A stretch of DNA of 64,000 nt, from NCBI GenBank assembly GCA_013298945.1, contig JAAFJR010000004.1:1-64000 (forward strand), given 5' to 3'. Made by a program: the position numbers and the translations under genes. The DNA is from Polaromonas sp. (GTDB taxonomy: Bacteria > Pseudomonadota > Gammaproteobacteria > Burkholderiales > Burkholderiaceae_C). Positions 1-64,000 of the stretch are shown in pieces. The stretch's first letter is position 1. Each line of letters opens with the position of its first letter. The notes beneath the pieces are model-generated. The model was not told the DNA's origin. It saw only the letters and a list, made by a program, of their open reading frames with translations, and made no database searches.

Positions 1-63
1 AGGTTTTGCTATCTTTTTTGAGTTGTCGTTGTTATCGTTTAGTCCGTTTTAATTTTTTTTATC

Positions 64-84
64 AGAGTCGAAAGACTCTTTTTT
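64..84 (+). terminator. Rho-independent terminator of an upstream plus-strand gene
   Basis: A perfect 6-bp stem AGAGTC/GACTCT with a GAAA tetraloop is followed directly by a run of T on the plus strand. The minus-strand reading has no T-tract, so it should end a plus-strand transcript entering from the left of the window. The rest of positions 1-172 is AT-rich and shows no gene I can support. Confidence 0.75.
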
Positions 85-172
85 AAAAGAATTAACACTT
101 CATACGATGTATATTATGTTAAATAAACTAAGTGGAAAACTAAGAATTAAAACTTACTGAATCGATTGCACC

Positions 173-712
173 CTAAAACCGTAGTTTAAGCGTCGCAAAC
201 ACAGCCGCGCTGACTTTGGCCGCTTTTGGTACAGCGTAAACATCAAGCCCTACATGCTGCGTTTCAATCGAGACCATAGGAAGCAACACGGGTGTGATTT
301 TGGCCTCTAAATATCCGGTGATTAACGCCGCTTGTATACCTAATTTAACGGGGCCGTAGCTGTAGGGCATCCACTGTGCGCCTGCATAAACGCTGTTGCG
401 GTCGTTGCTGTTGATGTAGGTACCCGCCGTCAAACGGGTATTTTCTAAGCCTGTAAGTTCTTCAAACCACGGCGATTGCCACTGTAGCGCCAATCCAGGG
501 TTGCGTTCTCTGAAGCCGCAGGTTCTGCAGCTGTGGTATGCCAAGCCGCCTAAAACAAGCCAAGGTTGTTCTAAAACCGTGTTTTTTGAGGGCTTTACTT
601 CGATGCTGGGTGGCGTATTTATTGCCTCTTGTGCTATTGAATTAGTAGTAAAAAATGCGATGAATAATGCACTAAAAAGAGCAAATGAAAGCGAAATTTG
701 TTTCACCATCAT
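173..712 (-). CDS. Small outer-membrane-type protein with signal peptide
   Basis: Predicted exported protein of 179 residues. The start at 712 is chosen because its ATG overlaps the stop of the upstream LD-carboxypeptidase gene as ATGA and because it opens directly into a signal peptide (MMVKQ, hydrophobic core, then SIAQ). The mature part has alternating hydrophobic and polar stretches, motifs such as NPGLALQW and GTYINSNDRNSVYAGAQW, and ends in KLRF with a C-terminal phenylalanine, as outer-membrane beta-barrels do. I recall similar uncharacterised barrel-like proteins in Burkholderiales but cannot name a family with confidence; function unknown. Residues about 21-33 (NSIAQEAINTP) at the signal-peptide/mature junction are encoded by a copy of the dispersed GCCGGC element at 612-650. 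It probably shares a transcript with the upstream gene. Confidence 0.7.
   Translation of the reverse strand: MMVKQISLSFALFSALFIAFFTTNSIAQEAINTPPSIEVKPSKNTVLEQPWLVLGGLAYHSCRTCGFRERNPGLALQWQSPWFEELTGLENTRLTAGTYINSNDRNSVYAGAQWMPYSYGPVKLGIQAALITGYLEAKITPVLLPMVSIETQHVGLDVYAVPKAAKVSAAVFATLKLRF
612..650 (+). repeat. GCCGGC-type dispersed element, copy A (genic)
   Basis: GGCGTATTTATTGCCT followed by GCTATTGAATTAG matches the dispersed element in forward orientation. It lies inside the outer-membrane-type protein gene, whose coding strand reads the element backwards and gives the peptide A-I-N-T-P, the same frame as copies G and M. Confidence 0.8.
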
Positions 713-1647
713 CCCCAAACCAACAAAGCATCGCGTCCATCGACTGCTAGCGTCACTTTTTGACCGATAGGCAGCACCACTTTGGTAGCTACATGACCCA
801 TGGGCAAGCCGGTCAACACGGGGCATTTCACCTGTGAGCGCAGCCAGTCGATGACACTTTGCAGTTTGTAGCCTTTGTCCGCCTGCGGGAATAGCTTGTA
901 ATTGGTAAATTGTCCAAAAATAATGGCTTTTTGCTTGCCCAACACGCCTGCATGCAGCAATTGGGTCAAGTTCCGTTCGATGCGATACGGGTGCTCGGCC
1001 ACGTCTTCAAAGAACAAGATACCGCTTTTATCCGTCGCACAGGCAGGCAAGTAGGGCGTGCCGACCAAGCTGGTCAGCACCGAGAGGTTGCCGCCCCAGA
1101 GCGTGGCGTTGTTGATGTTGAAACTCGCTTTTGTCATGCCAAATTTGTCTGACAATGGCATTCGCCACCCTGCCCCCTCGCCCTGCCCGATCAGTAAATC
1201 GTCAAAACAGGCTTCCATGATGCAGTCTGGCGAACCGTCTTTCTCGACAATCTGCCCAAAATCACCGCAAACCGATGGTCCAGCCCAGCTGGTCGCGCCA
1301 GTTTTGGCCAACAACGCGCATTGAAAAGCGGTGAAGTCGCTGTATCCGACAAAAAGCGTGCCTTTTTGAATCGATTTAGCCACCGCTTTGTAATCTATTC
1401 CACCCAAAATCCGGCTGATGCCGTAACCGCCGCGCGACGTCAGCGCCACATCTGCGCCACTCGAAGCCGCACGACTGAAGGCAGCGATGCGGGTGGCATC
1501 GTCGCCAGCAAAGCGCAAATGGCCGGTCAAAGTGTCTGCATCAATCTCAACCTGGTGACCCAAAGCTTGCAGCCGTTTGATGCCGCGCTTGAACGCTGCT
1601 TTGTCGACAATGCGACTAGAGGGGGAGTAAACGTAAATATGGCTCAT
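709..1647 (-). CDS. ldcA: LD-carboxypeptidase (S66 family, LdcA/MccF-like)
   Basis: Cytoplasmic serine peptidase of the S66 family, which in LdcA removes the terminal D-alanine from murein tetrapeptides during peptidoglycan recycling. MccF relatives cleave microcin C-type compounds. The 312-residue length is typical. The catalytic triad is visible: nucleophile Ser103 in GYSDFTA, Glu214 in LFFEDVAEHPYRIERNL and His285 in GLPMGHVATK. The start at 1647 opens directly into the family's N-terminal strand (IYVYSPS). Its stop overlaps the start of the following outer-membrane-type protein gene by ATGA, which indicates translational coupling. Whether it acts on murein or on peptide antibiotics cannot be told from sequence. 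A YejABEF transporter, which takes up microcin C in enterics, lies far away in the window, so no local link is implied. Confidence 0.9.
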   Translation of the reverse strand: MSHIYVYSPSSRIVDKAAFKRGIKRLQALGHQVEIDADTLTGHLRFAGDDATRIAAFSRAASSGADVALTSRGGYGISRILGGIDYKAVAKSIQKGTLFVGYSDFTAFQCALLAKTGATSWAGPSVCGDFGQIVEKDGSPDCIMEACFDDLLIGQGEGAGWRMPLSDKFGMTKASFNINNATLWGGNLSVLTSLVGTPYLPACATDKSGILFFEDVAEHPYRIERNLTQLLHAGVLGKQKAIIFGQFTNYKLFPQADKGYKLQSVIDWLRSQVKCPVLTGLPMGHVATKVVLPIGQKVTLAVDGRDALLVWG

Positions 1648-1708
1648 AGCTGGATTGTAAACGCTCAGTTTGCTATAAATAGTATAGCGTATTTAAAGGG
1701 TTAAAAAT

Positions 1709-1752
1709 GGCTATAGCCGGCGTATTTATTGCTTGAATAGCTATAAATTTTG
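1709..1752 (+). repeat. GCCGGC-type dispersed element, copy B (intergenic)
   Basis: Forward copy with the palindrome GGCTATAGCC joined to GGCGTATTTATTGC and then TGAATAGCTATAAATTTT. It sits 3' of the tadA fusion gene. A further small inverted repeat GCTAT...ATAGC at 1672-1688 may be an extra arm of the same element. Confidence 0.85.
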
Positions 1753-1794
1753 TAACAAAATAATCTAAAAAATGGTTAAACTTTATCAGCTAAA

Positions 1795-3222
1795 TTACTT
1801 AAAAACATGTACGGCAAGTTTCGCAATCTCTTCCCCATGCTCTTGCACAAAATGACCTGCGTTGTCCAAAACCAGCGGCTGTGGGCAGCCGTTAATCAGA
1901 GCTTGCAAGTCACGCATCGCGGATAAACCCAACACAGGGTCTTGCGCACCGACGGCCATGAGAGTGGGGTTATCCCAGTTGTTGATCCAAAAATCTCTGG
2001 CTTTGCGGGAGACTTCTGAGCCCTCCGCCTGCGGTGTTTCTGGCACCATGGGCGGGAAAGCGCGGGTGGCAGCGCGGAAGCCTTTTTCGGGAAAAGGCGC
2101 CATGTAAGCAGCGCATTCGGCAGCACTCATCTGTGGGTTGCCACGTGCAAAGAGTTTGTCGATTTTGAACTCTGGGTTTTTTCGGCACATCTCCCGCCAG
2201 TCAAGAAAACCTTGACTCAACGGTGCTTCACCAGTCGCAAGCAGGGTGTTCATCACCAGTAAGCCCTTGATTCTGTTGGATTTTCCGTGAAACTCATGTG
2301 GCAAGGTCAAGCCCAATATACCGCCCCAATCTTGCACCACCAGCACGATGTTTTGTAAATCTAGCCGCTCAATCAGCTCAATCAGCACCTGCCTGTGCCA
2401 AGTAAAGGTGTGAAAAGCGTCTTTTTTCGGCTTGTCGCTTTTGCCAAAACCAATCAAATCGGGTGCAACCACCCTTGCTCCTGACTCTAGGAACGTCGGA
2501 ATCATCTTGCGATATAAATAGCTCCATGCAGGGTTGCCATGCAAACACAGGTAGGTGGTTTGACCGAAAGCCTCAATCGCGACATCCGCCTCACCTTCGT
2601 CCAAATAATGCAGCCGCAGGCCTTCTAAAACTGGTAAATTGCTGACGTAATGCGGCTGCCACGGGTAGCCTGGCAGGTTATCAAACGCAGCGTCAGGCGT
2701 ACGCAAGGCATCGCTGCGCAGCGGGTACTTCAGCTTAGCTTCTTGCTTGTTGATTTCGCGTTTGTTTTGAAAAAAATCCTGCAACATCACGCTTGCTTCG
2801 TCTGCCAGCACGCCACCCTCAATCTCGGTTTGATGGTTCAAAGCAATGTTGGTAAATAAATTGGTTACAGAACCTGCCGCACCCGTTTTGGCTTCAGCCG
2901 CACCAAAAACAACGCGCTTCAGGCGCGCATGCAGCATCGCGCCGGCGCACATGGCACAGGGCTCTAGCGTTACAAACAGCTCACAGTCCTCTAATCTGTA
3001 GTTGCCCAATGCTTTTGCCGCAGCTCGCAAAGCCACAATTTCGGCATGCGCGGTCGGGTCGTGATCAACAATCGGTGAATTGTGTCCTACGGCGATGACG
3101 ACGCCATCTTTCACCACCACCGCGCCAACGGGCACTTCCCCCTTCGCAGCGGCAACTTGCGCCTCTTGCAGCGCAAGCGCCATGAACGATTCGTCTTCGC
3201 GGTCTTTGGGGACTAAGTACAT
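1795..3222 (-). CDS. tadA: tRNA adenosine(34) deaminase fused to a haloalkane-dehalogenase-like alpha/beta hydrolase
   Basis: Two-domain protein of 475 residues. Residues about 10-155 are TadA, which converts A34 to inosine in tRNA-Arg: zinc and catalytic residues His59-Ala-Glu61 and Cys89-x-x-Cys92 (PCAMCAGAMLHARL) are intact. Residues about 165-475 are an alpha/beta hydrolase of the haloalkane dehalogenase type: oxyanion/halide segment HGNPAWSYLYR, nucleophile Asp298 in VVQDWGG, likely acid Asp428 in GAQDPVLG and His457 in NAGHFVQEHG. An Asp nucleophile with the adjacent Trp favours dehalogenase or related chemistry over an ordinary esterase, but substrate is unknown. There is no stop or frameshift between the domains; a charged linker (NKREINKQEAKLK) joins them. 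TadA is normally about 150-190 residues and stands alone. The gene lies downstream of tupA on the same strand with a 43-base gap. Confidence 0.88.
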   Translation of the reverse strand: MYLVPKDREDESFMALALQEAQVAAAKGEVPVGAVVVKDGVVIAVGHNSPIVDHDPTAHAEIVALRAAAKALGNYRLEDCELFVTLEPCAMCAGAMLHARLKRVVFGAAEAKTGAAGSVTNLFTNIALNHQTEIEGGVLADEASVMLQDFFQNKREINKQEAKLKYPLRSDALRTPDAAFDNLPGYPWQPHYVSNLPVLEGLRLHYLDEGEADVAIEAFGQTTYLCLHGNPAWSYLYRKMIPTFLESGARVVAPDLIGFGKSDKPKKDAFHTFTWHRQVLIELIERLDLQNIVLVVQDWGGILGLTLPHEFHGKSNRIKGLLVMNTLLATGEAPLSQGFLDWREMCRKNPEFKIDKLFARGNPQMSAAECAAYMAPFPEKGFRAATRAFPPMVPETPQAEGSEVSRKARDFWINNWDNPTLMAVGAQDPVLGLSAMRDLQALINGCPQPLVLDNAGHFVQEHGEEIAKLAVHVFK

Positions 3223-3265
3223 ATGTCCAATATTACATGGACTTTGCGCTCAACTTTACGTTTAT

Positions 3266-4117
3266 TTACTTAGTCGAATTCGGGAAAAACAATTGCGCTC
3301 CACCGATTTTGTAGCTCGCTATAACCGCTTGGCCAGTGTTTGACACCACCCAATCGACAAACTTTTGCCCCTCTACCACCTTGGTTTGCGGGTGTTTAGC
3401 TGGGTTGACCAGCATCACGCCGTATTGGTTGAACAGGCGCTTATCGCCTTCGACCAGTAAGGCCAAATCGCCGCGATTTTTGAAACTCAGCCACGTGCCA
3501 CGGTCTGCCAACACATAAGCGCCTGTGCTGGATGCCATGTTCAGCGCCTGCCCCATGCCGCAACCGCACTCTTTGTAACTGGTAAATTTGTTCTCTGCTC
3601 TGCCCGTATGTGTGCCTACGAGTACGCCAGCTTGCGCCCAAAAGCGCAATTCCGCCGCATGCGTGCCGCTTTTGTCGCCGCGCGAGATAAAGTTGCCGTT
3701 CGCCATAGCTAGCTTTTTCAAGGCTTCAACGATATCAGCGCCCTTCGCTTTAGCGGGGTCAGCGGCGGGGCCAATCAGTACAAAGTCGTTGTACATCACG
3801 GGGAAGCGTTTGACGGCAAAGCCATCGGCCACGATTTTTTCTTCTGCTACTTGATCATGTACAAACAGCACATCTGCATCGCCACGGCGACCCATGTCCA
3901 GCGCCTGGCCCGTGCCTAGCGCAACGACTTTTACATCAATGCCAGTGGCTTTTTTGAACTCGGGCAACAGGTAGCCGAACAGGCCAGATTGCTCGGTCGA
4001 TGTTGTTGACGCGACCACAATCGATTGGGCTGAGACGTTTTTAATTGCTATACTATTAATAGCTATTAAGGTAATAAATACGCCGGCTAGGTGTTTAAAT
4101 GAGGGTATATTTCGCAT
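3266..4117 (-). CDS. tupA: Periplasmic tungstate/molybdate-binding protein (TupA-like)
   Basis: Substrate-binding protein of a tungstate-type ABC importer, 283 residues. Family features are TTSTEQSGLFGYLLPEF (the anion-binding TTS start of the mature protein), GTGQALDMGRRGDADVLFVHD and FVSRGDKSGTH-like NFISRGDKSGTH. The signal peptide is residues 1-30, cut probably after VSAQ. Its hydrophobic core (LAGVFITLIAINSIAI) is encoded by a copy of the dispersed element at 4043-4090. No tupB permease or tupC ATPase gene is adjacent: the next gene is the tadA fusion. The divergent neighbour encodes a ModE-like regulator, followed by a molybdenum hydroxylase, which supports an oxyanion-uptake role. Molybdate or tungstate preference cannot be decided here. 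The partner membrane components must lie elsewhere, or be shared, if the protein works in transport. Confidence 0.85.
   Translation of the reverse strand: MRNIPSFKHLAGVFITLIAINSIAIKNVSAQSIVVASTTSTEQSGLFGYLLPEFKKATGIDVKVVALGTGQALDMGRRGDADVLFVHDQVAEEKIVADGFAVKRFPVMYNDFVLIGPAADPAKAKGADIVEALKKLAMANGNFISRGDKSGTHAAELRFWAQAGVLVGTHTGRAENKFTSYKECGCGMGQALNMASSTGAYVLADRGTWLSFKNRGDLALLVEGDKRLFNQYGVMLVNPAKHPQTKVVEGQKFVDWVVSNTGQAVIASYKIGGAQLFFPNSTK
4043..4090 (-). repeat. GCCGGC-type dispersed element, copy C (genic, signal peptide)
   Basis: On the minus strand it reads CTAGCCGGCGTATTTATT, then ACCTTAATAGCTATT, within the tupA signal peptide. The coding frame is the one in which typical intergenic copies have a TAA or TGA after GCC; here that codon is TTA, so the frame stays open and codes hydrophobic residues. 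Confidence 0.85.
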
Positions 4118-4208
4118 GATTTGTAAAGTTTAACGAGTAAAAATGAATAAGTAAGTTAAAGATGCGGTATCGTATCGACTAATCCATTTTTCTCCGATAT
4201 GAAACGCT
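4118..4208. promoter_or_regulatory. Divergent regulatory region between tupA and the ModE-like regulator
   Basis: This 91-base AT-rich stretch must hold both divergent promoters. It contains the repeated words GGTATCGTATCGAC and CCGATATGAAACG, which could be regulator half-sites, but no clean ModE-type palindrome is visible. The assignment is from position only. Confidence 0.35.
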
Positions 4209-5315
4209 ATGCATAGGCTCCAATTCCATTACACGCTCAGCAAAAACGTCAGTCCCGCAACTGTTCGCAACCCTCTCATCGATTTACTGCAAGCGGTTTC
4301 TTCTGAAGGCTCGATTTCAGCAGGTGCGCGTCAACTTGGGCTGTCGTACCGCCACGTTTGGGGCGAGCTGAAACGCTGGGAAATCGAACTTGGCGGCGAA
4401 TTGCTGATTTGGGAAAAAGGCCAATCGGCCCGTTTAAGCGAATTTGGCAGCAAGCTGATGTGGGCTGAGCGCCAAGCGCAGGCGCGCCTTGCCCCGCAAA
4501 TTGAGGCGCTGCGGGCGGAGCTGGAGCGTTCATTCGCCGTGGCGTTTGATGATGCCAGCCACGTCGTCACCCTTTACGCCAGCCATGACGATGCACTGAG
4601 CCAGTTGCGCGAAGCGGCGATCACACAATCAGCAGATCTCCATCTAGATATTCGCTTCACCGGCAGCGTAGACGCCATTCGTGCCCTGAACGAAGGCCGC
4701 TGCGTGATGGCGGGGTTTCATACCTTAGAAAATATCGGCAAAAACACACTTACCGAGCGCATTTACAAACCACTTTTGAAACCCGGTCTGCACAAAATCA
4801 TAGGTTTTGCCAGCCGCACCCAGGGTTTGATGGTTGCGTCTGATAACCCTTTGAAAATAACTGGTTTGGCAGATTTAACTCAAACCAGAGCTGGCAAATC
4901 CATCCGCTTTGCCAACCGTGCATTGGGCACGGGCACGCGGGTGATTTTGGATGAATTGCTAGCTGCTGCAGCGTTAAACGCTGCTGACATTACTGGCTAC
5001 AACCATACCGAACCATCGCACGCAGCTGTAGCGCATGCCGTGCTGTCGGGTCAAGCCGATGCGGGCTTGGGTATTGAAGCCTCAGCAGTGCAAGCTGGTT
5101 TAGGCTTTGTGCCCTTGGTCAAAGAAAATTACCACTTGGTTTGCCTTAAATCAGCCCTAGAACAGCCTGGCATCGTCGCACTGCAAGCTTTGCTGCGCTC
5201 ACCACAGTGGCAAACAAAGTTAGCCACTATCCCAGGCTATACGAACAGAGTGGCATCACAAACTGGCGAAGTGCTGTCGTTGAGCAAGGTGCTGCCGTGG
5301 TGGAGCTATCGTTAA
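4209..5315 (+). CDS. ModE-like transcriptional regulator with PBP-like sensor domain
   Basis: DNA-binding regulator of 368 residues. Residues about 20-90 form a LysR/ModE-type winged helix (SEGSISAGARQLGLSYRHVWGELKRWE, then LSEFGSKLMWAERQAQARL). The remainder resembles a periplasmic-binding-protein fold placed in the cytoplasm (TLYASHDDALSQLRE, IRFTGSVDAIRALNEGRCVMAGFH, FANRALGTGTRVILDELL, GQADAGLGIEASA). This is the architecture of regulators associated with tungstate/molybdate genes. It is divergent from tupA and upstream of the iorAB-type genes, so it probably controls oxyanion uptake and possibly the molybdoenzyme. The start at 4209 is used because the ATG at 4199 runs into a stop after five codons. 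No strong Shine-Dalgarno precedes it. Confidence 0.8.
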   Translation: MHRLQFHYTLSKNVSPATVRNPLIDLLQAVSSEGSISAGARQLGLSYRHVWGELKRWEIELGGELLIWEKGQSARLSEFGSKLMWAERQAQARLAPQIEALRAELERSFAVAFDDASHVVTLYASHDDALSQLREAAITQSADLHLDIRFTGSVDAIRALNEGRCVMAGFHTLENIGKNTLTERIYKPLLKPGLHKIIGFASRTQGLMVASDNPLKITGLADLTQTRAGKSIRFANRALGTGTRVILDELLAAAALNAADITGYNHTEPSHAAVAHAVLSGQADAGLGIEASAVQAGLGFVPLVKENYHLVCLKSALEQPGIVALQALLRSPQWQTKLATIPGYTNRVASQTGEVLSLSKVLPWWSYR

Positions 5316-5359
5316 CCCTAGTAATCCCACATTTTTAGATCTGGAATTGATTTAATCTC

Positions 5360-5388
5360 TCGACAGTTGGTGTGCTTACAAGGATACT
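5360..5388 (+). promoter_or_regulatory. Candidate sigma-70 promoter for the molybdenum hydroxylase genes
   Basis: TCGACA, a 17-base spacer and GATACT match the consensus at 5/6 and 4/6 positions, about 50 bases before the iorA-type start. A good Shine-Dalgarno (GGAGAC, 6 bases from ATG) follows at 5425-5430. Read by eye only. Confidence 0.35.
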
Positions 5389-5436
5389 ATTTGAAGTTAT
5401 TCAAAGCATCATGCACAACCTAATGGAGACACCAAG

Positions 5437-5898
5437 ATGATAGGTTTCACACTAAACGGCAAAGCCGTCACCACCAACGCACCGACAGACAAACCACTGC
5501 TCTGGGTCCTGCGTGAAGATTTCAATTTGACTGGCACCAAGTTTGGCTGCGGTATCGCTCAATGCGGGGCATGCACTGTGCATTTGAACGGCACACCAAC
5601 ACGCTCGTGCGTGTTACCAGTCTCAGCGGTTTCAGGTGCGCAAGTCACGACGATTGAAGCCATCAATGCCTCCAAAGAAGGCAAAGCCTTACAAGATGCT
5701 TGGATTGCAGAGCAAGCGCCGCAGTGTGGCTACTGCCAATCTGGCCAAATCATGGCTGCGGTAGGGGTGCTCAAAGAAGCACGCGCCCCGCTGTCGCGCG
5801 AGCAGGCGCTTGAGAAAATGACCGGTAATGTGTGCCGCTGCGGTACATACAACCAAATCGCCGCCGCTGTAGTGCGCGCGCAGAAAACTTTGGCTTGA
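5437..5898 (+). CDS. iorA: (2Fe-2S) subunit of a molybdenum hydroxylase (IorA-type)
   Basis: Small iron-sulfur subunit of a xanthine-oxidase-family enzyme, 153 residues, carrying electrons from the molybdenum site. The N-terminal plant-ferredoxin domain binds one cluster through Cys38, Cys43, Cys46 and Cys58 (CGIAQCGACTVHLNG...RSC). The helical C-terminal domain binds the second through Cys97, Cys100, Cys133 and Cys135 (CGYCQSGQ...CRCGTY). The start at 5437 has a GGAG Shine-Dalgarno. It lies 15 bases ahead of the large-subunit gene and must be co-transcribed. No FAD subunit and no XdhC-type maturation gene is nearby, as in isoquinoline 1-oxidoreductase-type two-subunit enzymes. The true substrate, an N-heterocycle or an aldehyde, cannot be read from sequence. 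Confidence 0.92.
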   Translation: MIGFTLNGKAVTTNAPTDKPLLWVLREDFNLTGTKFGCGIAQCGACTVHLNGTPTRSCVLPVSAVSGAQVTTIEAINASKEGKALQDAWIAEQAPQCGYCQSGQIMAAVGVLKEARAPLSREQALEKMTGNVCRCGTYNQIAAAVVRAQKTLA

Positions 5899-5913
5899 TC
5901 AAGGAGAACTCAC

Positions 5914-8121
5914 ATGACATCGACTTTATCAAGCACAAACAGCATCACAAACACCATTTCAAACTCAAAAATTTCGCGCCGCAGCTTCGTCATCGGCACG
6001 GGCTCAGGCGCGATTGGGCTCAGTTTTGGCGCTGCTGTTTCTACTTTTGCGGCGCTTAATGCAACGGCTCAAACGACATCGTTCACACCGATAGCTTGGG
6101 TCAATATCGCGCCTGACAACACCGCAACGATTTACTCGCCCGCTTCCGAAATGGGCCAAGGCACGATGACGGCACTACCCATTGTGATTGCTGAAAACAT
6201 GGAGCTGGACTGGGCAAAATGCAAAGTCGTACACGCACCGGCGGACCCGAAGCGCTTTGGCAACCCAAAGTTTGGCGGCGGCATGATCACCGGATCATCC
6301 CGCACCGTCGTAGGGTACTATCAAGCGCTGCGCTTATCAGGCTTGCAGGGCAAGCTGGTGATGATGGAAGCTGCTGCCAAGACTTGGGGCGTACCGGTGG
6401 GCGAAGTGACCGCGTCCATGAGCATGGTGCGCCACGCTGCCAGCAACCGAAGCATAAGCTATGGCGAGATTGCCAAAACCGCGCAAGCACCAGCAGAGTT
6501 ACCAAAAGTTGATGCAAAAATGCTGAAGCCGATGTCTGAGTTCAAACTCGTCGGCAAAGAAGTGGCTCGGGTAGATTTACCCAACAAAGTTAACGGTTCT
6601 GCTGTTTACGGTATCGACACCCGCATGCCAGGTTTGCATTACGCAGCGGTGCTGCATGCGCCCGTGCAAGGCGAAAAGCCTGAGAAAATTGACGACGCTG
6701 CAGCCAAAGCCGTGGCAGGCGTGAAGGCCATTGTGCCGATTGGCGGTGGCGTGGCGGTGGTGGCGGATTCGTTTTTCACAGCCCTAAAAGCGCGTGCTTT
6801 GCTCAATGTCACTTGGACGAATACCGCGAAAGGTCGCAAATACGACTCCGATGTGGCAATGAAAGAATTCGTCGCCCGCTCTGAAAACTTGGGTGATGCT
6901 GGCGTGACCTACTTCAGCCACGGTGATGCTGCCAAAGAAATCGCTGGCGGTGCTCGTACCTTCAAAGCGACTTACACCAGCGAGCACGTCGCGCAGTTCA
7001 CCATGGAGCCCATGAACACAACTGCAAAAGTGGATGGCGACAAAATCGAAATTTGGACACCCTCACAAACCGTTGCTTTCGTGGTGGGTGGCGTCGCTGC
7101 AGTCGGTGGCTTCAAGCCAGAAAATATCAAAGTCAACATCACGCTTTTGGGCGGTGGTTATGGACGCCGCGTCGAAGCAGAATACGCCGTAGAAGCCATG
7201 TTGATCGCCAAAGCCGTGCCTGGTGTGCCTGTGCAAATGATCTGGACACGCGAAGACGATATGTTGCGCTCCAAACCGCGCCCATTGACAGCGCAGCATT
7301 TGATTGCATCTGTTGATGCTAAAGGTAAGCTCATCGGTTTTCAACACCGTGTTGTTGCCGAAACCATCTACGGACGCGTGCTACCGCCCGCTTTCAAAGC
7401 TGCAGGCAACAAAGATGCGCCAGTGATGGAAGGCGCGGACGGCGTCTACGCTATTCCGGGCCATTTGGTGCAACAGTGCTTGGAAGACCGAGGCATTGCC
7501 TGCAGCTTCTGGCGCGGTGTGGCGCCGGGCTACTTGAAATTCGCCATCGAAACCATGATCGACGAAATCGCCGCTGAGACCAAGCAAGACGCCCTGAAAA
7601 TGCGCATGGATTTAGCCGCCAAATCACCACGTGCACAAGCGGTGATGCAAGAAGTAGCCAAAATGTCAGACTACGCCCGCCCCCGCACCGATGGCCGTGC
7701 ACTGGGTTTTGCGTTTTCAGACACATGGACAAGCTTCATAGGTATGGTGGTTGAAGTCTCCATGTACCAAGGTAAGCCAACTGTACACAAAATCTGGGCA
7801 GCGGTCGATTGCGGCCATGCGTTGACGCCGAAAAATATCGAGACCCAGATTGAAGGCAGTGCGATTTTTGGTTTGTCAGCCGCTTTGGGCGAGAAACTCA
7901 GTTACAAAGCGGGTGAGCCACAGCAACGCAACTTGGGTGCTTACACTTTGCTTCGTGCCGCGCAAACGCCAATCGTCACCGTCAAAGTCATGCCGACTGA
8001 CAACGAACCAGGCGGCATCGGAGAAGTAGGTTTACCACCAGTTGCACCGGCTGTGGCCAATGCGATTGCGAAGCTGACGGGTAAACGCATCCGAACCTTG
8101 CCATTTCCTGAATCTGCTTAA
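5914..8121 (+). CDS. iorB: Molybdopterin-binding subunit of a xanthine-dehydrogenase-family hydroxylase (IorB-type)
   Basis: Large catalytic subunit, 735 residues, typical for the IorB type. The N-terminus carries a twin-arginine signal (SRRSFVIGTGSGAIGLSFG), so the complex is probably exported folded to the periplasm with its small subunit piggy-backed. Molybdopterin-binding segments seen are EMGQGTMTALPIVIAENM, FTMEPMNTTAKV, LLGGGYGRRVEAEYAVEA and, near the C-terminus, GGIGEVGLPPVAPAVANAI with the catalytic glutamate of this family. GGAG lies 7 bases before the start. It is 15 bases downstream of the iron-sulfur subunit. A strong terminator follows. Adjacent tupA and the ModE-like regulator fit a molybdenum-dependent unit. 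The substrate is unassigned. Confidence 0.9.
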   Translation: MTSTLSSTNSITNTISNSKISRRSFVIGTGSGAIGLSFGAAVSTFAALNATAQTTSFTPIAWVNIAPDNTATIYSPASEMGQGTMTALPIVIAENMELDWAKCKVVHAPADPKRFGNPKFGGGMITGSSRTVVGYYQALRLSGLQGKLVMMEAAAKTWGVPVGEVTASMSMVRHAASNRSISYGEIAKTAQAPAELPKVDAKMLKPMSEFKLVGKEVARVDLPNKVNGSAVYGIDTRMPGLHYAAVLHAPVQGEKPEKIDDAAAKAVAGVKAIVPIGGGVAVVADSFFTALKARALLNVTWTNTAKGRKYDSDVAMKEFVARSENLGDAGVTYFSHGDAAKEIAGGARTFKATYTSEHVAQFTMEPMNTTAKVDGDKIEIWTPSQTVAFVVGGVAAVGGFKPENIKVNITLLGGGYGRRVEAEYAVEAMLIAKAVPGVPVQMIWTREDDMLRSKPRPLTAQHLIASVDAKGKLIGFQHRVVAETIYGRVLPPAFKAAGNKDAPVMEGADGVYAIPGHLVQQCLEDRGIACSFWRGVAPGYLKFAIETMIDEIAAETKQDALKMRMDLAAKSPRAQAVMQEVAKMSDYARPRTDGRALGFAFSDTWTSFIGMVVEVSMYQGKPTVHKIWAAVDCGHALTPKNIETQIEGSAIFGLSAALGEKLSYKAGEPQQRNLGAYTLLRAAQTPIVTVKVMPTDNEPGGIGEVGLPPVAPAVANAIAKLTGKRIRTLPFPESA

Positions 8122-8141
8122 GCAAATTTAAACCATGTATA

Positions 8142-8167
8142 AGCCATCTTTGAGGTGGCTTTTTTTG
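8142..8167 (+). terminator. Terminator after the molybdenum hydroxylase genes
   Basis: AGCCATC/GGTGGCT stem with a short TTTGA loop followed by seven T on the plus strand, 20 bases after the iorB-type stop. Good intrinsic terminator. Confidence 0.8.
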
Positions 8168-8182
8168 CGAATCGCTTAAAAT

Positions 8183-8228
8183 ATGATATTAATTTAATAG
8201 CTGCTCAGGCAATAAATATATGGTCTAC
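8183..8228 (-). repeat. GCCGGC-type dispersed element, copy D (intergenic)
   Basis: Reverse copy: GATATTAATTTAATAGC, then TGCTCAGGCAATAAATA. The GCCGGC end is mutated to ATATGG. It lies between two convergent genes. Confidence 0.75.
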
Positions 8229-8264
8229 AGACGATTTACGTCATGTATTAGCATATTTTAGTGC

Positions 8265-8549
8265 TCAATAAGCAGAACCAGATTTCTCAGCTGGTTTGTC
8301 AGCATTTGCGCTATCCAAAGCCTTCTGTTGAGCATCTGCTGCAGCCTTCAAAGCCTCGTTAACTTGATCTTTCACCTGCGATTGCATCTGCTTGCTTTGC
8401 TCGGCAATGTTAGCTGGCGCGGTTGTTGATTGCGCATTGGCAGGTGTAGTGTTTGGTAATTGACTTACTGCAGACAACTGGCTTTTCGCCAAAAACCCAA
8501 CGATGGCGACGACAATAAGCAGGCCGATGAGGCTGAAAATCATGCGCAT
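8265..8549 (-). CDS. Small single-span membrane protein of unknown function
   Basis: 94-residue protein with one N-terminal membrane segment (MIFSLIGLLIVVAIVGFLAK) followed by a Gln/Ala-rich, probably periplasmic helical tail (SKQMQSQVKDQVNEALKAAADAQQKALDSANADK). The start at 8549 is chosen for a GAGG eight bases upstream; an ATG at 8543 would instead make an ATGA overlap with the stop of the preceding paiB-like gene. Either way the two genes are translationally linked. I do not recognise a family. Confidence 0.7.
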   Translation of the reverse strand: MRMIFSLIGLLIVVAIVGFLAKSQLSAVSQLPNTTPANAQSTTAPANIAEQSKQMQSQVKDQVNEALKAAADAQQKALDSANADKPAEKSGSAY

Positions 8550-9166
8550 AAGCCAAGCCTCGTCATCCAATCCGCCAAAGCCCGCTCATTATCATTGCCA
8601 GCGGCATACATCTCATGTAGCTTGGCATGTGACTCTGGTCGGTGTTGGTTGATTTTGATTTTGCATTGCAAATCAAGCACTTGCAGCTCAAAACCGACGA
8701 TGCCAGCGAGCATTTTGTGCTGAAACTCGATGCCCAAATCTATCCATTGCTCGGCATAAGCGGGTTCATGGTCGCTGATCAACTTTTTCAGCAGCCGGTC
8801 TTTGGCCAACGGCTCTTCAATCAGTGTGGCTTGCACCTTGCAGTGCACCGCAAGGTAGTTCCAAGACGGCACACGCACCAAATCGGGGTAGATCTGCGGT
8901 GATAAGTAGGCGTTGGGGCCCAAAAACGTCACAACCGCTTGCGGTCGCGCTTGCAGGTATTTCCAATGCGGATTCGGCTTGGCGCAGTGGCCTAAAAGAG
9001 TCATCTTCCCTACCCCAGCATCCGAAACCTCCACATGCAACGGCAAATGCGTCACAAACGGCAAACCCGCCTCGTCCACGCTGATGAGCGACGCAAACGG
9101 GTGCGCTTTGATGATGTCTAAGGCCTGGCGGCTTTCTTTGGCTATGAATTGGGGCGGTTGGTACAT
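8540..9166 (-). CDS. PaiB-like FMN-binding protein
   Basis: 208 residues, the normal length of the PaiB family (split-barrel flavin-binding fold), named after Bacillus PaiB, a negative regulator of sporulation and degradative enzymes. Family features are the start MYQPPQFI, HPFASLISVDEAGLPFVTHLPLHV, LGHCAKPNPHW and PQIYPDLVRVPSWNYLAVHCKV. In proteobacteria the role is poorly known and may be flavin-linked chemistry rather than DNA binding, since no clear helix-turn-helix is visible. It starts divergently from the DadA-like gene with about 23 bases between starts, so the promoters overlap. Confidence 0.85.
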   Translation of the reverse strand: MYQPPQFIAKESRQALDIIKAHPFASLISVDEAGLPFVTHLPLHVEVSDAGVGKMTLLGHCAKPNPHWKYLQARPQAVVTFLGPNAYLSPQIYPDLVRVPSWNYLAVHCKVQATLIEEPLAKDRLLKKLISDHEPAYAEQWIDLGIEFQHKMLAGIVGFELQVLDLQCKIKINQHRPESHAKLHEMYAAGNDNERALADWMTRLGLCA

Positions 9167-9189
9167 GGATTCGAGTGTATGCTAAAGCG

Positions 9190-10461
9190 ATGGGTAAAAA
9201 AACATCAGTTATTGTTTTAGGTGCGGGCATTGTGGGCACATGCACGGCGCTGCATTTGCAGCAGCGCGGCCATGAGGTTGTCCTGATCGACAAAGGCGAT
9301 CCTGGGCAAGAAACGTCGTATGGAAATAGCTGTTTGATTCAGCAGGAGTCCGTTGAGCCCTACGCTTTTCCGCGCTCGTTTTCAGCGCTTGCTCGTATGG
9401 CGCTTGGCTTGGGTGCCGACGTGCATTGGCATGCCAATGCGATACCGAGTTTGGCAAAACCGCTTTGGCAGTACTACCAAAATTCTGCGCCGGCCAAGCA
9501 TGAAGCAATCACGCAAAAATACAGCCGGTTGATTGCACATGCTACCTCTGAACATGCATCGCTGATTGCGGCAACCGCTTCTGAAGACTTGATTCAGCGC
9601 GAAGGGTTTCGCTTTGTGTACCGTAGCCAAGCTGCTTTCGCTGAAGGCGTGGCGCGAGCACATCGGTTGCAGCGCGACTATGGTGTGAGGCATGCCGTGC
9701 TGTCGGGCGATCAGTTGGCCGCTGCCGAGCCCGCTTTGCAACAAGAGATGGCTGGGGCGATTCACTGGTTAGATCCTTGGAAAGTCAATGCGCCAGGTGA
9801 GCTCGTGCAGCGTTATGCGAACTTGTTTGCATCAAATGGCGGGGAAATCGTTAAAGAGCAAGTGCTGTGTTTGGGCCAAAATACAACTCGTCCTGGTCAT
9901 AGCAATAGCAAAGGCTGGCAAGTTGATACAGACAAAGGAAAATTTGAAGCTGAGCAAGTGGTTATTGCGATGGGGCCGTGGTCGCATGATTTTGTGAAGC
10001 GTATGGGCTACGACTTGCCGCTGTTTATCAAACGTGGCTACCATCAGCATTTTCAGCAACCCAAAAACCTGAATTTGGCGATGCTTGATGCTGAAAAAGG
10101 TTTTGTGCTGATTCCTACAAAGTATGGCATTCGGCTCACGACGGGTGCTGAGTTTGCACATATCAATGCAGCGCCAACGCCCATTCAGCTTCAAAAAACA
10201 CAAAAATTAGCGCTTGCGCTCATCGGTTTGTCCGAACCAGAACCTAAACCACCTTGGATGGGTTCTCGCCCATGTACCGCAGACATGCTGCCAATCATGG
10301 GGCCTGCACCCGCACACCAAGGCTTATGGTTTAACTTCGGGCACGGACATCAAGGCTTCACTCTGGGGCCGATGGCTGGTAGATTGATGGCTGAAATGAT
10401 TAGCGGAGAGCCAACGTTTGTAGAACCTGTGCCTTATTTACCTGCGCGGTTTGGTGGCTAG
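9190..10461 (+). CDS. FAD-dependent D-amino-acid dehydrogenase (DadA-like)
   Basis: Flavoprotein of 423 residues from the ATG at 9190; an in-frame GTG at 9175 is an alternative. The N-terminal Rossmann FAD motif VIVLGAGIVGTCTALHL, the ESYGNS-like ETSYGNSCLIQ segment and the C-terminal LPIMGPAPAHQGLWFNFGHGHQGFTLGPMAGRL are characteristic of DadA and related D-amino-acid or glycine oxidase-type enzymes. It oxidises an amino acid to the keto acid, passing electrons to the respiratory chain when membrane-associated. No alanine racemase gene (dadX) or Lrp-type regulator is adjacent, so the substrate is uncertain. Divergent from the PaiB-like gene. Confidence 0.82.
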   Translation: MGKKTSVIVLGAGIVGTCTALHLQQRGHEVVLIDKGDPGQETSYGNSCLIQQESVEPYAFPRSFSALARMALGLGADVHWHANAIPSLAKPLWQYYQNSAPAKHEAITQKYSRLIAHATSEHASLIAATASEDLIQREGFRFVYRSQAAFAEGVARAHRLQRDYGVRHAVLSGDQLAAAEPALQQEMAGAIHWLDPWKVNAPGELVQRYANLFASNGGEIVKEQVLCLGQNTTRPGHSNSKGWQVDTDKGKFEAEQVVIAMGPWSHDFVKRMGYDLPLFIKRGYHQHFQQPKNLNLAMLDAEKGFVLIPTKYGIRLTTGAEFAHINAAPTPIQLQKTQKLALALIGLSEPEPKPPWMGSRPCTADMLPIMGPAPAHQGLWFNFGHGHQGFTLGPMAGRLMAEMISGEPTFVEPVPYLPARFGG

Positions 10462-11078
10462 TTTACTTTTAAATTCGAGCTTTTCGAGCTTTGGCATTCG
10501 CGTAATGCTAGTAAAACCAAGGCTATGGCTAAAAAATAATGAAGCAACTGCGTCTTCGAGAATATGCCAAATATCAGAATGTCGGGTTTGATGAGCAGCG
10601 TTGCAGCAAAACTGAGCAACAAACTTAAAAAGCCTAGAATGCGTGGCAAACTTCGTCCAGCTTTTGTAAATATGACCGAATATCCAATCCAAAGTGCGCA
10701 TACTGCAGGAACAGTTTGCGCCCATAGTTTGAAGCCCAGCGCTACCAAAGCTACGCCAAACCCTGCCGCCACAAACGTCATCCACCAAGCGCCTGCGATT
10801 CGCATGGCAATTGGGCTTTTAGGTCTGGCTAAGCTGAAAGCTAATATTGGAAAAGCACTGACTGAAGCGACTATAGACGCAAATTGATGCGGCCCTTTGA
10901 TGAGAGCGCTGGCATCAGCAAAACTTGAAAACCTAACCATACCCAAAAATGCAGCAAAACCGATGATCAGCGCTGCTAAACCTATGCCAGCGTAGGCATC
11001 AGTTTGCTTGAACGTGCGCCAAGCTATCCATGCGCAGGCAAGAATCAATATTATTTCGGAAAAAGAATCTAGCGTCAT
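10458..11078 (-). CDS. Multi-span membrane protein of unknown function
   Basis: 206 residues with about six or seven predicted membrane segments (for example IILILACAWIAW, IGLAALIIGFAAFLGM, WWMTFVAAGFGVALVALGF, ILGFLSLLLSFAATLL, LLHYFLAIALVLLALR). The start at 11078 overlaps the stop of the sterol-desaturase-family gene as ATGA, so the two are translationally coupled and probably act together. I do not recognise a named family. Its final codons overlap the convergent DadA-like gene by four bases. Confidence 0.72.
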   Translation of the reverse strand: MTLDSFSEIILILACAWIAWRTFKQTDAYAGIGLAALIIGFAAFLGMVRFSSFADASALIKGPHQFASIVASVSAFPILAFSLARPKSPIAMRIAGAWWMTFVAAGFGVALVALGFKLWAQTVPAVCALWIGYSVIFTKAGRSLPRILGFLSLLLSFAATLLIKPDILIFGIFSKTQLLHYFLAIALVLLALRECQSSKSSNLKVN

Positions 11079-12247
11079 AGAGAAGTTCCCCGTGTAGCTA
11101 CTAACCATAACAAGATTGGCAATACCACCCAACGCCCGATTTCAAGTCGCAAGCTCCAAAGTTTGCTCTCAAGCAATGCAACTGGTGCAACCAATGCTGT
11201 GGTCATCCATAACCCCAAAAGTGCAGCAGATACGCGGTCAATTTTGGGGAATACATATAAAAATGCACACACAGCAAAGATGTTAAAAACCAGTTGTAGC
11301 GTTACATAAGCCATGAGTTTTTTGGAAACGCTGATGTCGTAACGTTTGAATTGCTTGGCATCAAAATTATCTAACAAGCTTCCTGTCCAACCGCTGGGTG
11401 GACTGAAAAGAGTTTCCAATTTACTAGAGAGCCCCTTGGCGGCCTTGAAATCTTGCCAAATCATCGCGTAGTAATGCCAGTTACCCCAAAGTGGGTTGAA
11501 GCTTTGCAAGTTGGTTCTTACCCCATAACTGATAGGCAAAGGTTTTCCATTGCTGTCGACATGTTCGTCTGCAAATGTGCCAAAAAATCTGTCCCAAATC
11601 ACAAAAACACCGCCATAGTTCTTGTCGATGCAATAGTCATCTTGCCCGTGGTGTACACGATGGTTACTAGGGCTGACAAATACGCGATCAAACCAGCCCA
11701 GACGACCAATCAGCTCGGTATGTACCCAGTATTGGTAAAGCAAATTACCGAGAGCCACCAAAACAAACATCTGCCACGGAATACCCATGACCGCCATGGG
11801 AAGGTAAAAAATCCAATCAAAAACAAACGTGGTAGATGCTTGGCGAAGCGCAGTAGAGAGGTTGAAATACTCACTATTGTGGTGCGTGATGTGCCCCGCC
11901 CACATGATGCGGACTTCATGGTTAGCGCGGTGCTTCCAATAATAAAAAAAGTCATACAGCAGGAATGCGGCTATCCATGCCACAGGGCTGCGTAAATCCC
12001 AAGTCATGGTGGCGAATTGTTGATACACCGCCACGTAAATACCAACTGTCAAGATGCGTGGAAAAGCTGTCGCTACCCGGCTAAGTACACCAATCGTGAT
12101 ACTGCTCATGGTGTCAGAAAAGTTATAAATTTGACGACTGCCACCGCCTACGCCTGGCGTTTGGTTTTGACGAAAACGATAAGCCCACCAAAACTCGAAA
12201 GCAATGGTCAGCATAAAGACGGGGATGGCATAAATGATTGGGTTCAT
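11075..12247 (-). CDS. Sterol desaturase / fatty acid hydroxylase family membrane protein
   Basis: Di-iron membrane oxygenase family protein, 390 residues. The histidine clusters that bind the two irons are visible: HRANH, then HITHHNSEYFN, and SNHRVHHGQDDYCIDKNYGG. Several membrane segments surround them (IIYAIPVFMLTIAFEFWW and others). Such proteins hydroxylate or desaturate lipid or carotenoid-like substrates using oxygen; the bacterial substrates are mostly unknown. An extra C-terminal membrane region of about 100 residues follows the catalytic part. It is coupled by ATGA to the downstream membrane protein gene. Confidence 0.88.
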   Translation of the reverse strand: MNPIIYAIPVFMLTIAFEFWWAYRFRQNQTPGVGGGSRQIYNFSDTMSSITIGVLSRVATAFPRILTVGIYVAVYQQFATMTWDLRSPVAWIAAFLLYDFFYYWKHRANHEVRIMWAGHITHHNSEYFNLSTALRQASTTFVFDWIFYLPMAVMGIPWQMFVLVALGNLLYQYWVHTELIGRLGWFDRVFVSPSNHRVHHGQDDYCIDKNYGGVFVIWDRFFGTFADEHVDSNGKPLPISYGVRTNLQSFNPLWGNWHYYAMIWQDFKAAKGLSSKLETLFSPPSGWTGSLLDNFDAKQFKRYDISVSKKLMAYVTLQLVFNIFAVCAFLYVFPKIDRVSAALLGLWMTTALVAPVALLESKLWSLRLEIGRWVVLPILLWLVATRGTSL

Positions 12248-12354
12248 TTTTTTTCAGTTCAATTACAGATGACATAATTTAACTGATTTTTTGAGGGGTT
12301 GGTCTAAGCAACTTCCCTGATGGTGTCAAAGTCAACAACGGCTGCATAGACCTG

Positions 12355-12390
12355 CCGCCTTGCCCTGTATTGGATTTAAGGGAAAGGCGG
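12355..12390. other. Strong inverted repeat without a T-tract
   Basis: Arms CCGCCTTGCCCT and AGGGAAAGGCGG pair over 12 bp with one mismatch around a 12-base loop. It lies in the 194-base gap between the retropepsin stop and the sterol-desaturase start. No T-run follows on either strand, so it is not a standard terminator; it may be an RNA-processing or transcript-end hairpin, or a mobile-element remnant. Confidence 0.5.
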
Positions 12391-12441
12391 ATTTGATGAG
12401 TGAGATGTGGGCTTTGGCGAGTTAAGTCGATCTCGGCATAT

Positions 12442-12993
12442 CTATTTCCGAGGTCGCAAAATCATCTGATTTTCACGCAAAACAACGTCAAATTTTGACA
12501 AAAAGTTTTGCCCAAGCAAGGCGTCGTTGACTTCATTGCCTTCTAAACCGACACCAACTCGAATCCCAGAAACTGAGATTGGCCCTACTTTGATAGGTAC
12601 ATTGGCAACGATGCGACCCAGTAATTGACCATTGGCAGTGTTGAACGTGGTCGGTTCGCCGCCGATCAATCCATTCGTTTGGGCAAATTGTTTACTCACG
12701 CCAACCAAAGATGCACCTGTGTCAACTAAGAATTTAACGGGTTTGCCATTGACATGACCAGCGACATAAAAATGCCCATCTATGGCTCGCTTGATGACGA
12801 GGTCGCCGTTCGCAGAGATGGTCATTTTGGGCTTTTCATATTGCTTAAAGCCAAAATACAACCCCGCCATAATGGTTAACCAGAAAACCACAATGCCCAA
12901 CGGAGCCCACTTATTGCCTCTGGACACCGCAGAATGAAGTTTTTCGCGCTCTTTTTGCGCATCTCGATACCAATCGCGGTCTTGCATACCCAT
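12442..12993 (-). CDS. Membrane-anchored retropepsin-like aspartic protease
   Basis: 183 residues. One membrane segment near residues 31-50 (APLGIVVFWLTIMAGLYFGF) is followed by a retropepsin-like domain with a single Asp-Thr-Gly (Asp91 in FLVDTGASLVGVS), as expected for a dimeric clan AA protease. NGQLLGRIVANVPIKVGPISVSGIRVGV and LLGQNFLSKFDVVLRENQMILRP match the bacterial TIGR02281-type family. The catalytic domain should face the periplasm. The start at 12993 has GAGGG seven bases upstream. It lies 23 bases after guaA on the same strand, so it may be transcribed from the gua operon. Substrate unknown. Confidence 0.85.
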   Translation of the reverse strand: MGMQDRDWYRDAQKEREKLHSAVSRGNKWAPLGIVVFWLTIMAGLYFGFKQYEKPKMTISANGDLVIKRAIDGHFYVAGHVNGKPVKFLVDTGASLVGVSKQFAQTNGLIGGEPTTFNTANGQLLGRIVANVPIKVGPISVSGIRVGVGLEGNEVNDALLGQNFLSKFDVVLRENQMILRPRK

Positions 12994-13016
12994 GACGTGC
13001 CCTCAATCCTACAAAC

Positions 13017-14666
13017 TTACTCCCACTCAATCGTAGCCGGCGGCTTGCTGCTCACGTCCAACGTCACTCGATTAATCCCGCGCACTTCGTTGATGATGCG
13101 GCTGGAGACGCGTTTTAGGAGGGAATATGGCAGCTCTGCCCAGTCTGCGGTCATGAAGTCGCTGGTTTGGACGGCGCGTAGGGCGACGACGTAGTCGTAG
13201 GTGCGGCCATCGCCCATGACGCCTACGCTTTTGACCGGTAAAAACACGGTAAAGGCTTGGCTAGTGGCGTCGTACCAAGTCTTTTTGGGGTGGCGTTGGT
13301 TGACCGGCTCGTCTGTAGCTGGCACGTAGGGCGTGTTGCGCAGTTCTTCGATGAAGATGGCATCGGCACGGCGCAGCAAATCAGCGTATTCTTTTTTGAC
13401 TTCACCCAAAATGCGCACGCCCAAGCCTGGGCCTGGGAAGGGGTGGCGGTAGACCATGTCGGCAGGCAAACCAAGTGCGACGCCCAGTTCACGGACTTCG
13501 TCTTTGAAAAGTTCGCGCAGCGGCTCCAGCAGCTTCAAACCCAGCTGCTCCGGCAAACCACCGACGTTGTGGTGGCTTTTGATGACGACGGCTTTTTTGT
13601 TTTTAGCGCCGCCAGATTCAATCACGTCTGGATAAATGGTACCTTGAGCCAACCATTTTGCTCCGTTTTTACTAGCACCCGAGGCAGTTAATTTGCCGGC
13701 TTCAGCCTTAAATACCTCTACAAACTCACGTCCGATGATTTTACGTTTGGCTTCAGGGTCGCTCACACCAGCCAAGTGGCCTAGGAACTGGGCTTCAGCA
13801 TCAACACGAATCACCTTGGCGTGCAGCTTGCCGGCAAACATGTCCATCACCATATCACCTTCGTTCAAGCGCAGCAGGCCGTGGTCCACAAACACGCAAG
13901 TCAGCTGGTCGCCAATGGCGCGATGGATGAGTGCGGCGGCAACAGATGAATCCACACCACCTGATAAACCGAGAATCACCTCTTCGTCACCCACTTGTTT
14001 GCGGATGCTAGCGACGGCCTCAGTGATGTAGTCGCCCATGATCCAGTCGGGCTTAACGGCGCAAATTTGCAGTACAAAGCGCTCCAAAATCTGCTGGCCT
14101 TTAATAGTGTGCGTCACCTCGGGGTGGAACTGCACGGCGTAGAACTTGCGTGCTTCGTCGGCCATGCCAGCTATCGGGCAGGCGTCGTTGGAGGCCATGA
14201 GCTTGAAACCGGGCGGCATCTCAATGACTTTGTCGCCATGACTCATCCACACGTCCAATATGCCGTGGCCCTCTGCCGTGGTGTGGTCGGCAATGCCGTC
14301 AAACAAGTCGGTGTGGCCACGGGCGCGGATTTGCGCTGCGCCAAACTCACGGGTTTTGCCGGCTTCAACTTTGCCACCGAGCTGCTGCGCCATGGTTTGC
14401 ATACCGTAGCAAATGCCCAAAACCGGCACGCCCAACTCAAAAACCGCTTGCGGTGCTTTGTCGGTTTCATCTTCATACACGCTTGCGTGGCTGCCAGAAA
14501 GGATCACGCCTTTGAGATTGCCATCTGCCGCGTAGGCCTTGACCCACTCATCAGATACATCGCAAGGATGCACTTCGCAAAAAACCTGCGCATCACGCAC
14601 GCGGCGGGCGATGAGTTGGGTGACTTGAGAGCCGAAATCGAGGATGAGGATTTTTTGATGGGACAT
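13017..14666 (-). CDS. guaA: GMP synthase (glutamine-hydrolysing)
   Basis: Converts XMP, ATP and glutamine to GMP, the last step of guanine nucleotide synthesis, in the cytoplasm. 549 residues. N-terminal class I amidotransferase: Cys86 in VLGICYGMQ and the His/Glu pair in QFHPEVTH. The ATP pyrophosphatase domain carries the PP-loop [13 protein letters not shown]. The C-terminal dimerisation domain ends in the conserved [13 protein letters not shown]. Slightly longer than E. coli GuaA because of a basic loop around [14 protein letters not shown]. guaB lies upstream on the same strand, but a toxin-antitoxin pair now separates them. Confidence 0.97.
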
Positions 14667-14767
14667 GGTGATTTTTAAATGTTAAATTTAAGATGTGTGA
14701 CCGCAAAAACAAATGCTTCAGCGGTAGAAAGTGAGCGGCTAATACCTAACTAAAGGGGCGTTGCAGT

Positions 14768-15100
14768 TCACTCTGCTGCGAGCATGGTCTTCATGCAGTC
14801 TTCAATAGCTTGCAAATGGGTTGTGATTACAGTTGAAACGGTCAACGGATCAATATCGCCAAGGTAGTTGTGAACCAAGATGTTGCGAAAACCGCTGATT
14901 TCTCTCCATGGTATGGCCGGAAATTGAGCTTTCAACTCATCTGGCAGCATTTGAGTTGCTTCAGCCAGCGTTTGTAAATTTCTAAGTGCCGCGTCAAACA
15001 ACACTTCGTCATCAATCAAGCTACCACGCTGTTCGATTCGTCGAATCTTAGCAATAGCATCGAGAATATGCTGCGCATAAGCATGCCAAGTTTTACTCAT
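14768..15100 (-). CDS. hepT: HepT-like HEPN-domain toxin RNase
   Basis: 110 residues, all-helical HEPN (DUF86) protein. The HEPN ribonuclease motif R-x4-H-x-Y is intact (Arg72, His77, Tyr79 in RNILVHNYLG). In characterised HepT/MntA pairs the HEPN protein is an RNase toxin and the nucleotidyltransferase silences it by adding AMP to the motif tyrosine. The start overlaps the mntA-like stop by ATGA. The pair sits between guaB and guaA, which are normally adjacent, so it appears to be an insertion. Confidence 0.85.
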   Translation of the reverse strand: MSKTWHAYAQHILDAIAKIRRIEQRGSLIDDEVLFDAALRNLQTLAEATQMLPDELKAQFPAIPWREISGFRNILVHNYLGDIDPLTVSTVITTHLQAIEDCMKTMLAAE

Positions 15101-15387
15101 ATGTCCACAGCCTCGCGCAAAATCTGATCACGCAAATGACGATTCAATTCATGTTCAGGAATAAGGTCAATTTTGCGATGCAACATATCAGACAAGCTTT
15201 GAGCCAACGCTAAACGTTGACCAAACAAATCGTACCCACGCGGTAATTGAACCAAAAAATCCACGTCGCTGTCGGGTCTTTCCTGCCCACGCGCTACAGA
15301 ACCGAACACGCGCAAATGGCTGGCGCCATACATAGCCGCTAAGCTGGTTAGCTGAGATTTAAGTTCGTGAATTTGATCTATTAGCAT
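15097..15387 (-). CDS. mntA: MntA-like minimal nucleotidyltransferase antitoxin
   Basis: 96 residues. The minimal nucleotidyltransferase signature is complete: Gly29-Ser30 (VFGSVARGQ) followed by Asp41-x-Asp43 (PDSDVDFLV), the metal-binding carboxylates. A third acidic residue is in KIDLIPE. In this module the antitoxin comes first and the HEPN toxin second, coupled by ATGA. In MntA/HepT systems the antitoxin acts by AMPylating the toxin. It starts 55 bases downstream of the guaB stop on the same strand, so read-through from guaB could supply expression. Confidence 0.87.
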   Translation of the reverse strand: MLIDQIHELKSQLTSLAAMYGASHLRVFGSVARGQERPDSDVDFLVQLPRGYDLFGQRLALAQSLSDMLHRKIDLIPEHELNRHLRDQILREAVDI

Positions 15388-15441
15388 GGGTGTACTTTAA
15401 TTGATTTGCATCACTTCGTACAAGCAAATCGCTTGTTGCAA

Positions 15442-16917
15442 CTATTCAGACCGATAATTCGGCGCTTCCTTCGTGATTTGCACATCATGTACATGGCTTT
15501 CGCGGATGCCTGCGGTGGTGATTTCTACGAACTCAGCCTTTTTTTGCATGTCGTCAATCGTCGCGCAGCCGCAGTAGCCCATGCTGGCGCGTATGCCACC
15601 GGCCATTTGGTAGACAATGCTGACCATGGAACCTTTGTAGGGCACACGGCCTTCGATGCCTTCGGGGACGAGCTTGTCAGCATTCGGGTTACCCGTTGAA
15701 GATTCTTGGAAGTAACGGTCGGCGCTGCCCTGCTGCATCGCGCCAATGCTGCCCATGCCACGGTAGCTTTTATAGCTGCGGCCTTGGAACAACACGATCT
15801 CGCCCGGTGCTTCTTCGGTGCCCGCAAACATGCCACCCATCATCACGGTGGAGGCACCGGCTGCTAGCGCTTTGGCAATATCGCCAGAGTAACGAATGCC
15901 ACCGTCGCCAATCAACGGGACACCTGTGCCGCGCAAAGCGGTTGCCACGCTGTCAATCGCCATGATTTGCGGTACACCCACGCCTGCCACGATGCGGGTG
16001 GTGCAGATGCTGCCAGGGCCGATGCCGACCTTGACGGCGTCTGCGCCTGCTTCGACCAATGCCAAAGCTGCCGCGCCGGTAGCGATGTTGCCGCCAATGA
16101 CGTCGATATGCGGATAGTTCTTTTTAACCCAGCGCACGCGCTCAATCACGCCGTGGCTGTGGCCGTGGGCGGTGTCGACAACGATGGCGTCAACGCCGGC
16201 TTTAACCAAAGCTTCAACGCGCTCTTCTGTGCCATCGCCCACACCAACCGCTGCGCCTACACGCAAGCGCCCATGGTCGTCACGAGCAGCATTGGGGAAG
16301 CTGGTTTGCTTGGTGATGTCTTTGACGGTGATGATGCCTTTGAGCTCAAACGCCTTGTTAACCACCAGCAAGCGCTCTAATTTATGTTTGTTGAGCAAAA
16401 CGCGTGCTTCTGCAGGCGTGGTGCTGTCGGACTCTTGCACGGTGACGAGTTTTTCACGCGGCGTCATGATTTGGCTTACGGGTACGTCGTAACGGGTTTC
16501 GAAGCGCAAATCGCGGCTGGTAACGATGCCAACGACTTTGCCACCATCGCACACAGGGAACCCAGAAATGCCTAATTGGTCAGACAAATCAAGCACTTGG
16601 CGCACGGTGTGGGTGGGGGTGATGACGACGGGGTCGCGCAAGACACCTGATTCATAGCGTTTGACTTTGGCGACTTGGGCGGCCTGCTCTTGCGCGGTTA
16701 AATTCTTGTGGACGATGCCGATGCCGCCTTCTTGCGCTATGGCGATGGCCAAACGGGCTTCGGTGACGGTATCCATCGCGGCGGAAACCAGCGGCAGATT
16801 GAGCCGAATATTGCGAGAAAACTGGGTGGCGAGTGTGACGTCCTTGGGCAGGACTTGGGAGTAAGCTGGTACCAACAACACATCGTCGAAGGTCAGCGCT
16901 TTACCTAAAAGACGCAT
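15442..16917 (-). CDS. guaB: IMP dehydrogenase
   Basis: NAD-dependent oxidation of IMP to XMP, the committed step to GMP. 491 residues from the ATG at 16917, chosen for GGAG eight bases upstream and because [20 protein letters not shown] is the standard N-terminus. A TIM barrel is interrupted by two CBS domains (about residues 95-210). The catalytic loop cysteine is in [15 protein letters not shown], and the flap is in [10 protein letters not shown]. The C-terminus is of normal length. Divergent from the DUF4124 gene; guaA lies downstream beyond the HepT/MntA pair. Confidence 0.97.
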
Positions 16918-17033
16918 CGGATTAGCTCCAAAGCCATGTATTGTACAAGGGTTCTCCCCTATTTCGTTGTTAGTAAGTATCAGCCGTCGCACCTAGCTCG
17001 CAAAAACGGCAAGTTCAGGCTAAACTTAAGCTT

Positions 17034-17582
17034 ATGAAATTTATCCGAACCGCTTTGCCTTATTTAGTCGCCATTTTTGGCATTGTTTTCAGTGCTTCCG
17101 CCATGGCGCAATACATGTGGTTAGACGCTTCGGGCCGTAAAGTCTTCAGCGACCAACCGCCGCCAGCCAATATTCCAGCCAAACGCGTTTTGCAGCAGCC
17201 AGGTAAGGCAGCGGCGGCTCAAACCACCGATGTCAGCGAAAAACCAAGTGCCGAATCAGGAGCAGAAGAAGCAAAATCTACCACTTCACCTAAAAATTCA
17301 ACAGCAACAGCAAAACCAGAAGCAAGCAAAGACAAAGATTTAGAAGCAGCTAAAAAGAAGATTGACGACGAAACTGCGGCCAAGAAAAAGGTTGAGCAAG
17401 AGAAAATTGACGCCGCAAAAGCAGACAACTGCAAACGTGCCAAACAAGCCAAAAGCCAGTTTGAAACTGGACGACCTATTGCCACTGCGAATGCAAAAGG
17501 TGAACGAATTATCATGGATGAAGCCTCCCGCATGGTTGAGACAAAACGACTAGAAGGCATCATTGCAGCAGACTGTAAATAA
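17034..17582 (+). CDS. DUF4124-domain exported protein
   Basis: 182 residues. A signal peptide (IRTALPYLVAIFGIVFSASAMAQ) is followed by the DUF4124 motif YMWLDASGRKVFSDQPPPANIPAKRVLQQPG. The rest is a highly charged Lys/Ala/Glu-rich helical region (about residues 70-135) that looks like coiled coil. Function of the family is unknown. The position between guaB and rnfH/ratA/smpB is one I recognise from other Burkholderiales. A copy of the dispersed element begins right after its stop codon. Confidence 0.85.
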   Translation: MKFIRTALPYLVAIFGIVFSASAMAQYMWLDASGRKVFSDQPPPANIPAKRVLQQPGKAAAAQTTDVSEKPSAESGAEEAKSTTSPKNSTATAKPEASKDKDLEAAKKKIDDETAAKKKVEQEKIDAAKADNCKRAKQAKSQFETGRPIATANAKGERIIMDEASRMVETKRLEGIIAADCK

Positions 17583-17584
17583 GC

Positions 17585-17626
17585 TCTAGCCAGCGTATTT
17601 ATTGCCTAAGCAGCTATTAAATTTGC
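17585..17626 (+). repeat. GCCGGC-type dispersed element, copy E (intergenic)
   Basis: Forward copy with CTAGCCAGCGTATTTATTGCC, one change in the palindrome, then TAAGCAGCTATTAAATTT. It starts within about three bases of the DUF4124 stop codon. Confidence 0.88.
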
Positions 17627-17645
17627 AGCATTTAACGATTGAAAA

Positions 17646-17993
17646 TTAGTATCCCGCTTTGCCTCCAGCGCGGGTTTTAGCGAATAAACCTGTTGTTCTA
17701 GCACCTTGTTTTTGAAACCGCTCGCGCCGTGCGACTTTGGGGTCAACTTTGAGCGGACGGTACAGTTCTAAGCGATCCAAGTCTTGCAAAATATGACTCA
17801 AAGTTGTCTTTTTGCCCCAAATACCTAATGCAAAGTGCTCATCAGACGTGAAATCTGCCAAATTGGCAAACTTCAGCGCATCTTGCACCTTGCTGTGAGC
17901 GGGTAAAACCAGTTCTTTTTCAACCACCTCACGCGGCGCGGGTGAATACGCCAAAGTGACTGAGATCGTCATTTTTTCAGATGATTTATCCAT
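17646..17993 (-). CDS. rnfH: RnfH family protein
   Basis: 115 residues with a ubiquitin-like beta-grasp fold of the RnfH/UPF0125 family (ISVTLAYSPAPREVVEKELVLPAHSKVQDALKFA...FALGIWGKKTTLSHILQDLDRLELYRPLKVDPKVARRERFQKQ). The C-terminal LYRPL.DPK..RR motif is diagnostic. Precise function is unknown. It overlaps the ratA stop by eight bases, and the ratA-rnfH pairing is widespread in proteobacteria. Confidence 0.92.
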   Translation of the reverse strand: MDKSSEKMTISVTLAYSPAPREVVEKELVLPAHSKVQDALKFANLADFTSDEHFALGIWGKKTTLSHILQDLDRLELYRPLKVDPKVARRERFQKQGARTTGLFAKTRAGGKAGY

Positions 17994-18435
17994 ACACTTG
18001 ATCCGCCCGCTTTACAAACGCATCCACCAAACTGGCAGCAATTTTGTCGAAAACGGGGCCCACCAAGGCGGCTAAAACCGCGTTGTCGAAGCCATATTTC
18101 AGGTGCAACTCGGTTTTGCAGGCGCGCTGAGCGGCATCACCCACTGGCGTGAATGTCCAAGCGCCTTCTAGGTTTGAAAACGGGCCATTCAGTAGTTTCA
18201 TGGCGATTTGCCGTCCTGTGTCTTGGATGATGTGCGTGTTTTGAGTCGTGAACGTCTGTTTGACGCCTGCCATAGCGATGCCAACCTCAGCTTGCATGCC
18301 CTCGGGCGTGTGGCTAATGACTGCTGCGTGGTCGCACCAGGGCAGAAACTGCGCATATTTGTCCACATCGGTGACTAAATTGAACATTTCTTCAGCGCTG
18401 TACCAGATGAGGACGGACTTATGTACGGATTTCAT
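17986..18435 (-). CDS. ratA: RatA / Coq10-type START-domain protein
   Basis: 149 residues, polyketide-cyclase/START fold (SVLIWYSAEEMFNLVTDVDKYAQFLPWCDHAAVI...). The E. coli homologue was described as RatA, proposed to block 70S ribosome assembly, while the eukaryotic relative Coq10 binds ubiquinone. A ubiquinone-related role is at least as likely as a toxin role here. It is divergent from smpB and overlaps rnfH downstream. Confidence 0.92.
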   Translation of the reverse strand: MKSVHKSVLIWYSAEEMFNLVTDVDKYAQFLPWCDHAAVISHTPEGMQAEVGIAMAGVKQTFTTQNTHIIQDTGRQIAMKLLNGPFSNLEGAWTFTPVGDAAQRACKTELHLKYGFDNAVLAALVGPVFDKIAASLVDAFVKRADQVYG

Positions 18436-18518
18436 GGAAAATAGGTTTTGAATTTATTGCAAATTCGCTCAATTTATATCTCTAGATTATCGCAAGTATT
18501 TAAGTAGCACACGTAGAA

Positions 18519-19061
18519 ATGGCCAAAGCATCTTCCCCTGTTTCCCCTATGGCTAAGTCTGCCAAGCCAAAACCGCAAGCCGGCAAGGCAAAAGACGCTA
18601 AACCAGTGCAAACCCGCATTGCCGACAACAAAAAAGCCGCTTACAACTATTTTTTTGAAGACCGATTTGAGTGCGGCATGGTGCTGGAAGGCTGGGAGGT
18701 GAAGTCGCTGCGCGAAGGCAAAGTGCAGCTGACGGATGGCTATGTCGTTATTCGCAACAGCGAGCTGTTTTTGATTGGCTGCCAAATCAACCCCATGCAC
18801 ACCGCTTCTACGCATGTGAACCCTGACAATGTACGCACCAAAAAGTTGCTGCTGCACCGCGAGCAGATCGACAAACTCATCGTCAAAGCCGAGCAAAAGG
18901 GTTACACACTCGTTCCCCTAAATTTGCACTGGAAGGGTGGCAAAGTGAAGTGTGAAATTGCACTCGCCAAAGGCAAAGCAGAGCACGATAAACGTGACAC
19001 CATCAAAGACCGCGAAGGCAAACGCGAGGTAGAGCGGGCAATGAAAACGCGAAACAAGTAA
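18519..19061 (+). CDS. smpB: SsrA-binding protein SmpB
   Basis: Binds tmRNA and delivers it to stalled ribosomes for trans-translation. 180 residues from the first ATG. The conserved core begins at about residue 32 ([35 protein letters not shown]) and ends in the basic tail [18 protein letters not shown]. The N-terminal 30 residues, rich in Ala, Lys and Pro, are extra relative to E. coli; starting at the second Met (about 18549) would shorten but not remove this extension. Divergent from ratA. The hairpin in dispersed-element copy F just downstream probably ends its transcript. Confidence 0.95.
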
Positions 19062-19068
19062 TTTTCAA

Positions 19069-19117
19069 TGCTATAATTTTAATAGCTACTTAGACAGCAA
19101 ATACGCCGGCTATAGGC
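19069..19117 (-). repeat. GCCGGC-type dispersed element, copy F (intergenic)
   Basis: Reverse copy beginning GCTATAATTTTAATAGC, then TACTTAGACAGCAAATACGCC and GGCTATAGGCG. It starts eight bases after the smpB stop. Confidence 0.85.
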
Positions 19118-19122
19118 GTATT
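19101..19122 (+). terminator. Terminator-like hairpin formed by dispersed element F
   Basis: AATACGCC pairs with GGCGTATT around the loop GGCTATA and is followed by a short T-run. It sits between the convergent smpB and bactofilin genes, so the repeat appears to serve as their shared transcription end. The pairing is seen; the function is inferred. Confidence 0.5.
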
Positions 19123-19135
19123 TTGAATCTAAAAA

Positions 19136-19537
19136 TCAGTTAGCAGCATCCACATCGCCCCGATAATCCAACTTTCCACGAATACGGGCGCGAGGGTGAA
19201 TATCGACCAAAGCGTCGTAAGAAGCGTCACCAATCACAGTGGCGGAACCAGTGATTTCTAGCGATTTACGTGCCACGATGCTGCCTTTGACTTTGCCTTC
19301 GATGAAAACGTAATCTGCCTCAATCGAGGTGTTTTCAACCACGCCAGTAGCGCCAATGTGAACGGCGCCACCTTGTTCAAAAACGATGTTACCAATCAGT
19401 TTACCGTCAACTTTGATACCCAAATCTTTGCTGCTTTGAAAGCCGCCATCAAACACAGCACCCTCACCTATCAAGCTGCTGATGGCTTTGAGGCGGTCTG
19501 CGGGTACGAGGCGAGGTGTGCTGTTGTCTGTGCTCAT
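19136..19537 (-). CDS. Bactofilin (polymer-forming cytoskeletal protein), paralogue 1
   Basis: 133 residues. The bactofilin core is a right-handed beta-helix with repeating G-x-(hydrophobic) turns (FDGGFQSSKDLGIKVDGKLIGNI, VHIGATGVVENTSIEADYVFIEGKVKGSIVARKSLEITGSATVIGDASYDALVDIHPRARIRGKL). Bactofilins polymerise into membrane-associated filaments that position cell-wall or other machinery. It is the last gene of a five-gene cluster with two more bactofilins and two small membrane proteins on the same strand. Confidence 0.9.
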   Translation of the reverse strand: MSTDNSTPRLVPADRLKAISSLIGEGAVFDGGFQSSKDLGIKVDGKLIGNIVFEQGGAVHIGATGVVENTSIEADYVFIEGKVKGSIVARKSLEITGSATVIGDASYDALVDIHPRARIRGKLDYRGDVDAAN

Positions 19538-19598
19538 TTGTTTGTCCTTTAAGGCTATTGTAGATTGAGGTAGGTTCTGGGAGGTTCTTGGGAGTCAA

Positions 19599-19949
19599 TT
19601 AAGGCGTGGTTTTGATGGTTAAATTACGGTCAATTTGCAAATCGGGCGTGGCCTCATCGGTTAACGGAATCATGCTCGTGGGCTCGGTTTTAGTCGTCGT
19701 TTGAAAGCTGCCAAACTCCTGCTGAACCCACTTTTGAGCTTCCTCATACGCAGCATCGGGACCTTTGTATTGCCAAAATGCCAAGGCTGCCAAGGCCGTC
19801 AAAACTGTCAAAAGACCAATGACAGGCAACACAATACGCCAAATAACCCAGCCCAGCCAACGGCGAAAAATCCGCCGCTTGGCCACCCATTTGCCACGTT
19901 TAGCAGATGCGGCAAGCGCAGCCACTCTCAACTCTTCACTCGTAATCAC
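19599..19949 (-). CDS. Small single-span membrane protein in the bactofilin cluster
   Basis: 116 residues. A basic cytoplasmic N-terminus (AKRGKWVAKRRIFRRW) precedes one membrane helix (IVLPVIGLLTVLTALAALAFW), then a periplasmic tail of about 55 residues. The positive-inside pattern gives an N-in, C-out topology. No family recognised. Its place between bactofilin genes suggests a membrane partner or anchor for the filaments, which is inference. Confidence 0.75.
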   Translation of the reverse strand: MITSEELRVAALAASAKRGKWVAKRRIFRRWLGWVIWRIVLPVIGLLTVLTALAALAFWQYKGPDAAYEEAQKWVQQEFGSFQTTTKTEPTSMIPLTDEATPDLQIDRNLTIKTTP

Positions 19950-19988
19950 TATTTATGAACGTTTAATTTGATGTTGACGTTACTTTTT

Positions 19989-20492
19989 TTAAGCACTGAC
20001 TTTCGCGACACGCTCCAGCGTCGCATTCAAATCTGCGCCGTTGACTTGCAGTTGTCCATAGCGAATATGGCCGTTGACCACTGATTTGGCATGCAAATCA
20101 ACACTGCCGCCGCTGGCGTCAATTGTGCCGCTGCATGTGCCCATGACTGAAACTTTGTGCGAAAAAATATCACCTTTGACGGAGCCAGTTTCGGTGATGA
20201 CAATTTGAGACGTTGCGCCCGCCTGCTCCTTCAAATTTCCCACAATTTGCCCTGCAATAGTGCAAGTGCCTTGCAAAGCCGCATTGCCTGTGAAAGTGAT
20301 GCCTTGCTCAATCATGCTCAACTTGCCGGCTTTGGCTGTTTCGGATGATGCGCCCTCGCGCGCGTCGGCATCATCCACAACCAGTGTTTCAACTTGCGTC
20401 AAAACCGGCGTTTTCAACACATCAGGCATCGCTTGACCCAATGCGGTCAAGCCAGGTTGGTCGTTTTGGTGGTTATTTGGGTAATTGATCAT
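19989..20492 (-). CDS. Bactofilin, paralogue 2
   Basis: 167 residues with an unstructured N-terminal tail of about 60 residues and a beta-helix core (SMIEQGITFTGNAALQGTCTIAGQIVGNLKEQ, IVITETGSVKGDIFSHKVSVMGTCSGTIDASGGSVDLHAKSVVNGHIRYGQLQVNGADLNATLERV). The long N-terminus could carry a membrane-binding or partner-binding segment. Central member of the cluster of three paralogues. Confidence 0.88.
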   Translation of the reverse strand: MINYPNNHQNDQPGLTALGQAMPDVLKTPVLTQVETLVVDDADAREGASSETAKAGKLSMIEQGITFTGNAALQGTCTIAGQIVGNLKEQAGATSQIVITETGSVKGDIFSHKVSVMGTCSGTIDASGGSVDLHAKSVVNGHIRYGQLQVNGADLNATLERVAKVSA

Positions 20493-20549
20493 GCTATGTA
20501 CCTCTAAAAATACCGTAGGGCTGGTGAATGGATTGAATGATAGCTAGGT

Positions 20550-20993
20550 TCAAGCGCTTTGGTCTAATTCTGGCAACGATTGTATGTTTTTGATGGTTTT
20601 GAACGGCCCTTGCAAATCGGCACCCTCGTACAATCGCAGCCTTTGCGCGGTGATCGTCCCTGTTGTCGCTGCCGTACTGGCGATATATGCCGTGCCCATG
20701 CATTCAATTACCGTCTCGGTGGCATCTGCATCCAGCGCACCGATGCGGCCAAACACGTACAAATCACCCATCACCCGAAAATGCCCCTGCACCTGTGCGC
20801 CATGCCACACCACTAAGCGCCCCATGACCAACCCAGCACCAGCTAGATTGCCCTGCACCAGTAGGCCGCCAGAAAACGACACGTCGCCTTGCATGGTGGA
20901 ATCAGGAGCGATGCGGTTGACGATGTTCATGCCCAGCGGGTCAATGACTAAATTGTCTTGCTGCGGCGCGGGGGTTATTAAATTGTCTGTCAT
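20550..20993 (-). CDS. Bactofilin, paralogue 3
   Basis: 147 residues. Beta-helix core with short hydrophobic/Gly repeats (GDVSFSGGLLVQGNLAGAGLVMGRLVVWHGAQVQGHFRVMGDLYVFGRIGAL...CMGTAYIASTAATTGTITAQRLRLYEGADLQGPFKTI). More divergent than the other two paralogues but with the same fold pattern. Separated by short gaps from its neighbours, all on the minus strand. Confidence 0.8.
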   Translation of the reverse strand: MTDNLITPAPQQDNLVIDPLGMNIVNRIAPDSTMQGDVSFSGGLLVQGNLAGAGLVMGRLVVWHGAQVQGHFRVMGDLYVFGRIGALDADATETVIECMGTAYIASTAATTGTITAQRLRLYEGADLQGPFKTIKNIQSLPELDQSA

Positions 20994-21020
20994 GTTTGAA
21001 ATTGAATATCAATAACCAAG

Positions 21021-21398
21021 TCAAATGCCAAGCAATTGCTGCAGCCACGGCTGAGTCATATAAAGATAACCCAAGGCCGCACAGAAGCCAAAGCCAAGCA
21101 AAAATGCTAAAAAGCTAGATTTTTTGGAGCGCTTGCGAGCAAAATTACCAGCAGGAAACGGCAAGCCCAGTGTTTTTGGGGATGCTTTGATACGCTGCTT
21201 GAGCAAAGCGTGCGATGCATCAGAATGCCAAACCGCTGCGGTGATAGCGTCTATGGTGATTGTTGGGTGCTGGCTTAGCCTGCGCTTTGTGAATGCTTTG
21301 CCAAGTACAAGCTCAGAAGGCAAACCCACGATGGTCGACGTGAAATAGTCGTTGTCACGCTCAGCGTTGGCGATGGCAGCTTCTAAATGGGTAGTCAT
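21021..21398 (-). CDS. C-terminally anchored small membrane protein in the bactofilin cluster
   Basis: 125 residues. A soluble N-terminal part (DNDYFTSTIVGLPSELVLGKAFTKRRLSQHPTITIDAITAAVWHSD) is followed by a basic patch (ARKRSKKS) and a C-terminal membrane helix (FLAFLLGFGFCAALGYLYM), giving tail-anchored topology with the N-terminus in the cytoplasm. No family recognised. It is the first gene of the bactofilin cluster. Confidence 0.7.
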   Translation of the reverse strand: MTTHLEAAIANAERDNDYFTSTIVGLPSELVLGKAFTKRRLSQHPTITIDAITAAVWHSDASHALLKQRIKASPKTLGLPFPAGNFARKRSKKSSFLAFLLGFGFCAALGYLYMTQPWLQQLLGI

Positions 21399-21450
21399 GT
21401 TGACAAGTGTAAATCAGTCTATCAGTCTGCTAGTCAAAAGATGCATCCAT

Positions 21451-22584
21451 TCAGACCAAATGTGCCAAAGGATGGGCCGCGTCTGGCCAGGGACTCACGA
21501 AAAACGGGGCAACCATGTCGTTTGTCACTTCGTTGATTTGGCTAGGATTCCAGCGCGGCGCATGGTCTTTGTCCACCGCCAAAGCACGAATGCCTTCAAC
21601 AGTCTCAGAGGCATTGCCAAATCTGCCTAAATGCGCGGTGTAAAAACAATGGCGCACCATACCGCGCTCCATTTGCAGGTTTTGAGCTAAATTAAGGTGT
21701 CTGCCTCGACGGATTTGCTCTAAAACCACATGCAGCATCAGCGGTGACCGGCTGCGTAAAGTCGCAACGGTTTGCAACTCCCAAGCTTGATTTGAGGCTT
21801 CTAGCGCAGCGATAATTTGGGAAACTGTAGCTAATGAAAAATAAGTATCAATTTTAGCATTATTTTCGGCTGTAGCCGGCGTATTTATTGCCTTTGCAGC
21901 TATACTATTAATAGCATTCTCAGTTACATTTTGTGATCCCAATGATTCCCAAAATGCAGCCAAAGCGTCTGAGCTGACTTTGATATCGGCTAAACCGTAG
22001 GCAATAGCTTCATCAGCTCCGATTTGCACACCCGTCAGCGCCAAATACTCGCCCACAAAACCTGGGCAGCGGCTCAGAAAATAGCCTCCTCCCACATCTG
22101 GAAACAGCCCAATGCCCGTCTCAGGCATAGCTATTTTGGTGCGCTCGGTAACAATTCTGTGGCTGGCGCCTTGTGAAATACCCATGCCACCGCCAAAAAC
22201 CAAACCATCCATGAAGGCGATGTAGGGTTTTGGGTAGTTGGCAATCAGGTGGTTGAGCGCATATTCCTCGGTAAAAAAGTCTTCCAGCTCAGGGTTGCCG
22301 ATTTGGATGGCTTGGTGGAAGAAGCGAATGTCGCCACCGGCGCTAAAATTACCAAATGGTACGTCTAAGCCTTCCGCAGTAGGCTTGCTCATTCCGCGAA
22401 TCGCGACTTGTTTGACAGTGGCATCAACTTTCCAAGCCAGCAATTGCGCCATCAATGCACGAATCATAGGCAAACTGAGCGCATTCAGGGCTTTAGGGCG
22501 GTTGAGGCTGATAAATCCTGTGTAACCGAGAACCTCACATCGAATTTCTGGAATTTGCACCTTACTTGGCATCTTGTTTGTCAT
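21451..22584 (-). CDS. 3-hydroxyisobutyryl-CoA hydrolase family protein (enoyl-CoA hydratase fold)
   Basis: 377-residue crotonase-fold enzyme of the HIBYL-CoA hydrolase type, which acts in valine breakdown. Family segments are GYTGFISLNRPKALNALSLPMIRAL, FSAGGDIRFFHQA, YIAFMDGLVFGGGMGIS and IAMPETGIGLFPDVGGGYFLSRCPG. It overlaps the RNase gene upstream by ATGA. About residues 223-240 (AINSIAAKAINTPATAENN) are encoded by a copy of the dispersed element, probably a surface insertion that makes the protein longer than usual. No other valine-catabolism gene is adjacent, so the exact acyl-CoA is uncertain. Confidence 0.87.
   Translation of the reverse strand: MTNKMPSKVQIPEIRCEVLGYTGFISLNRPKALNALSLPMIRALMAQLLAWKVDATVKQVAIRGMSKPTAEGLDVPFGNFSAGGDIRFFHQAIQIGNPELEDFFTEEYALNHLIANYPKPYIAFMDGLVFGGGMGISQGASHRIVTERTKIAMPETGIGLFPDVGGGYFLSRCPGFVGEYLALTGVQIGADEAIAYGLADIKVSSDALAAFWESLGSQNVTENAINSIAAKAINTPATAENNAKIDTYFSLATVSQIIAALEASNQAWELQTVATLRSRSPLMLHVVLEQIRRGRHLNLAQNLQMERGMVRHCFYTAHLGRFGNASETVEGIRALAVDKDHAPRWNPSQINEVTNDMVAPFFVSPWPDAAHPLAHLV
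21868..21915 (+). repeat. GCCGGC-type dispersed element, copy G (genic)
   Basis: Near-perfect forward copy (GGCTGTAGCCGGCGTATTT, ATTGCC, then GCAGCTATACTATTAATAGC) inside the HIBYL-CoA hydrolase gene, read backwards by the gene as A-I-N-T-P-A-T. The codon that would be TAG in this frame for TAA-type copies is AAG here. Confidence 0.9.
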
Positions 22585-24047
22585 TTCACTTCTTCAAAAT
22601 CAATAAAACCACGTTCTACGTCGGCCAAAGTCAAACGTGCTTTGACTTTTTGCCCCATATGCGGTGCAGCACCTGGGCCAGACAATCTGCCATCCACTGG
22701 CGGATGAAACACCCGCACCCACACACCCTTGCTGGATGCACTGGTCACAATGCCATCAAAAACCTCGCCAAGTCGCGCTTGTAGCACCAAAGCAGCCTCG
22801 GATTTACGCACTTGGCGTTCGACTTTGTTGGCATCACCGCCCTGCTCATTGCAGTGCTTGGCCAGCGCTTCAAGTTCCGCATCGGAATAAGGCGCTGGCG
22901 CACCAACAATCGCGGCTTTGAGCATGCGCTGGGTTATCAAGTCCGCAAAACGACGATTAGGAGCTGTCGAGTGCGAATATTCACGCACGGCGAGGCCGAA
23001 ATGTCCAACGGCTGCCGCACCAGCTTGCTGCAAAGCATATTCACCTGCCCCCATAAGTTTGACGACGACCAAAGATAAATCGGGGAAACGCACTGGGTCT
23101 GCTTCACGGCGTTTTCTCAAAAATGTTTCTAAGGCTTTGGAATCGGGCTCAACCGGCAATACTTCGCCATAGTCTTTGGCGACTTCAACAATTTTGAGCC
23201 AGCGCTCAGGCGACCGCACCACACGGCACAGCGCCGAATAGCCTTTGAATGCTAAAAACCGTGCCGTCACCCCATTGGTCGCCAGCATCAGTTCTTCAAT
23301 CAACTGACGGGCGCGGTTGGGCTGCTGCTGCTCAACATCAACCACTTGGTCGCCCGAAAACACAGTGCGCGATTGAATCGTTCTGAACTCCAACGCACCT
23401 TGCTCAAAACGGCGCTTGCGTAGCTTTTGCGATACCGCATCTTGAACGCGAATTTGCTCGTCCATGCCAGCTACATCTCTAACGCCGGCAGGAATATCTC
23501 CTTTACCTTCTAGCCATGCAGCAACATCGTCGTAGGCAAGCTTGCAGTGGTTGTGGACTTTAGCGCGGTAGATGGTGGATGATGAAATCTTGGATTCAGC
23601 ATCAAAAACCAACTCTGTCACCATGGCTAGGCGGTCAACGTGGGGATTCAAAGAAGTTAAATCGGTCGAGAGCCGTTCCGGCAACATCGGGAAAATACGC
23701 GCAGCGGTATAGACCGATGTTGTGTTTTGCTGCGCACCGTCGTCAATAGGCGAGCCTTTCTTGACCAAGGTATCCACATCCGCAATGGCGATCAAAACTT
23801 TGACCACCCCGTTTGCTAGGCGTTCGCAAACGCTGAGTTGGTCTAAATCACGCGATTCTTCGTTGTCGATGGAGCACCACAGCAAAGCGCGTAAATCTCG
23901 AATATCAGGAGCAGTTTCTTGGCTAGATTTGTCAAAAGACTCAAGTTGGTTCAACGATGCGGTTGAAAACTCAGCAGTTAAACCTCTGTCCACCATGGCT
24001 TTGGCGGCAATGCGGGCTAAATCGGTACGGCCATATTGTTTGTTCAT
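22581..24047 (-). CDS. RNB-domain exoribonuclease (RNase II/R family)
   Basis: 488 residues. The RNB catalytic domain is seen with the acidic residues that bind magnesium (DIRDLRALLWCSIDNEESRDLDQLS, VLIAIADVDTLVKKGSPID), then SVYTAARIFPMLPERLSTDLTSLNPHVDRLAMVTELVFD and EYSHSTAPNRRFADLITQRML. A C-terminal S1-like part (LGEVFDGIVTSASSKGVWVRVFHPPVDGRL) follows. N-terminal cold-shock domains of full RNase R are absent, so it is a short RNase II-like form. Degrades RNA 3' to 5' in the cytoplasm. ATGA overlaps with genes on both sides. Confidence 0.9.
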   Translation of the reverse strand: MNKQYGRTDLARIAAKAMVDRGLTAEFSTASLNQLESFDKSSQETAPDIRDLRALLWCSIDNEESRDLDQLSVCERLANGVVKVLIAIADVDTLVKKGSPIDDGAQQNTTSVYTAARIFPMLPERLSTDLTSLNPHVDRLAMVTELVFDAESKISSSTIYRAKVHNHCKLAYDDVAAWLEGKGDIPAGVRDVAGMDEQIRVQDAVSQKLRKRRFEQGALEFRTIQSRTVFSGDQVVDVEQQQPNRARQLIEELMLATNGVTARFLAFKGYSALCRVVRSPERWLKIVEVAKDYGEVLPVEPDSKALETFLRKRREADPVRFPDLSLVVVKLMGAGEYALQQAGAAAVGHFGLAVREYSHSTAPNRRFADLITQRMLKAAIVGAPAPYSDAELEALAKHCNEQGGDANKVERQVRKSEAALVLQARLGEVFDGIVTSASSKGVWVRVFHPPVDGRLSGPGAAPHMGQKVKARLTLADVERGFIDFEEVK

Positions 24048-24937
24048 GCCTTAATCATAGCTCGCTCCCGCATACCCAGCCATTCGTTGAACACCAAGGC
24101 CCCAAGTACCAAGCCACCACCTAGCAAAACGGGTAAGCCAGGTTTTTCGTTTGCACCAATCCAAGCTAGAGCGATACCAAAAATAATTTCAAGCAGTGCC
24201 AAAAGTGACACTTCGGGCGCTTTGAGATAACGAGCGCATACAACCGCCAAAGTGCAAGGAATGGCTAATTGCACCAAACCCAACATAGCCAGCAGTGCGA
24301 CATCTTGACCGGATGCTTGGAATGGCATCGACAGCGGTAATGTGACTAAACTAGAAATCAAGGCACCCACCATCACGGCTGGTACTAAATCAATTTCATG
24401 CCCATGTGCTTGTGAGCGCTGCACCAGCGTCCAATTCACCGCTGCGGCTATGGGCACGCCTAACGCTACCAGCATGCCAGCGACCTGCTTCAGATCACTC
24501 AGGTCGATTTGAGCGGCATACATGTACGCAATGCCTAAGCCTGCCACCGCAATCGCTATGATGGTGCGCAGTGGTAATTTGTGGCCAATAAAAATCCACG
24601 CAAACAATGCTGTGAGCATCGGGCCCAAAGACAGCGTTATTAAAACATTGGCAACGCTGGTCATCGTCAGTGCTGTCATGAATGCCATGAACATGACGCT
24701 CCAGCACACACCGGACACCCACAAATACCAACCACCTTGCTTAAATTTAGATAGCAAGCTTTTGCCGTTAATCAAGGGCAGGATAATAAGCAGTGACACC
24801 AAGGTGAAAAAACTACGCCAAAACGTCACTTCAAAACTCTTGGCTTGTTCAAGATGGCGCGTCACCACGCCCGCGATAGACCACATCATTGTGCAGGCAA
24901 TCATTAGCATGACAGCTTGTTTATGGCTCAATTTCAT
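24044..24937 (-). CDS. EamA/DMT-family transporter
   Basis: 297 residues with ten predicted membrane helices in two EamA repeats (AVMLMIACTMMWSIAGVVTRHLE; then MLVALGVPIAAAVNWTLVQRSQAHG). DMT-family members usually export amino acids or other small metabolites; the substrate is not readable. First gene of the three-gene set EamA, RNase, HIBYL-CoA hydrolase, each joined by a 4-base ATGA overlap. Confidence 0.88.
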   Translation of the reverse strand: MKLSHKQAVMLMIACTMMWSIAGVVTRHLEQAKSFEVTFWRSFFTLVSLLIILPLINGKSLLSKFKQGGWYLWVSGVCWSVMFMAFMTALTMTSVANVLITLSLGPMLTALFAWIFIGHKLPLRTIIAIAVAGLGIAYMYAAQIDLSDLKQVAGMLVALGVPIAAAVNWTLVQRSQAHGHEIDLVPAVMVGALISSLVTLPLSMPFQASGQDVALLAMLGLVQLAIPCTLAVVCARYLKAPEVSLLALLEIIFGIALAWIGANEKPGLPVLLGGGLVLGALVFNEWLGMRERAMIKA

Positions 24938-24973
24938 ATGTATGCAGATTTTTTTTCAAAAACGTAGTTTCAA

Positions 24974-25011
24974 TAAAAAAGGCGGTAAGCACAATATGCA
25001 AACCGCCTTTA
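24974..25011 (-). terminator. Terminator after typA
   Basis: On the minus strand AAAGGCGGTTTGC pairs with GCTTACCGCCTTT and is followed by a T-rich run. It lies 28 bases after the typA stop and ends the rimP-to-typA transcripts before the EamA gene. Confidence 0.8.
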
Positions 25012-25039
25012 GTAGCTGCGTTATTTATTTCTAAATAAT

Positions 25040-26869
25040 TTAGAAAGAGCGGCCAGCGCGTTTACGTTCACCTTCTGTCAAATAACGCTTACGCAAACGA
25101 ATCGATTTTGGCGTAATTTCAACCATTTCGTCGTCCTCAATAAACTCCACACCGTACTCCAAAGTACAGTCAATTGGTGGTGTAATTTTGACAGCGTCTT
25201 CTTTGCCGCTCACGCGGAAGTTGGTCAACTGCTTAGTACGTGTGGCGTTGACGATCAAATCGTTGTCACGGTTATGGATACCCACAATCATGCCTTCATA
25301 GACTGGATCGTTCGCCTTAACAAACATACGACCACGGTCATCAAGTTTGCCCAATGCGTAAGTAAAAATCTCACCGGCATCCATAGAAATCAAGACACCA
25401 TTTTTACGACCACCGATGTCGCCTTTGTGCGGCTCGTAGCTGTCGAAAATGTTTGAAATCAAACCAGAACCGCGAGTCAAGTTCAAGAATTCGTTGGTAA
25501 AACCAATCAAACCACGCGCTGGAATGCGGTATTCCAAGCGAACGCGACCACGTCCATCCGGCTCCATATTCACCAAATCACCCTTGCGCTCACCCAAGGC
25601 TTGCATCACGCCGCCCTGATGCTGCTCTTCGATGTCTGCAGTCACCAATTCGATTGGCTCGTGCTTTTCACCGTTGACTTCCCGCATAACAACGCGAGGC
25701 TTAGTAACAGCCATCTCGTAGCCTTCACGGCGCATGTTTTCCAGCAAAATGGTCAAGTGCAATTCACCACGACCCATGACTTCGAAGATACCTTCTTCAT
25801 CAGTTTCTTTAACGCGCAAGGCCACATTGTGTTGCAATTCTTTTTGCAAACGATCCCAAATTTGACGGCTCGTCACAAATTTGCCTTCGCGACCGGCTAA
25901 GGGGCTGGTGTTCACGCAGAAGTTCATGGTCAAGGTTGGCTCATCAACCTTGAGCATTGGCAAAGGAGACGGGTTCGCTGGATCTGTCAATGTGACACCG
26001 ATACCGATTTCACTGATACCGTTGATCAACACGATTTCGCCTGGGCCAGCCTCAGTCGCTTGCACACGCTCTAAACCTTGAAAAGTCAAAACTTGGTTAA
26101 CACGACCTTTGACAGGTTTGCCGTCTGGGCCTTCCATCACAACCACATCCATCATCGGCTTGATCGTTCCTTGGCTGATACGGCCAACGCCGATACGACC
26201 CACGAACGTTGAGAAATCAAGTGCGGAAATTTGCAATTGCAACGGTGCTGTAGGGTCGCCTTTTTGGGCGGGCACATGAGCCAAAATGGTGTTGAACAGG
26301 GCAGACATGTCGGGACCCCACTGCTCGCCTTGCGCGCCTTCTTCCATAGAAGACCAACCATTGATACCAGATGCGTAAACAACTGGGAAATCCAACTGCT
26401 CATCAGTCGCGCCCAACTTGTCAAACAAGTCAAAAGCGGCGTTAACCACGAAGTCGGGACGAGCACCTGGCTTGTCAACTTTGTTCACAACCAAAATCGG
26501 CTTCAATCCCAATGCCAAGGCCTTTTTAGTCACAAAACGGGTTTGAGGCATAGGCCCCTCTTGCGCGTCAATCAACAGCACAACGCCGTCAACCATCGAC
26601 AAAGCACGCTCAACTTCGCCACCGAAGTCCGCGTGACCTGGGGTGTCAACGATGTTGATGTGAGTGCCTTCCCATGTCACAGCACAGTTTTTCGCCAAAA
26701 TAGTAATACCACGTTCTTTTTCAATAGCGTTGTTGTCCATCACGGTATCAACGACTTTTTCGTGGTCGGCAAAGGTGCCAGATTGGCGCAACAATTGGTC
26801 AACCATGGTTGTTTTACCGTGGTCAACGTGGGCAATGATCGCAATGTTGCGAATTTGTTTATGTGACAT
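25040..26869 (-). CDS. typA: Translational GTPase TypA/BipA
   Basis: Ribosome-associated GTPase of the EF-G group, 609 residues. G1 [10 protein letters not shown]3 [14 protein letters not shown] and G4 [12 protein letters not shown] are intact; domain III/V segments ([30 protein letters not shown]) and the BipA-specific C-terminal domain ending in [16 protein letters not shown] follow. Involved in ribosome assembly and stress or low-temperature growth. It follows truB with a 43-base gap, extending the nusA-infB operon. Confidence 0.97.
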
Positions 26870-26912
26870 GTTCTTACTTCCTAACTTCCTATTTACCTAA
26901 ATCAAAATTTAA

Positions 26913-27920
26913 TTACTTACTTAAAATCTGCTCAATATCTTGTGGACTTAGCAATCTTCCTGGCACCAATTCATCTGCAATCACTTGTGCAGTACCGAGT
27001 AAAACCTCAGGGTTCATACCAAACACCGCAACTGGCACACCCTCTTTGATCGACAACCAATTTCCTCGCCTACGTACGCCGTTCAAAAACCGTGCTGCAT
27101 TTTCAGCATCCAATGTGACGTGCGCATGACCTTCTAAAAGAGACTCAACAGGCAACAAACAAGCTAATCTCTCATCTTCATTCATTGTCTCCAGCGCCTC
27201 TAAAGTCACACACTGGCTAACATCAAAACTACCGGTTCCAATTCTGCGCAAACTACTCAAATGCGCCCCGCAGCCCAACTTCTCACCAATATCCTCACCC
27301 AAAGTACGTATGTACGTTCCTTTGCTGCATTTCACTATCATTTTTATAGCATTAAAAGCAATTAATTCAACGGCTATATCATTAATCGTTACATTTCTGG
27401 CAACTCTCTCTACGTCTATCCCTGCTCTTGCGTATTCATACAAGGCTTTTCCATCTTTCTTCAGCGCACTGTGCATGGGCGGAATTTGCTCTATATCACC
27501 TCTGAATTCTTGCAAAACAGATTGCAGCAATTCATCGCTCACATTCACATCACGTCGCTCTAACACATCGCCTTCCGCATCCGCCGTTGTCGTTTTAACG
27601 CCCAACGCGGCAATGGCTTCATACCGCTTATCCGCATCCAAATGCAATTGACTAAACTTAGTAGCCGCCCCAAAACAAAGCGGCAGCAAACCAGTTGCAA
27701 GCGGATCCAATGTTCCCGTGTGCCCAGCTTTTTCAGCTCTCAATAGCCACTTGGCTTTTTGTAAAGCATCATTGCTGGACATTCCTTTCGGCTTGTCTAG
27801 TAGCAAGACACCATGAACAGGTCTTCTCTTGATTCGTTCGCCCGTTCGTTCACTTCTTTTTTTCTTCTGTAATACAACCAAATCCTCAGTGTTTAATTCC
27901 AAGTTACCCTCTGCACTCAC
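26913..27920 (-). CDS. truB: tRNA pseudouridine(55) synthase
   Basis: Makes pseudouridine 55 in the T-loop of tRNAs. 335 residues from a GTG start one base after the rbfA stop. The catalytic Asp lies in [20 protein letters not shown] and [29 protein letters not shown] are family motifs. The N-terminus has about 30 extra basic residues. The stretch [14 protein letters not shown] (about residues 181-194), just before [10 protein letters not shown], aligns without gaps to the dispersed element at about 74 percent nucleotide identity by hand, but the protein keeps normal length there. Confidence 0.95.
27341..27378 (-). repeat. Possible degenerate GCCGGC-type element, copy H (genic)
   Basis: About 28 of 38 bases match the element consensus in register (TATAGCC, GTTGAATTAATTGC, GCTATAAAAA on the minus strand). 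The codon equivalent to the usual TAA/TGA is TTT. Weak because both sequences are AT-rich. Confidence 0.4.
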
Positions 27921-27921
27921 A

Positions 27922-28293
27922 TCAATCTTCTTTAACTTGCGTTGCTACTGCGCGTGCAATCAATGCATTCATATCTGACGCTTTTTCCGTTGTTCTATCA
28001 AACAAAAAATGCAAGGTTGGCACGGTGTGAATGTGCAAGCGTTTGAATAAGCCATTGCGCAAGAAACCCGCTGCTTGATTTAAAGCAATCTCACACTCGT
28101 TTTTGTCACCAATCAAGACACTGAAAAAGACTTTTGCATGCGCGTAGTCTGGTGTCACCTCTACGGCTTGAATGGTCACCATACCGACACGCGGGTCTTT
28201 CAACTCGCGCGCGATCAACTCCGTCAGATCGCGTTGAATCTGATCTGCAACTTTAAAGTTGCGATTCGGAGTTTTAGATTTTTTAACGGCCAT
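27922..28293 (-). CDS. rbfA: Ribosome-binding factor A
   Basis: 123 residues, KH-like fold; binds the 30S subunit and assists 16S rRNA 5'-end maturation. Motifs include [47 protein letters not shown] and [27 protein letters not shown]. Sits between infB and truB in the standard order. Confidence 0.96.
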
Positions 28294-28324
28294 GATGAAT
28301 TTTGAAAGTTATCAAGTTAACTTG

Positions 28325-31300
28325 TTAAGTCAATTCACGTGCAACTTCGCGGATTTCGAAGAATTCCAAGAAGTCGCCCTCTTGAATGTCGTTGTAACCC
28401 TTGATGTTCAAGCCGCAATCAAAGCCTTCGCGCACCTCTTTGGCATCGTCTTTGAAACGCTTGAGTGATTCCAGTTCGCCTGTAAAGATGACCACGTTGT
28501 TGCGCAGCAAGCGCAATTTCGCGACGCGTTTGACCAAGCCCGAGGTGACCATACAACCCGCAATCGCACCGACTTTACTAGCGCGGAACACTTGGCGAAT
28601 CTCAGCAGTACCAATGACTTCTTCCACCTTATCAGGTGTCAACATACCAGACAAAGCGGCTTTTAGATCGTCTACAGCGGCATAAATAATGTCATAGTAA
28701 CGAATATCAACGCCATTGTTTTCGGCAGTTTTGCGCGCACCAGCATCAGCACGGGTGTTGAAACCAATGATGACTGCTTTTGATGCAATAGCCAAGTTGA
28801 CGTCAGACTCACTGACACCACCGACACCGCTGTACACGATTTGAATCTTGACTTCGTCTGTTGACAATTTGAGCACAGATTGCGCCAAGGCTTCTTGCGA
28901 ACCCTGAACGTCGGCTTTGATAATAATTGGCAAGAGCTTCACTTCGCCAGCTGTCATGTCTGTGAACATGTTTTCCAACTTGGAAGCTTGTTGTTTTGCC
29001 AACTTGGTGTGACGGAACTTACCAGCACGGTAAGTAGCAATTTCACGAGCACGCTTCTCGTCAGCCATCACCATGAATTCGTCACCCGCTTGCGGTACTT
29101 CAGTCAGACCTTGAATTTCAACAGGGATAGATGGACCAGCCGATTTGATGGCTTTGCCGTTTTCATCCAACATGGCACGAACGCGTCCGAAAGTTGAACC
29201 AGCCAATACCACATCTCCCGTTTTGAGCGTGCCGGATTGAACCAAGATGGTCGATACAGGACCCTTACCTTTGTCCAAACGTGCCTCAATCACCAAACCT
29301 TTGGCCATAGCATCTACTGGTGCACGCAGCTCTAAAACTTCTGCTTGTAAGAGGACTTGTTCCAAAAGCGCATCAACACCCTCACCTGTACGTGCAGAGA
29401 CACCCACGAATGGAGATTCACCACCGAACTCTTCAGGAATAACCTCTTCAGTCACCAACTCGCCTTTCACGCGATCCATATTGGCATCTGGTTTATCTAT
29501 CTTATTGATAGCAACAACGATAGGCACACCGGCAGCTTTGGCATGTTTGATCGCTTCTTTGGTTTGTGGCATCACGCCGTCGTCAGCCGCAACCACCAAA
29601 ATCACGATATCAGTAGCTGTCGCACCTCGGGCGCGCATCGCAGTAAACGCTTCGTGACCCGGCGTGTCCAAGAACGAAATCATGCCGCGCGGTGTTTCTA
29701 CATGGTAAGCACCAATGTGTTGCGTGATACCGCCCGCTTCGCCAGACGCCACCTTAGCGCGACGAATGTAGTCAAGCAACGATGTTTTGCCATGGTCAAC
29801 GTGTCCCATGACCGTTACAACTGGTGCACGGGGTAACGATTCAGCGACTTGCGACGACACCTCTGCATCAGTGAATGCTTCTACGTCATCCAATGCAGCA
29901 ACTACCGCCTTATGGCCCAATTCTTCCACCAAAATCATAGCTGTGTCTTGGTCTAAAGGCTGGTTGATGGTTACCATTTGGCCGAGCTTCATCAACTGTT
30001 TGATAACCTCAGACGCTTTGACCGCCATCTTGTGCGCCAACTCAGCAACCGTAATCGTTTCGGGCACATGAACTTCTAAAACGCGCACCTCAACTGGTGC
30101 TTGTTGCACTTCTTCGCGATGATCATTACCACGGTCGCCACGTTTACCACGCGCGCCACCAGGACCGCCGCGCCAGTTTGAGCCACGGTTTGCACCTGCA
30201 CCCGTGTCGCCACGCGTAGGTAAACCCTTTTTCTTAGCAGGATCACCCGCCCAACTGCTCGACAGTTTGGCTGATTTAACTTCTTTACCAGCACCTGCAG
30301 GCGCCGCAGCCGTACCAGGAGCACCTGGTGCAGGCTTGGTACCGGGTTTTGCGACTGTGCTTCCAGTTGCTGGCTTGTGCAAAGTTCCTTTGATGGCAAC
30401 CTTTGCTGGCTCTGGCTTTTTTGCCACAACAGGCGGCTTAGCCGGCGCCGACATCATCATGCGAATCGCTGCAGCTTCTGCTTCAGCTTTACGTCTACGG
30501 TCACCTAAATCTTGCGCACGTGCTGACTCAGCAGCGATCAACGCTTTGGCATCATCAGCCGCTTTTGTGACAGCCGCCGCTTTGGCATCTGTTGCTGCTT
30601 GCGCTTTTGTCTTCGCCATTTCCGCAGCTTGTGCGATTTCAGCTGCTTTTACCAACGCATCAGCAGCAGCTTTTTCAGCTTTCTCATCAACGACAGGTGC
30701 AATCTTGTTACCAACGCGCTTGACCGTTTTTACGGCTGGCATGGCTTCGGGCATTTCATCAACTTTGGTCGCAGCTGGTTCTGTTGTTTGTACAGCTTCA
30801 ATAGATGCTTTTTGTGCAAGTTCAGCGGCTTTTTGTTCTTGTTCTTGTTGCTCACGCAAACGACGCTGCTCAATCAATTGCGCTTCTTCGTTTCGAATCG
30901 CGTCAGCCTCGATTTGCGCTTCGTGTTCTCGGCGTTGCAAATCAGCATGATCTGACAAAGCTTTAGCCTCATTGGATGCATTCTGTGCAGCAACCGCAGC
31001 TTCTTCAGCTTGACCTTCAGCAGCTTCGTCGCGCTGAATGAAAGTACGCTTTTTGCGTACTTCAACTTGAATCGTACGCGCTTTACCAGAGGCGTCGGCC
31101 TGCTTAATTTCAGTAGTCGATTTTTTGACCAGCGTAATTTTTTTGCGCTCACCCGAGACTGTGCCGTGGCTAGTCTGCAAATAGGTTAATAATTTTTGCT
31201 TGTCAGTATCGCTCAAAGCGTCGGTTGCTGAGGCTTTCGCAACGCCGGCACTGTTGAGTTGCTCTAAAAGAGTAGAGGTTGATTTTTTGAGTTCAGCTGC

Positions 31301-31327
31301 AAAATCGGCAACGGTCGTAGTGGACAT
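28325..31327 (-). CDS. infB: Translation initiation factor IF-2
   Basis: GTPase that brings initiator tRNA to the 30S subunit, 1000 residues. An N-terminal IF2N motif is present ([25 protein letters not shown]). A long Ala/Lys/Glu-rich helical linker (about residues 100-300) and a Gly/Arg-rich stretch ([21 protein letters not shown]) precede the second IF2N domain ([24 protein letters not shown]). The G domain has [31 protein letters not shown] and NKIDKPDAN. The C-terminal fMet-tRNA-binding domain ends in [10 protein letters not shown]. The linker is long, as is usual in Burkholderiales. 24 bases downstream of nusA. Confidence 0.97.
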
Positions 31328-31351
31328 AGTCTGTGTAATCTTTCATAACCG

Positions 31352-32872
31352 TTAAGCGTTTGTTGCTGCTTGGGAGGCTGCGTCAGCAGCATCGTCATTG
31401 GTAAACCAATGCTCACGCGCTTTCATAATCAACGTTTTGGCTTCGTCGTCAGACTGGCCTGTGATTTCAACCAACTCATCGACAGCCAAATCGGCCAAGT
31501 CGTCAAGCGTGTGAACGCCGCCATCTGCTAAATTGCTGATTAATTCAGGCGTTAGACCTTGTAGGTCACGTAAATCTTGCGATGCTTCTTCAACGTTTTC
31601 TTCTTTAGCGATTTCCATCGTTAACAAAGCATCTTTAGCACGCGTACGCAATTCGTTCACTGTGTCTTCGTCAAAGCTTTCGATTTCCAGCATCTCTTGC
31701 AATGGCACGTAAGCCACTTCTTCGAGGCTGGTAAAGCCTTCTGAAATCAAGATGTCGGCAATATCTTCGTCCACATCGAGTTTTTCCATGAAAAGCTTAC
31801 GGCTTGAATCGGTTTCGCTGGCGTTCTTTTGTGCAGACTCAGCAGCGTCAAGAATATTAATTTTCCAGCCAGTCAAATCGGATGCCAAACGGACATTTTG
31901 TCCACCGCGGCCAATCGCAATCGCCAAGTTTTCTTCGTCAACAACCACATCCATGGCGTGACGCTCTTCGTCAACCACAATCGATGTGACATTGGCTGGC
32001 GCCAAAGCGCCGATCACGAACTGCGCTGGGTCTTCGCTCCACAACACAATATCTACGCGCTCGCCACCGAGCTCGTTGGTCACAGCATTCACACGCGTGC
32101 CACGCACACCAACGCAGGTACCGATAGGGTCAACGCGTTTGTCGTGTGACAAGACGGCGATTTTGGCGCGTGAGCCAGGGTCACGGGCGCATGATTTGAT
32201 CTCTAGCAAACCTTGCTCGATTTCAGGCACTTCGTTGCGGAACAGCTCCACCATGTATTGCGGCGCATTGCGCGACAAAATGATAGGCGCACCGCGCAAG
32301 GTGCTATCCACCTCCATGATCAACGCACGAACACGGTCGCCAGCACGGAAATTTTCTTTTGGAATCATGTCTGTACGGCGCAAACGACCTTCAACACGGC
32401 CGCTTTCAATGATCAAATCACCCTTATCCATGCGCTTGACAGTGCCAACTAAAATTTTCTCACCGCGTGACATGAAGTCAGCCAAGATCATTTCACGCTC
32501 AGCCTCACGGATTTTCTGTAATATTACCTGCTTCGCAGCCATCGCACCAATACGGCCGATTGGCACGGACGGCACAGATTCTTCGATGTATTCGTCAACT
32601 TCGATGTCAGGAATCTGCTCCTGCGCTTCAAAATGCAAAATCTCTTGATCAGGCAGCTGCAAGCCCGCCTCATTTGGCACCACGTGCCAGCGGCGGAAAG
32701 TTTCGTAGTTTCCAGTGTCAGGATCCATTGCGACGCGAATATCCACGTCACCAGGGAACAACTTTTTAGTTGCTTGCGCCAAGGCGGCTTCAACAGCACC
32801 AAAAACGACATCTAACTCAACGCTTTTTTCGCGTGAGATGGCCTCTACCAACATCAACATTTCGCGATTCAT
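31352..32872 (-). CDS. nusA: Transcription termination/antitermination factor NusA
   Basis: 506 residues. N-terminal RNA-polymerase-binding domain ([32 protein letters not shown]), S1 domain ([20 protein letters not shown]), two KH domains ([26 protein letters not shown] and [18 protein letters not shown]) and two acidic C-terminal repeats ([37 protein letters not shown]). It controls pausing, termination and antitermination. The second gene of the rimP operon. Confidence 0.97.
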
Positions 32873-32891
32873 GACTTCACTCTCCTATATT

Positions 32892-33521
32892 TTACGATTC
32901 ATCATCGGAAGTACCACCAAACTGATCCGTCAGATTTGTACGTCCTTTGAAATTAACAATAGGCGCTAAACGCGCATCCCGCAATTCTTCCAACCTAAAG
33001 CCCAAAGCCTGTACTGGAGCAGGCGGGCGTTTTTTACTGATGCGAGCGCCGGGCTTCGCCACTGGTGCTTCACTCCAAACAATTTGCCAAACCGCTGCAT
33101 CCGCTTCCTTGGCAGATGCTTCACTATGCTCAGCCCTCTCCAAAGTGCCGCGAAACTTCTTGCGAGTAGCATTTACTTGACCTACAGCCGCCAAGCCAAT
33201 CGGCGCTTTCAATGTGATATCAATCTCTTCACCCAAAAACCGCTCAAAATCTTTGGCGTGACGCAGTGGTCGGTCAATACCCGGCGAGGACACCTCAAGC
33301 CTTTTGTAATCCGCACCATCCACCTCAAGAGCAAACTGCAACTGCCGGGTGACTTTTTCGCAGTCTTCAACGTTAATCAACTTTTCATCCGCTTTAGCCG
33401 TACCAGCTACCCACGGAAAATCAATCGTCACACGCAGCAAACCACCGGCAGAGCGTTCAATCTCTACGAGGTCATAACCGAAACCGGTCACAATTTGTTC
33501 AATCACTTGCTGCGCTGCCAA
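32892..33521 (-). CDS. rimP: Ribosome maturation factor RimP
   Basis: 209 residues; acts in 30S subunit maturation. Core motifs are GFGYDLVEIERSAGGLLRVTIDFP, DCEKVTRQLQFALEVDGADYKRLEVSSPGIDRPLRHAKDFERFLGEEIDI. An insertion of about 40 residues in the C-terminal SH3-like domain (SEASAKEADAAVWQIVWSEAPVAKPGARISKKRP) makes it longer than E. coli RimP. It is the first gene of the operon; its promoter must lie in the AT-rich stretch 33522-33568, but I see no convincing -35/-10 pair. Confidence 0.95.
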   Translation of the reverse strand: MAAQQVIEQIVTGFGYDLVEIERSAGGLLRVTIDFPWVAGTAKADEKLINVEDCEKVTRQLQFALEVDGADYKRLEVSSPGIDRPLRHAKDFERFLGEEIDITLKAPIGLAAVGQVNATRKKFRGTLERAEHSEASAKEADAAVWQIVWSEAPVAKPGARISKKRPPAPVQALGFRLEELRDARLAPIVNFKGRTNLTDQFGGTSDDES

Positions 33522-33568
33522 CGAAATTTCCCTTATTCAAATATTTCTAAACGTTAAATACGTATAGG

Positions 33569-33606
33569 CAAAAAAAACGGGCGTATAAAATCGCCCGTTT
33601 TTTGCA
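33569..33606 (-). terminator. Terminator after the yejF gene
   Basis: AAACGGGCG and CGCCCGTTT pair around TATAAAAT, with T-runs on both strands. It lies between the yejF stop and rimP, so it should insulate the rimP operon from upstream read-through. A second small inverted repeat GCAAC...GTTGC lies at 33603-33621. Confidence 0.85.
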
Positions 33607-33747
33607 ACACAGAAGCGTTGCAGGTTCGTTTTTTAGAATTTATGAAGCTGTTATGTAACAACTAAGCAAAAACCCTAGCCTTGGATTATAGCCCTAATTT
33701 ACAGATTTGTCATGCTTTTAGCGGCCTTTAAAACGTAAAACCATCAC

Positions 33748-35367
33748 TTAAATGCCTGCATTCACCAATAACGACGTGTATTCATGCTGTGGAGACGCCA
33801 TGATTTGCTGGACTGAGCCAGATTCGACAATATCACCTTCCCGCATTACCAGCACAGAATGCGCCATCGCGCGGATCACATCCACATCGTGGGTAATCAG
33901 CAAATAACTCAATCCGCGCTCACGTTGCAACCGCTGCAAAAGCTGCAAAACTTGCTTTTGAATGGTCACATCCAAGGCACTGGTTGGCTCGTCCAACACC
34001 AACAACTGAGGCTCGACAATCAACGCCCGCGCTATAGCTAAACGCTGGCGTTGCCCACCTGAGAACTCATGTGGATAGCGGTTTAGCAGACCTGCAAACT
34101 GAGTCTCCGACAACCCGACCTCTGCTAAAGCCGCCAAAACCTTGGTTTGCCGCTGTTCGGCAGTCAAGTCAGGTGCATGTACCAGCAAGCCCTCACCCAC
34201 CAACTCACCCACAGTCAAGCGTGGGGAAAGTGATGAAAACGGGTCTTGAAACACCACTTGCACTTGTTTTCTCAAGGCTTTATCGGCTTTTTTGCTAGCG
34301 CCCCAGCTTTGCCCAGATACCTTCAAATCACCCGTAAAGGGCAGCAAACCCAGCGCCGCAAGCGCCAAAGTTGATTTACCAGAGCCTGATTCACCAATCA
34401 CGCCCAAAGTTTGACCTGCTGGTATGTCAAAACTGGCGCCTTTGACTGCTACAAACTCGCTTTTTTTGAACCAACCTTTGAAACCTGGAATCGGTGTTGG
34501 GTAGCTGACGCGTAGATTTTTTGCCAACATGCTGTCATTCCCGAGAATACGGGAATCCATGGCTGCATTCGTAACTTCCACAACATCCCGCACCGGCTTG
34601 CTGTCCATCAACTTGCGGGTGTAGGCATGCTGCGGGTTCGAAAACACAGCTTCTACGGCGCCCTGCTCCACAATGCTCCCGTTTTCCATGACGATGATGC
34701 GGTCGGCAAACTTGCGTACCAGGTTCAAATCATGGGTAATCAGCAGCACCGCCATGCCGTTTTGCTTTTGCAAGTCAGCTAGTAGCTCCAAAATTTGCAG
34801 CCGCAAGCTCACATCCAGCGCGGTTGTTGGCTCGTCTGCTAGCAATAATTTGGGCTGGCAAGCCAATGCCATCGCAATCATGGCACGCTGCCGCTGACCG
34901 CCGCTGAGCTGATGCGGGTACGATTTGGCGCAGCGTTCAGGATCAGCAATGCCTGTAGAAGCTATTATTTTTATAGCTTCTGAGGCTAGTAATAAGCCGG
35001 CTAAAGGCATTTTATTCTCTAAAACCTCAGTTATTTGATCTCCCACCGTGAATAACGGGTTCAAAGCCGTCATCGGCTCTTGAAAAATCATGGCGATGTC
35101 TTGGCCGCGAATGCCGCGCAGTTGCTGTTCAGGAATACTTAGTAAATCAAGCGTATCTTTTTGCCCAAATGCAGCTCTGCCCCGCAGCTCGGCATTCATC
35201 ACCAAACGCAGCAAACTCAGGGCAGTGACGGTTTTTCCTGAGCCCGATTCGCCAACCAAGGCGACGCGTTCACCGGCTTTGATGCTGAAATTAATGCCGT
35301 GAACGACTGCTTTGCCACCAAAGGAAACTGTCAAATCCTTGACATCTAAAAGGTTCGGCAGATTCAT
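33748..35367 (-). CDS. yejF: Peptide ABC transporter, double ATP-binding protein (YejF-like)
   Basis: 539 residues with two fused ATPase domains. Domain 1: Walker A GESGSGKTV, signature LSGGQRQRAMIAMAL, Walker B LLLADEPTTALDV. Domain 2: GESGSGKSTLALAAL, FSGGQRQRLAIARAL, LLVLDEPTSALDV. Powers the YejB/YejE permease for oligopeptides. Its start overlaps the yejE stop by ATGA. Two unrelated repeats lie inside: a dispersed GCCGGC element in domain 1 (about residues 122-136, MPLAGLLLASEAIKIIAS) and a dRS3-like repeat in the interdomain linker (about residues 269-278, MDSRILGNDSM). The frame is intact and all ATPase motifs are present, so the protein is probably functional. Confidence 0.93.
   Translation of the reverse strand: MNLPNLLDVKDLTVSFGGKAVVHGINFSIKAGERVALVGESGSGKTVTALSLLRLVMNAELRGRAAFGQKDTLDLLSIPEQQLRGIRGQDIAMIFQEPMTALNPLFTVGDQITEVLENKMPLAGLLLASEAIKIIASTGIADPERCAKSYPHQLSGGQRQRAMIAMALACQPKLLLADEPTTALDVSLRLQILELLADLQKQNGMAVLLITHDLNLVRKFADRIIVMENGSIVEQGAVEAVFSNPQHAYTRKLMDSKPVRDVVEVTNAAMDSRILGNDSMLAKNLRVSYPTPIPGFKGWFKKSEFVAVKGASFDIPAGQTLGVIGESGSGKSTLALAALGLLPFTGDLKVSGQSWGASKKADKALRKQVQVVFQDPFSSLSPRLTVGELVGEGLLVHAPDLTAEQRQTKVLAALAEVGLSETQFAGLLNRYPHEFSGGQRQRLAIARALIVEPQLLVLDEPTSALDVTIQKQVLQLLQRLQRERGLSYLLITHDVDVIRAMAHSVLVMREGDIVESGSVQQIMASPQHEYTSLLVNAGI
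34534..34560. repeat. dRS3-like inverted repeat (genic, yejF linker)
   Basis: GTCATTCCCGAGAATACGGG followed by AATCCAT: the ATTCCC...GGGAAT ends match the dRS3-type repeat known from Neisseria. In frame in yejF, encoding MDSRILGND. Confidence 0.75.
34959..35002 (-). repeat. GCCGGC-type dispersed element, copy I (genic)
   Basis: On the minus strand TTAGCCGGCTTATTACTAGCC, then TCAGAAGCTATAAAAATAATAGC. Coding frame as in tupA; the TGA of intergenic copies is TCA here, keeping yejF open. Confidence 0.8.
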
Positions 35368-36428
35368 TTATCCGCCTTCCGAGGATCAAGCGCATCACGC
35401 AGGGCATCCCCCATAAACGTCAACAACAGCAAAGTCACCACCAGCACCCCAAACGTAGACAAAGAAATCCACCATGCATCAATGCTGTTTTTGCCTTGTG
35501 CAAGCAGCTCTCCCAGTGACGGCGTACCCGGCGGAACGCCTAAACCCAGAAAATCCAGCGAGGTCAAAGCCAAAATCGCACCACTCATACGAAAAGGCAA
35601 AAAAGTGACCACTGGCGTCATGCTGTTGGGCAGCACGTGGCGGGTGATGATGTGCCAGTTGCTCACACCCAAAGCCCGCGCAGATCGCACGTAATCCATT
35701 TGCCGATTGCGTAAAAACTCAGCCCGTACATAGTCCGACAAGCCCATCCATCCGAATAAACTGAGCAATATCAACAACAAAGCGAGGCTAGGCGAAAACA
35801 CGGCGCTAAAGATGATGAGCAAATACAGCTCAGGCATAGCTCCCCAAATTTCGATAAAGCGCTGAAATGCCAAATCCGTCTTGCCGCCGTAAAAACCCTG
35901 AATCGCGCCCGAAATCACACCCAAAATAACGCCAATCACCGTCAACGCCAGCGCAAACAGCACGCTGACGCGGAAACCGTAAATCAGCTGAGCCAGCAAG
36001 TCGCGCCCTTTGTCGTCCGTACCCAGCCAATTGTCGCGTGACGGGGCGGCAGGATTCGGCGTTTTGGCGAAATAATTCAGCGTTTTTGAGCCATAGCGGT
36101 TCAATGGATAAATCGCCCAGTTGCCGTCTTGCGAGAACTTGGCTTGGATGAATGGGTCGAGATAATCGGTCGGCGTTTCAAAATCACCGCCAAACAGGGT
36201 TTCGGGGTAATCTTTAACCAGTGGAAAGTAATAACCAGCCTTATAGTGAACGACCAAAGGTTTGTCATTGGAAATCACTTCCGCAAACAAGCTGATGAGC
36301 ACCAACACGCAGAACGCCACCAAACTGTAAAACCCCAGCCGATTGCGTTTGAAGCGCTGCCAAGCCCGCTTAGACGGCGAAGCTGAAATTTGGGTTGGAA
36401 TTGAGGTTCGATTAGTCAAATTTGACAC
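35364..36428 (-). CDS. yejE: Peptide ABC transporter permease (YejE-like)
   Basis: Inner-membrane permease, 354 residues from a GTG at 36428 preceded by GGTGGATCCAC; an ATG at 36458 would add ten residues and increase overlap with yejB from 17 to 47 bases. An N-terminal helix (LGFYSLVAFCVLVLISLFAEV) and a long periplasmic loop precede the permease core with EAA-type segment DYVRAEFLRNRQMDYVRSARALGVSNWHIITRHVLPNSMTP. The ending SLGELLAQGKNSIDAWWISLSTFGVLVVTLLLLTFMGDALRDALDPR is typical of the DppC/YejE group. ATGA overlap with yejF. Confidence 0.94.
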   Translation of the reverse strand: MSNLTNRTSIPTQISASPSKRAWQRFKRNRLGFYSLVAFCVLVLISLFAEVISNDKPLVVHYKAGYYFPLVKDYPETLFGGDFETPTDYLDPFIQAKFSQDGNWAIYPLNRYGSKTLNYFAKTPNPAAPSRDNWLGTDDKGRDLLAQLIYGFRVSVLFALALTVIGVILGVISGAIQGFYGGKTDLAFQRFIEIWGAMPELYLLIIFSAVFSPSLALLLILLSLFGWMGLSDYVRAEFLRNRQMDYVRSARALGVSNWHIITRHVLPNSMTPVVTFLPFRMSGAILALTSLDFLGLGVPPGTPSLGELLAQGKNSIDAWWISLSTFGVLVVTLLLLTFMGDALRDALDPRKADK

Positions 36429-37431
36429 GTGGATCCACCCAAACGTAACAGAGGTCACTTACTAATTTAGTGACCAAACCAATCAGCGTAAACAAATACA
36501 ACGTTCCCAAAACGACAGGATAATCCCGCCGAATCACGCTTTCGTAACTTAATAAACCCAGCCCATCCAGCGAAAACAGCGTTTCAATCAACAACGACCC
36601 CGTGAAAAATGCGCCAATAAACGCCGCAGGAAAACCGGTGACAATAGGAATCAGCGCATTGCGAAACACATGTTTGTACAGCACCTGCCGCTCTGACAAG
36701 CCCTTAGCTCGGGCTGTGGTGACGTATTGTTTGCGGATTTCTTCTAAAAAAGCGTTTTTGGTCAACATCGTCGTCACCGCAAAGCTGCCCAACACCATCG
36801 CTGTGATGGGCAAGACGATGTGCCACAAATAATCGGTAATTTTTGCCCCCCAGCTCAGCGTTTCCCAGTTGGCTGATGTTAGCCCGCGCAGCGGAAACCA
36901 CTGCAACTGGCCGCCAAAGATCACCAGCAATGCCACACCGAGGACGAAGCCTGGAATGGCATAGCCAAATAGAACGATCAAGGTCGTGATGAAATCAAAC
37001 TTACTACCCGCTCGCACGGCTTTGGCTACGCCCAAGGGCACGGAAATGAGGTAGCTGATGAAGAATGTCCACAACCCCAAGCTGATGGAAACTGGGAGTT
37101 TTTCTTTGACCAAATCCCACACGGGTTTGTGCTGAAAAAAGCTTTTACCCAAGTCAAAACTCAAATACGACTTGATCATCAGCCAAAAGCGCTCAGGCGC
37201 AGGTTTGTCAAAACCATACAAGCTTTTGATTTCAGCCAAGCGCTTTTCATCAATGCCTTTACCGCCTCGGTAAACCGACTCACCACTCGCTCCCGTGGTC
37301 GATTTTGCTTCCGCCAAATACTGCTCTACCGGTCCGCCGGGGACGAATTGAATCACCACAAACGTCAAGAGCAACACGCCAAAGAGTGTTGGAATCATCA
37401 GTAAAAGGCGTTTTAGGATGTAGCTGAACAT
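36412..37431 (-). CDS. yejB: Peptide ABC transporter permease (YejB-like)
   Basis: 339 residues with six predicted membrane helices. N-terminus MFSYILKRLLLMIPTLFGVLLLTFVVIQFVPGGPVEQ is the DppB-type start; the EAA loop reads YVTTARAKGLSERQVLYKHVFRNALIPIVT. The insertion EAKSTTGASGESVYRGGKGIDEKRLAEIKSLYGFDKPAPERFW is characteristic of YejB. Lies 14 bases downstream of yejA. Confidence 0.95.
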   Translation of the reverse strand: MFSYILKRLLLMIPTLFGVLLLTFVVIQFVPGGPVEQYLAEAKSTTGASGESVYRGGKGIDEKRLAEIKSLYGFDKPAPERFWLMIKSYLSFDLGKSFFQHKPVWDLVKEKLPVSISLGLWTFFISYLISVPLGVAKAVRAGSKFDFITTLIVLFGYAIPGFVLGVALLVIFGGQLQWFPLRGLTSANWETLSWGAKITDYLWHIVLPITAMVLGSFAVTTMLTKNAFLEEIRKQYVTTARAKGLSERQVLYKHVFRNALIPIVTGFPAAFIGAFFTGSLLIETLFSLDGLGLLSYESVIRRDYPVVLGTLYLFTLIGLVTKLVSDLCYVWVDPRVKFD

Positions 37432-37445
37432 GGTTATTGTTTAGA

Positions 37446-39263
37446 TTACTTAGTACCAGCAGATTGTGCCCACCAGTTATTCAATAGCCAAGAATCCGCT
37501 TTGTAATATTTTGGCTCAACAGCTGGTTTGGCGAGCTTTTTCGGGTTGTAGGCTAAATTATGCTGCCCGCTGTACCACTGCGGCACCATGGTGTGGCTGT
37601 GGGCAATGACGCGCTCGAATGCACGGCAAGCGGGGATCAATTCTGCCTTGGTTTGGGATATCACCATGCGGTCAATCAAAGAATCAACCGCCTTGTTTTT
37701 TAACCCCGCATAGTTGCCAGAGTCTTCAATATCGGCGGCTTTAGATCCAAACATGTCGGCATATTCAGCGCCTGGGTTGTTTGTGCCACCAAATGCAAGG
37801 CTGACCATGTCAAAGTCAAATTTTTGCAGCCGCTGCTGGTAAAGCGCAAAATCAACAGCACGTAATTTCAAGTTGATGCCCAGCTTCGCCAAATTACGCT
37901 GCCAAGAAGCCAGCGTTGCGCTTTTTGACTCTTGGCTGTCTAAATATTCAATCTCTAAAGTTTCGCCTTTGGCGTTTTTCAACACCCCGCCCTGCACGGT
38001 CCAGCCCGCTTGTGCCAGTAAGTCGCGGGCTTTGACCAAGTTGGCTCGTAAATTGTCTTGGCCATCCGCATTGGGCTGCATGGTCATTTCGCCAAACACT
38101 GCAGTGGGAATATCCGCACGCAATGGTTCTAACAATGCTAGTTCTTGCGCGCTAGGCACGCCAGCAGCGGCGCAATCAGTGTTACCAAACAAACCATTCA
38201 CAGGCTTGTAAATGCCGTAAAACAGCAAACGGCTCATCCAATTGAAATCGTGCGCCAGCCCAATCGCCTGCCGTACCCGAACGTCAGAGAACTTGGGCAA
38301 ACGAGTGTTGAACACGTAGCTTTGAAAACCCGTCGGCAAGCTGTGTTTGAACACACCCTTGGTCAAATCGCCACTCTCAAAACGCTTACCCGTGGCGCGG
38401 CGCGACCAATCACCGGCAGAATAAAACTGCATGAAGTCAAACTCGCCCGCTTTCAAGCCTTCAAGCCGCGCCACATTGTCTTTGTAGATTTTGATGGTGA
38501 TGCGCTCAAAATTACCGCTACCGACATTGACGTTCAACTTATCGCCCCAGTATTGCGGGTCACGCACATACGTGATGTCTTTGCCGTAATTCACCGGGCC
38601 AATTTTGTAGCGGCCGCTGCCAATGGGCGTTTCGGTAATGACTTTGTCGAAAGTTTTGCCTTTGCCCCACTCACGGCTGAAAATGGGCAAACCACCCACA
38701 GTCAAGGGCAACTCTCTGTTTTTGCGCTTGAAAGTGAATTTAACCACCAGCGGGCTGATCACTTCTGCACGAGCGACATCTTCCAACAAAGCGCGGTAAC
38801 CGGGCTGTACATACTTGCTGGTCAAAGTGTCAAACGTGTATTTCACGTCTTCAGCTTGTACGGGTTTGCCGTCGTGAAACCTTGCATTATGGCGAATTTT
38901 ATAAGTCGCGCTCAAGCCGTCCGCTGGCACATCCACATCTTCTGCCAACAAGCCATAAGCCGTGCCCAACTCGTCAGCAGAGCCAGTTAAGAGGCTCTCA
39001 AACATCAAATCGCTCAAATACGCGGGCGATGTGCCTTTGATGGTGAAGGGGTTGTATTTGTCAAATGTCGATACTCGCAAATTGCTCACTGCTACCAGCT
39101 CACCGCCCTTGGGAGCATTAGGGTTGACGTAATCAAAATGCGCAAAACCAGCTGGGTATTTGATGTCGCCCCACAATGAATACGCATGCGCAGCCCAAAC
39201 AGGCCCCACTACAAAGCCGGCTAAAACTAACAAAATCCATTTTTTCAGCGCGTAAACCACCAC
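37446..39263 (-). CDS. yejA: Periplasmic peptide-binding protein (YejA-like)
   Basis: 605-residue solute-binding protein of the DppA/OppA superfamily, first component of the YejABEF importer, which in enterics takes up peptides including microcin C. Signal peptide WILLVLAGFVVGPVWAAHA; YejA-type features are LWGDIKYPAGFAHFDYVNPNAPKGGELVAVSNLRVSTFDKYNPFTIKG and RVRQAIGLAHDFNWMSRLLFYGIYKPVNGLF. Starts are GTG codons only (39263 or 39260); the first overlaps the end of the lipoprotein gene by 19 bases. Confidence 0.93.
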   Translation of the reverse strand: MVVYALKKWILLVLAGFVVGPVWAAHAYSLWGDIKYPAGFAHFDYVNPNAPKGGELVAVSNLRVSTFDKYNPFTIKGTSPAYLSDLMFESLLTGSADELGTAYGLLAEDVDVPADGLSATYKIRHNARFHDGKPVQAEDVKYTFDTLTSKYVQPGYRALLEDVARAEVISPLVVKFTFKRKNRELPLTVGGLPIFSREWGKGKTFDKVITETPIGSGRYKIGPVNYGKDITYVRDPQYWGDKLNVNVGSGNFERITIKIYKDNVARLEGLKAGEFDFMQFYSAGDWSRRATGKRFESGDLTKGVFKHSLPTGFQSYVFNTRLPKFSDVRVRQAIGLAHDFNWMSRLLFYGIYKPVNGLFGNTDCAAAGVPSAQELALLEPLRADIPTAVFGEMTMQPNADGQDNLRANLVKARDLLAQAGWTVQGGVLKNAKGETLEIEYLDSQESKSATLASWQRNLAKLGINLKLRAVDFALYQQRLQKFDFDMVSLAFGGTNNPGAEYADMFGSKAADIEDSGNYAGLKNKAVDSLIDRMVISQTKAELIPACRAFERVIAHSHTMVPQWYSGQHNLAYNPKKLAKPAVEPKYYKADSWLLNNWWAQSAGTK

Positions 39264-39883
39264 ACACCCTTGCTGTTTTTGTTGATTTCATGGTTGCTCG
39301 TCGTCGTCTCGCCGCTGTCTTCAGCCAGATACGACACCTTGATCTGAATACCTGCCATACCTTGGTAGCTCACCGGCTTCAAAGCTATGGCGCTAACAGT
39401 CAAGCAGCTGTTTTTATTGTGCAATTTAGTGCCATGCATGGGCGGCACAAAGAATTTGAACGACACGCCTGGAGCCGCCATGTTTTGCAGTACCGCGCTG
39501 CCGCCGTCGTTGTATTGACGGATGCAGCTCAGCCGCTCCACAAATGCGCGTATTTTTGGGGTGGCATGGCTCACGGTCGCCACTGATTTAGCCTCATCAC
39601 TGGCTGTTTTTAAAGCTTGGTTTAGCCTCGCCGACTGCGCCGGTGTGATTTTTGCTAAAAGCGATACAACCTCAGTTTGAACAGGAGCAGGCTTGTCGAT
39701 GATGACTTCGTTTTTGTCCAACGCAGCTTCTTGCGAAACGGCCGGCGCCGACGTCACAACGGGTGGTGCGGCAACCACTATTGGCGTTCTGGTGGCGGTG
39801 TTTTTCGTAGGCACAGCGCAAGCAAACAACAGCGTCAGCAGGGCTGTAGAGAATATGAGTTTTATGACAAATTGATTTTTCAC
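39245..39883 (-). CDS. Putative lipoprotein of unknown function
   Basis: 212 residues. N-terminal lipoprotein signal with lipobox LLFAC (Cys about residue 22), then a low-complexity Thr/Pro/Ala region and a C-terminal domain with two cysteines ([18 protein letters not shown]...[36 protein letters not shown]). I do not recognise a named family. It overlaps yejA by 19 bases on the same strand, so it is probably the first gene of the yej transcript. Divergent from fabI. Confidence 0.75.
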
Positions 39884-39988
39884 GGTTCTATCCTAGCCCA
39901 ACTTAGCGTTACTCGGCCAAATTTAAGCGACAATTCCGCATCAAATGTTAAATTAACGTTCAATTTTTACAAGCAAAGCGAGAACACC

Positions 39989-40777
39989 ATGGGCTTTTTA
40001 ACTGGCAAGAAACTACTCATCACCGGCGTCTTGAGCAACCGCTCCATCGCCTACGGCATCGCCAAAGCATGCCACCGCGAAGGCGCTGAGTTGGCCTTCA
40101 GCTACGTGGGCGAGCGTTTCAAAGACCGTATCACCGGTTTTGCGGCCGAATTTGACTCTAAGTTGATTTTTGACTGCGACGTTGGCAGCGACGAATCCAT
40201 CGCCCGATTAGCATCCGATTTGTCCGCCGTCTGGCCACAGTTCGACGGCTTTGTACACAGCATCGGTTTCGCCCCCAAAGAAGCCCTTGAAGGTAATTTC
40301 CTAGACGGTCTAACCCGCGAAAATTACCGCATCGCCCATGACATCAGCGCCTACAGCTTCCCCGCCATGGCCAAAGCCCTGCTGCCGCACCTGCGTGAAA
40401 AATCATCGGTTTTAACCCTCTCCTACCTAGGCGCTGAACGCGCCGTACCCAACTACAACACCATGGGCTTGGCCAAAGCGTCACTGGAAGCGTCTGTGCG
40501 CTACCTCGCCGAAGCCATCGGTCCAAAGGGCATGCGCGCCAACGGCATCAGCGCCGGCCCCATCAAAACCCTAGCCGCCAGTGGTATCAAAGACTTCGGC
40601 AAACTCCTAGGCACAGTATCCGGCGCATCCCCCATCCGCCGTAACGTGACCATAGACGAAGTAGGCAACGCCGCTGCCTTCTTGCTCAGCGACTTGTCCA
40701 GCGGCATCACGTCTGAGATCATGTACGTCGATGGCGGCTACAGCCAAGGCGTTGGGGTGACTGCGGATCAGATTTAA
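39989..40777 (+). CDS. fabI: Enoyl-[acyl-carrier-protein] reductase (NADH)
   Basis: Last reductive step of each fatty-acid elongation cycle; target of triclosan-type inhibitors. 262 residues from the ATG at 39989, matching the standard FabI N-terminus [27 protein letters not shown]. The divergent SDR active site is seen with Tyr and Lys in [21 protein letters not shown], and [13 protein letters not shown] follows. The start was moved inward because upstream in-frame sequence covers the divergent lipoprotein gene. A dispersed element begins directly after the stop. Confidence 0.96.
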
Positions 40778-40797
40778 GGCTATTTTAGAGCTAAAAA

Positions 40798-40845
40798 TGG
40801 CTGTAGCCGGCGTATTTATTGCCTGAGCAGCTATTAAAAAAATAG
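40798..40845 (+). repeat. GCCGGC-type dispersed element, copy J (intergenic)
   Basis: Forward copy GGCTGTAGCCGGCGTATTT, ATTGCC, TGAGCAGCTATTAAAAAAATAG, filling the fabI-thioredoxin gap. Flanking GGCTATTTTAGAGC at 40778-40791 may be its outer arm. It ends at the GTG start of the thioredoxin gene. Confidence 0.9.
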
Positions 40846-41195
40846 TGATTTTGAAATCAAACGTATCCCCCTCTCTCACCGTAGCCTGCCTGTGCGCCGA
40901 CTGGTGTGGTGCATGCCGAGAGTACAAGCCGCTGTTTGATGCTTTGGCGCTTAAATTCCCACAGGTGCAGTTTAAGTGGATCGACGTGGAAGACGAAGCG
41001 GATTTAATTGACCCGATTGAGGTAGAAAATTTCCCGACGATTTTGATTACTTCAGAGGGAAAACCGCTGTTTTTTGGGACGGTTTTGCCGCACATTGAAC
41101 AGCTGGCGCGGCTGATTCAGGAGAAGTCTGCCGTCGGGGTTAAACCTATACAGCACGATGCTGCGCTGGTGCTATTAGCCGCCAAACTTATTTGA
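40845..41195 (+). CDS. Thioredoxin-family protein
   Basis: 116 residues with active-site Trp-Cys-Gly-Ala-Cys (CADWCGACREYKPLFDALA) and the cis-proline region VENFPTILI. No signal peptide, so cytoplasmic. The GTG start is embedded in the end of dispersed-element copy J, and no clear Shine-Dalgarno is visible, so translation may depend on sequence supplied by the repeat or on coupling with fabI. Probably a thiol-disulfide reductase of unknown partner. Confidence 0.87.
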   Translation: MILKSNVSPSLTVACLCADWCGACREYKPLFDALALKFPQVQFKWIDVEDEADLIDPIEVENFPTILITSEGKPLFFGTVLPHIEQLARLIQEKSAVGVKPIQHDAALVLLAAKLI

Positions 41196-41206
41196 GGCTT
41201 TTTTTG

Positions 41207-41254
41207 CTTGTAGCCGGCGTATTTATTGCCTAAGTAGCTATGAAGATAATAGCA
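41207..41254 (+). repeat. GCCGGC-type dispersed element, copy K (intergenic)
   Basis: Forward copy TTGTAGCCGGCGTATTTATT, GCC, TAAGTAGCTATGAAGATAATAGC, starting about ten bases after the thioredoxin stop. Confidence 0.9.
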
Positions 41255-41269
41255 ATATAAGCTAGAGTA

Positions 41270-41539
41270 TCAAGGCGCATGAGCCGCCAGCACCGCCGCA
41301 GCTCGTGTTTGCCAGCCTTTGCCCGTAGCCCGCCAACGCGCTAAAACTTCCTTTTGAATCCGAATTGCAATCTGCTCCGTATCCCCAGACCCTGCCGGCC
41401 TACCGCGCGGCTTAATACCCAGCACTTTTTGCAGTTCGAGCGGTAAAACTTCATGGGCTGGGCGAAAACGGGCAAAGTCCTCTGCCGTCAGTTCACGCAC
41501 TTCGCCGTCATCATCAATCAAAGGTTTTACTGTTTTCAT
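41270..41539 (-). CDS. brnA: BrnA-family antitoxin
   Basis: 89 residues from the ATG at 41539, which has GGAAAGG a few bases upstream; an earlier ATG at 41560 is possible. The acidic N-terminus (PLIDDDGEVRELTAEDFARFRP) is followed by a ribbon-helix-helix-like C-terminus (DTEQIAIRIQKEVLARWRATGKGWQTRAAAVLAAHAP), typical of BrnA. It neutralises BrnT and represses the operon. It overlaps the brnT gene by 26 bases. Confidence 0.87.
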   Translation of the reverse strand: MKTVKPLIDDDGEVRELTAEDFARFRPAHEVLPLELQKVLGIKPRGRPAGSGDTEQIAIRIQKEVLARWRATGKGWQTRAAAVLAAHAP

Positions 41540-41828
41540 GGTATTTCCTTTCCCTGTCATTGGCTTTACGCAAGCTAATTACCCGAATGCCGCCAGCTAA
41601 AGGCGTAAAACACAAAATATGCAGCCTTAGACCAATATACCCCGACGCAACATACCTCGCTTCAGGGTACGCTTTGCGGTTGTCTTGCTCAATGACTGCC
41701 TCGTCAAAACCGAACTGTTCAACCATCTCAAACGGCAATTCACGCTTGGCTATGTTTGCAGCGCTTTTGTTGGGGTCGAATTCAATCTTCAATGGGATTA
41801 TTGTATATGCGTTTAATAGGTATCGCAA
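41514..41828 (-). CDS. brnT: BrnT-family ribonuclease toxin
   Basis: 104 residues. BrnT signatures are IEFDPNKSAANIAKRELPFEMVEQFGFDEAVI, EARYVASGYIGLRLHILCFTPLAGGIRVISLRKANDRERKYHEN, including the Arg/Arg/Lys residues of the RelE-like active site. The first 13 residues (MRYLLNAYTIIPL) are outside the family, so a later non-ATG start is possible. BrnT is an mRNA-cleaving toxin. The pair lies between a core fabI-thioredoxin block and purL, consistent with insertion. Confidence 0.88.
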   Translation of the reverse strand: MRYLLNAYTIIPLKIEFDPNKSAANIAKRELPFEMVEQFGFDEAVIEQDNRKAYPEARYVASGYIGLRLHILCFTPLAGGIRVISLRKANDRERKYHENSKTFD

Positions 41829-41850
41829 GGATTATTTGCATATGAAAAAA

Positions 41851-44800
41851 TCACCCAACCCACTTCCTCGCATTCCGCCAAATCTCCATCCACGGACTTT
41901 GAGCACTCTTATCAAGCGACGTCCAACTCATTTGAATGTTGCGGAAGACGCGCTCGGGATGCGGCATCATGGCGGTGAAGCGACCATCGACTGTGGTGAC
42001 TGCGGTTAGGCCGTCTGGGCTGCCGTTGGGGTTGAAGGGGTAGATTTCAGTCGCCGCGCCGAAATTATCGGTAAAGCGCATGGCTTGGATGACGGCTTGG
42101 GCATTGCCACGGCCTGCTTTGGCGGGGTCGAAGTTGGCATAGCCTTCACCGTGGGCGACGGCGATGGGCAGGCGCGAGCCGGCCATGCCGGCTAGGAACA
42201 GGCTGGGGGACTCCAAAATCTCGACCATGCTCAAACGTGCCTCAAAGCGCTCGCTCTGGTTGGTGGTGAAACGTGGCCAATGCTCGGCACCAGGGATGAT
42301 TTGCGCCAATTCGGCAAACATTTGGCAGCCGTTGCAAACGCCCAGACCAAAGGTGTCTGGCCGCGCAAAGAAGGCTTGGAACTGGTCGGACAGCACGGGG
42401 TTGAAGGTGATAGACCGCGCCCAGCCAATGCCAGCGCCCAGCGTGTCGCCGTAGCTGAAACCGCCACAGGCGATGATGCCGACAAAGTCCTTCAAGTTCG
42501 CCCTGCCGGTTTGCAGGTCGGTCATGTGGACGTCGTAAGCTTCAAAACCTGCCTCGGTGAAGCAGTAGGCCATTTCCACATGCGAGTTGACGCCCTGCTC
42601 GCGCAAGATGGCGACTTTGGGGCGGGCGAGCATCAATTGAGAGGTGCCAACCCCGTCATTCCCGCGTAGGCGGGAATCCATGCCAGCGCCACCGTGGATT
42701 CCCGCCTGCGCGGGAATGACAGAGTGTGTATAAATAGCGCTTAAATTAGCATTCAAACTGACATGCAAACCCGGGTCTGCTGCCACGCCAGCGGCGGCGT
42801 GCTCGCTGTCGGCACAATCTGGGTTATCGCGCAGTTTGGCGATTTTCCAGCTGATGCTGTCCCACACCTGGTGCAAGTCTGCCAGCGGTGCGCTGAACAC
42901 GGCTTTGGCGTCGCGCCAGACTTGGAGTTGCCCTTTGCCTGCATCAATCGTCGAAGATTCGGGACGCGTTTTGCCGATAAAGTGACTGAACTTACTTAGC
43001 CCGTGCGAACGCAGGGCTTCCATAACGGCGTTACGCTCAGACGTGCGGACTTGAATCACAGCGCCCAGCTCTTCGTTGAACAGCGCCTTTAATGTCAACT
43101 CGTCGCGGCGTGCAGAAACTTGGTTCGCCCAGTTTTTGCTGTCGCCAGTTTCCATTCGACTGTCGGATATTCCATCGCCTTCTGTGACCAGCATGTCGAC
43201 ATTGATAGCCACGCCGACGTGCCCCGCGAACGCCATCTCGGCCACACAGGCCAGCAGGCCGCCATCGCTCTTGTCGTGGTAGGCCAAAATTTGCTGTTTA
43301 GCGCGTAACTCGTTGATGGCGTTGACTAAATTGATCAAGTCTTTGACGTCGTCCAAGTCCGGCACGCGGTCGCCAAACTGGTCAATCGTCTGCGCCAAGA
43401 TGCTGCCCGCCATGCGGTTTTGACCTTTGCCGAGGTCGATCAAAATCAACGTTGTATCGGCTTCAGTGGCATCCAATTGCGGGGTTAATGTGCCGCGTAC
43501 ATCTGCCAGTGTTGCGAAGGCGGTGACGATCAAACTGACGGGTGAAGTCACCTTCTTTGCTGCGCCATCATCCTTCCAAGTGGTTCGCATAGATAACGAA
43601 TCTTTACCCACAGGAATCGAAATACCCAGTGCCGGGCACAGCTCCATGCCCACGGCTTTGACGGTTTCGTACAGTGCGGCGTCTTCGCCCGCTTCGCCGC
43701 ACGCAGCCATCCAGTTGGCGGACAGCTTGACGCGGGACAGCTCAAACGGTGCTGCCAGCAAATTGGTAATCGCCTCGGCGACCGCCATGCGGCCCGATGC
43801 GGGCGCGTCCAGCGCGGCCAGCGGTGTGCGCTCGCCCATGCTCATGGCTTCGCCGGCAAAGCCAAGGTAGTCGGCCATGGTCACGGCGCAATCGGCCACC
43901 GGCACTTGCCAGGGGCCGACCATGGGGTCGCGGTGGGTCATGCCGCCCACAGTACGATCGCCAATGGTGATCAAAAAGCGTTTGCTCGCCACAGTGGGGT
44001 GCGCCAAAACGTCAATGACGGCTTTTTGCAGGTTTATGCCAGTCAAATTGAGGGCGGGAATCTGGCGTTTAACGGTTTTGACGTCGCGAGTCATCTTCGG
44101 CGGTTTGCCGAGCAAGACTTCCATCGGCATATTGACTGGGGATTCTTGTCCTTCGTCGGCAAGGATGAGTTGATTAACCTCAGTCGTGACACCCACGACC
44201 GAGAACGGACAGCGCTCCCGCTCACAAATCGCTTTGAACTGTTCCAAAGACTCAGCCGCAATCGCCATCACATAGCGTTCTTGGCTCTCATTGCACCAAA
44301 TTTCTTTCGGTGCGAGGCCAGATTCCTCTAGCGGTACGGCGCGCAGGTCAAACCTCGCGCCACGGCCTGCATCATTGACCAACTCGGGGAATGCGTTGGA
44401 CAAACCGCCCGCACCCACGTCGTGAATCGCCAAAATCGGATTATTCTTACCTGCTTGCCAGCACTGGTTGATCACCTCTTGCGCACGGCGTTCGATTTCA
44501 GGGTTGCCGCGTTGCACGGAGTCAAAATCCAGCGACGTAGCGTTCGCACCCGTCGCCATCGAGCTGGCAGCACTGCCGCCCATGCCAATGCGCATGCCGG
44601 GGCCGCCGAGTTGGATCAGCAAGCTGCCAGCGGGGAAGAGAATTTTGTGGGTCAACTCGCTGTCAATCGTGCCCAAACCGCCGGCAATCATGATGGGCTT
44701 GTGGTAGCCGCGCTGGATTGTGTCGTTGCTGCTTTTAACAGATTGCTCGTATTCTCGAAAGTAGCCCAAGATGTTCGGACGACCAAACTCGTTATTGAAA

Positions 44801-46062
44801 GCCGCGCCGCCCAATGGGCCTTCAATCATGATTTGCAGCGGGCTGGCGATGTGCTCCGGCTTTCCGTAACTTGTTGATTTCTTTGAGTTATTAGTGGAAG
44901 TTTCAGCATCAAAATTCATTTTCGAAACCGTAAAACCCGTCAAACCCGCTTTGGGTTTAGAGCCACGCCCGGTTGCGCCTTCATCCCGAATCTCGCCGCC
45001 TGCACCCGTAGCAGCTCCCGCGAATGGGGAGATTGCCGTCGGGTGGTTGTGGGTTTCCACCTTCATCAACACATGCTGCAATTTGCTATTCTTTTTATAG
45101 CTACTCAGGCAATCAATACGCCGGCTAGATTCGTTTTTAGCCTCTGAAACAGCATTTTTGGATGCTGAATGGTCAAAATTGGCAAAAAATCGCTCAACGA
45201 CACTGCCTTCCATCACAGAGGAATTGTCAGAATACGCCACCACCATGTGCTGCGGGTTCAGCTGATGGGTGTTGCGGATCATGCCAAACAGGCTTTTGTC
45301 CATCGCCACGCCATCGATGATGAAGTTGGCGTTGAAGATTTTGTGACGGCAATGTTCGGAATTAGCCTGCGCAAACATCATCAGCTCCACGTCGCTGGGG
45401 TTGCGCTTCAAACCGGTGAAAGCGTTGACCAGGTAGTCCATTTCGTCGTCTGTCAAGGCGAGACCGAACTCGGTATTGGCAGCTTCCAAAGCTGCGCGTC
45501 CACCAGCCAACACATCCACATGAGCCATGGGTGCTGCGTTTACTGTAACAAATAGATTCAAACTATCTTTACGGTCAAACAGCACAGACTCGGTCATGCG
45601 GTCGTGCAACAGCGCGGCAACGGCTTGTAATTGATCGGTTGAGAGACTGGCTTTTCCTAAGAGTGGATTCTTAAGTGTCAGGCTGTATTCCGTGATTCGC
45701 TCAATCCGTTTCACTCCCAAGCCGCAGTTATGGGCAATATCGCTGGCTTTCGACGCCCATGGGGAAACTGTGCCGATGCGCGGGGCGACGATGATTTGCA
45801 GGATATTGGCGGTTTTGTCTAGCTGAACCGCTGGTTCGCCATAGGTCAACAACGACTGTAACCGAGCTTGCAGTGCTGAATCTGGCTGCCCTTCACTCGC
45901 TGCCAAGTGCACAAAACGGGCCGAAACATGGGTGATTTTGTCACTCACAGCCTGTAAGCGGGGCAGCAGTTGGTTGATGCGAAACGGGCTGAGAGCGCTG
46001 CCGCCCTCGATGGTGCTGATATGCAAGTTCAAAATGTGAGCCTGGTGTTGGGAGGAAAGCAA
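41851..46062 (-). CDS. purL: Phosphoribosylformylglycinamidine synthase (large PurL)
   Basis: Fourth step of purine synthesis, FGAR to FGAM with glutamine and ATP. 1403 residues, about 60 to 100 longer than usual for the single-chain enzyme. An N-terminal domain, FGAM synthase core ([50 protein letters not shown]) and C-terminal glutaminase (Cys in [13 protein letters not shown]; His/Glu in MPHPERVFR) are all present. Much of the extra length is repeat-derived: about residues 311-327 ([17 protein letters not shown]) from a GCCGGC element and about 1114-1136 ([10 protein letters not shown], then DSRLRGND) from a pair of dRS3-like repeats in the linker before the glutaminase domain. Further extra residues around the first site ([19 protein letters not shown]) look like linker. 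Frame intact. Confidence 0.96.
42655..42720. repeat. Inverted pair of dRS3-like repeats (genic, purL linker)
   Basis: GTCATTCCCGCGTAGGCGGG plus AATCCAT at 42655-42681, and GTGGATTCCCGCCTGCGCGG plus GAATGAC at 42694-42720, face each other over 12 bases. The 66-bp unit equals 22 codons and stays in frame in purL. Confidence 0.9.
45083..45129 (-). repeat. GCCGGC-type dispersed element, copy L (genic)
   Basis: Minus strand: CTAGCCGGCGTATTGATTGCC, TGAGTAGCTATAAAAAGAATAGC, inside purL. The coding frame gives [10 protein letters not shown], which is free of stops even in unmodified copies. Confidence 0.9.
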
Positions 46063-46289
46063 GTGTTTGGGTAGGAATTACCCTTGGATTTTAACGGTCT
46101 AAGTGAGCCGAAGATGATTACTCAAAACCTAGATACTCAAGATTAAAGATAATTTGTTAGTTAAGCAAAGACGCCCTCAAAATAGCTTCTTTTTAAGGCA
46201 AAATGTATCAGTTTGTATTAATTGTTTGATTTTTATTAACCATATATTGTGATTTTATTCCGATTCTGGCGTGTGCGAACTACAAAAAG

Positions 46290-47738
46290 ATGCAAGACCT
46301 TGATATAAAAACAGAGTTATCTGAAGGCGACTGGATTGAAAGCGTCTCACTGCCTTTATTGACGAAGCCGCGTTCACGAATGACCTGGTTCGCTATCGGC
46401 ACGATGGTGGCCATGGCAGTACAACTGTATGGTCATGTCAATACCTTCCTGATTGCAGCTTGGCTATTTGTGTCATTGGTGGTTGTGGCTTTTCGTGTTC
46501 ACGTCAAATCAGAATTCAACAAGCACCTTTTGAACGCAGAGCTTAGTGTCAAAAGTGCATTTATTGCACGCAACAAGCTGGCTTGGACACTGAATGCTTT
46601 TACCTGGGGTGTATCAGGCTGGTTATTTTTCAGCAGTATCCCGATAGAAAATCAGTACATTGGCGCGACAATTTTGACCTTTGTTGGTTTCGTTGCTGTT
46701 CACAACCTCAATGCGCACCGAGAAATTTCAACGCAATTTATCAACGTTTTGATGAGTACGCAGGTTCTGGGAGCAGTTTGGTACATCGCATATGTTTTGC
46801 AATTTCAAGGGCCGCAGCTTCAGTACATTCATTTGCTAAGCTTGATTGTGATTTGGGCTATTTTGCATATTTTTAACAAGCGATTGTTCAATGCGTTTAG
46901 GCGTAACCTCTCGTTGCAGTTTCGGAATAACAGTTTGATAAAAACACTGAATTTAAAAACCGAACAACTTGAGCACGAAAAACAGGTAGCGATTCACGCC
47001 AATGAAGTGATTCAACGCTTCTACTCTAGTTCGGCGCATGACATTAGACAACCGGTCTACGCTTTGAAAATGTACGCCCAAATGGGCGCCGCCGACCTGA
47101 GTGCATTACCTGATTTGTTGCCGAAAATAACAGCCTCATGTGATGCAATTCATGGCCTGTTTGACTCGTTGTTTGAATTTGAACAGATCAACGCAGGGCA
47201 CGTCCACTTCGAGCATCAAACAGTTGATATTGATGAGGTAATAGATGATCTAGAGCAGCGTTTCAAGCCATTGGCAATTCGTAAAAATTTGATGTTTCGA
47301 ACAAATTCGGTATCAGGCTATTTACAGACAGATCAATTACTTATCAAAAGAATATTGACGTGTTTCATATCGAACGCCATCAAATACACCTTCAAAGGCG
47401 GTGTTTTATTAGCGGTACGCAAACGCAAATCAATGATAGTTTTTGAAGTTTGGGATACTGGTATTGGCATAAACCCAGATCATATTGATCATGTGTTTGA
47501 TGAGTTTTACAAAGTAGGAGACGTCTCAAGCTCCGACGAAGGCTTTGGCCTAGGCTTAAGTGTCGTTAAGCGTTTATCGGCATATGCTGAAGGCTCTGTC
47601 ATTTCCGTCAATTCACGCTTAGGTGTGGGCAGTGTTTTTCGATTTGAATTGCCCATCAAAACCTATGCTCAGCCATACATACGCTCAAGGTTTGAGAATC
47701 TGCAAACGCTCCCAATTGTTATAGATCATCACATATAG
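46290..47738 (+). CDS. Membrane sensor histidine kinase (orphan), paralogue 1
   Basis: 482 residues. Residues about 30-200 hold five or six membrane helices with little periplasmic sequence, so the signal is probably sensed in or near the membrane. A coiled segment (NSLIKTLNLKTEQLEHEKQVAIHANEVIQRFY) leads to the H-box with His250 in SSSAHDIRQPVYALKMYAQM. The ATPase has N-box FISNAIKYT, G1 DTGIGINPD and G2 GFGLGLSVVKRL. No receiver domain and no response regulator gene is adjacent. No clear Shine-Dalgarno precedes the start. It resembles the next gene across the H-box and ATPase, so the two are tandem paralogues. The region is AT-richer than its neighbours. Confidence 0.88.
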   Translation: MQDLDIKTELSEGDWIESVSLPLLTKPRSRMTWFAIGTMVAMAVQLYGHVNTFLIAAWLFVSLVVVAFRVHVKSEFNKHLLNAELSVKSAFIARNKLAWTLNAFTWGVSGWLFFSSIPIENQYIGATILTFVGFVAVHNLNAHREISTQFINVLMSTQVLGAVWYIAYVLQFQGPQLQYIHLLSLIVIWAILHIFNKRLFNAFRRNLSLQFRNNSLIKTLNLKTEQLEHEKQVAIHANEVIQRFYSSSAHDIRQPVYALKMYAQMGAADLSALPDLLPKITASCDAIHGLFDSLFEFEQINAGHVHFEHQTVDIDEVIDDLEQRFKPLAIRKNLMFRTNSVSGYLQTDQLLIKRILTCFISNAIKYTFKGGVLLAVRKRKSMIVFEVWDTGIGINPDHIDHVFDEFYKVGDVSSSDEGFGLGLSVVKRLSAYAEGSVISVNSRLGVGSVFRFELPIKTYAQPYIRSRFENLQTLPIVIDHHI

Positions 47739-47866
47739 CAAGAATAAATGGCGCTTTTCTCAACCTAAGTTGACTCAACCGATTGATAACTTTAGTTTCA
47801 CCTTAAAAAAAACATTGATAAGTCAAGCAAATTTTTTTTACAAAAAAGCGAAAATTTATTCATTTA

Positions 47867-47894
47867 TTGACATATCGCAACCGAAATGTAAACA
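47867..47894 (+). promoter_or_regulatory. Candidate promoter upstream of the second histidine kinase
   Basis: A perfect TTGACA, 16-base spacer and weak TAAACA. An imperfect inverted repeat GTAAACAA...TTGTTAC (47888-47907) overlaps the -10 side and could be an operator. About 75 bases before the ATG. Confidence 0.3.
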
Positions 47895-47970
47895 ACTTAC
47901 TTGTTACATACTGACTAATTTTTTAAAATTAATCGATGATTGATTAAATCAACAAGTTTTATTTATATAT

Positions 47971-49467
47971 ATGAGTCAAGAACTACACTTCAAATCGCAA
48001 ATCGATTTAACTTCAGAGAAGACCCTCAATAATGAAGGTCTTAAGAAGTCTGATTTGCCATCGAAAGAGCAGTTTTTTGAGCTTGAAACGTTAAAGGAAC
48101 TTACCTACAAAAGACCATTGTGGGTCTCTATGGGGCTGCGCTTGCTGATGGGGGCCGTTTTACTTGCAAATGTGCCAGTTTATTTGGTTTTTTCGTGGTT
48201 CAGTTTATCCATCCTGACTTTGTATGCAATGCATGCATCTTGCGCTTATTTTTACAAGCAAATGCCAAATACTGCGAATTTTCTAGCAAATGAGCTGCGT
48301 GAAAAGTTCCAGAAATTTAAAGTCATTTGGTTTCTAAACGCTGTTGCAATTGGTAGCGGAAGCATATTAGCGCAACTATGGCTGTCGACGCATCAAAAAA
48401 TGTTCTTCCATACTGTGCTTACTGCAACAATGTATTTGTTTTTGACGCGTAATTGCGCTGATAAAAGGTTCATGAACCAAATCACATTGAGTATGATTGG
48501 CACATCATTTTTAGGTGGTGTTCTATTTCTATTGCTCAGTGACCAACCTGCAAATGACTTTAACGTCTTCATTAGGTTATGTGCATACCTTTGTATCAAC
48601 ACTTTTATGTTGTTTTTAGTAGGAACGCGTTTTAATACAAGTTTTGATAAAAGATGCAATTCTGATTATTCAAACCTAGTTTTAATTCAGTCCCTAAAGG
48701 AAAGCGAAGAAAAATTGCATGTTGAACAAGAGGCGCTGACCGCAGCCAATTCTGTTATTCAACAGTTCTACTCTGCGGCTGCCCACGACTTGAGACAACC
48801 CGTATACGCGATGGAGCTGTATACAGATATGTTGAAGGATGATCCAACACAAATGGATCACTTATTGCCAAAAATTGCACAATCATGCATGTTTATCAAC
48901 CACATGTTTAACGACTTGTTTGACTTTCAGCAAAAGCATCTGAATGACTCCAAGGTCGAAGAAACGGTTCTAAGCATTTCAGATACGCTCAAAAGCCTTG
49001 CCTTACACTTTGAACCTATCGCTGCTGCTAAAAATTTGAAAATTAGTTTTAAACCCTTAGAAGGAAATGTTCAAACCATTCCTCTTTACTTTGTGCGTAT
49101 ATTGAGCAATTTAATCGCAAACGCCATCACTTATACCGCTGAAGGCCGAATCCTTGTAGCCGCTAGGAAATCTGGCAATATGTTAAGTTTTGAAGTGTGG
49201 GATACGGGACCAGGTATCGACAAAAAATCGCAAACAAAGATTTTTGAAGAGTTTTATAAAATTAATAATACCGGAGTTAAAACCAGCAATCTTGGGCTTG
49301 GATTGTCTATCGTCAAAGGTTTAACCAAACGCATTAATGGTGCAAAAATTCAAGTTGTTTCTAAACTTGGGCACGGTTCAGCTTTTAAATTACAACTGCC
49401 AATAGAAACGTACTCAGCTCCGCAGAAAGTTCAACTGGTCGAATCGTCCATGCACTACGACATCTGA
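47971..49467 (+). CDS. Membrane sensor histidine kinase (orphan), paralogue 2
   Basis: 498 residues. An N-terminal cytoplasmic tail of about 48 residues precedes five or six membrane helices (residues about 50-220), then a coiled linker. H-box His272 in SAAAHDLRQPVYAMELYTDML; N-box LIANAITYT; G1 DTGPGIDKK; G2 LGLGLSIVKGL. Same organisation as paralogue 1 and in tandem with it, 232 bases apart; sequence identity in the membrane part looks low, so the sensed signals probably differ. No response regulator is nearby. The 3' end overlaps the convergent DUF1501 gene by 54 bases. Confidence 0.88.
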   Translation: MSQELHFKSQIDLTSEKTLNNEGLKKSDLPSKEQFFELETLKELTYKRPLWVSMGLRLLMGAVLLANVPVYLVFSWFSLSILTLYAMHASCAYFYKQMPNTANFLANELREKFQKFKVIWFLNAVAIGSGSILAQLWLSTHQKMFFHTVLTATMYLFLTRNCADKRFMNQITLSMIGTSFLGGVLFLLLSDQPANDFNVFIRLCAYLCINTFMLFLVGTRFNTSFDKRCNSDYSNLVLIQSLKESEEKLHVEQEALTAANSVIQQFYSAAAHDLRQPVYAMELYTDMLKDDPTQMDHLLPKIAQSCMFINHMFNDLFDFQQKHLNDSKVEETVLSISDTLKSLALHFEPIAAAKNLKISFKPLEGNVQTIPLYFVRILSNLIANAITYTAEGRILVAARKSGNMLSFEVWDTGPGIDKKSQTKIFEEFYKINNTGVKTSNLGLGLSIVKGLTKRINGAKIQVVSKLGHGSAFKLQLPIETYSAPQKVQLVESSMHYDI

Positions 49468-50628
49468 GTTCACACCCCACCACTGCTGCGCCACAGTGGT
49501 GTAGATTTGTCTAAAGTCTGTTGTGTAGAGCACGTTTTGATTGCCATCAAGACGGTTCAAATCGGGCGCTTTGCCGTACAAACCACCTCGAACTGCGCCT
49601 CCGGTGATGAAATGCGGCGCAGCCGTGCCGTGGTCGGTACCGCCCGAGCTGTTTTGCCTAGCGCGGCGGCCAAATTCTGAGAACGTCATCACCAGCGCAC
49701 GGTCCCACGCACCCAGCTCGGTCAAGGCACTCTTCAACGCAGCCATGCCCTCGGCAAGTTGTTTCAGCAAACCAGCGTGCGTACCAGCTTGGTTTTGGTG
49801 TGTATCAAAACTACCTAAAGTCAGGCAAATCACAGGCACACCACCCGCTTTTTTGTCGGCATTATCGCTTCGTTGAGAAGCAACGATTTGTGCAGCGGCA
49901 GCCACGCTATTTCCAAACTGGCCTGTTGGAAACACGGTGTTGAACACGTATTTGTCGCCCCTCAAACCGTCTGCCGCTTGTGTGATTTCATTTTCAACTT
50001 TGAGCAAATAGCGCAGCGCTGGGTTTTGTGTGGATGCAGCCAGTTCGTTGACGCGCGCTAGACGAGATTGGTTGACGAAGGCAACTGGGTCATTCAGTGA
50101 CACCGCTTTTGCGCCGGCTAGTGGGCCAAAGTCGTTCATGCCAATCAACACACCTTCAGCGGTAAATCTTGCTTTTGCAGATAGGCCTGCTTGAAAACCG
50201 CGCGTAACCCAACCGTCAACGAGGTATTCGTTTGCTTTTGATGCCGTGTCCCAAATCTCAATTGATCTGAAATGCGACAAATTCGCTTCTGGGTAGCCAA
50301 CACCCTGCACAATGGCTAACTCGTTTTTCTCCCAAAATGGCAGCATAGCTTTGAGGTCTGGATGCAGACCAACTTTGTCGTCTAGCTTGATGACTTCATC
50401 GGTTTTGATGCCAATCGTGTTGCGCAGTTGGTAGTATGCAGGGTCTGCATAGGGCACGACGGTGTTCAGCCCGTCATTGCCGCCTTTGAGTTCAATCAAA
50501 ATCAAAATGCGATCTTGCACGCTGCTGGCTCGGTTTGCCACTGCTTGCGCCCAACCGGGCGCATGGGCTGACAAAAGCGCTGCACCAGTGACGGTGCTGA
50601 AATGGTTGAGAAAATCTCTTCTTTTCAT
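49414..50628 (-). CDS. DUF1501 exported protein
   Basis: 404 residues. The N-terminus has a twin-arginine-like signal (MKRRDFLNHFSTVTGAALLSAHAPGWAQA). DUF1501 motifs are LILIELKGGNDGLNTVVPYADPAYYQLR, SHFRSIEIWDTASKANEYLVDGWVTRGFQ, FDTHQNQAGTHAGLLKQLAEGM and MTFSEFGRRARQNSSGGTDHGTAAPHF, which recall sulfatase/alkaline-phosphatase-fold metal sites. Function unknown. It follows the DUF1800 gene, its usual partner. Confidence 0.9.
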   Translation of the reverse strand: MKRRDFLNHFSTVTGAALLSAHAPGWAQAVANRASSVQDRILILIELKGGNDGLNTVVPYADPAYYQLRNTIGIKTDEVIKLDDKVGLHPDLKAMLPFWEKNELAIVQGVGYPEANLSHFRSIEIWDTASKANEYLVDGWVTRGFQAGLSAKARFTAEGVLIGMNDFGPLAGAKAVSLNDPVAFVNQSRLARVNELAASTQNPALRYLLKVENEITQAADGLRGDKYVFNTVFPTGQFGNSVAAAAQIVASQRSDNADKKAGGVPVICLTLGSFDTHQNQAGTHAGLLKQLAEGMAALKSALTELGAWDRALVMTFSEFGRRARQNSSGGTDHGTAAPHFITGGAVRGGLYGKAPDLNRLDGNQNVLYTTDFRQIYTTVAQQWWGVNSDVVVHGRFDQLNFLRS

Positions 50629-50689
50629 GTAGAACTCGATTCTTTAAATGTCAACGTCTAGAAAAGTCAGCGTTTATAAATGTCAGCGT

Positions 50690-52126
50690 TTATTTAAGTT
50701 GATACGCTGGGTCTAGCGTTAGTGCTCGCAGATGAGCTACACCGACCGTACCATTTGCTATAGTTTGTGTAGCATTTGAGGCAAGTAATACCTCAGCTAA
50801 TGTCGTTTTTGATGCATCATTCGGCACACCATCAGCTCGCACACCATACGGTCTTAGGAATACATCGGCATCTAAAGTCATCGTTGATTCAGCCTTACCG
50901 ACTTTAAAAATTGGCATTCTGCCCAAAGCAGCATTCATAGCTGGGTTCATAGATGAATTTGCAAGAACTTCTATTGATCTGAACAACTGCTGGGTGAAGT
51001 TTTTGCGCTCTAAAAGCGTGGTCGCATTGATCCAATCTGTATAGCCCGGCCAACCTTTCACGTTAGGTGGCATCAACAAGTTTTGCCCCAACTGCGCGGT
51101 TTTAAGCGCAAAGGGCAGCGCATCGCTGTAGCCAAAGCCAAACTGCCGCACCGAGCCAACCACCAAATCTACAGGCGACTTGATCAAGCTGCCACGGTTA
51201 CTTTCCGCCCAAAACGCGTCCGTGGTCAATAAATCAGCCAATGCGGTGTCTATGGCATAACCGCTCTGTGCAAAGCGCTTCCCAATACGTTTGACCTCCA
51301 TCGTATCTGGCACGGGCGAAACAAATTCTTTCCACAACTTGCCAACGATGAACTCGCCACACGCTGCCTGCGCTAGCATGATGTTCAGCACATCATCGCC
51401 ATTGAAATTACCTACTTTGCCTAGCACCGTTTTAGAAAAAATATCATGTGCTGGGGCGCGGAACTTGAAACTGAAATCATCTCTGTCCACGCTCCAGCCT
51501 GTGAAGGCACGGGCGACTTCCTTGATGTCTTGCTCGTTATAACCACCGCCTTGGGTGGCTTCGCCCAAGGTGAACAACTCCATCACCTCACGCGCAAAGT
51601 TTTCATTCGGCGCATCGCGACGGCTGTTAGCCGCATCGAGGTAAACCAGCATGGCTGGGTCTTTGGCGATACCGTGCAGCAAACTGGCAAAACTGCCCAA
51701 AGCATGCGTGCGAAATAATTGGTGCTGCCGCCACATCGCTTGCGAGCGCACCACTTTTTGCTGCGAGGTTGCAAAATGGTTATGCCAAAACAGCACCATC
51801 CGCTCGGCCAAAGGTACTGGCGTCTCTAACATTTCACGCAACCACCACGCTTTAATCTCCACGCCTTCGCCAATTTGCGCTCGCCGCTGCTCTTGCCGCT
51901 CATCCACTGTTTTTAATTGTGCTTGTGGAACGGGTGGCGGGTTGTTAACAAACGCTGGCGCTGGGTATTTGGGTTTAGTCGTGCGTGCTGCGGAAATGAT
52001 CTCGCTAACAGCTTGCTGGGCGCTTTTACCCACCAGTTTGTCAACCTCAGCATGCGTGGGCGCAAAGCCTGTGCGAATCAGCAAGTGGCGTACCTGCTGG
52101 GGCGTCATTTGAGTTGGAGTCAGCAT
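50690..52126 (-). CDS. DUF1800 protein
   Basis: 478 residues. Family segments are VRHLLIRTGFAPTHAEVDKLVG, WWLREMLETPVPLAERMVLFWHNHFATS, NENFAREVMELFTLGEATQGGGYNEQDIKEVARAFTGW and LMPPNVKGWPGYTDWINATTLLERKNF. No obvious signal peptide. DUF1800 and DUF1501 genes are commonly paired; the biochemical role is unknown. 61 bases upstream of the DUF1501 start on the same strand. Confidence 0.9.
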   Translation of the reverse strand: MLTPTQMTPQQVRHLLIRTGFAPTHAEVDKLVGKSAQQAVSEIISAARTTKPKYPAPAFVNNPPPVPQAQLKTVDERQEQRRAQIGEGVEIKAWWLREMLETPVPLAERMVLFWHNHFATSQQKVVRSQAMWRQHQLFRTHALGSFASLLHGIAKDPAMLVYLDAANSRRDAPNENFAREVMELFTLGEATQGGGYNEQDIKEVARAFTGWSVDRDDFSFKFRAPAHDIFSKTVLGKVGNFNGDDVLNIMLAQAACGEFIVGKLWKEFVSPVPDTMEVKRIGKRFAQSGYAIDTALADLLTTDAFWAESNRGSLIKSPVDLVVGSVRQFGFGYSDALPFALKTAQLGQNLLMPPNVKGWPGYTDWINATTLLERKNFTQQLFRSIEVLANSSMNPAMNAALGRMPIFKVGKAESTMTLDADVFLRPYGVRADGVPNDASKTTLAEVLLASNATQTIANGTVGVAHLRALTLDPAYQLK

Positions 52127-52240
52127 ACTTCTTTTAACGTTAAAACCATTGATTCAGACTACAGCATTACTTCCAAGAAGCGTAAAAATTTGTAAACGCA
52201 GTGTAAATTTTGGCGAGTTATTTTTTCGAATGCGTTAAAT

Positions 52241-53005
52241 TCAGCCGGAATGCTTGCGGTTTTGCAACACCGCTTCCGCCAGTGCGAAGTCTTCGGGATA
52301 GGTTACCTTGAAGTTTTGAGCACTGCCGCGCACCAATTTCGGCGCATGGCCAAGCCGCTCCATCGCGCTAGATTCGTCGGTAATCAAGGCATTGGCAGGG
52401 TCAGACAAATCCCCGGCTGCGGCCAAAGCGTCAATAAGTGCACCAATTCGGAACATTTGCGGGGTTTGCGCCAACCATTTGTCGCTGCGTCCCAAAGTTG
52501 CAGCAACGCGTCCTGCGCTTTCAGATTTCAAGGTATCCGGCAGCGGCAAAGCCAGCAAGCCGCCCACAGCGCCATCGTCATTCAGGCAGGCGTCTATCAA
52601 AGCGTTAATTTGCTCTGGCGTGATCAAGCAACGCGCCGCATCATGTACCAAAACCCAGTCGGTAGCAGCTACACCTTGCCCTAACAGAGCCTTTAGACCA
52701 TTAAAAACGGTTGTAGCCCTCGTATTTCCTGCCTGAAGCGCTATTGAAAATATAGTATTTTTATTAACTTTAAGCAATTCAGGTAATTGATCATCTTCTT
52801 TTGCAATCACCACCAAGCCGCCCGCAAAACGTTTGACCTGTTCAAAGGCTGCCAAGGTGTGCATCACCATAGCTTTGCCTGCAATCACGCGATATTGCTT
52901 AGGAATGTCTGTTTGCGCCCGTGAACCATTCCCGCCACAAGGAATAAGCACCCAAAGTTTGGGGTTCTTTTCAAGGTTGTTTTCAGCAGGTTGCGCGTTT
53001 GTCAT
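52241..53005 (-). CDS. ispD: 2-C-methyl-D-erythritol 4-phosphate cytidylyltransferase
   Basis: Third step of the MEP isoprenoid pathway. 254 residues from the ATG at 53005; upstream in-frame codons would overlap the mfd promoter. CTP-binding loop LIPCGGNGSRAQTDIPKQYRVIAGKAMVMHTL, the substrate segment AGNTRATTVFNGLKAL, DWVLVHDAARCLI and DESSAMERLG are present. The segment NTIFSIALQAGNTRATT (about residues 83-100) is encoded by dispersed-element copy M. It keeps Gly and Arg where other IspD proteins have the conserved G-x-x-R-x-x-S/T-V. ispF usually follows ispD but is absent here. Divergent from mfd. Confidence 0.94.
   Translation of the reverse strand: MTNAQPAENNLEKNPKLWVLIPCGGNGSRAQTDIPKQYRVIAGKAMVMHTLAAFEQVKRFAGGLVVIAKEDDQLPELLKVNKNTIFSIALQAGNTRATTVFNGLKALLGQGVAATDWVLVHDAARCLITPEQINALIDACLNDDGAVGGLLALPLPDTLKSESAGRVAATLGRSDKWLAQTPQMFRIGALIDALAAAGDLSDPANALITDESSAMERLGHAPKLVRGSAQNFKVTYPEDFALAEAVLQNRKHSG
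52709..52755 (+). repeat. GCCGGC-type dispersed element, copy M (genic)
   Basis: About 80 percent match to the forward consensus: GGTTGTAGCCCTCGTATTTC, CTGCCTGAAGCGCTATTG, AAAATATAG. It encodes, backwards, Q-A-G-N-T-R-A-T-T of IspD. The changes from typical A-I-N-T-P-A-T fall on conserved IspD positions. Confidence 0.8.
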
Positions 53006-53070
53006 GGAGGCTATTCTAAAATGCAATGCTGTACAAACTGACATTGATTTAGAGACCGAAACGAATATTG

Positions 53071-56000
53071 ATGGATTTACCCAAGCTTTCCCTAGGCAAA
53101 CGCTACACCCTGCCCCGCTCCATTGGGTCGTCTGATGCGCTGTTGCTTGCTAAATTAGCCCAGCGCGACAAAGCTGCCAAACGCCTGACGGCCATCGTCA
53201 CGTCCGACGCCACCGATGCTCAGCGTCTGATGCATGAAATCGCCTTTTTCGCCCCTGAAGTGCGTTTGACGCTGTTCCCCGACTGGGAAACCCTGCCCTA
53301 TGACTCGTTTTCACCGCACCAAGATTTAATAAGCGAGCGTTTGGCAACGCTTTGGCGCATCAGCCAACGTGACAAAGACAGCGGCGCTGATGTCGTCATC
53401 GTACCCGCCACCACGGCTTTGTACCGCCTTGCACCTCCCAGTTTCTTAGCTGGCTACACCTTTGCCTTTAAAACCAAGCAAAAGCTGGACGAGGCCAAAT
53501 TCAAAGCGCAGTTGACCTTGGCGGGCTACAACCACGTCAGCCAAGTGGTTAGCCCTGGCGAATATGCCGTGCGCGGCGGCCTGATTGATTTGTTCCCCAT
53601 GGGCTCGTTGGTACCGTATCGCGTCGATTTGTTTGACGACGAAATCGACAGCATCCGTACCTTTGACCCCGATAGCCAGCGCAGTCTTTACCCAGTACCT
53701 GAGGTTCGCCTGCTGCCAGGACGCGAGTTTCCTATGGACAACGAGGCGCGGACTAAGTTTCGAAGCCGTTGGCGCGAATTAGTCGAAGGCGACCCAACCA
53801 AAAGCCGCGTATACAAAGATATTGGCAATGGCGTGGCAACGGCAGGTATTGAGTATTATTTGCCGCTGTTTTTTGAGGAAACAGCTACGGTTTTTGATTA
53901 CATAGCCGGTAATGAAAAATCCCAAATAGACAAATCCCAATCAGACAAAGCTCATTCAGATGCCACCGTTGTTCTGCATGGCGATTTAGAGCCCGCTTTC
54001 CAGCGTTTTTGGCAAGACACCAAGGATAGGTATCGACTCGTTCAAGGTGACCCAGACCGCCCTGCGCTGCCGCCTGATACATTATTTTTAAGTGCTGAGC
54101 AGTTTTACGCCAGAGCGAATGACTTTGCGCAGTTGGCAATCAAAGCAGCGCCCGCTAATGCTTCAAGTGAGGCCTCTCATGACGATGCTTTTGTCGAATT
54201 TGCCCCATTGCCCGACTTGTCCGTCGCTCGCGGCACGGACGAGCCACTGGCAAAGCTGAAAAACCACCTGAAAAGCACGTTGCAGCGTGTGTTGATTTTG
54301 GCGGAATCTGATGGGCGGCGTGAAAGCTTGCTCGATTTTCTGCGCGCCAGCAACTTGTCCGTCCCCGCTTTTGACAGCCTAGTAGACTTTCAAACCAGTG
54401 TTGAAAAAATCGGTATTGCTACTTCGGGCTTGAACGTCGGTTTCAGTTGGCTGTCCAACAACATCGGTCAAGGCATTGATTTAATTACTGAAACCGAACT
54501 GTTCGCCGCCGGTGCCGTCACCCGCCGACGTAAAAAGCAAGAGCAAGTCAGTGATGTTGAAGCGCTGATCAAGGACTTGTCCGAGCTCAACGTCGGCGAC
54601 CCCGTGGTGCACAGCGCCCACGGCATTGGGCGATACATGGGTTTGATTAACCTGGATTTGGGCTTGAGCAAGCAAGCCGATGGCTCTATGGCCAATGTGT
54701 TGTCATCCACCGTGCAAGAGTTTTTGCATCTTGAATATGCCGACAAAGCCACGCTGTATGTGCCCGTCAGCCAGTTGCACCACATTAGCCGCTACACCGG
54801 CGTGAGTGCCGACGAAGCGCCGCTGCACCGGCTGGGCTCGCCCCAGTGGGAAAAAGCCAAGCGCCGAGCCGCTGAGCAAATTCGTGATTCTGCCGCTGAA
54901 CTATTGAACATCTACGCCCGCCGTGCCGCGCGTGAAGGCCACGCCTTCCGCTACTCGCCACAAGACTACGAAACCTTTGCCAACGACTTTGGCTTTGAAG
55001 AAACCGCCGACCAGCGCGCTGCCATCCACTGCGTGATTCAAGACATGATCAGCCCACGCCCTATGGACAGGCTGGTGTGTGGCGATGTGGGCTTTGGCAA
55101 AACCGAAGTTGCGCTGCGTGCCGCCTTCATCGCCATCACCGGCGGCAAACAGGTCGCGATTCTTGCGCCGACCACGCTTTTAGCCGAGCAGCATTACCAA
55201 ACCTTGGTGGACAGGTTTGCCAAATGGCCGGTCAAAGTAGCGGAGATGAGCCGATTCCGCTCGGCCAAAGAAATCACTGCCGCTATCAAAGGCATAGCTG
55301 ACGGAACCATCGACATCGTGGTGGGAACGCATAAATTACTCAGCAAAGACGTGAAGTTTGAGCGCTTGGGTCTGCTCATCATCGACGAAGAGCATCGATT
55401 CGGCGTGCGCCATAAAGAAGCGATGAAAGCCATGCGAGCTGAGATTGACGTGCTGACGTTGACGGCGACACCGATTCCCCGAACGCTGGGCATGGCGCTT
55501 GAGGGCCTGCGCGACCTTAGCGTCATCGCCACCGCGCCGCAGCGCCGTTTGGCGATCAAAACCTTTGTGCGAACAGAGAGTAATGGCGTGATTCGTGAAG
55601 CCGTGCTGCGCGAATTGAAGCGCGGTGGGCAGGTTTACTTTTTGCACAACGAAGTGGACACCATCCAAAACCGCAAAGAGCGGCTGGAAGAAATCTTGCC
55701 CGAAGCCCGCATCGCCATCGCCCACGGCCAAATGCCCGAGCGCGAGCTAGAGCGGGTGATGAAAGACTTTGTGGCCCAGCGCTACAACCTGCTGCTGTGC
55801 TCCACCATCATTGAAACTGGTATTGATGTGCCCACGGCGAACACGATTGTGATGGCACGTGCCGACAAGTTTGGCCTAGCCCAATTGCATCAACTCCGTG
55901 GTCGCGTCGGCCGCAGTCACCACCAAGCCTATGCGTATTTGATGGTGCCTGATATTGAGGGTTTGACCAAGCAAGCCGGTCAGCGCCTAGAAGCAATACA

Positions 56001-56697
56001 GCAGATGGAAGAACTGGGCTCTGGCTTTTACCTCGCCATGCACGACTTGGAGATTCGCGGGACTGGTGAAGTGCTGGGCGAAAACCAGTCCGGCAACATG
56101 ATGGAAATCGGTTTCCAGCTCTACAACGAGATGCTGGGCGAGGCTGTGCGCTGTCTCAAAGCGGGTATCGAGCCTGATTTGATGGCACCAACCAATGTGA
56201 CCACAGAAATCAACCTACATTCTCCAGCCTTGCTGCCCGATGATTATTGTGGCGATGTACATCTGCGTCTGAGTTTCTACAAAAAGCTTGCTACGGCCAA
56301 AACAACTGAGCAAATTGACAGCCTGTTAGAAGAAATTGTCGATAGATTTGGCAAACTCCCGCCGCAGGCGCAAACGCTCCTAGACGTTCACCGCCTGCGC
56401 GTGATGGCTAAGCCCTACGGCGTGGTCAAGGTCGATGCGGCCCCGAGTGTCATCAACATCACGTTCAAGCCCAATCCGCCTATCGACCCGATGGCCATCA
56501 TCCACCTCATCCAAAAAAACCGCCACATCAAGCTGACGGGCAACGACAAACTGCGCATAGAACGCGATTTACCCGAAGCCAAAGACCGTGCTTTGATGGT
56601 GCGGGATGTGCTGCGAAGTTTGGGGCAGCCGAAAACAGAAGTAAAGGCGGAGGCAAAAGCAGAGGCGAACACTGGCAAACCAGTAACTCTGCGATAA
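53071..56697 (+). CDS. mfd: Transcription-repair coupling factor Mfd
   Basis: 1208 residues from the ATG at 53071. Releases RNA polymerase stalled at lesions and recruits UvrA. UvrB-like N-terminal domains (LFPDWETLPYDSFSPHQDLISERLATL), RNA-polymerase-interacting CarD-like domain (LNVGDPVVHSAHGIGRYMGL), then RecG-like translocase: Walker A DVGFGKTEVALRAAF, DEEHRFGV, TATPIPRTL and QLRGRVGRSHHQAYAYL. The C-terminal TRCF domain and a short Lys/Glu/Ala tail follow. A slightly unusual DUF-free insert near residues 285-300 (EKSQIDKSQSDKAHSDA) is repetitive and hydrophilic. Confidence 0.97.
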   Translation: MDLPKLSLGKRYTLPRSIGSSDALLLAKLAQRDKAAKRLTAIVTSDATDAQRLMHEIAFFAPEVRLTLFPDWETLPYDSFSPHQDLISERLATLWRISQRDKDSGADVVIVPATTALYRLAPPSFLAGYTFAFKTKQKLDEAKFKAQLTLAGYNHVSQVVSPGEYAVRGGLIDLFPMGSLVPYRVDLFDDEIDSIRTFDPDSQRSLYPVPEVRLLPGREFPMDNEARTKFRSRWRELVEGDPTKSRVYKDIGNGVATAGIEYYLPLFFEETATVFDYIAGNEKSQIDKSQSDKAHSDATVVLHGDLEPAFQRFWQDTKDRYRLVQGDPDRPALPPDTLFLSAEQFYARANDFAQLAIKAAPANASSEASHDDAFVEFAPLPDLSVARGTDEPLAKLKNHLKSTLQRVLILAESDGRRESLLDFLRASNLSVPAFDSLVDFQTSVEKIGIATSGLNVGFSWLSNNIGQGIDLITETELFAAGAVTRRRKKQEQVSDVEALIKDLSELNVGDPVVHSAHGIGRYMGLINLDLGLSKQADGSMANVLSSTVQEFLHLEYADKATLYVPVSQLHHISRYTGVSADEAPLHRLGSPQWEKAKRRAAEQIRDSAAELLNIYARRAAREGHAFRYSPQDYETFANDFGFEETADQRAAIHCVIQDMISPRPMDRLVCGDVGFGKTEVALRAAFIAITGGKQVAILAPTTLLAEQHYQTLVDRFAKWPVKVAEMSRFRSAKEITAAIKGIADGTIDIVVGTHKLLSKDVKFERLGLLIIDEEHRFGVRHKEAMKAMRAEIDVLTLTATPIPRTLGMALEGLRDLSVIATAPQRRLAIKTFVRTESNGVIREAVLRELKRGGQVYFLHNEVDTIQNRKERLEEILPEARIAIAHGQMPERELERVMKDFVAQRYNLLLCSTIIETGIDVPTANTIVMARADKFGLAQLHQLRGRVGRSHHQAYAYLMVPDIEGLTKQAGQRLEAIQQMEELGSGFYLAMHDLEIRGTGEVLGENQSGNMMEIGFQLYNEMLGEAVRCLKAGIEPDLMAPTNVTTEINLHSPALLPDDYCGDVHLRLSFYKKLATAKTTEQIDSLLEEIVDRFGKLPPQAQTLLDVHRLRVMAKPYGVVKVDAAPSVINITFKPNPPIDPMAIIHLIQKNRHIKLTGNDKLRIERDLPEAKDRALMVRDVLRSLGQPKTEVKAEAKAEANTGKPVTLR

Positions 56698-56722
56698 ACC
56701 CTTAAATTCCTCCTAAAATAAG

Positions 56723-56770
56723 CCTCTAGCCAGTATATTTATTGCCTAAGTTGCTATTAAATTTATAGTA
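56723..56770 (+). repeat. GCCGGC-type dispersed element, copy N (intergenic)
   Basis: Forward copy CTCTAGCCAGTATATTTATT, GCC, TAAGTTGCTATTAAATTTATAG between mfd and serB. Confidence 0.87.
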
Positions 56771-56792
56771 AAGAATTATAACTCGTCATCAC

Positions 56793-57518
56793 ATGCAAGC
56801 TACTGAAATCTCCCCCGGCCTCGTCATCCAAGGTTTTACGCCCCCTTTGAATCTGAACAACTTCAAACTCATCGCCTTCGACATGGATTCAACGTTGATC
56901 AACATTGAATGTATTGACGAAATCGCCGATGCTGCAGGGCGCAAGGCTGAGGTTGCAGCGATTACTGAGGCCGCTATGCGGGGCGAGATTACGGACTTTA
57001 AAGACAGTTTGCGTCGGCGGCTGGCATTGTTGCAGGGCGTGAGCGTGGCGAGTATGGAGGCGGTTTATGCGCAGCGGCTGCAGATCAACCCAGGTGCAAA
57101 GGTGCTGATTGACGCTTGCAAGGCTGCGGGAATGAAGGTGCTTCTAGTCAGTGGTGGGTTCACGTTTTTTGCGGATCGGGTGCAAGAGACTTTGGGCATT
57201 GACTACGTGAAAGCCAATGTTTTAAAGGTCAAAGACGGCAAATTAACGGGCAAGCTGTTGATGCAACCATGGGGTGAGATTTGCGATGGTGAAGAAAAAC
57301 GCCGCACTGTGGCATCTGTATGTGCAGATCTGGGCGTCACACCTGCGCAAGCGATTGCCATGGGCGATGGTGCAAATGATTTGCCGATGATGAAGCTGTG
57401 TGAAGAAGCGGGTGGCTTGTCTGTGGCGTACCACGCTAAACCTAAAGTTCGCGCTCAAGCGATGGTGGCTATCAACAGTGGCGGTCTAGACAGGCTTTTA
57501 GATGTCTTGAGTCAATAA
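56793..57518 (+). CDS. serB: Phosphoserine phosphatase
   Basis: HAD-superfamily enzyme, last step of serine biosynthesis. 241 residues. Nucleophile Asp30 and general acid Asp32 in FDMDSTLINIECIDEIADAAG; motif II Ser in VLLVSGGFTFFADRV; motif III/IV AIAMGDGANDLPMMKLC. No ACT domain. Follows mfd after a dispersed element; starts about 20 bases beyond it. Confidence 0.95.
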   Translation: MQATEISPGLVIQGFTPPLNLNNFKLIAFDMDSTLINIECIDEIADAAGRKAEVAAITEAAMRGEITDFKDSLRRRLALLQGVSVASMEAVYAQRLQINPGAKVLIDACKAAGMKVLLVSGGFTFFADRVQETLGIDYVKANVLKVKDGKLTGKLLMQPWGEICDGEEKRRTVASVCADLGVTPAQAIAMGDGANDLPMMKLCEEAGGLSVAYHAKPKVRAQAMVAINSGGLDRLLDVLSQ

Positions 57519-57683
57519 TTAGCGTCATTGGGCTACTAATCTTGCCAGCCTTCACCCAAAATTCAGCGAAATTCAGATCTTAAAAATACAATTAGATACA
57601 AGAATAAGCTTGGCTAATATTTGTGCCTCAAGCGACCTAATTTTTGGCTAATTTCGAACTCAACTTTCGCACCCTGCACCCTT

Positions 57684-58496
57684 ATGACTACTTTTAACAA
57701 AACTTTGCTGTCACTGGCAGCTTGCTGTGTTTTTTCCGCTAATGCTTTGACACTCGGTGTCACCGAAGGCGTGACTTACCGCGCCACAGATGCTGAAATT
57801 GAAGCTAAATTTGCGCCGATTGCCAAAGCGATCAGCTTGGCAACCAAGCAACCTGTCACGATCCGAATTATTCCTACCTACAACGCTTTGCGTGATGCCT
57901 TGAAACAAGGTCAGCTGGATGCCGCCTTTATTCATCCTGCGCATGTATCACTTGAGGCCATTAAAACAGGTGCTTATAAATCAGTGGCTTGGACGAACGG
58001 CTTTACAGAATACAAAGTCTCCTTACTCTGCAAAGAGCCTGAGCCGATCAAAAATTGGACAACAGTGAACGGCAAAGGCTTGGTCACACCTGATGCGGAC
58101 TCCATCACCGCCGTCATGACACGCTCTATGCTGCGTGAAAACAAATTGAACTCAGCTACTGACGTGAAGCTGCAAGTGACACGTTTTCAAGATGCCGTGC
58201 CGTTTTATGTAGACAACGGTTTTACAGCATATGGCGCTACTGCATCAGGCGCAGTCATTAAAGCTTGGAAAGACAAAGGTGGTAAAACTTGCGCCCAATC
58301 GCGTGGTATGCCTATCAAACATTGGATTGTTTCCAGCAAAATGAGCGCAGAGCAAGCAGCCGGCGTGCGCGATGCTTTGTTGACCATGGATAAGTCAGAA
58401 TTAGGCGCAAAAGCGCTTGCCGCCTCTGGCTACAAAGGCTTTATCGCCAGCGACACTGAATTGGAAAAAACCCTAACGAATTGGCTGGGACTCTAA
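57684..58496 (+). CDS. PhnD-like periplasmic binding protein
   Basis: 270 residues from the ATG at 57684, which gives a clean signal peptide (TTFNKTLLSLAACCVFSANA). It matches the phosphate/phosphite/phosphonate-binding PhnD family (PF12974): YRATDAEIEAKFAPIAKAISLATKQPVTIRIIPTYNALRDALKQGQLDAAFIHPAHVSLEAI. No phnC or phnE transporter genes are beside it. The next gene, 65 bases on, encodes a class V aminotransferase, a family that includes 2-aminoethylphosphonate transaminase; a phosphonate link is possible but unproven. Confidence 0.85.
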   Translation: MTTFNKTLLSLAACCVFSANALTLGVTEGVTYRATDAEIEAKFAPIAKAISLATKQPVTIRIIPTYNALRDALKQGQLDAAFIHPAHVSLEAIKTGAYKSVAWTNGFTEYKVSLLCKEPEPIKNWTTVNGKGLVTPDADSITAVMTRSMLRENKLNSATDVKLQVTRFQDAVPFYVDNGFTAYGATASGAVIKAWKDKGGKTCAQSRGMPIKHWIVSSKMSAEQAAGVRDALLTMDKSELGAKALAASGYKGFIASDTELEKTLTNWLGL

Positions 58497-58561
58497 AACT
58501 ACTAAAACGCAGGCAGCAAACCTGATATATTGATGTTTTAAAAATACATCGGGAGCGAAAT

Positions 58562-59722
58562 TTGTCTAGTCTTTTTCAAAATGTCGACGCCAATGGGCTA
58601 TTAGAGTATTCTGTGGTTTACACCGACAGGGCACTTAACCACATGTCGCAAAATTTTCAGGTGGTGATGCGTGATGTGTCGTCTATCCTGAAAGAGGTTT
58701 ACAACGCCAAATCTGCCTGCGTCGTTCCAGGCAGCGGCACCTATGGCATGGAAGCTGTAGCAAGACAATTTGCTTCGGGCAAAAACGTGATGGTTCTGCG
58801 CAATGGCTGGTTCAGCTACCGCTGGACGCAGATTTTTGAGATGGGCAGCATTCCGGCCAAAGAAACCGTTCTCAAAGCGCGACGCCAAGGTACGGATAAA
58901 CAATCGCCTTTTGCGCCTATGCCGATTGAAGAAGTTGTCTCCGCGATTTTGAGAGAAAAACCTGAAGTCTTTTTTGCACCACATGTTGAAACATCGTGTG
59001 GTGTGATTTTGCCAACTGCTTACATGCGTGCCGTAGCCGATGCTGTGCATAGCGTTGGCGGCATTTTTGTGCTGGATTGCATAGCGTCTGGTACGATTTG
59101 GGTGGATATGGTTGAAGCAGGTGTGGACGTGATTGTCAGCGCCCCACAAAAAGGCTGGAGCGGCTCGCCTTGCTGTGCTTTGATAGCGATGAGCGAATTG
59201 GCTCGTACCCGCATTGATTCAACCACCAGCACCAGCTATGCTTGCGATTTGAAAAAATGGCTCAGCATCATGGAAACGTATGAAGGCGGCGGCCACGCCT
59301 ATCACACCACCATGCCAACCGATGCATTGCGCCGCGTCCGTGACACCATGTTGGAAACCAAAACTTATGGCTTTGCCAAGGTCAAAGCCGAACAACAAAA
59401 ACTCGGCGATGACGTGCGCGCCATGTTCAAAAGCCGTGGCATCAAGAGCGTTGCTGCGGCAGGCTTTGAAGCACCAGGAGTCGTGGTCAGCTACACAGAA
59501 GATGCAGGCATGCAATCCAGCAAAAAATTCTTAGCCGTTGGCTTGCAAACTGCTGCTGGCGTGCCTTTGATGTGTGACGAGGGCGCAGACTTCCAAACCT
59601 TCCGTATCGGTTTGTTTGGTTTGGACAAGCTGCACAACATCGACCGCAGTGTGAAATCGCTCAGTGATGCTTTGGACAAGGTTTTAGAACCTGCTGTTGA
59701 AGAAATTGCTGTTCCCGCCTAA
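58562..59722 (+). CDS. Class V PLP-dependent aminotransferase
   Basis: 386 residues from a TTG start preceded by GGGAG six or seven bases upstream. Fold-type I aminotransferase: VPGSGTYGMEAVARQF, FFAPHVETSCGVILP, FVLDCIASGTIWVDMVEAGVDVIVSAPQKGWSGSPCCAL with the PLP lysine in PQKGWSG. This group includes alanine-glyoxylate, serine-glyoxylate and 2-aminoethylphosphonate transaminases; the exact substrate is not clear. Probably co-transcribed with the PhnD-like gene. Ends in a short Glu/Ala tail. Confidence 0.87.
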   Translation: MSSLFQNVDANGLLEYSVVYTDRALNHMSQNFQVVMRDVSSILKEVYNAKSACVVPGSGTYGMEAVARQFASGKNVMVLRNGWFSYRWTQIFEMGSIPAKETVLKARRQGTDKQSPFAPMPIEEVVSAILREKPEVFFAPHVETSCGVILPTAYMRAVADAVHSVGGIFVLDCIASGTIWVDMVEAGVDVIVSAPQKGWSGSPCCALIAMSELARTRIDSTTSTSYACDLKKWLSIMETYEGGGHAYHTTMPTDALRRVRDTMLETKTYGFAKVKAEQQKLGDDVRAMFKSRGIKSVAAAGFEAPGVVVSYTEDAGMQSSKKFLAVGLQTAAGVPLMCDEGADFQTFRIGLFGLDKLHNIDRSVKSLSDALDKVLEPAVEEIAVPA

Positions 59723-59740
59723 GTTTACTTAATGGTGCTT

Positions 59741-59767
59741 GTGGATTCCCGCATTCGCGGGAACGAC
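59741..59767. repeat. dRS3-like inverted repeat (intergenic)
   Basis: GTGGATTCCCGCATTCGCGG plus GAACGAC: stem ATTCCCGC/GCGGGAA. It sits between the convergent aminotransferase and PhoD genes and could act as their shared transcript end, although no T-run follows. Confidence 0.8.
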
Positions 59768-59771
59768 AGCC

Positions 59772-61424
59772 TTAAACTTTCTCAATCATCACCCTGCCCG
59801 CTGGCACCACAAACTGTGCCAATGTACTGGGCGTTGTTGTTTTCGATCGAACATCATCTACCACACGCAGAGATGTGGTTAACTGCTTAGCTGTAAATTC
59901 AACGATACCATAGCCCCTGCGTTTGGCATCTGCAAACACAAAATGCAGGTTTTCCGCCAACCGTTCAGACGTTTTCTCTACCGCAGCACTGCCTGCGGGT
60001 GACGTGATACTGGTTCCGCAAAACTCAACGCCAACAGCAGGCGCAGTTTGTGCTGAAACTGTTTGGGAATAATCCGCCTTCAAGTAACCCACCCAGTTTT
60101 CATGCACATCGCCACCCAGCATCACGGGGTTGCTGACCGCGTTTTTCTGCAAAGCATCCGTCAAACGCTGCCGTGCAGGTGCGTAGCCGTCCCAGCCGTC
60201 GTTGAAAAAGCCCTGCTCTTTGCTGGGGTTGTTGTCGCGTGCGCCAAACAGGGTCGACTGCGCCATCACGTTCCAAGTTGCGCCCCTTTGTTTAGAAGCG
60301 GCTAATTCCGTCGCCAACCAAGCCTCTTGCTGCGCACCTAAAAGCGTGCGTTTCGGGTCTAGCCAATCAGAGCATTTAGCGGGATTGACCACACTGGAGC
60401 CTAATTTTCCGTCTTTGGAGCAGAGTTGTTTATCGCGGTACTGGCGGGTGTCTAGCATGTAAAACGAGGCCAATTGCCCAATATCTACGCGCTGATAAAT
60501 ACGCAATTCAGATCCTGACACCAAGCCTGACAAGCTTTTGGTCAATGCAGACACCCGAATCGGCATGTTCTCGTAATACGCTTGGTAAGCCGCCGCGCGG
60601 CGGGCAGCAAAGTCTGCCGCATTGGAGAAAATATCGGCAAATCCACTGTTTCCGCCCGTCAAGCCCGCGTAGTCGTTTTGCACCTCGTGGTCATCCCACG
60701 TCAGCAACCACGGGCAGGCAGCGTGCATGGCTTGTAAATCGGCGTCACTTTTGTACTGGGCATAGCGGTTGCGGTAGTCGTCTAAAGTCAACACAAAACC
60801 CAAACTGGATGTTGCGCTGGGCACGCGCACGGCTGACACGGGGTTACCTGGATATTCATAGATGTAATCGCCCAAAAACAGCACGGCATCAGGCTTTTCA
60901 GCCAGCATGTGTTTGTAAGCAGTGAAATAGCCCGCCTCCCAGCGTTGGCACGATGCGTAGGTGATTTTCAACTTCTCGACTGGCACGCCAGCTTTAGCAA
61001 AAGTGCGTGTTTTACCAACGCCGCTAACCGCATCGCCCACCATGAAACGATAAAAATACCATCGGTTGGGCTGTAAATTTTGCAACTCCACATGCACAGA
61101 ATGCCCCAAATCTGCCGTCGCCAGATGCTGCCCACTTTGCGTGATGCGGGTGAATTTATCGTCTTCTGCCACTTCCCAACGCACGGTGACAGGTCGGCTG
61201 TCTAAGCTAATCTCAACCAGTCGCGTCCACAGCACCACCGAATCGTGCGTGGGCGAACCGCTCGCAACGCCTAGTGAGAACGGATTTGTCTGAAATTTGC
61301 GCGGTGTATCCGTTTGAGCCCACACGCTGCGAGGCAGCGACAAAGTTACTGCTGCGGCTGCCGCCAAGCCTGCAAGTTGTAAAAAATGTCTGCGCTTTGA
61401 AAATGGGTGAAACAAAATAGCCAT
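59772..61424 (-). CDS. phoD: PhoD-like alkaline phosphatase / phosphodiesterase
   Basis: 550 residues from the ATG at 61424. Twin-arginine signal (SKRRHFLQLAGLAAAAAVTLSLPRSVWAQ), so exported folded. N-terminal fibronectin-like domain, then the metal-binding segments typical of PhoD (ITYASCQRWEAGYFTAYKHM, AVLFLGDYIYEYPG, LTWDDHEVQNDY, VMLGGDVHENW). PhoD enzymes use iron and calcium to release phosphate from monoesters and diesters. No pho box was identified upstream. Divergent from the dienelactone hydrolase gene. Confidence 0.9.
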   Translation of the reverse strand: MAILFHPFSKRRHFLQLAGLAAAAAVTLSLPRSVWAQTDTPRKFQTNPFSLGVASGSPTHDSVVLWTRLVEISLDSRPVTVRWEVAEDDKFTRITQSGQHLATADLGHSVHVELQNLQPNRWYFYRFMVGDAVSGVGKTRTFAKAGVPVEKLKITYASCQRWEAGYFTAYKHMLAEKPDAVLFLGDYIYEYPGNPVSAVRVPSATSSLGFVLTLDDYRNRYAQYKSDADLQAMHAACPWLLTWDDHEVQNDYAGLTGGNSGFADIFSNAADFAARRAAAYQAYYENMPIRVSALTKSLSGLVSGSELRIYQRVDIGQLASFYMLDTRQYRDKQLCSKDGKLGSSVVNPAKCSDWLDPKRTLLGAQQEAWLATELAASKQRGATWNVMAQSTLFGARDNNPSKEQGFFNDGWDGYAPARQRLTDALQKNAVSNPVMLGGDVHENWVGYLKADYSQTVSAQTAPAVGVEFCGTSITSPAGSAAVEKTSERLAENLHFVFADAKRRGYGIVEFTAKQLTTSLRVVDDVRSKTTTPSTLAQFVVPAGRVMIEKV

Positions 61425-61502
61425 ACCGACAGCATAGCCTTTAACGCGCTTCTTTTTCCTTTCAACAAATATCGCTATGCTCAAATTTTTTGGAGAAAAA
61501 AG

Positions 61503-62405
61503 ATGGCACTGAAACAAAGACTCACCTCGCAAGACTTCGACCAAGAACTGCTGATTTTGTTTGACGCCTACGTGCACGGCGGCATTGACAGACGTGGATT
61601 CCTCGAAGGCGCAGCCAAATTTGCCACTGCGGGAACAACCGCCGCGATGTTGTTAACCGCGTTGAGTCCCAACTTTGCCGCAGCGCAAGTTGTGCCCAAA
61701 GACGATAAACGCATCATCACTGAAACAGTAGAAGTGAAATCTCCAGACGGCTCAGGCAGCATCAAAGGTCTGCTCGCCCGCCCCGTCAGCGCAGGAACCA
61801 ACAAATTGCCCGCCATTTTGGTCATCCACGAAAACCGTGGCTTGAACCCGCATATTGAAGATATCGCCCGCCGCTTGGCGGTTGACGGCTACATGGCTTT
61901 CGCCCCAGACGCCCTCACCCACTTAGGCGGCTACCCTGGTGATGAAGACAAAGCCCGAGAGCTCTTCCCCAAGCTAGACCAAAAGAAAATCATCGAGGAC
62001 TTCATGGCCAGCGCCGCTTGGCTACGCACTCGCGCGGACGCGACAGGCAAGCTTGGCGTGACCGGTTTTTGCTACGGTGGCGGTATTTCGCACACCTTGG
62101 CAACGCGAATTCCAGATTTGAACGCCTCAGTCCCCTTCTACGGCAACCACCCTGCTGCTGAGAACGCCGCCAAAGTCAAAGCGCCTTTACTGATTCATTT
62201 TGCAGGCATAGACGACCGCATCAACGCCGCTTGGCCCACTTATGAAGCCGCCCTCAAAGCCGCCAACGTGCCGCACACCGCCCATATTTACGCGGGTACG
62301 CAGCACGGCTTCAACAACGATACCACGCCACGGTTTGACGCGGCAGCGGCCAAATTGGCTTGGGAACGGACGATGGCGTTTTTTGAAAAATACGTGAAAG
62401 CATAA
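61503..62405 (+). CDS. Dienelactone hydrolase family protein, exported
   Basis: 300 residues from the ATG at 61503 with GGAG about 6 bases upstream. An N-terminal twin-arginine-like segment (DRRGFLEGAAKFATAGTTAAMLL) lies after about 30 residues. Alpha/beta hydrolase with catalytic Cys in GFCYGGG, Asp in AGIDDRIN and His in GTQHGFNND, the Cys-Asp-His triad of dienelactone hydrolases. Substrate unknown. Confidence 0.88.
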   Translation: MALKQRLTSQDFDQELLILFDAYVHGGIDRRGFLEGAAKFATAGTTAAMLLTALSPNFAAAQVVPKDDKRIITETVEVKSPDGSGSIKGLLARPVSAGTNKLPAILVIHENRGLNPHIEDIARRLAVDGYMAFAPDALTHLGGYPGDEDKARELFPKLDQKKIIEDFMASAAWLRTRADATGKLGVTGFCYGGGISHTLATRIPDLNASVPFYGNHPAAENAAKVKAPLLIHFAGIDDRINAAWPTYEAALKAANVPHTAHIYAGTQHGFNNDTTPRFDAAAAKLAWERTMAFFEKYVKA

Positions 62406-62436
62406 AGCTTAAATAAGGGCGATTTTTATTAATAAT

Positions 62437-62480
62437 GCTATAAATTTCATAGCTCCATATGCAAAAAAAATCTGGCTGCC
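62437..62480 (-). repeat. Possible degenerate GCCGGC-type element, copy O (intergenic)
   Basis: GCTATAAATTTCATAGC followed by TGCAAAAAAAATC and TGGCTGCC resembles the reverse element with a one-base deletion. It lies between convergent genes, downstream of the hydrolase stop. Confidence 0.45.
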
Positions 62481-62558
62481 GCCATAATCTTATAATATAT
62501 GAACTACATATCAACGCGATAGGCTCATGTTTCTGATTTAGGATAGACAACACTCAGG

Positions 62559-63233
62559 TCAATATTTATCCATAGATGCACTACTGGACATGGCCGGCAA
62601 GCCCAACAGTGCACGCCTCAAATCTGGTTTTTTTGCACCTTCATCCAACCAAATTGCGAAAAAGGCGTCGCCAAAAGCCGGATCGTTGATTTCTGAAATC
62701 AGCTTGCCGTTAAAGAAAAACCGTGTTCCGATCTTAGGCACATAAACGCCTGTCAACCTGTCGCCAGATTTAACAGACGGAAAAAATTTGGTCATGTCTG
62801 TCGTCCAAGTTTTTCGCTGTACGTCCGTCAGACGCTTCAACCGTACCATTTCTAGCAATGAAACGTTGACGATGTCATCCGAAGTTAACGTCGTGTTGTA
62901 AACAATTTCAAGTGCAAAAAGCGATTTGTTTTGCAAAGGGCTAGCGCTGGACGCAGCTGCCAACCACAGCGTCGCATCGTAAGCTTTAAAGCCCAAAAAC
63001 CGTAAAGCGCCACTACCCTGCATACGCCAAGCCGACAAGCCACCACCAAACGCATTCAGTTCATCTGGCACCGTCGCTGCAGTCAATGCTGCTGCCGATT
63101 TGGCAGTTTTTGATACCAGTGGCGCGGTTGCAGCGGTTGTTTGCGACCAAGCAGTGAATGGCATGAAAGACAAGACAAGCGTAACAGCGTTTAAGCATGC
63201 TACGGTTTTCAATGTGTACGGAAGTTTGTTCAT
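62559..63233 (-). CDS. Chalcone-isomerase-like exported protein
   Basis: 224 residues. Signal peptide (TVACLNAVTLVLSFMPFTAWSQ), then a chalcone-isomerase-like domain (PF16036-type): GSGALRFLGFKAYDATLWLA, LEIVYNTTLTSDDIVNVSLLEMVRLKRL, RLTGVYVPKIGTRFFFNGKLISEINDPAFGDAFFAIWLDE. Bacterial members are periplasmic and of unknown function; flavonoid isomerase activity should not be assumed. Confidence 0.87.
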   Translation of the reverse strand: MNKLPYTLKTVACLNAVTLVLSFMPFTAWSQTTAATAPLVSKTAKSAAALTAATVPDELNAFGGGLSAWRMQGSGALRFLGFKAYDATLWLAAASSASPLQNKSLFALEIVYNTTLTSDDIVNVSLLEMVRLKRLTDVQRKTWTTDMTKFFPSVKSGDRLTGVYVPKIGTRFFFNGKLISEINDPAFGDAFFAIWLDEGAKKPDLRRALLGLPAMSSSASMDKY

Positions 63234-63360
63234 ATTAATCTCGACAAATATGCTTAGGAATAATTACTCATCAGTCTAATTATATCCGCATCAGTAATAA
63301 ATTCAAAAACACCCTTTGTTATAGTGAAATTTTCATTTGCAACGCTGTAACATTCAGAAT

Positions 63361-63858
63361 ATGTTTTTTTGTATTCGCGCTTTTGAATCCACCGACTGGC
63401 CAGCCCTCTGGCTTATCCTGCAAACCACTTTCGCAGCGGGCGATACCTACACCTTCTCCCCCCAAAGCTCCGAAGCAGAGATCCACAAAGCGTGGGTTGA
63501 GCTGCCCGCTGCAACGTTTGTAGCGACCAGTGAAGCTGGCGACATTGTCGGCACCTACTTCATCAAACCCAACCAGCCCGGCTTGGGTGCGCATGTGTGT
63601 AATTGCGGCTATGTCGTCTCAAAGTCAGCCCAAGGCCAAGGCATTGCCGCGCAAATGTGTGAGCATTCGCAAAAACTGGCGGTCGAAATGGGCTTCAGAG
63701 CGATGCAATTCAACTTTGTCGTTTCAACCAACACAGGCGCGGTGCGGCTGTGGCAAAAGCTGGGGTTTGAGATTGTCGGCACGCTGCCAGGGGTGTTTCA
63801 GCACCAGAAACTGGGGTTTGTGGATGCGTATGTGATGTTTAAGAGTTTGATCGATTAG
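63361..63858 (+). CDS. GNAT-family N-acetyltransferase
   Basis: 165 residues from the ATG at 63361 (an upstream TTG at 63337 is possible). GNAT features are IRAFESTDWPALWLILQTTF at the start, the acetyl-CoA loop VVSKSAQGQGIAAQMCEH and FVVSTNTGAVRLWQKLGFEIVGTLPG. Acceptor unknown. Its last 20 bases overlap the convergent DUF3820 fragment. Confidence 0.88.
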   Translation: MFFCIRAFESTDWPALWLILQTTFAAGDTYTFSPQSSEAEIHKAWVELPAATFVATSEAGDIVGTYFIKPNQPGLGAHVCNCGYVVSKSAQGQGIAAQMCEHSQKLAVEMGFRAMQFNFVVSTNTGAVRLWQKLGFEIVGTLPGVFQHQKLGFVDAYVMFKSLID

Positions 63859-64000
63859 CACGCAGCGGCTTCAGCAAATCTCCCAATCCGTTGTGGTCAA
63901 TTTCTTGCATCAGCGCCAATAATCGGCCGATGTTGGATTTGGGGAAGCCTTCGCGGGCGAACCAGTTGAGGTAATTGCCAGGCAGGTCGGCAATCATCAC
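63839..64000 (-). CDS. DUF3820 family protein, C-terminal fragment cut by the window edge
   Basis: 53 codons read on the minus strand to a TAA at 63839-63841: ADLPGNYLNWFAREGFPKSN and LLALMQEIDHNGLGDLLKPL match the C-terminus of the short DUF3820 family. The N-terminus lies beyond position 64000. Function of the family is not established. Confidence 0.75.
   Translation of the reverse strand: MMIADLPGNYLNWFAREGFPKSNIGRLLALMQEIDHNGLGDLLKPLRANRSNS

Follow-up and report, generated by a model that had tools for sequence, protein, structure and literature searches.

Rickettsia palindromic elements are inserts that are read in frame in housekeeping genes, lengthen the protein and fold as palindromes. 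REP/BIME elements, which occur with RAYT transposases, often number more than 100 short copies per genome and are extragenic by name. DNA uptake sequences (DUS) occur in dialects congruent with the core-genome tree, and their intragenic copies lie at permissive places, according to the excerpts of PMC3630211 consulted here. In the excerpted text of PMC2397512, many DUS are argued to have arisen by recombination and not by point mutation, and DUS are described as under-represented in acquired DNA. The BRE repeat measures about 90 bp, averages 69% G+C in Bordetella and reaches no more than 29 copies per genome (excerpts of PMC3110155).

The locus analysed in the present study is the ispD gene of a 64,000-nucleotide stretch of DNA (the window), in which a copy of a dispersed repeat, a word of about 50 bases, overlaps a conserved motif of the encoded enzyme. 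No description of this repeat was found in the open-access literature searched, BRE as excerpted from PMC3110155 being the nearest, and the literature searched likewise yielded no paper on uptake sequences in Comamonadaceae.

Results

The ispD gene and its repeat copy

The features of the gene are as follows.
52241-53005, minus strand: ispD, encoding 2-C-methyl-D-erythritol 4-phosphate cytidylyltransferase (ORF 52241-53044; likely start, the ATG at 53005)
52695-52758, minus strand: element copy inside ispD, over the extent of the 64-base profile (nhmmer match 52755-52696)
52727-52729, minus strand: GGA codon (Gly); Ile in most dispersed copies (consensus ATA), from the sequence and a 113-copy comparison
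52718-52720, minus strand: AGG codon (Arg); Pro in most dispersed copies (consensus CCG), from the same comparison

The start at 53005 was inferred from relative L120. The protein matched TIGR00453 over its whole length with 198.2 bits (curated cut-off, 181.3), and 29 distinct solved sequences matched it at E ≤ 1e-5. Its copy-bearing segment reads I-F-S-I-A-L-Q-A-G-N-T-R-A-T-T-V; in E. coli IspD, the same stretch takes part in binding the cytosine of CTP.

A profile built from 11 other copies in the window, with ispD excluded, recovered the ispD copy at E = 1e-9 and 34.3 bits (rank 12 of the 17 window matches at E ≤ 0.01), and thus the repeat copy seen within this gene by the original prediction is real. 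Comparison of positions 52600-52860 with their own genome by BLAST gave 17 further places, every one overlapping the copy segment (best E, 9e-9; identities of 75-86% over 42-71 bases). A profile of 113 dispersed copies in which ispD was masked has 46 positions with at least 60% conservation; the ispD copy agreed at 36 of them, which bears out the hand estimate of about 80% identity over 45 bp. The element had been placed at 52709-52755, where a copy is indeed present, though a somewhat longer one, the 64-base profile spanning 52695-52758.

Dispersed copies encoding A-I-N-T-P-A-T, as noticed earlier, were found in ORFs 21454-22584 and 40610-41095. At the Gly position, the 113 dispersed copies of the window's genome encode Ile 78 times and Gly once, and at the Arg position, Pro 61 times and Arg once; none encodes both, and the contrast originally drawn at the motif, Ile to Gly and Pro to Arg, is therefore genuine. 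All of the 112 ispD proteins compared have the Arg, and 109 have the Gly. That both codons are kept off the repeat consensus by selection on the protein is supported.

The repeat family in the window and in related genomes

In the 464 kb examined of the window's genome (G000), 114 copies were detected at E ≤ 1e-3, with the consensus tTGCTATaaatTTaATAGCTncTtAGGCAATAAATACGCCGGCTAnAGnC (62 bits; about 37% G+C in the composed consensus). In 400 kb each, G071 contained 51 copies with its own spelling, tGCGCAnanTCcAcGnGGGCTAgaGgC, and G015 contained 166 copies spelled nGCGCTTGncngnCAAGCGC; the reversed-sequence control gave 0 in all three genomes. G031, which together with G060 and G061 represents other members of the window's genus, had 47 copies in 260 kb in a sub-dialect, mostly ATAGCAnnnTAGGC. 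Exact-pattern counts, which depend on the dialect (2 in G031 by pattern against the 47 by profile), were excluded from the correlation. Each lineage evidently has its own genome-wide spelling, or dialect, of a word of about 50 bases, whose information content is 45-62 bits over 64 columns and whose conserved blocks are spread across about 50 bases.

The density was one copy per 4.1, 7.8 and 2.4 kb in the samples of G000, G071 and G015, and by extrapolation G000 would hold roughly 750 copies in all, about one per 4 kb, in coding and non-coding DNA. Copies within ORFs of at least 200 aa made up 47 of 113, 28 of 50 and 91 of 165, respectively, against fractions of 0.77, 0.89 and 0.90 for random positions. 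The variance-to-mean ratio of copy counts per 20 kb was 0.84, 0.86 and 1.81 in the three genomes, that is, near Poisson in two. Replichore polarity in G015 was rejected, as copies lie on both strands under even sampling. In this otherwise copy-rich genome, one 20-kb segment, L248 (G015:C1:2160001-2180000), has 0 copies and a GC skew of -0.070 and is possibly an acquired island.

Besides the one in ispD, the following copies were located in the window.
45086-45147, plus strand: copy within purL (minus-strand gene, 41854-46062); other genera have orthologous copies
34962-35024, plus strand: copy within the gene of an ABC-transporter ATPase (33751-35367, minus strand); other genera have orthologous copies
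21853-21914, minus strand: copy inside an enoyl-CoA hydratase/isomerase-family (ECH_2), CoA hydrolase gene (21454-22584); orthologous copies in other genera
13668-13722, plus strand: weaker copy inside the GMP-synthase gene (13020-14666, minus strand); 56/64 bases equal to G060
27335-27379, plus strand: weaker copy within a minus-strand gene of the TruB family (26916-27920); matched in G060 and, weakly, in G061
50758-50814, plus strand: weaker copy within a minus-strand DUF1800 gene (50690-52126); matched in both G060 and G061
40783-40845, minus strand: top-scoring copy of the window, in ORF 40610-41095 without a Pfam match; G060 counterpart with 39/64 bases
56708-56768, minus strand: copy directly downstream of the large ORF 53068-56697; counterparts in G060, G061 and G031
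41191-41252, minus strand: intergenic copy, between ORFs; no counterpart detected in G060 or G061
19071-19129, plus strand: copy outside ORFs of at least 100 aa; counterpart in G060
17570-17628, minus strand: copy at an ORF end; G060 counterpart with 40/64 bases
8187-8247, plus strand: copy in a stretch non-syntenic with G060, from profile search and synteny
4048-4107, plus strand: copy lying at the 5' end of a gene for a solute-binding protein, or before it; matched in G060
1694-1754, minus strand: copy in a stretch about 140 bases shorter and copy-less in G060, from profile search and synteny
612-648, minus strand: weaker copy in ORF 176-826 without a Pfam match; counterpart in G060
62438-62477, plus strand: weakest match (E 0.005); no synteny in the G060, G061 and G031 stretches examined

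Window positions 34534-34566, 42655-42687, 42694-42722 and 59741-59769 belong to a further inverted repeat family, rich in G+C and unrelated to the word (GTCATTCCCG...GGGAATCCA), and another dispersed-looking inverted repeat (TTCGCCCTGAGCCTGTCGAAGGG...) lies at about 9571-9667 of the G060 locus L311 and is absent at the same place of the window.

The arms GCTAT and ATAGC are conserved among the copies. Arm covariation was not detected in the copies of G000 and G071, and a slight excess appeared in two arm pairs of G015. Folding against shuffles gave z values of +0.68 for the window consensus, -1.26 for the Rhodoferax-type and -2.62 for the G015-type; the window consensus folds no better than shuffles, and the G015-type consensus does. 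Rfam returned nothing in the window at gathering thresholds. An RNA or hairpin function, having no support for the window dialect from Rfam, folding or covariation, was rejected.

Searches with a single spelling, which have low sensitivity, matched the Rhodoferax-type word in 6 of 72,556 plasmid records and the window word in 0 of 50,697 phage records and in 2 viral contigs. The 31.9-kb Rhodoferax antarcticus plasmid NZ_CP019241.1 has 3 places similar to the Rhodoferax-type word, and so the word is not confined to chromosomes.

ispD copies across relatives

The 112 Comamonadaceae ispDs compared are biased to close relatives, consisting of a 60-genome family sample, the genus members and the best 80 loci of one scan; the training set of the G000 profile included the window's ECH_2, ABC and PurL copies and left ispD out. 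All 4 window-genus genomes examined carry the ispD copy, and in this biased set 29 of the 112 genes (4 from the genus and 25 from outside) scored above 10 bits at exactly the ispD site. Across the same coding sequences, 65,952 other sequence windows remained at or below -20.4 bits with the G000 profile and -15.6 bits with the G071 profile. One background sequence window reached 52.2 bits with the G015 profile, a strong copy elsewhere in some, possibly extended, ispD ORF.

The 4 genus copies scored 50.0-55.0 bits with the G000 profile against 17.0-22.5 bits with that of G071, the Rhodoferax dialect. Outside the genus, 24 of the 25 copies above 10 bits fitted the G071 or G015 profile best (the exception is L061), some of these best-profile calls being narrow, as for L085 and L051. 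In the GC-rich relatives, third-position G+C dips sharply at the copy (0.16 against 0.71 for the rest of the gene in L094, and 0.11 against 0.67 in L085), as tabulated for the 109 of 112 ispDs that were usable after L039, L052 and L104 dropped out. When codons were resampled from the rest of the gene under a constant protein sequence, 0 of 2000 draws attained the observed score for any one of the 29 ispDs, and the result was again 0 of 2000 for the 4 genus copies with codons of the AT-rich patch. Several non-genus ispDs were unexceptional under the AT-rich codon pool (L093, 920/2000; L044, 538/2000). Since these weaker relatives are reachable by AT-rich codons, the AT-rich codons themselves are the signal in them, and the G+C dip is the better evidence.

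Most members of the family read C-G-G-[A/S]-T-R-A in IspD, and the window genus reads [Q/K]-A-G-N-T-R-[A/S]. Translated in the ispD frame, the 113 copies of the window dialect give Ala 92, Asn 88 and Thr 86 times at the corresponding places, with a stop 44 times and Gln 28 times at the Gln place. In the window genus, the ispD dialect reaches the protein level; A-G in place of G-G also occurs in L016, L069 and L103, three relatives without a strong copy. Locus L111, from a record titled Akkermansia muciniphila, groups by its ispD with Limnohabitans-type sequences and is probably mislabelled or from a mixed bin.

No gap was found within the ispD copy in the alignment of relatives with and without it, and the segment does not appear to be a recent insertion in the window's lineage. 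The original prediction had left two origins open, a lineage-specific insertion or conversion repaired later by selection, or chance convergence of an existing motif. Selection on the Gly and Arg codons survived from the former. The lineage-specific event itself did not, as the site is common to the genus members and many other Comamonadaceae, the alignment is gapless, and the relatives' ispD copies are spelled like the repeat of their own genome. Chance convergence was not upheld either, the segment being a genuine repeat copy. Near-identical ispD nucleotides, which had been proposed as a sign against the element when seen in relatives that lack it, were not found: the peptides of L042 and L094 are near-identical and their nucleotides differ.

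Element-rich and element-free genomes

A sequence-only model of 36 copies (training genomes G000, G071 and G015) was run on 29 genomes, with at most 150 candidates scored per genome. Twenty genomes proved element-rich (91 to at least 150 matches) and nine had 0 to 5 matches. In this set, which was picked partly by ispD copy state, 17 of the 20 element-rich genomes had an ispD copy above 10 bits, as against none of the 9 element-free ones (Fisher p 2e-5); the element-rich exceptions are G072 and G076, without the copy, and G035, with a weak one (7.9 bits). For purL, tested in 18 of the 29 genomes, all 13 element-rich genomes had the copy, among them G072 and G076, and none of the 5 element-free ones did. 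Phylogenetic control is thin, as the independent pairs, 2 on well-supported branches and 5 on all branches, are too few for a significant sign test. Outside the 29, G002 had 19 exact-pattern matches, and its ispD, L019, scored below zero.

The element-free genomes include G066 and G075, two metagenome assemblies titled Rhodoferax. Their ispDs, L042 and L043, sit with those of element-rich Rhodoferax in an 11-row group of the ispD tree (support 94, inner order unresolved) and keep A-S-F-L-I-A-[A/P]-C-G-G-S-T-R-A-[A/G]-S-V-F-N-G-L with codons rich in G+C. From this, the pattern at the DNA level seems dispensable for the enzyme and maintained by something genome-wide. ComEC was rejected as a discriminating gene because its presence in 27 of the 29 genomes, including all 9 element-free ones and leaving two element-rich ones without a match, does not track the word.

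Orthologous copies in other genes

In ECH_2, ABC and PurL, all 11 genus copies fitted the G000 profile best, those of G000 itself being part of its training set and those of G060, G061 and G031 lying outside it; the 14 orthologous copies from outside the genus fitted the G071 or G015 profile best, L209 being nearly tied. In G035 the orthologous ABC site lacks a copy, and the best-scoring place of the gene is non-orthologous. In L203, the G060 ortholog of the window's ECH_2 gene (21454-22584), the match contains one TAG.

Counterparts were found in G060 for 13 of 15 syntenic window copies, leaving aside an apparent match to window place 8214 that is non-syntenic. Of the 11 copies mapped in G061, 7 had a counterpart, in one case a weak one, and an eighth is doubtful; in G031 the figure was 4 of 7. 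At variable positions, the agreement between orthologous copies of G000 and G060 is 0.60 over 7 coding pairs and 0.50 over 6 other pairs, against 0.34 for random copies, with single pairs below the random level (ABC, 0.22; window place 17600, 0.17). Averaged over the pairs, copies thus retain the identity of their site, with the dialect positions following the genome.

Outside the genus, the copy-less purL (G066, G075) and ABC (G035) genes have the same length as those of copy-bearing relatives, and the purL products of G077 and G083 are a few residues shorter. In the window genus, indels adjoin the copies (ABC, +4 residues in G060 and G061; ECH_2, +4 in G000; a longer loop in PurL), so that length is not neutral everywhere. 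Window place 1727 differs from G060 by about 140 bases, which is not one element, and at place 41224 the alignment of the window with G060 is poor.

Discussion

With a probability of roughly 0.57, we read the repeat as a dialect-forming word of about 50 bases that is upheld by a genome-wide process, mostly in place, and that is most like DNA uptake sequences. A trans-acting factor would recognise the word, and a genome-wide pressure, by selection or molecular drive, would create and retune copies mostly where they stand and not by insertion. Protein selection would set limits on the word within genes, and this would be why the ispD copy deviates from the dialect in its codons for Gly and Arg. 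The pressure may be of the uptake-sequence type, with word-bearing homologous DNA preferentially taken up or recombined; this is the most likely form of the pressure, but also the least supported step. Since DUS often arise by recombination in the excerpted account of PMC2397512, the change at a given site could also reflect recombination with homologous DNA.

A miniature element of the MITE, REP or RPE kind, mobile now or in the past, inserted into ispD and other genes in a common ancestor and now homogenised among its dispersed copies by gene conversion into dialects, would account for the high information content at hundreds of copies, for the conserved GCTAT/ATAGC arms, and for intragenic copies such as Rickettsia palindromic elements have; the window copies at 1727 and 41224 without a G060 counterpart and the small indels beside the ABC, ECH_2 and PurL copies in the window genus point the same way. 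Such an origin sits poorly, however, with the gapless ispD alignment, with copy-less PurL and ABC genes that outside the genus are no shorter, and with site-specific bases that persist between orthologs on average. The arms do not covary in G000 and G071, the window consensus folds like its shuffles, the difference at 1727 is not element-sized, and 41224 aligned poorly; we regard this explanation as unlikely. Still less likely, by a small step, is a binding site for a chromosome-organising or DNA-processing protein, selected copy by copy, with dialects following the changes of the protein. It would suit a window dialect that conserves primary sequence and not structure, copies on both strands without replichore polarity in G015, near-Poisson counts in two of three genomes, and the genome-wide absence of the word from some lineages. 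Yet 45-62 bits at hundreds of sites is much to ask of independent selection per site, and similar words stand on a few plasmids, the R. antarcticus plasmid with its 3 places among them.

Two further explanations are far less probable. The ispD segment might itself be the source of the family: by eye, Rhodoferax-type copies read A-C-A-x-x-T-R/G-A in the ispD frame, near the A-C-G-G-x-T-R-A of IspD. We give this very little credence, as G072 and G076 are element-rich without an ispD copy, and as the 113 dispersed G000 copies include none with the Gly and the Arg codon together and 53 with a stop in the ispD frame. Least probable of all is a likeness due to chance and codon usage, in which a patch of AT-rich or rare codons for a conserved peptide happens to look like the repeat. 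The G, R and V of the segment are conserved in IspD anyway, the patch is AT-rich, and AT-rich codon choice can attain the weaker copies outside the genus; but it never did so for the 4 genus copies in 2000 resamplings, a result that contradicts this explanation together with the match to the dialect of each lineage and the like behaviour of three other genes, and the copy tracks genome-wide presence.

Returning to the reading as a word upheld genome-wide, a bolder version can be offered more tentatively: the repeat would be an undescribed self-DNA word of about 50 bp in Comamonadaceae, read by a recogniser that evolves with the lineage and serves uptake, recombination or self/non-self sorting, and its drive would recode active sites, accompanying the change from C-G-G-S-T-R to Q-A-G-N-T-R in the IspD of the window genus.

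The locus offers a natural test of how far a genome-wide pressure at the DNA level can push an active site, since the nucleotides, together with some residues in the window genus, follow the dialect while the Gly and Arg hold out. The element-free Rhodoferax among element-rich relatives should make the maintaining factor findable through comparison of gene content. Should the word prove to be an uptake signal, the recognition of self DNA would be extended to a large family of environmental bacteria, and to a word much longer than those known.

Comparison with known systems

Like Rickettsia palindromic elements, the word is read in frame within housekeeping genes; unlike them, it leaves ispD gapless at the copy, though the indels beside the ABC, ECH_2 and PurL copies of the window genus leave some doubt at those genes, and its window dialect has no supported fold. 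From REP elements with RAYT transposases it differs in that many copies are intragenic, as the counts within ORFs of at least 200 aa show. With BRE, dispersed in Bordetella and Comamonadaceae, it shares the occurrence of some copies wholly within coding sequences, as far as the excerpts of PMC3110155 describe that repeat, but the word has about 50 bp and about 37% G+C and is far more numerous; the two are set apart by length, composition and number.

The short core of about 10-12 bases that marks DUS and the uptake signal sequences (USS) has no equivalent in the word, whose conserved blocks span some 50 bases. Compared with the 10-base DUS in the excerpts of PMC2397512, the word is about five times longer and carries 45-62 bits. 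Because of this greater length, and because ComEC does not track it, the word is not filed as a DNA uptake sequence. The likeness to the DUS and USS of Neisseriaceae and Pasteurellaceae, as these appear in the excerpted sources, lies in very many copies, commonly intragenic, in lineage dialects and in positional conservation, and also in coding copies that are many, yet fewer than random placement gives. We therefore hold, with moderate confidence, that the word may work in the manner of a DNA uptake sequence system.
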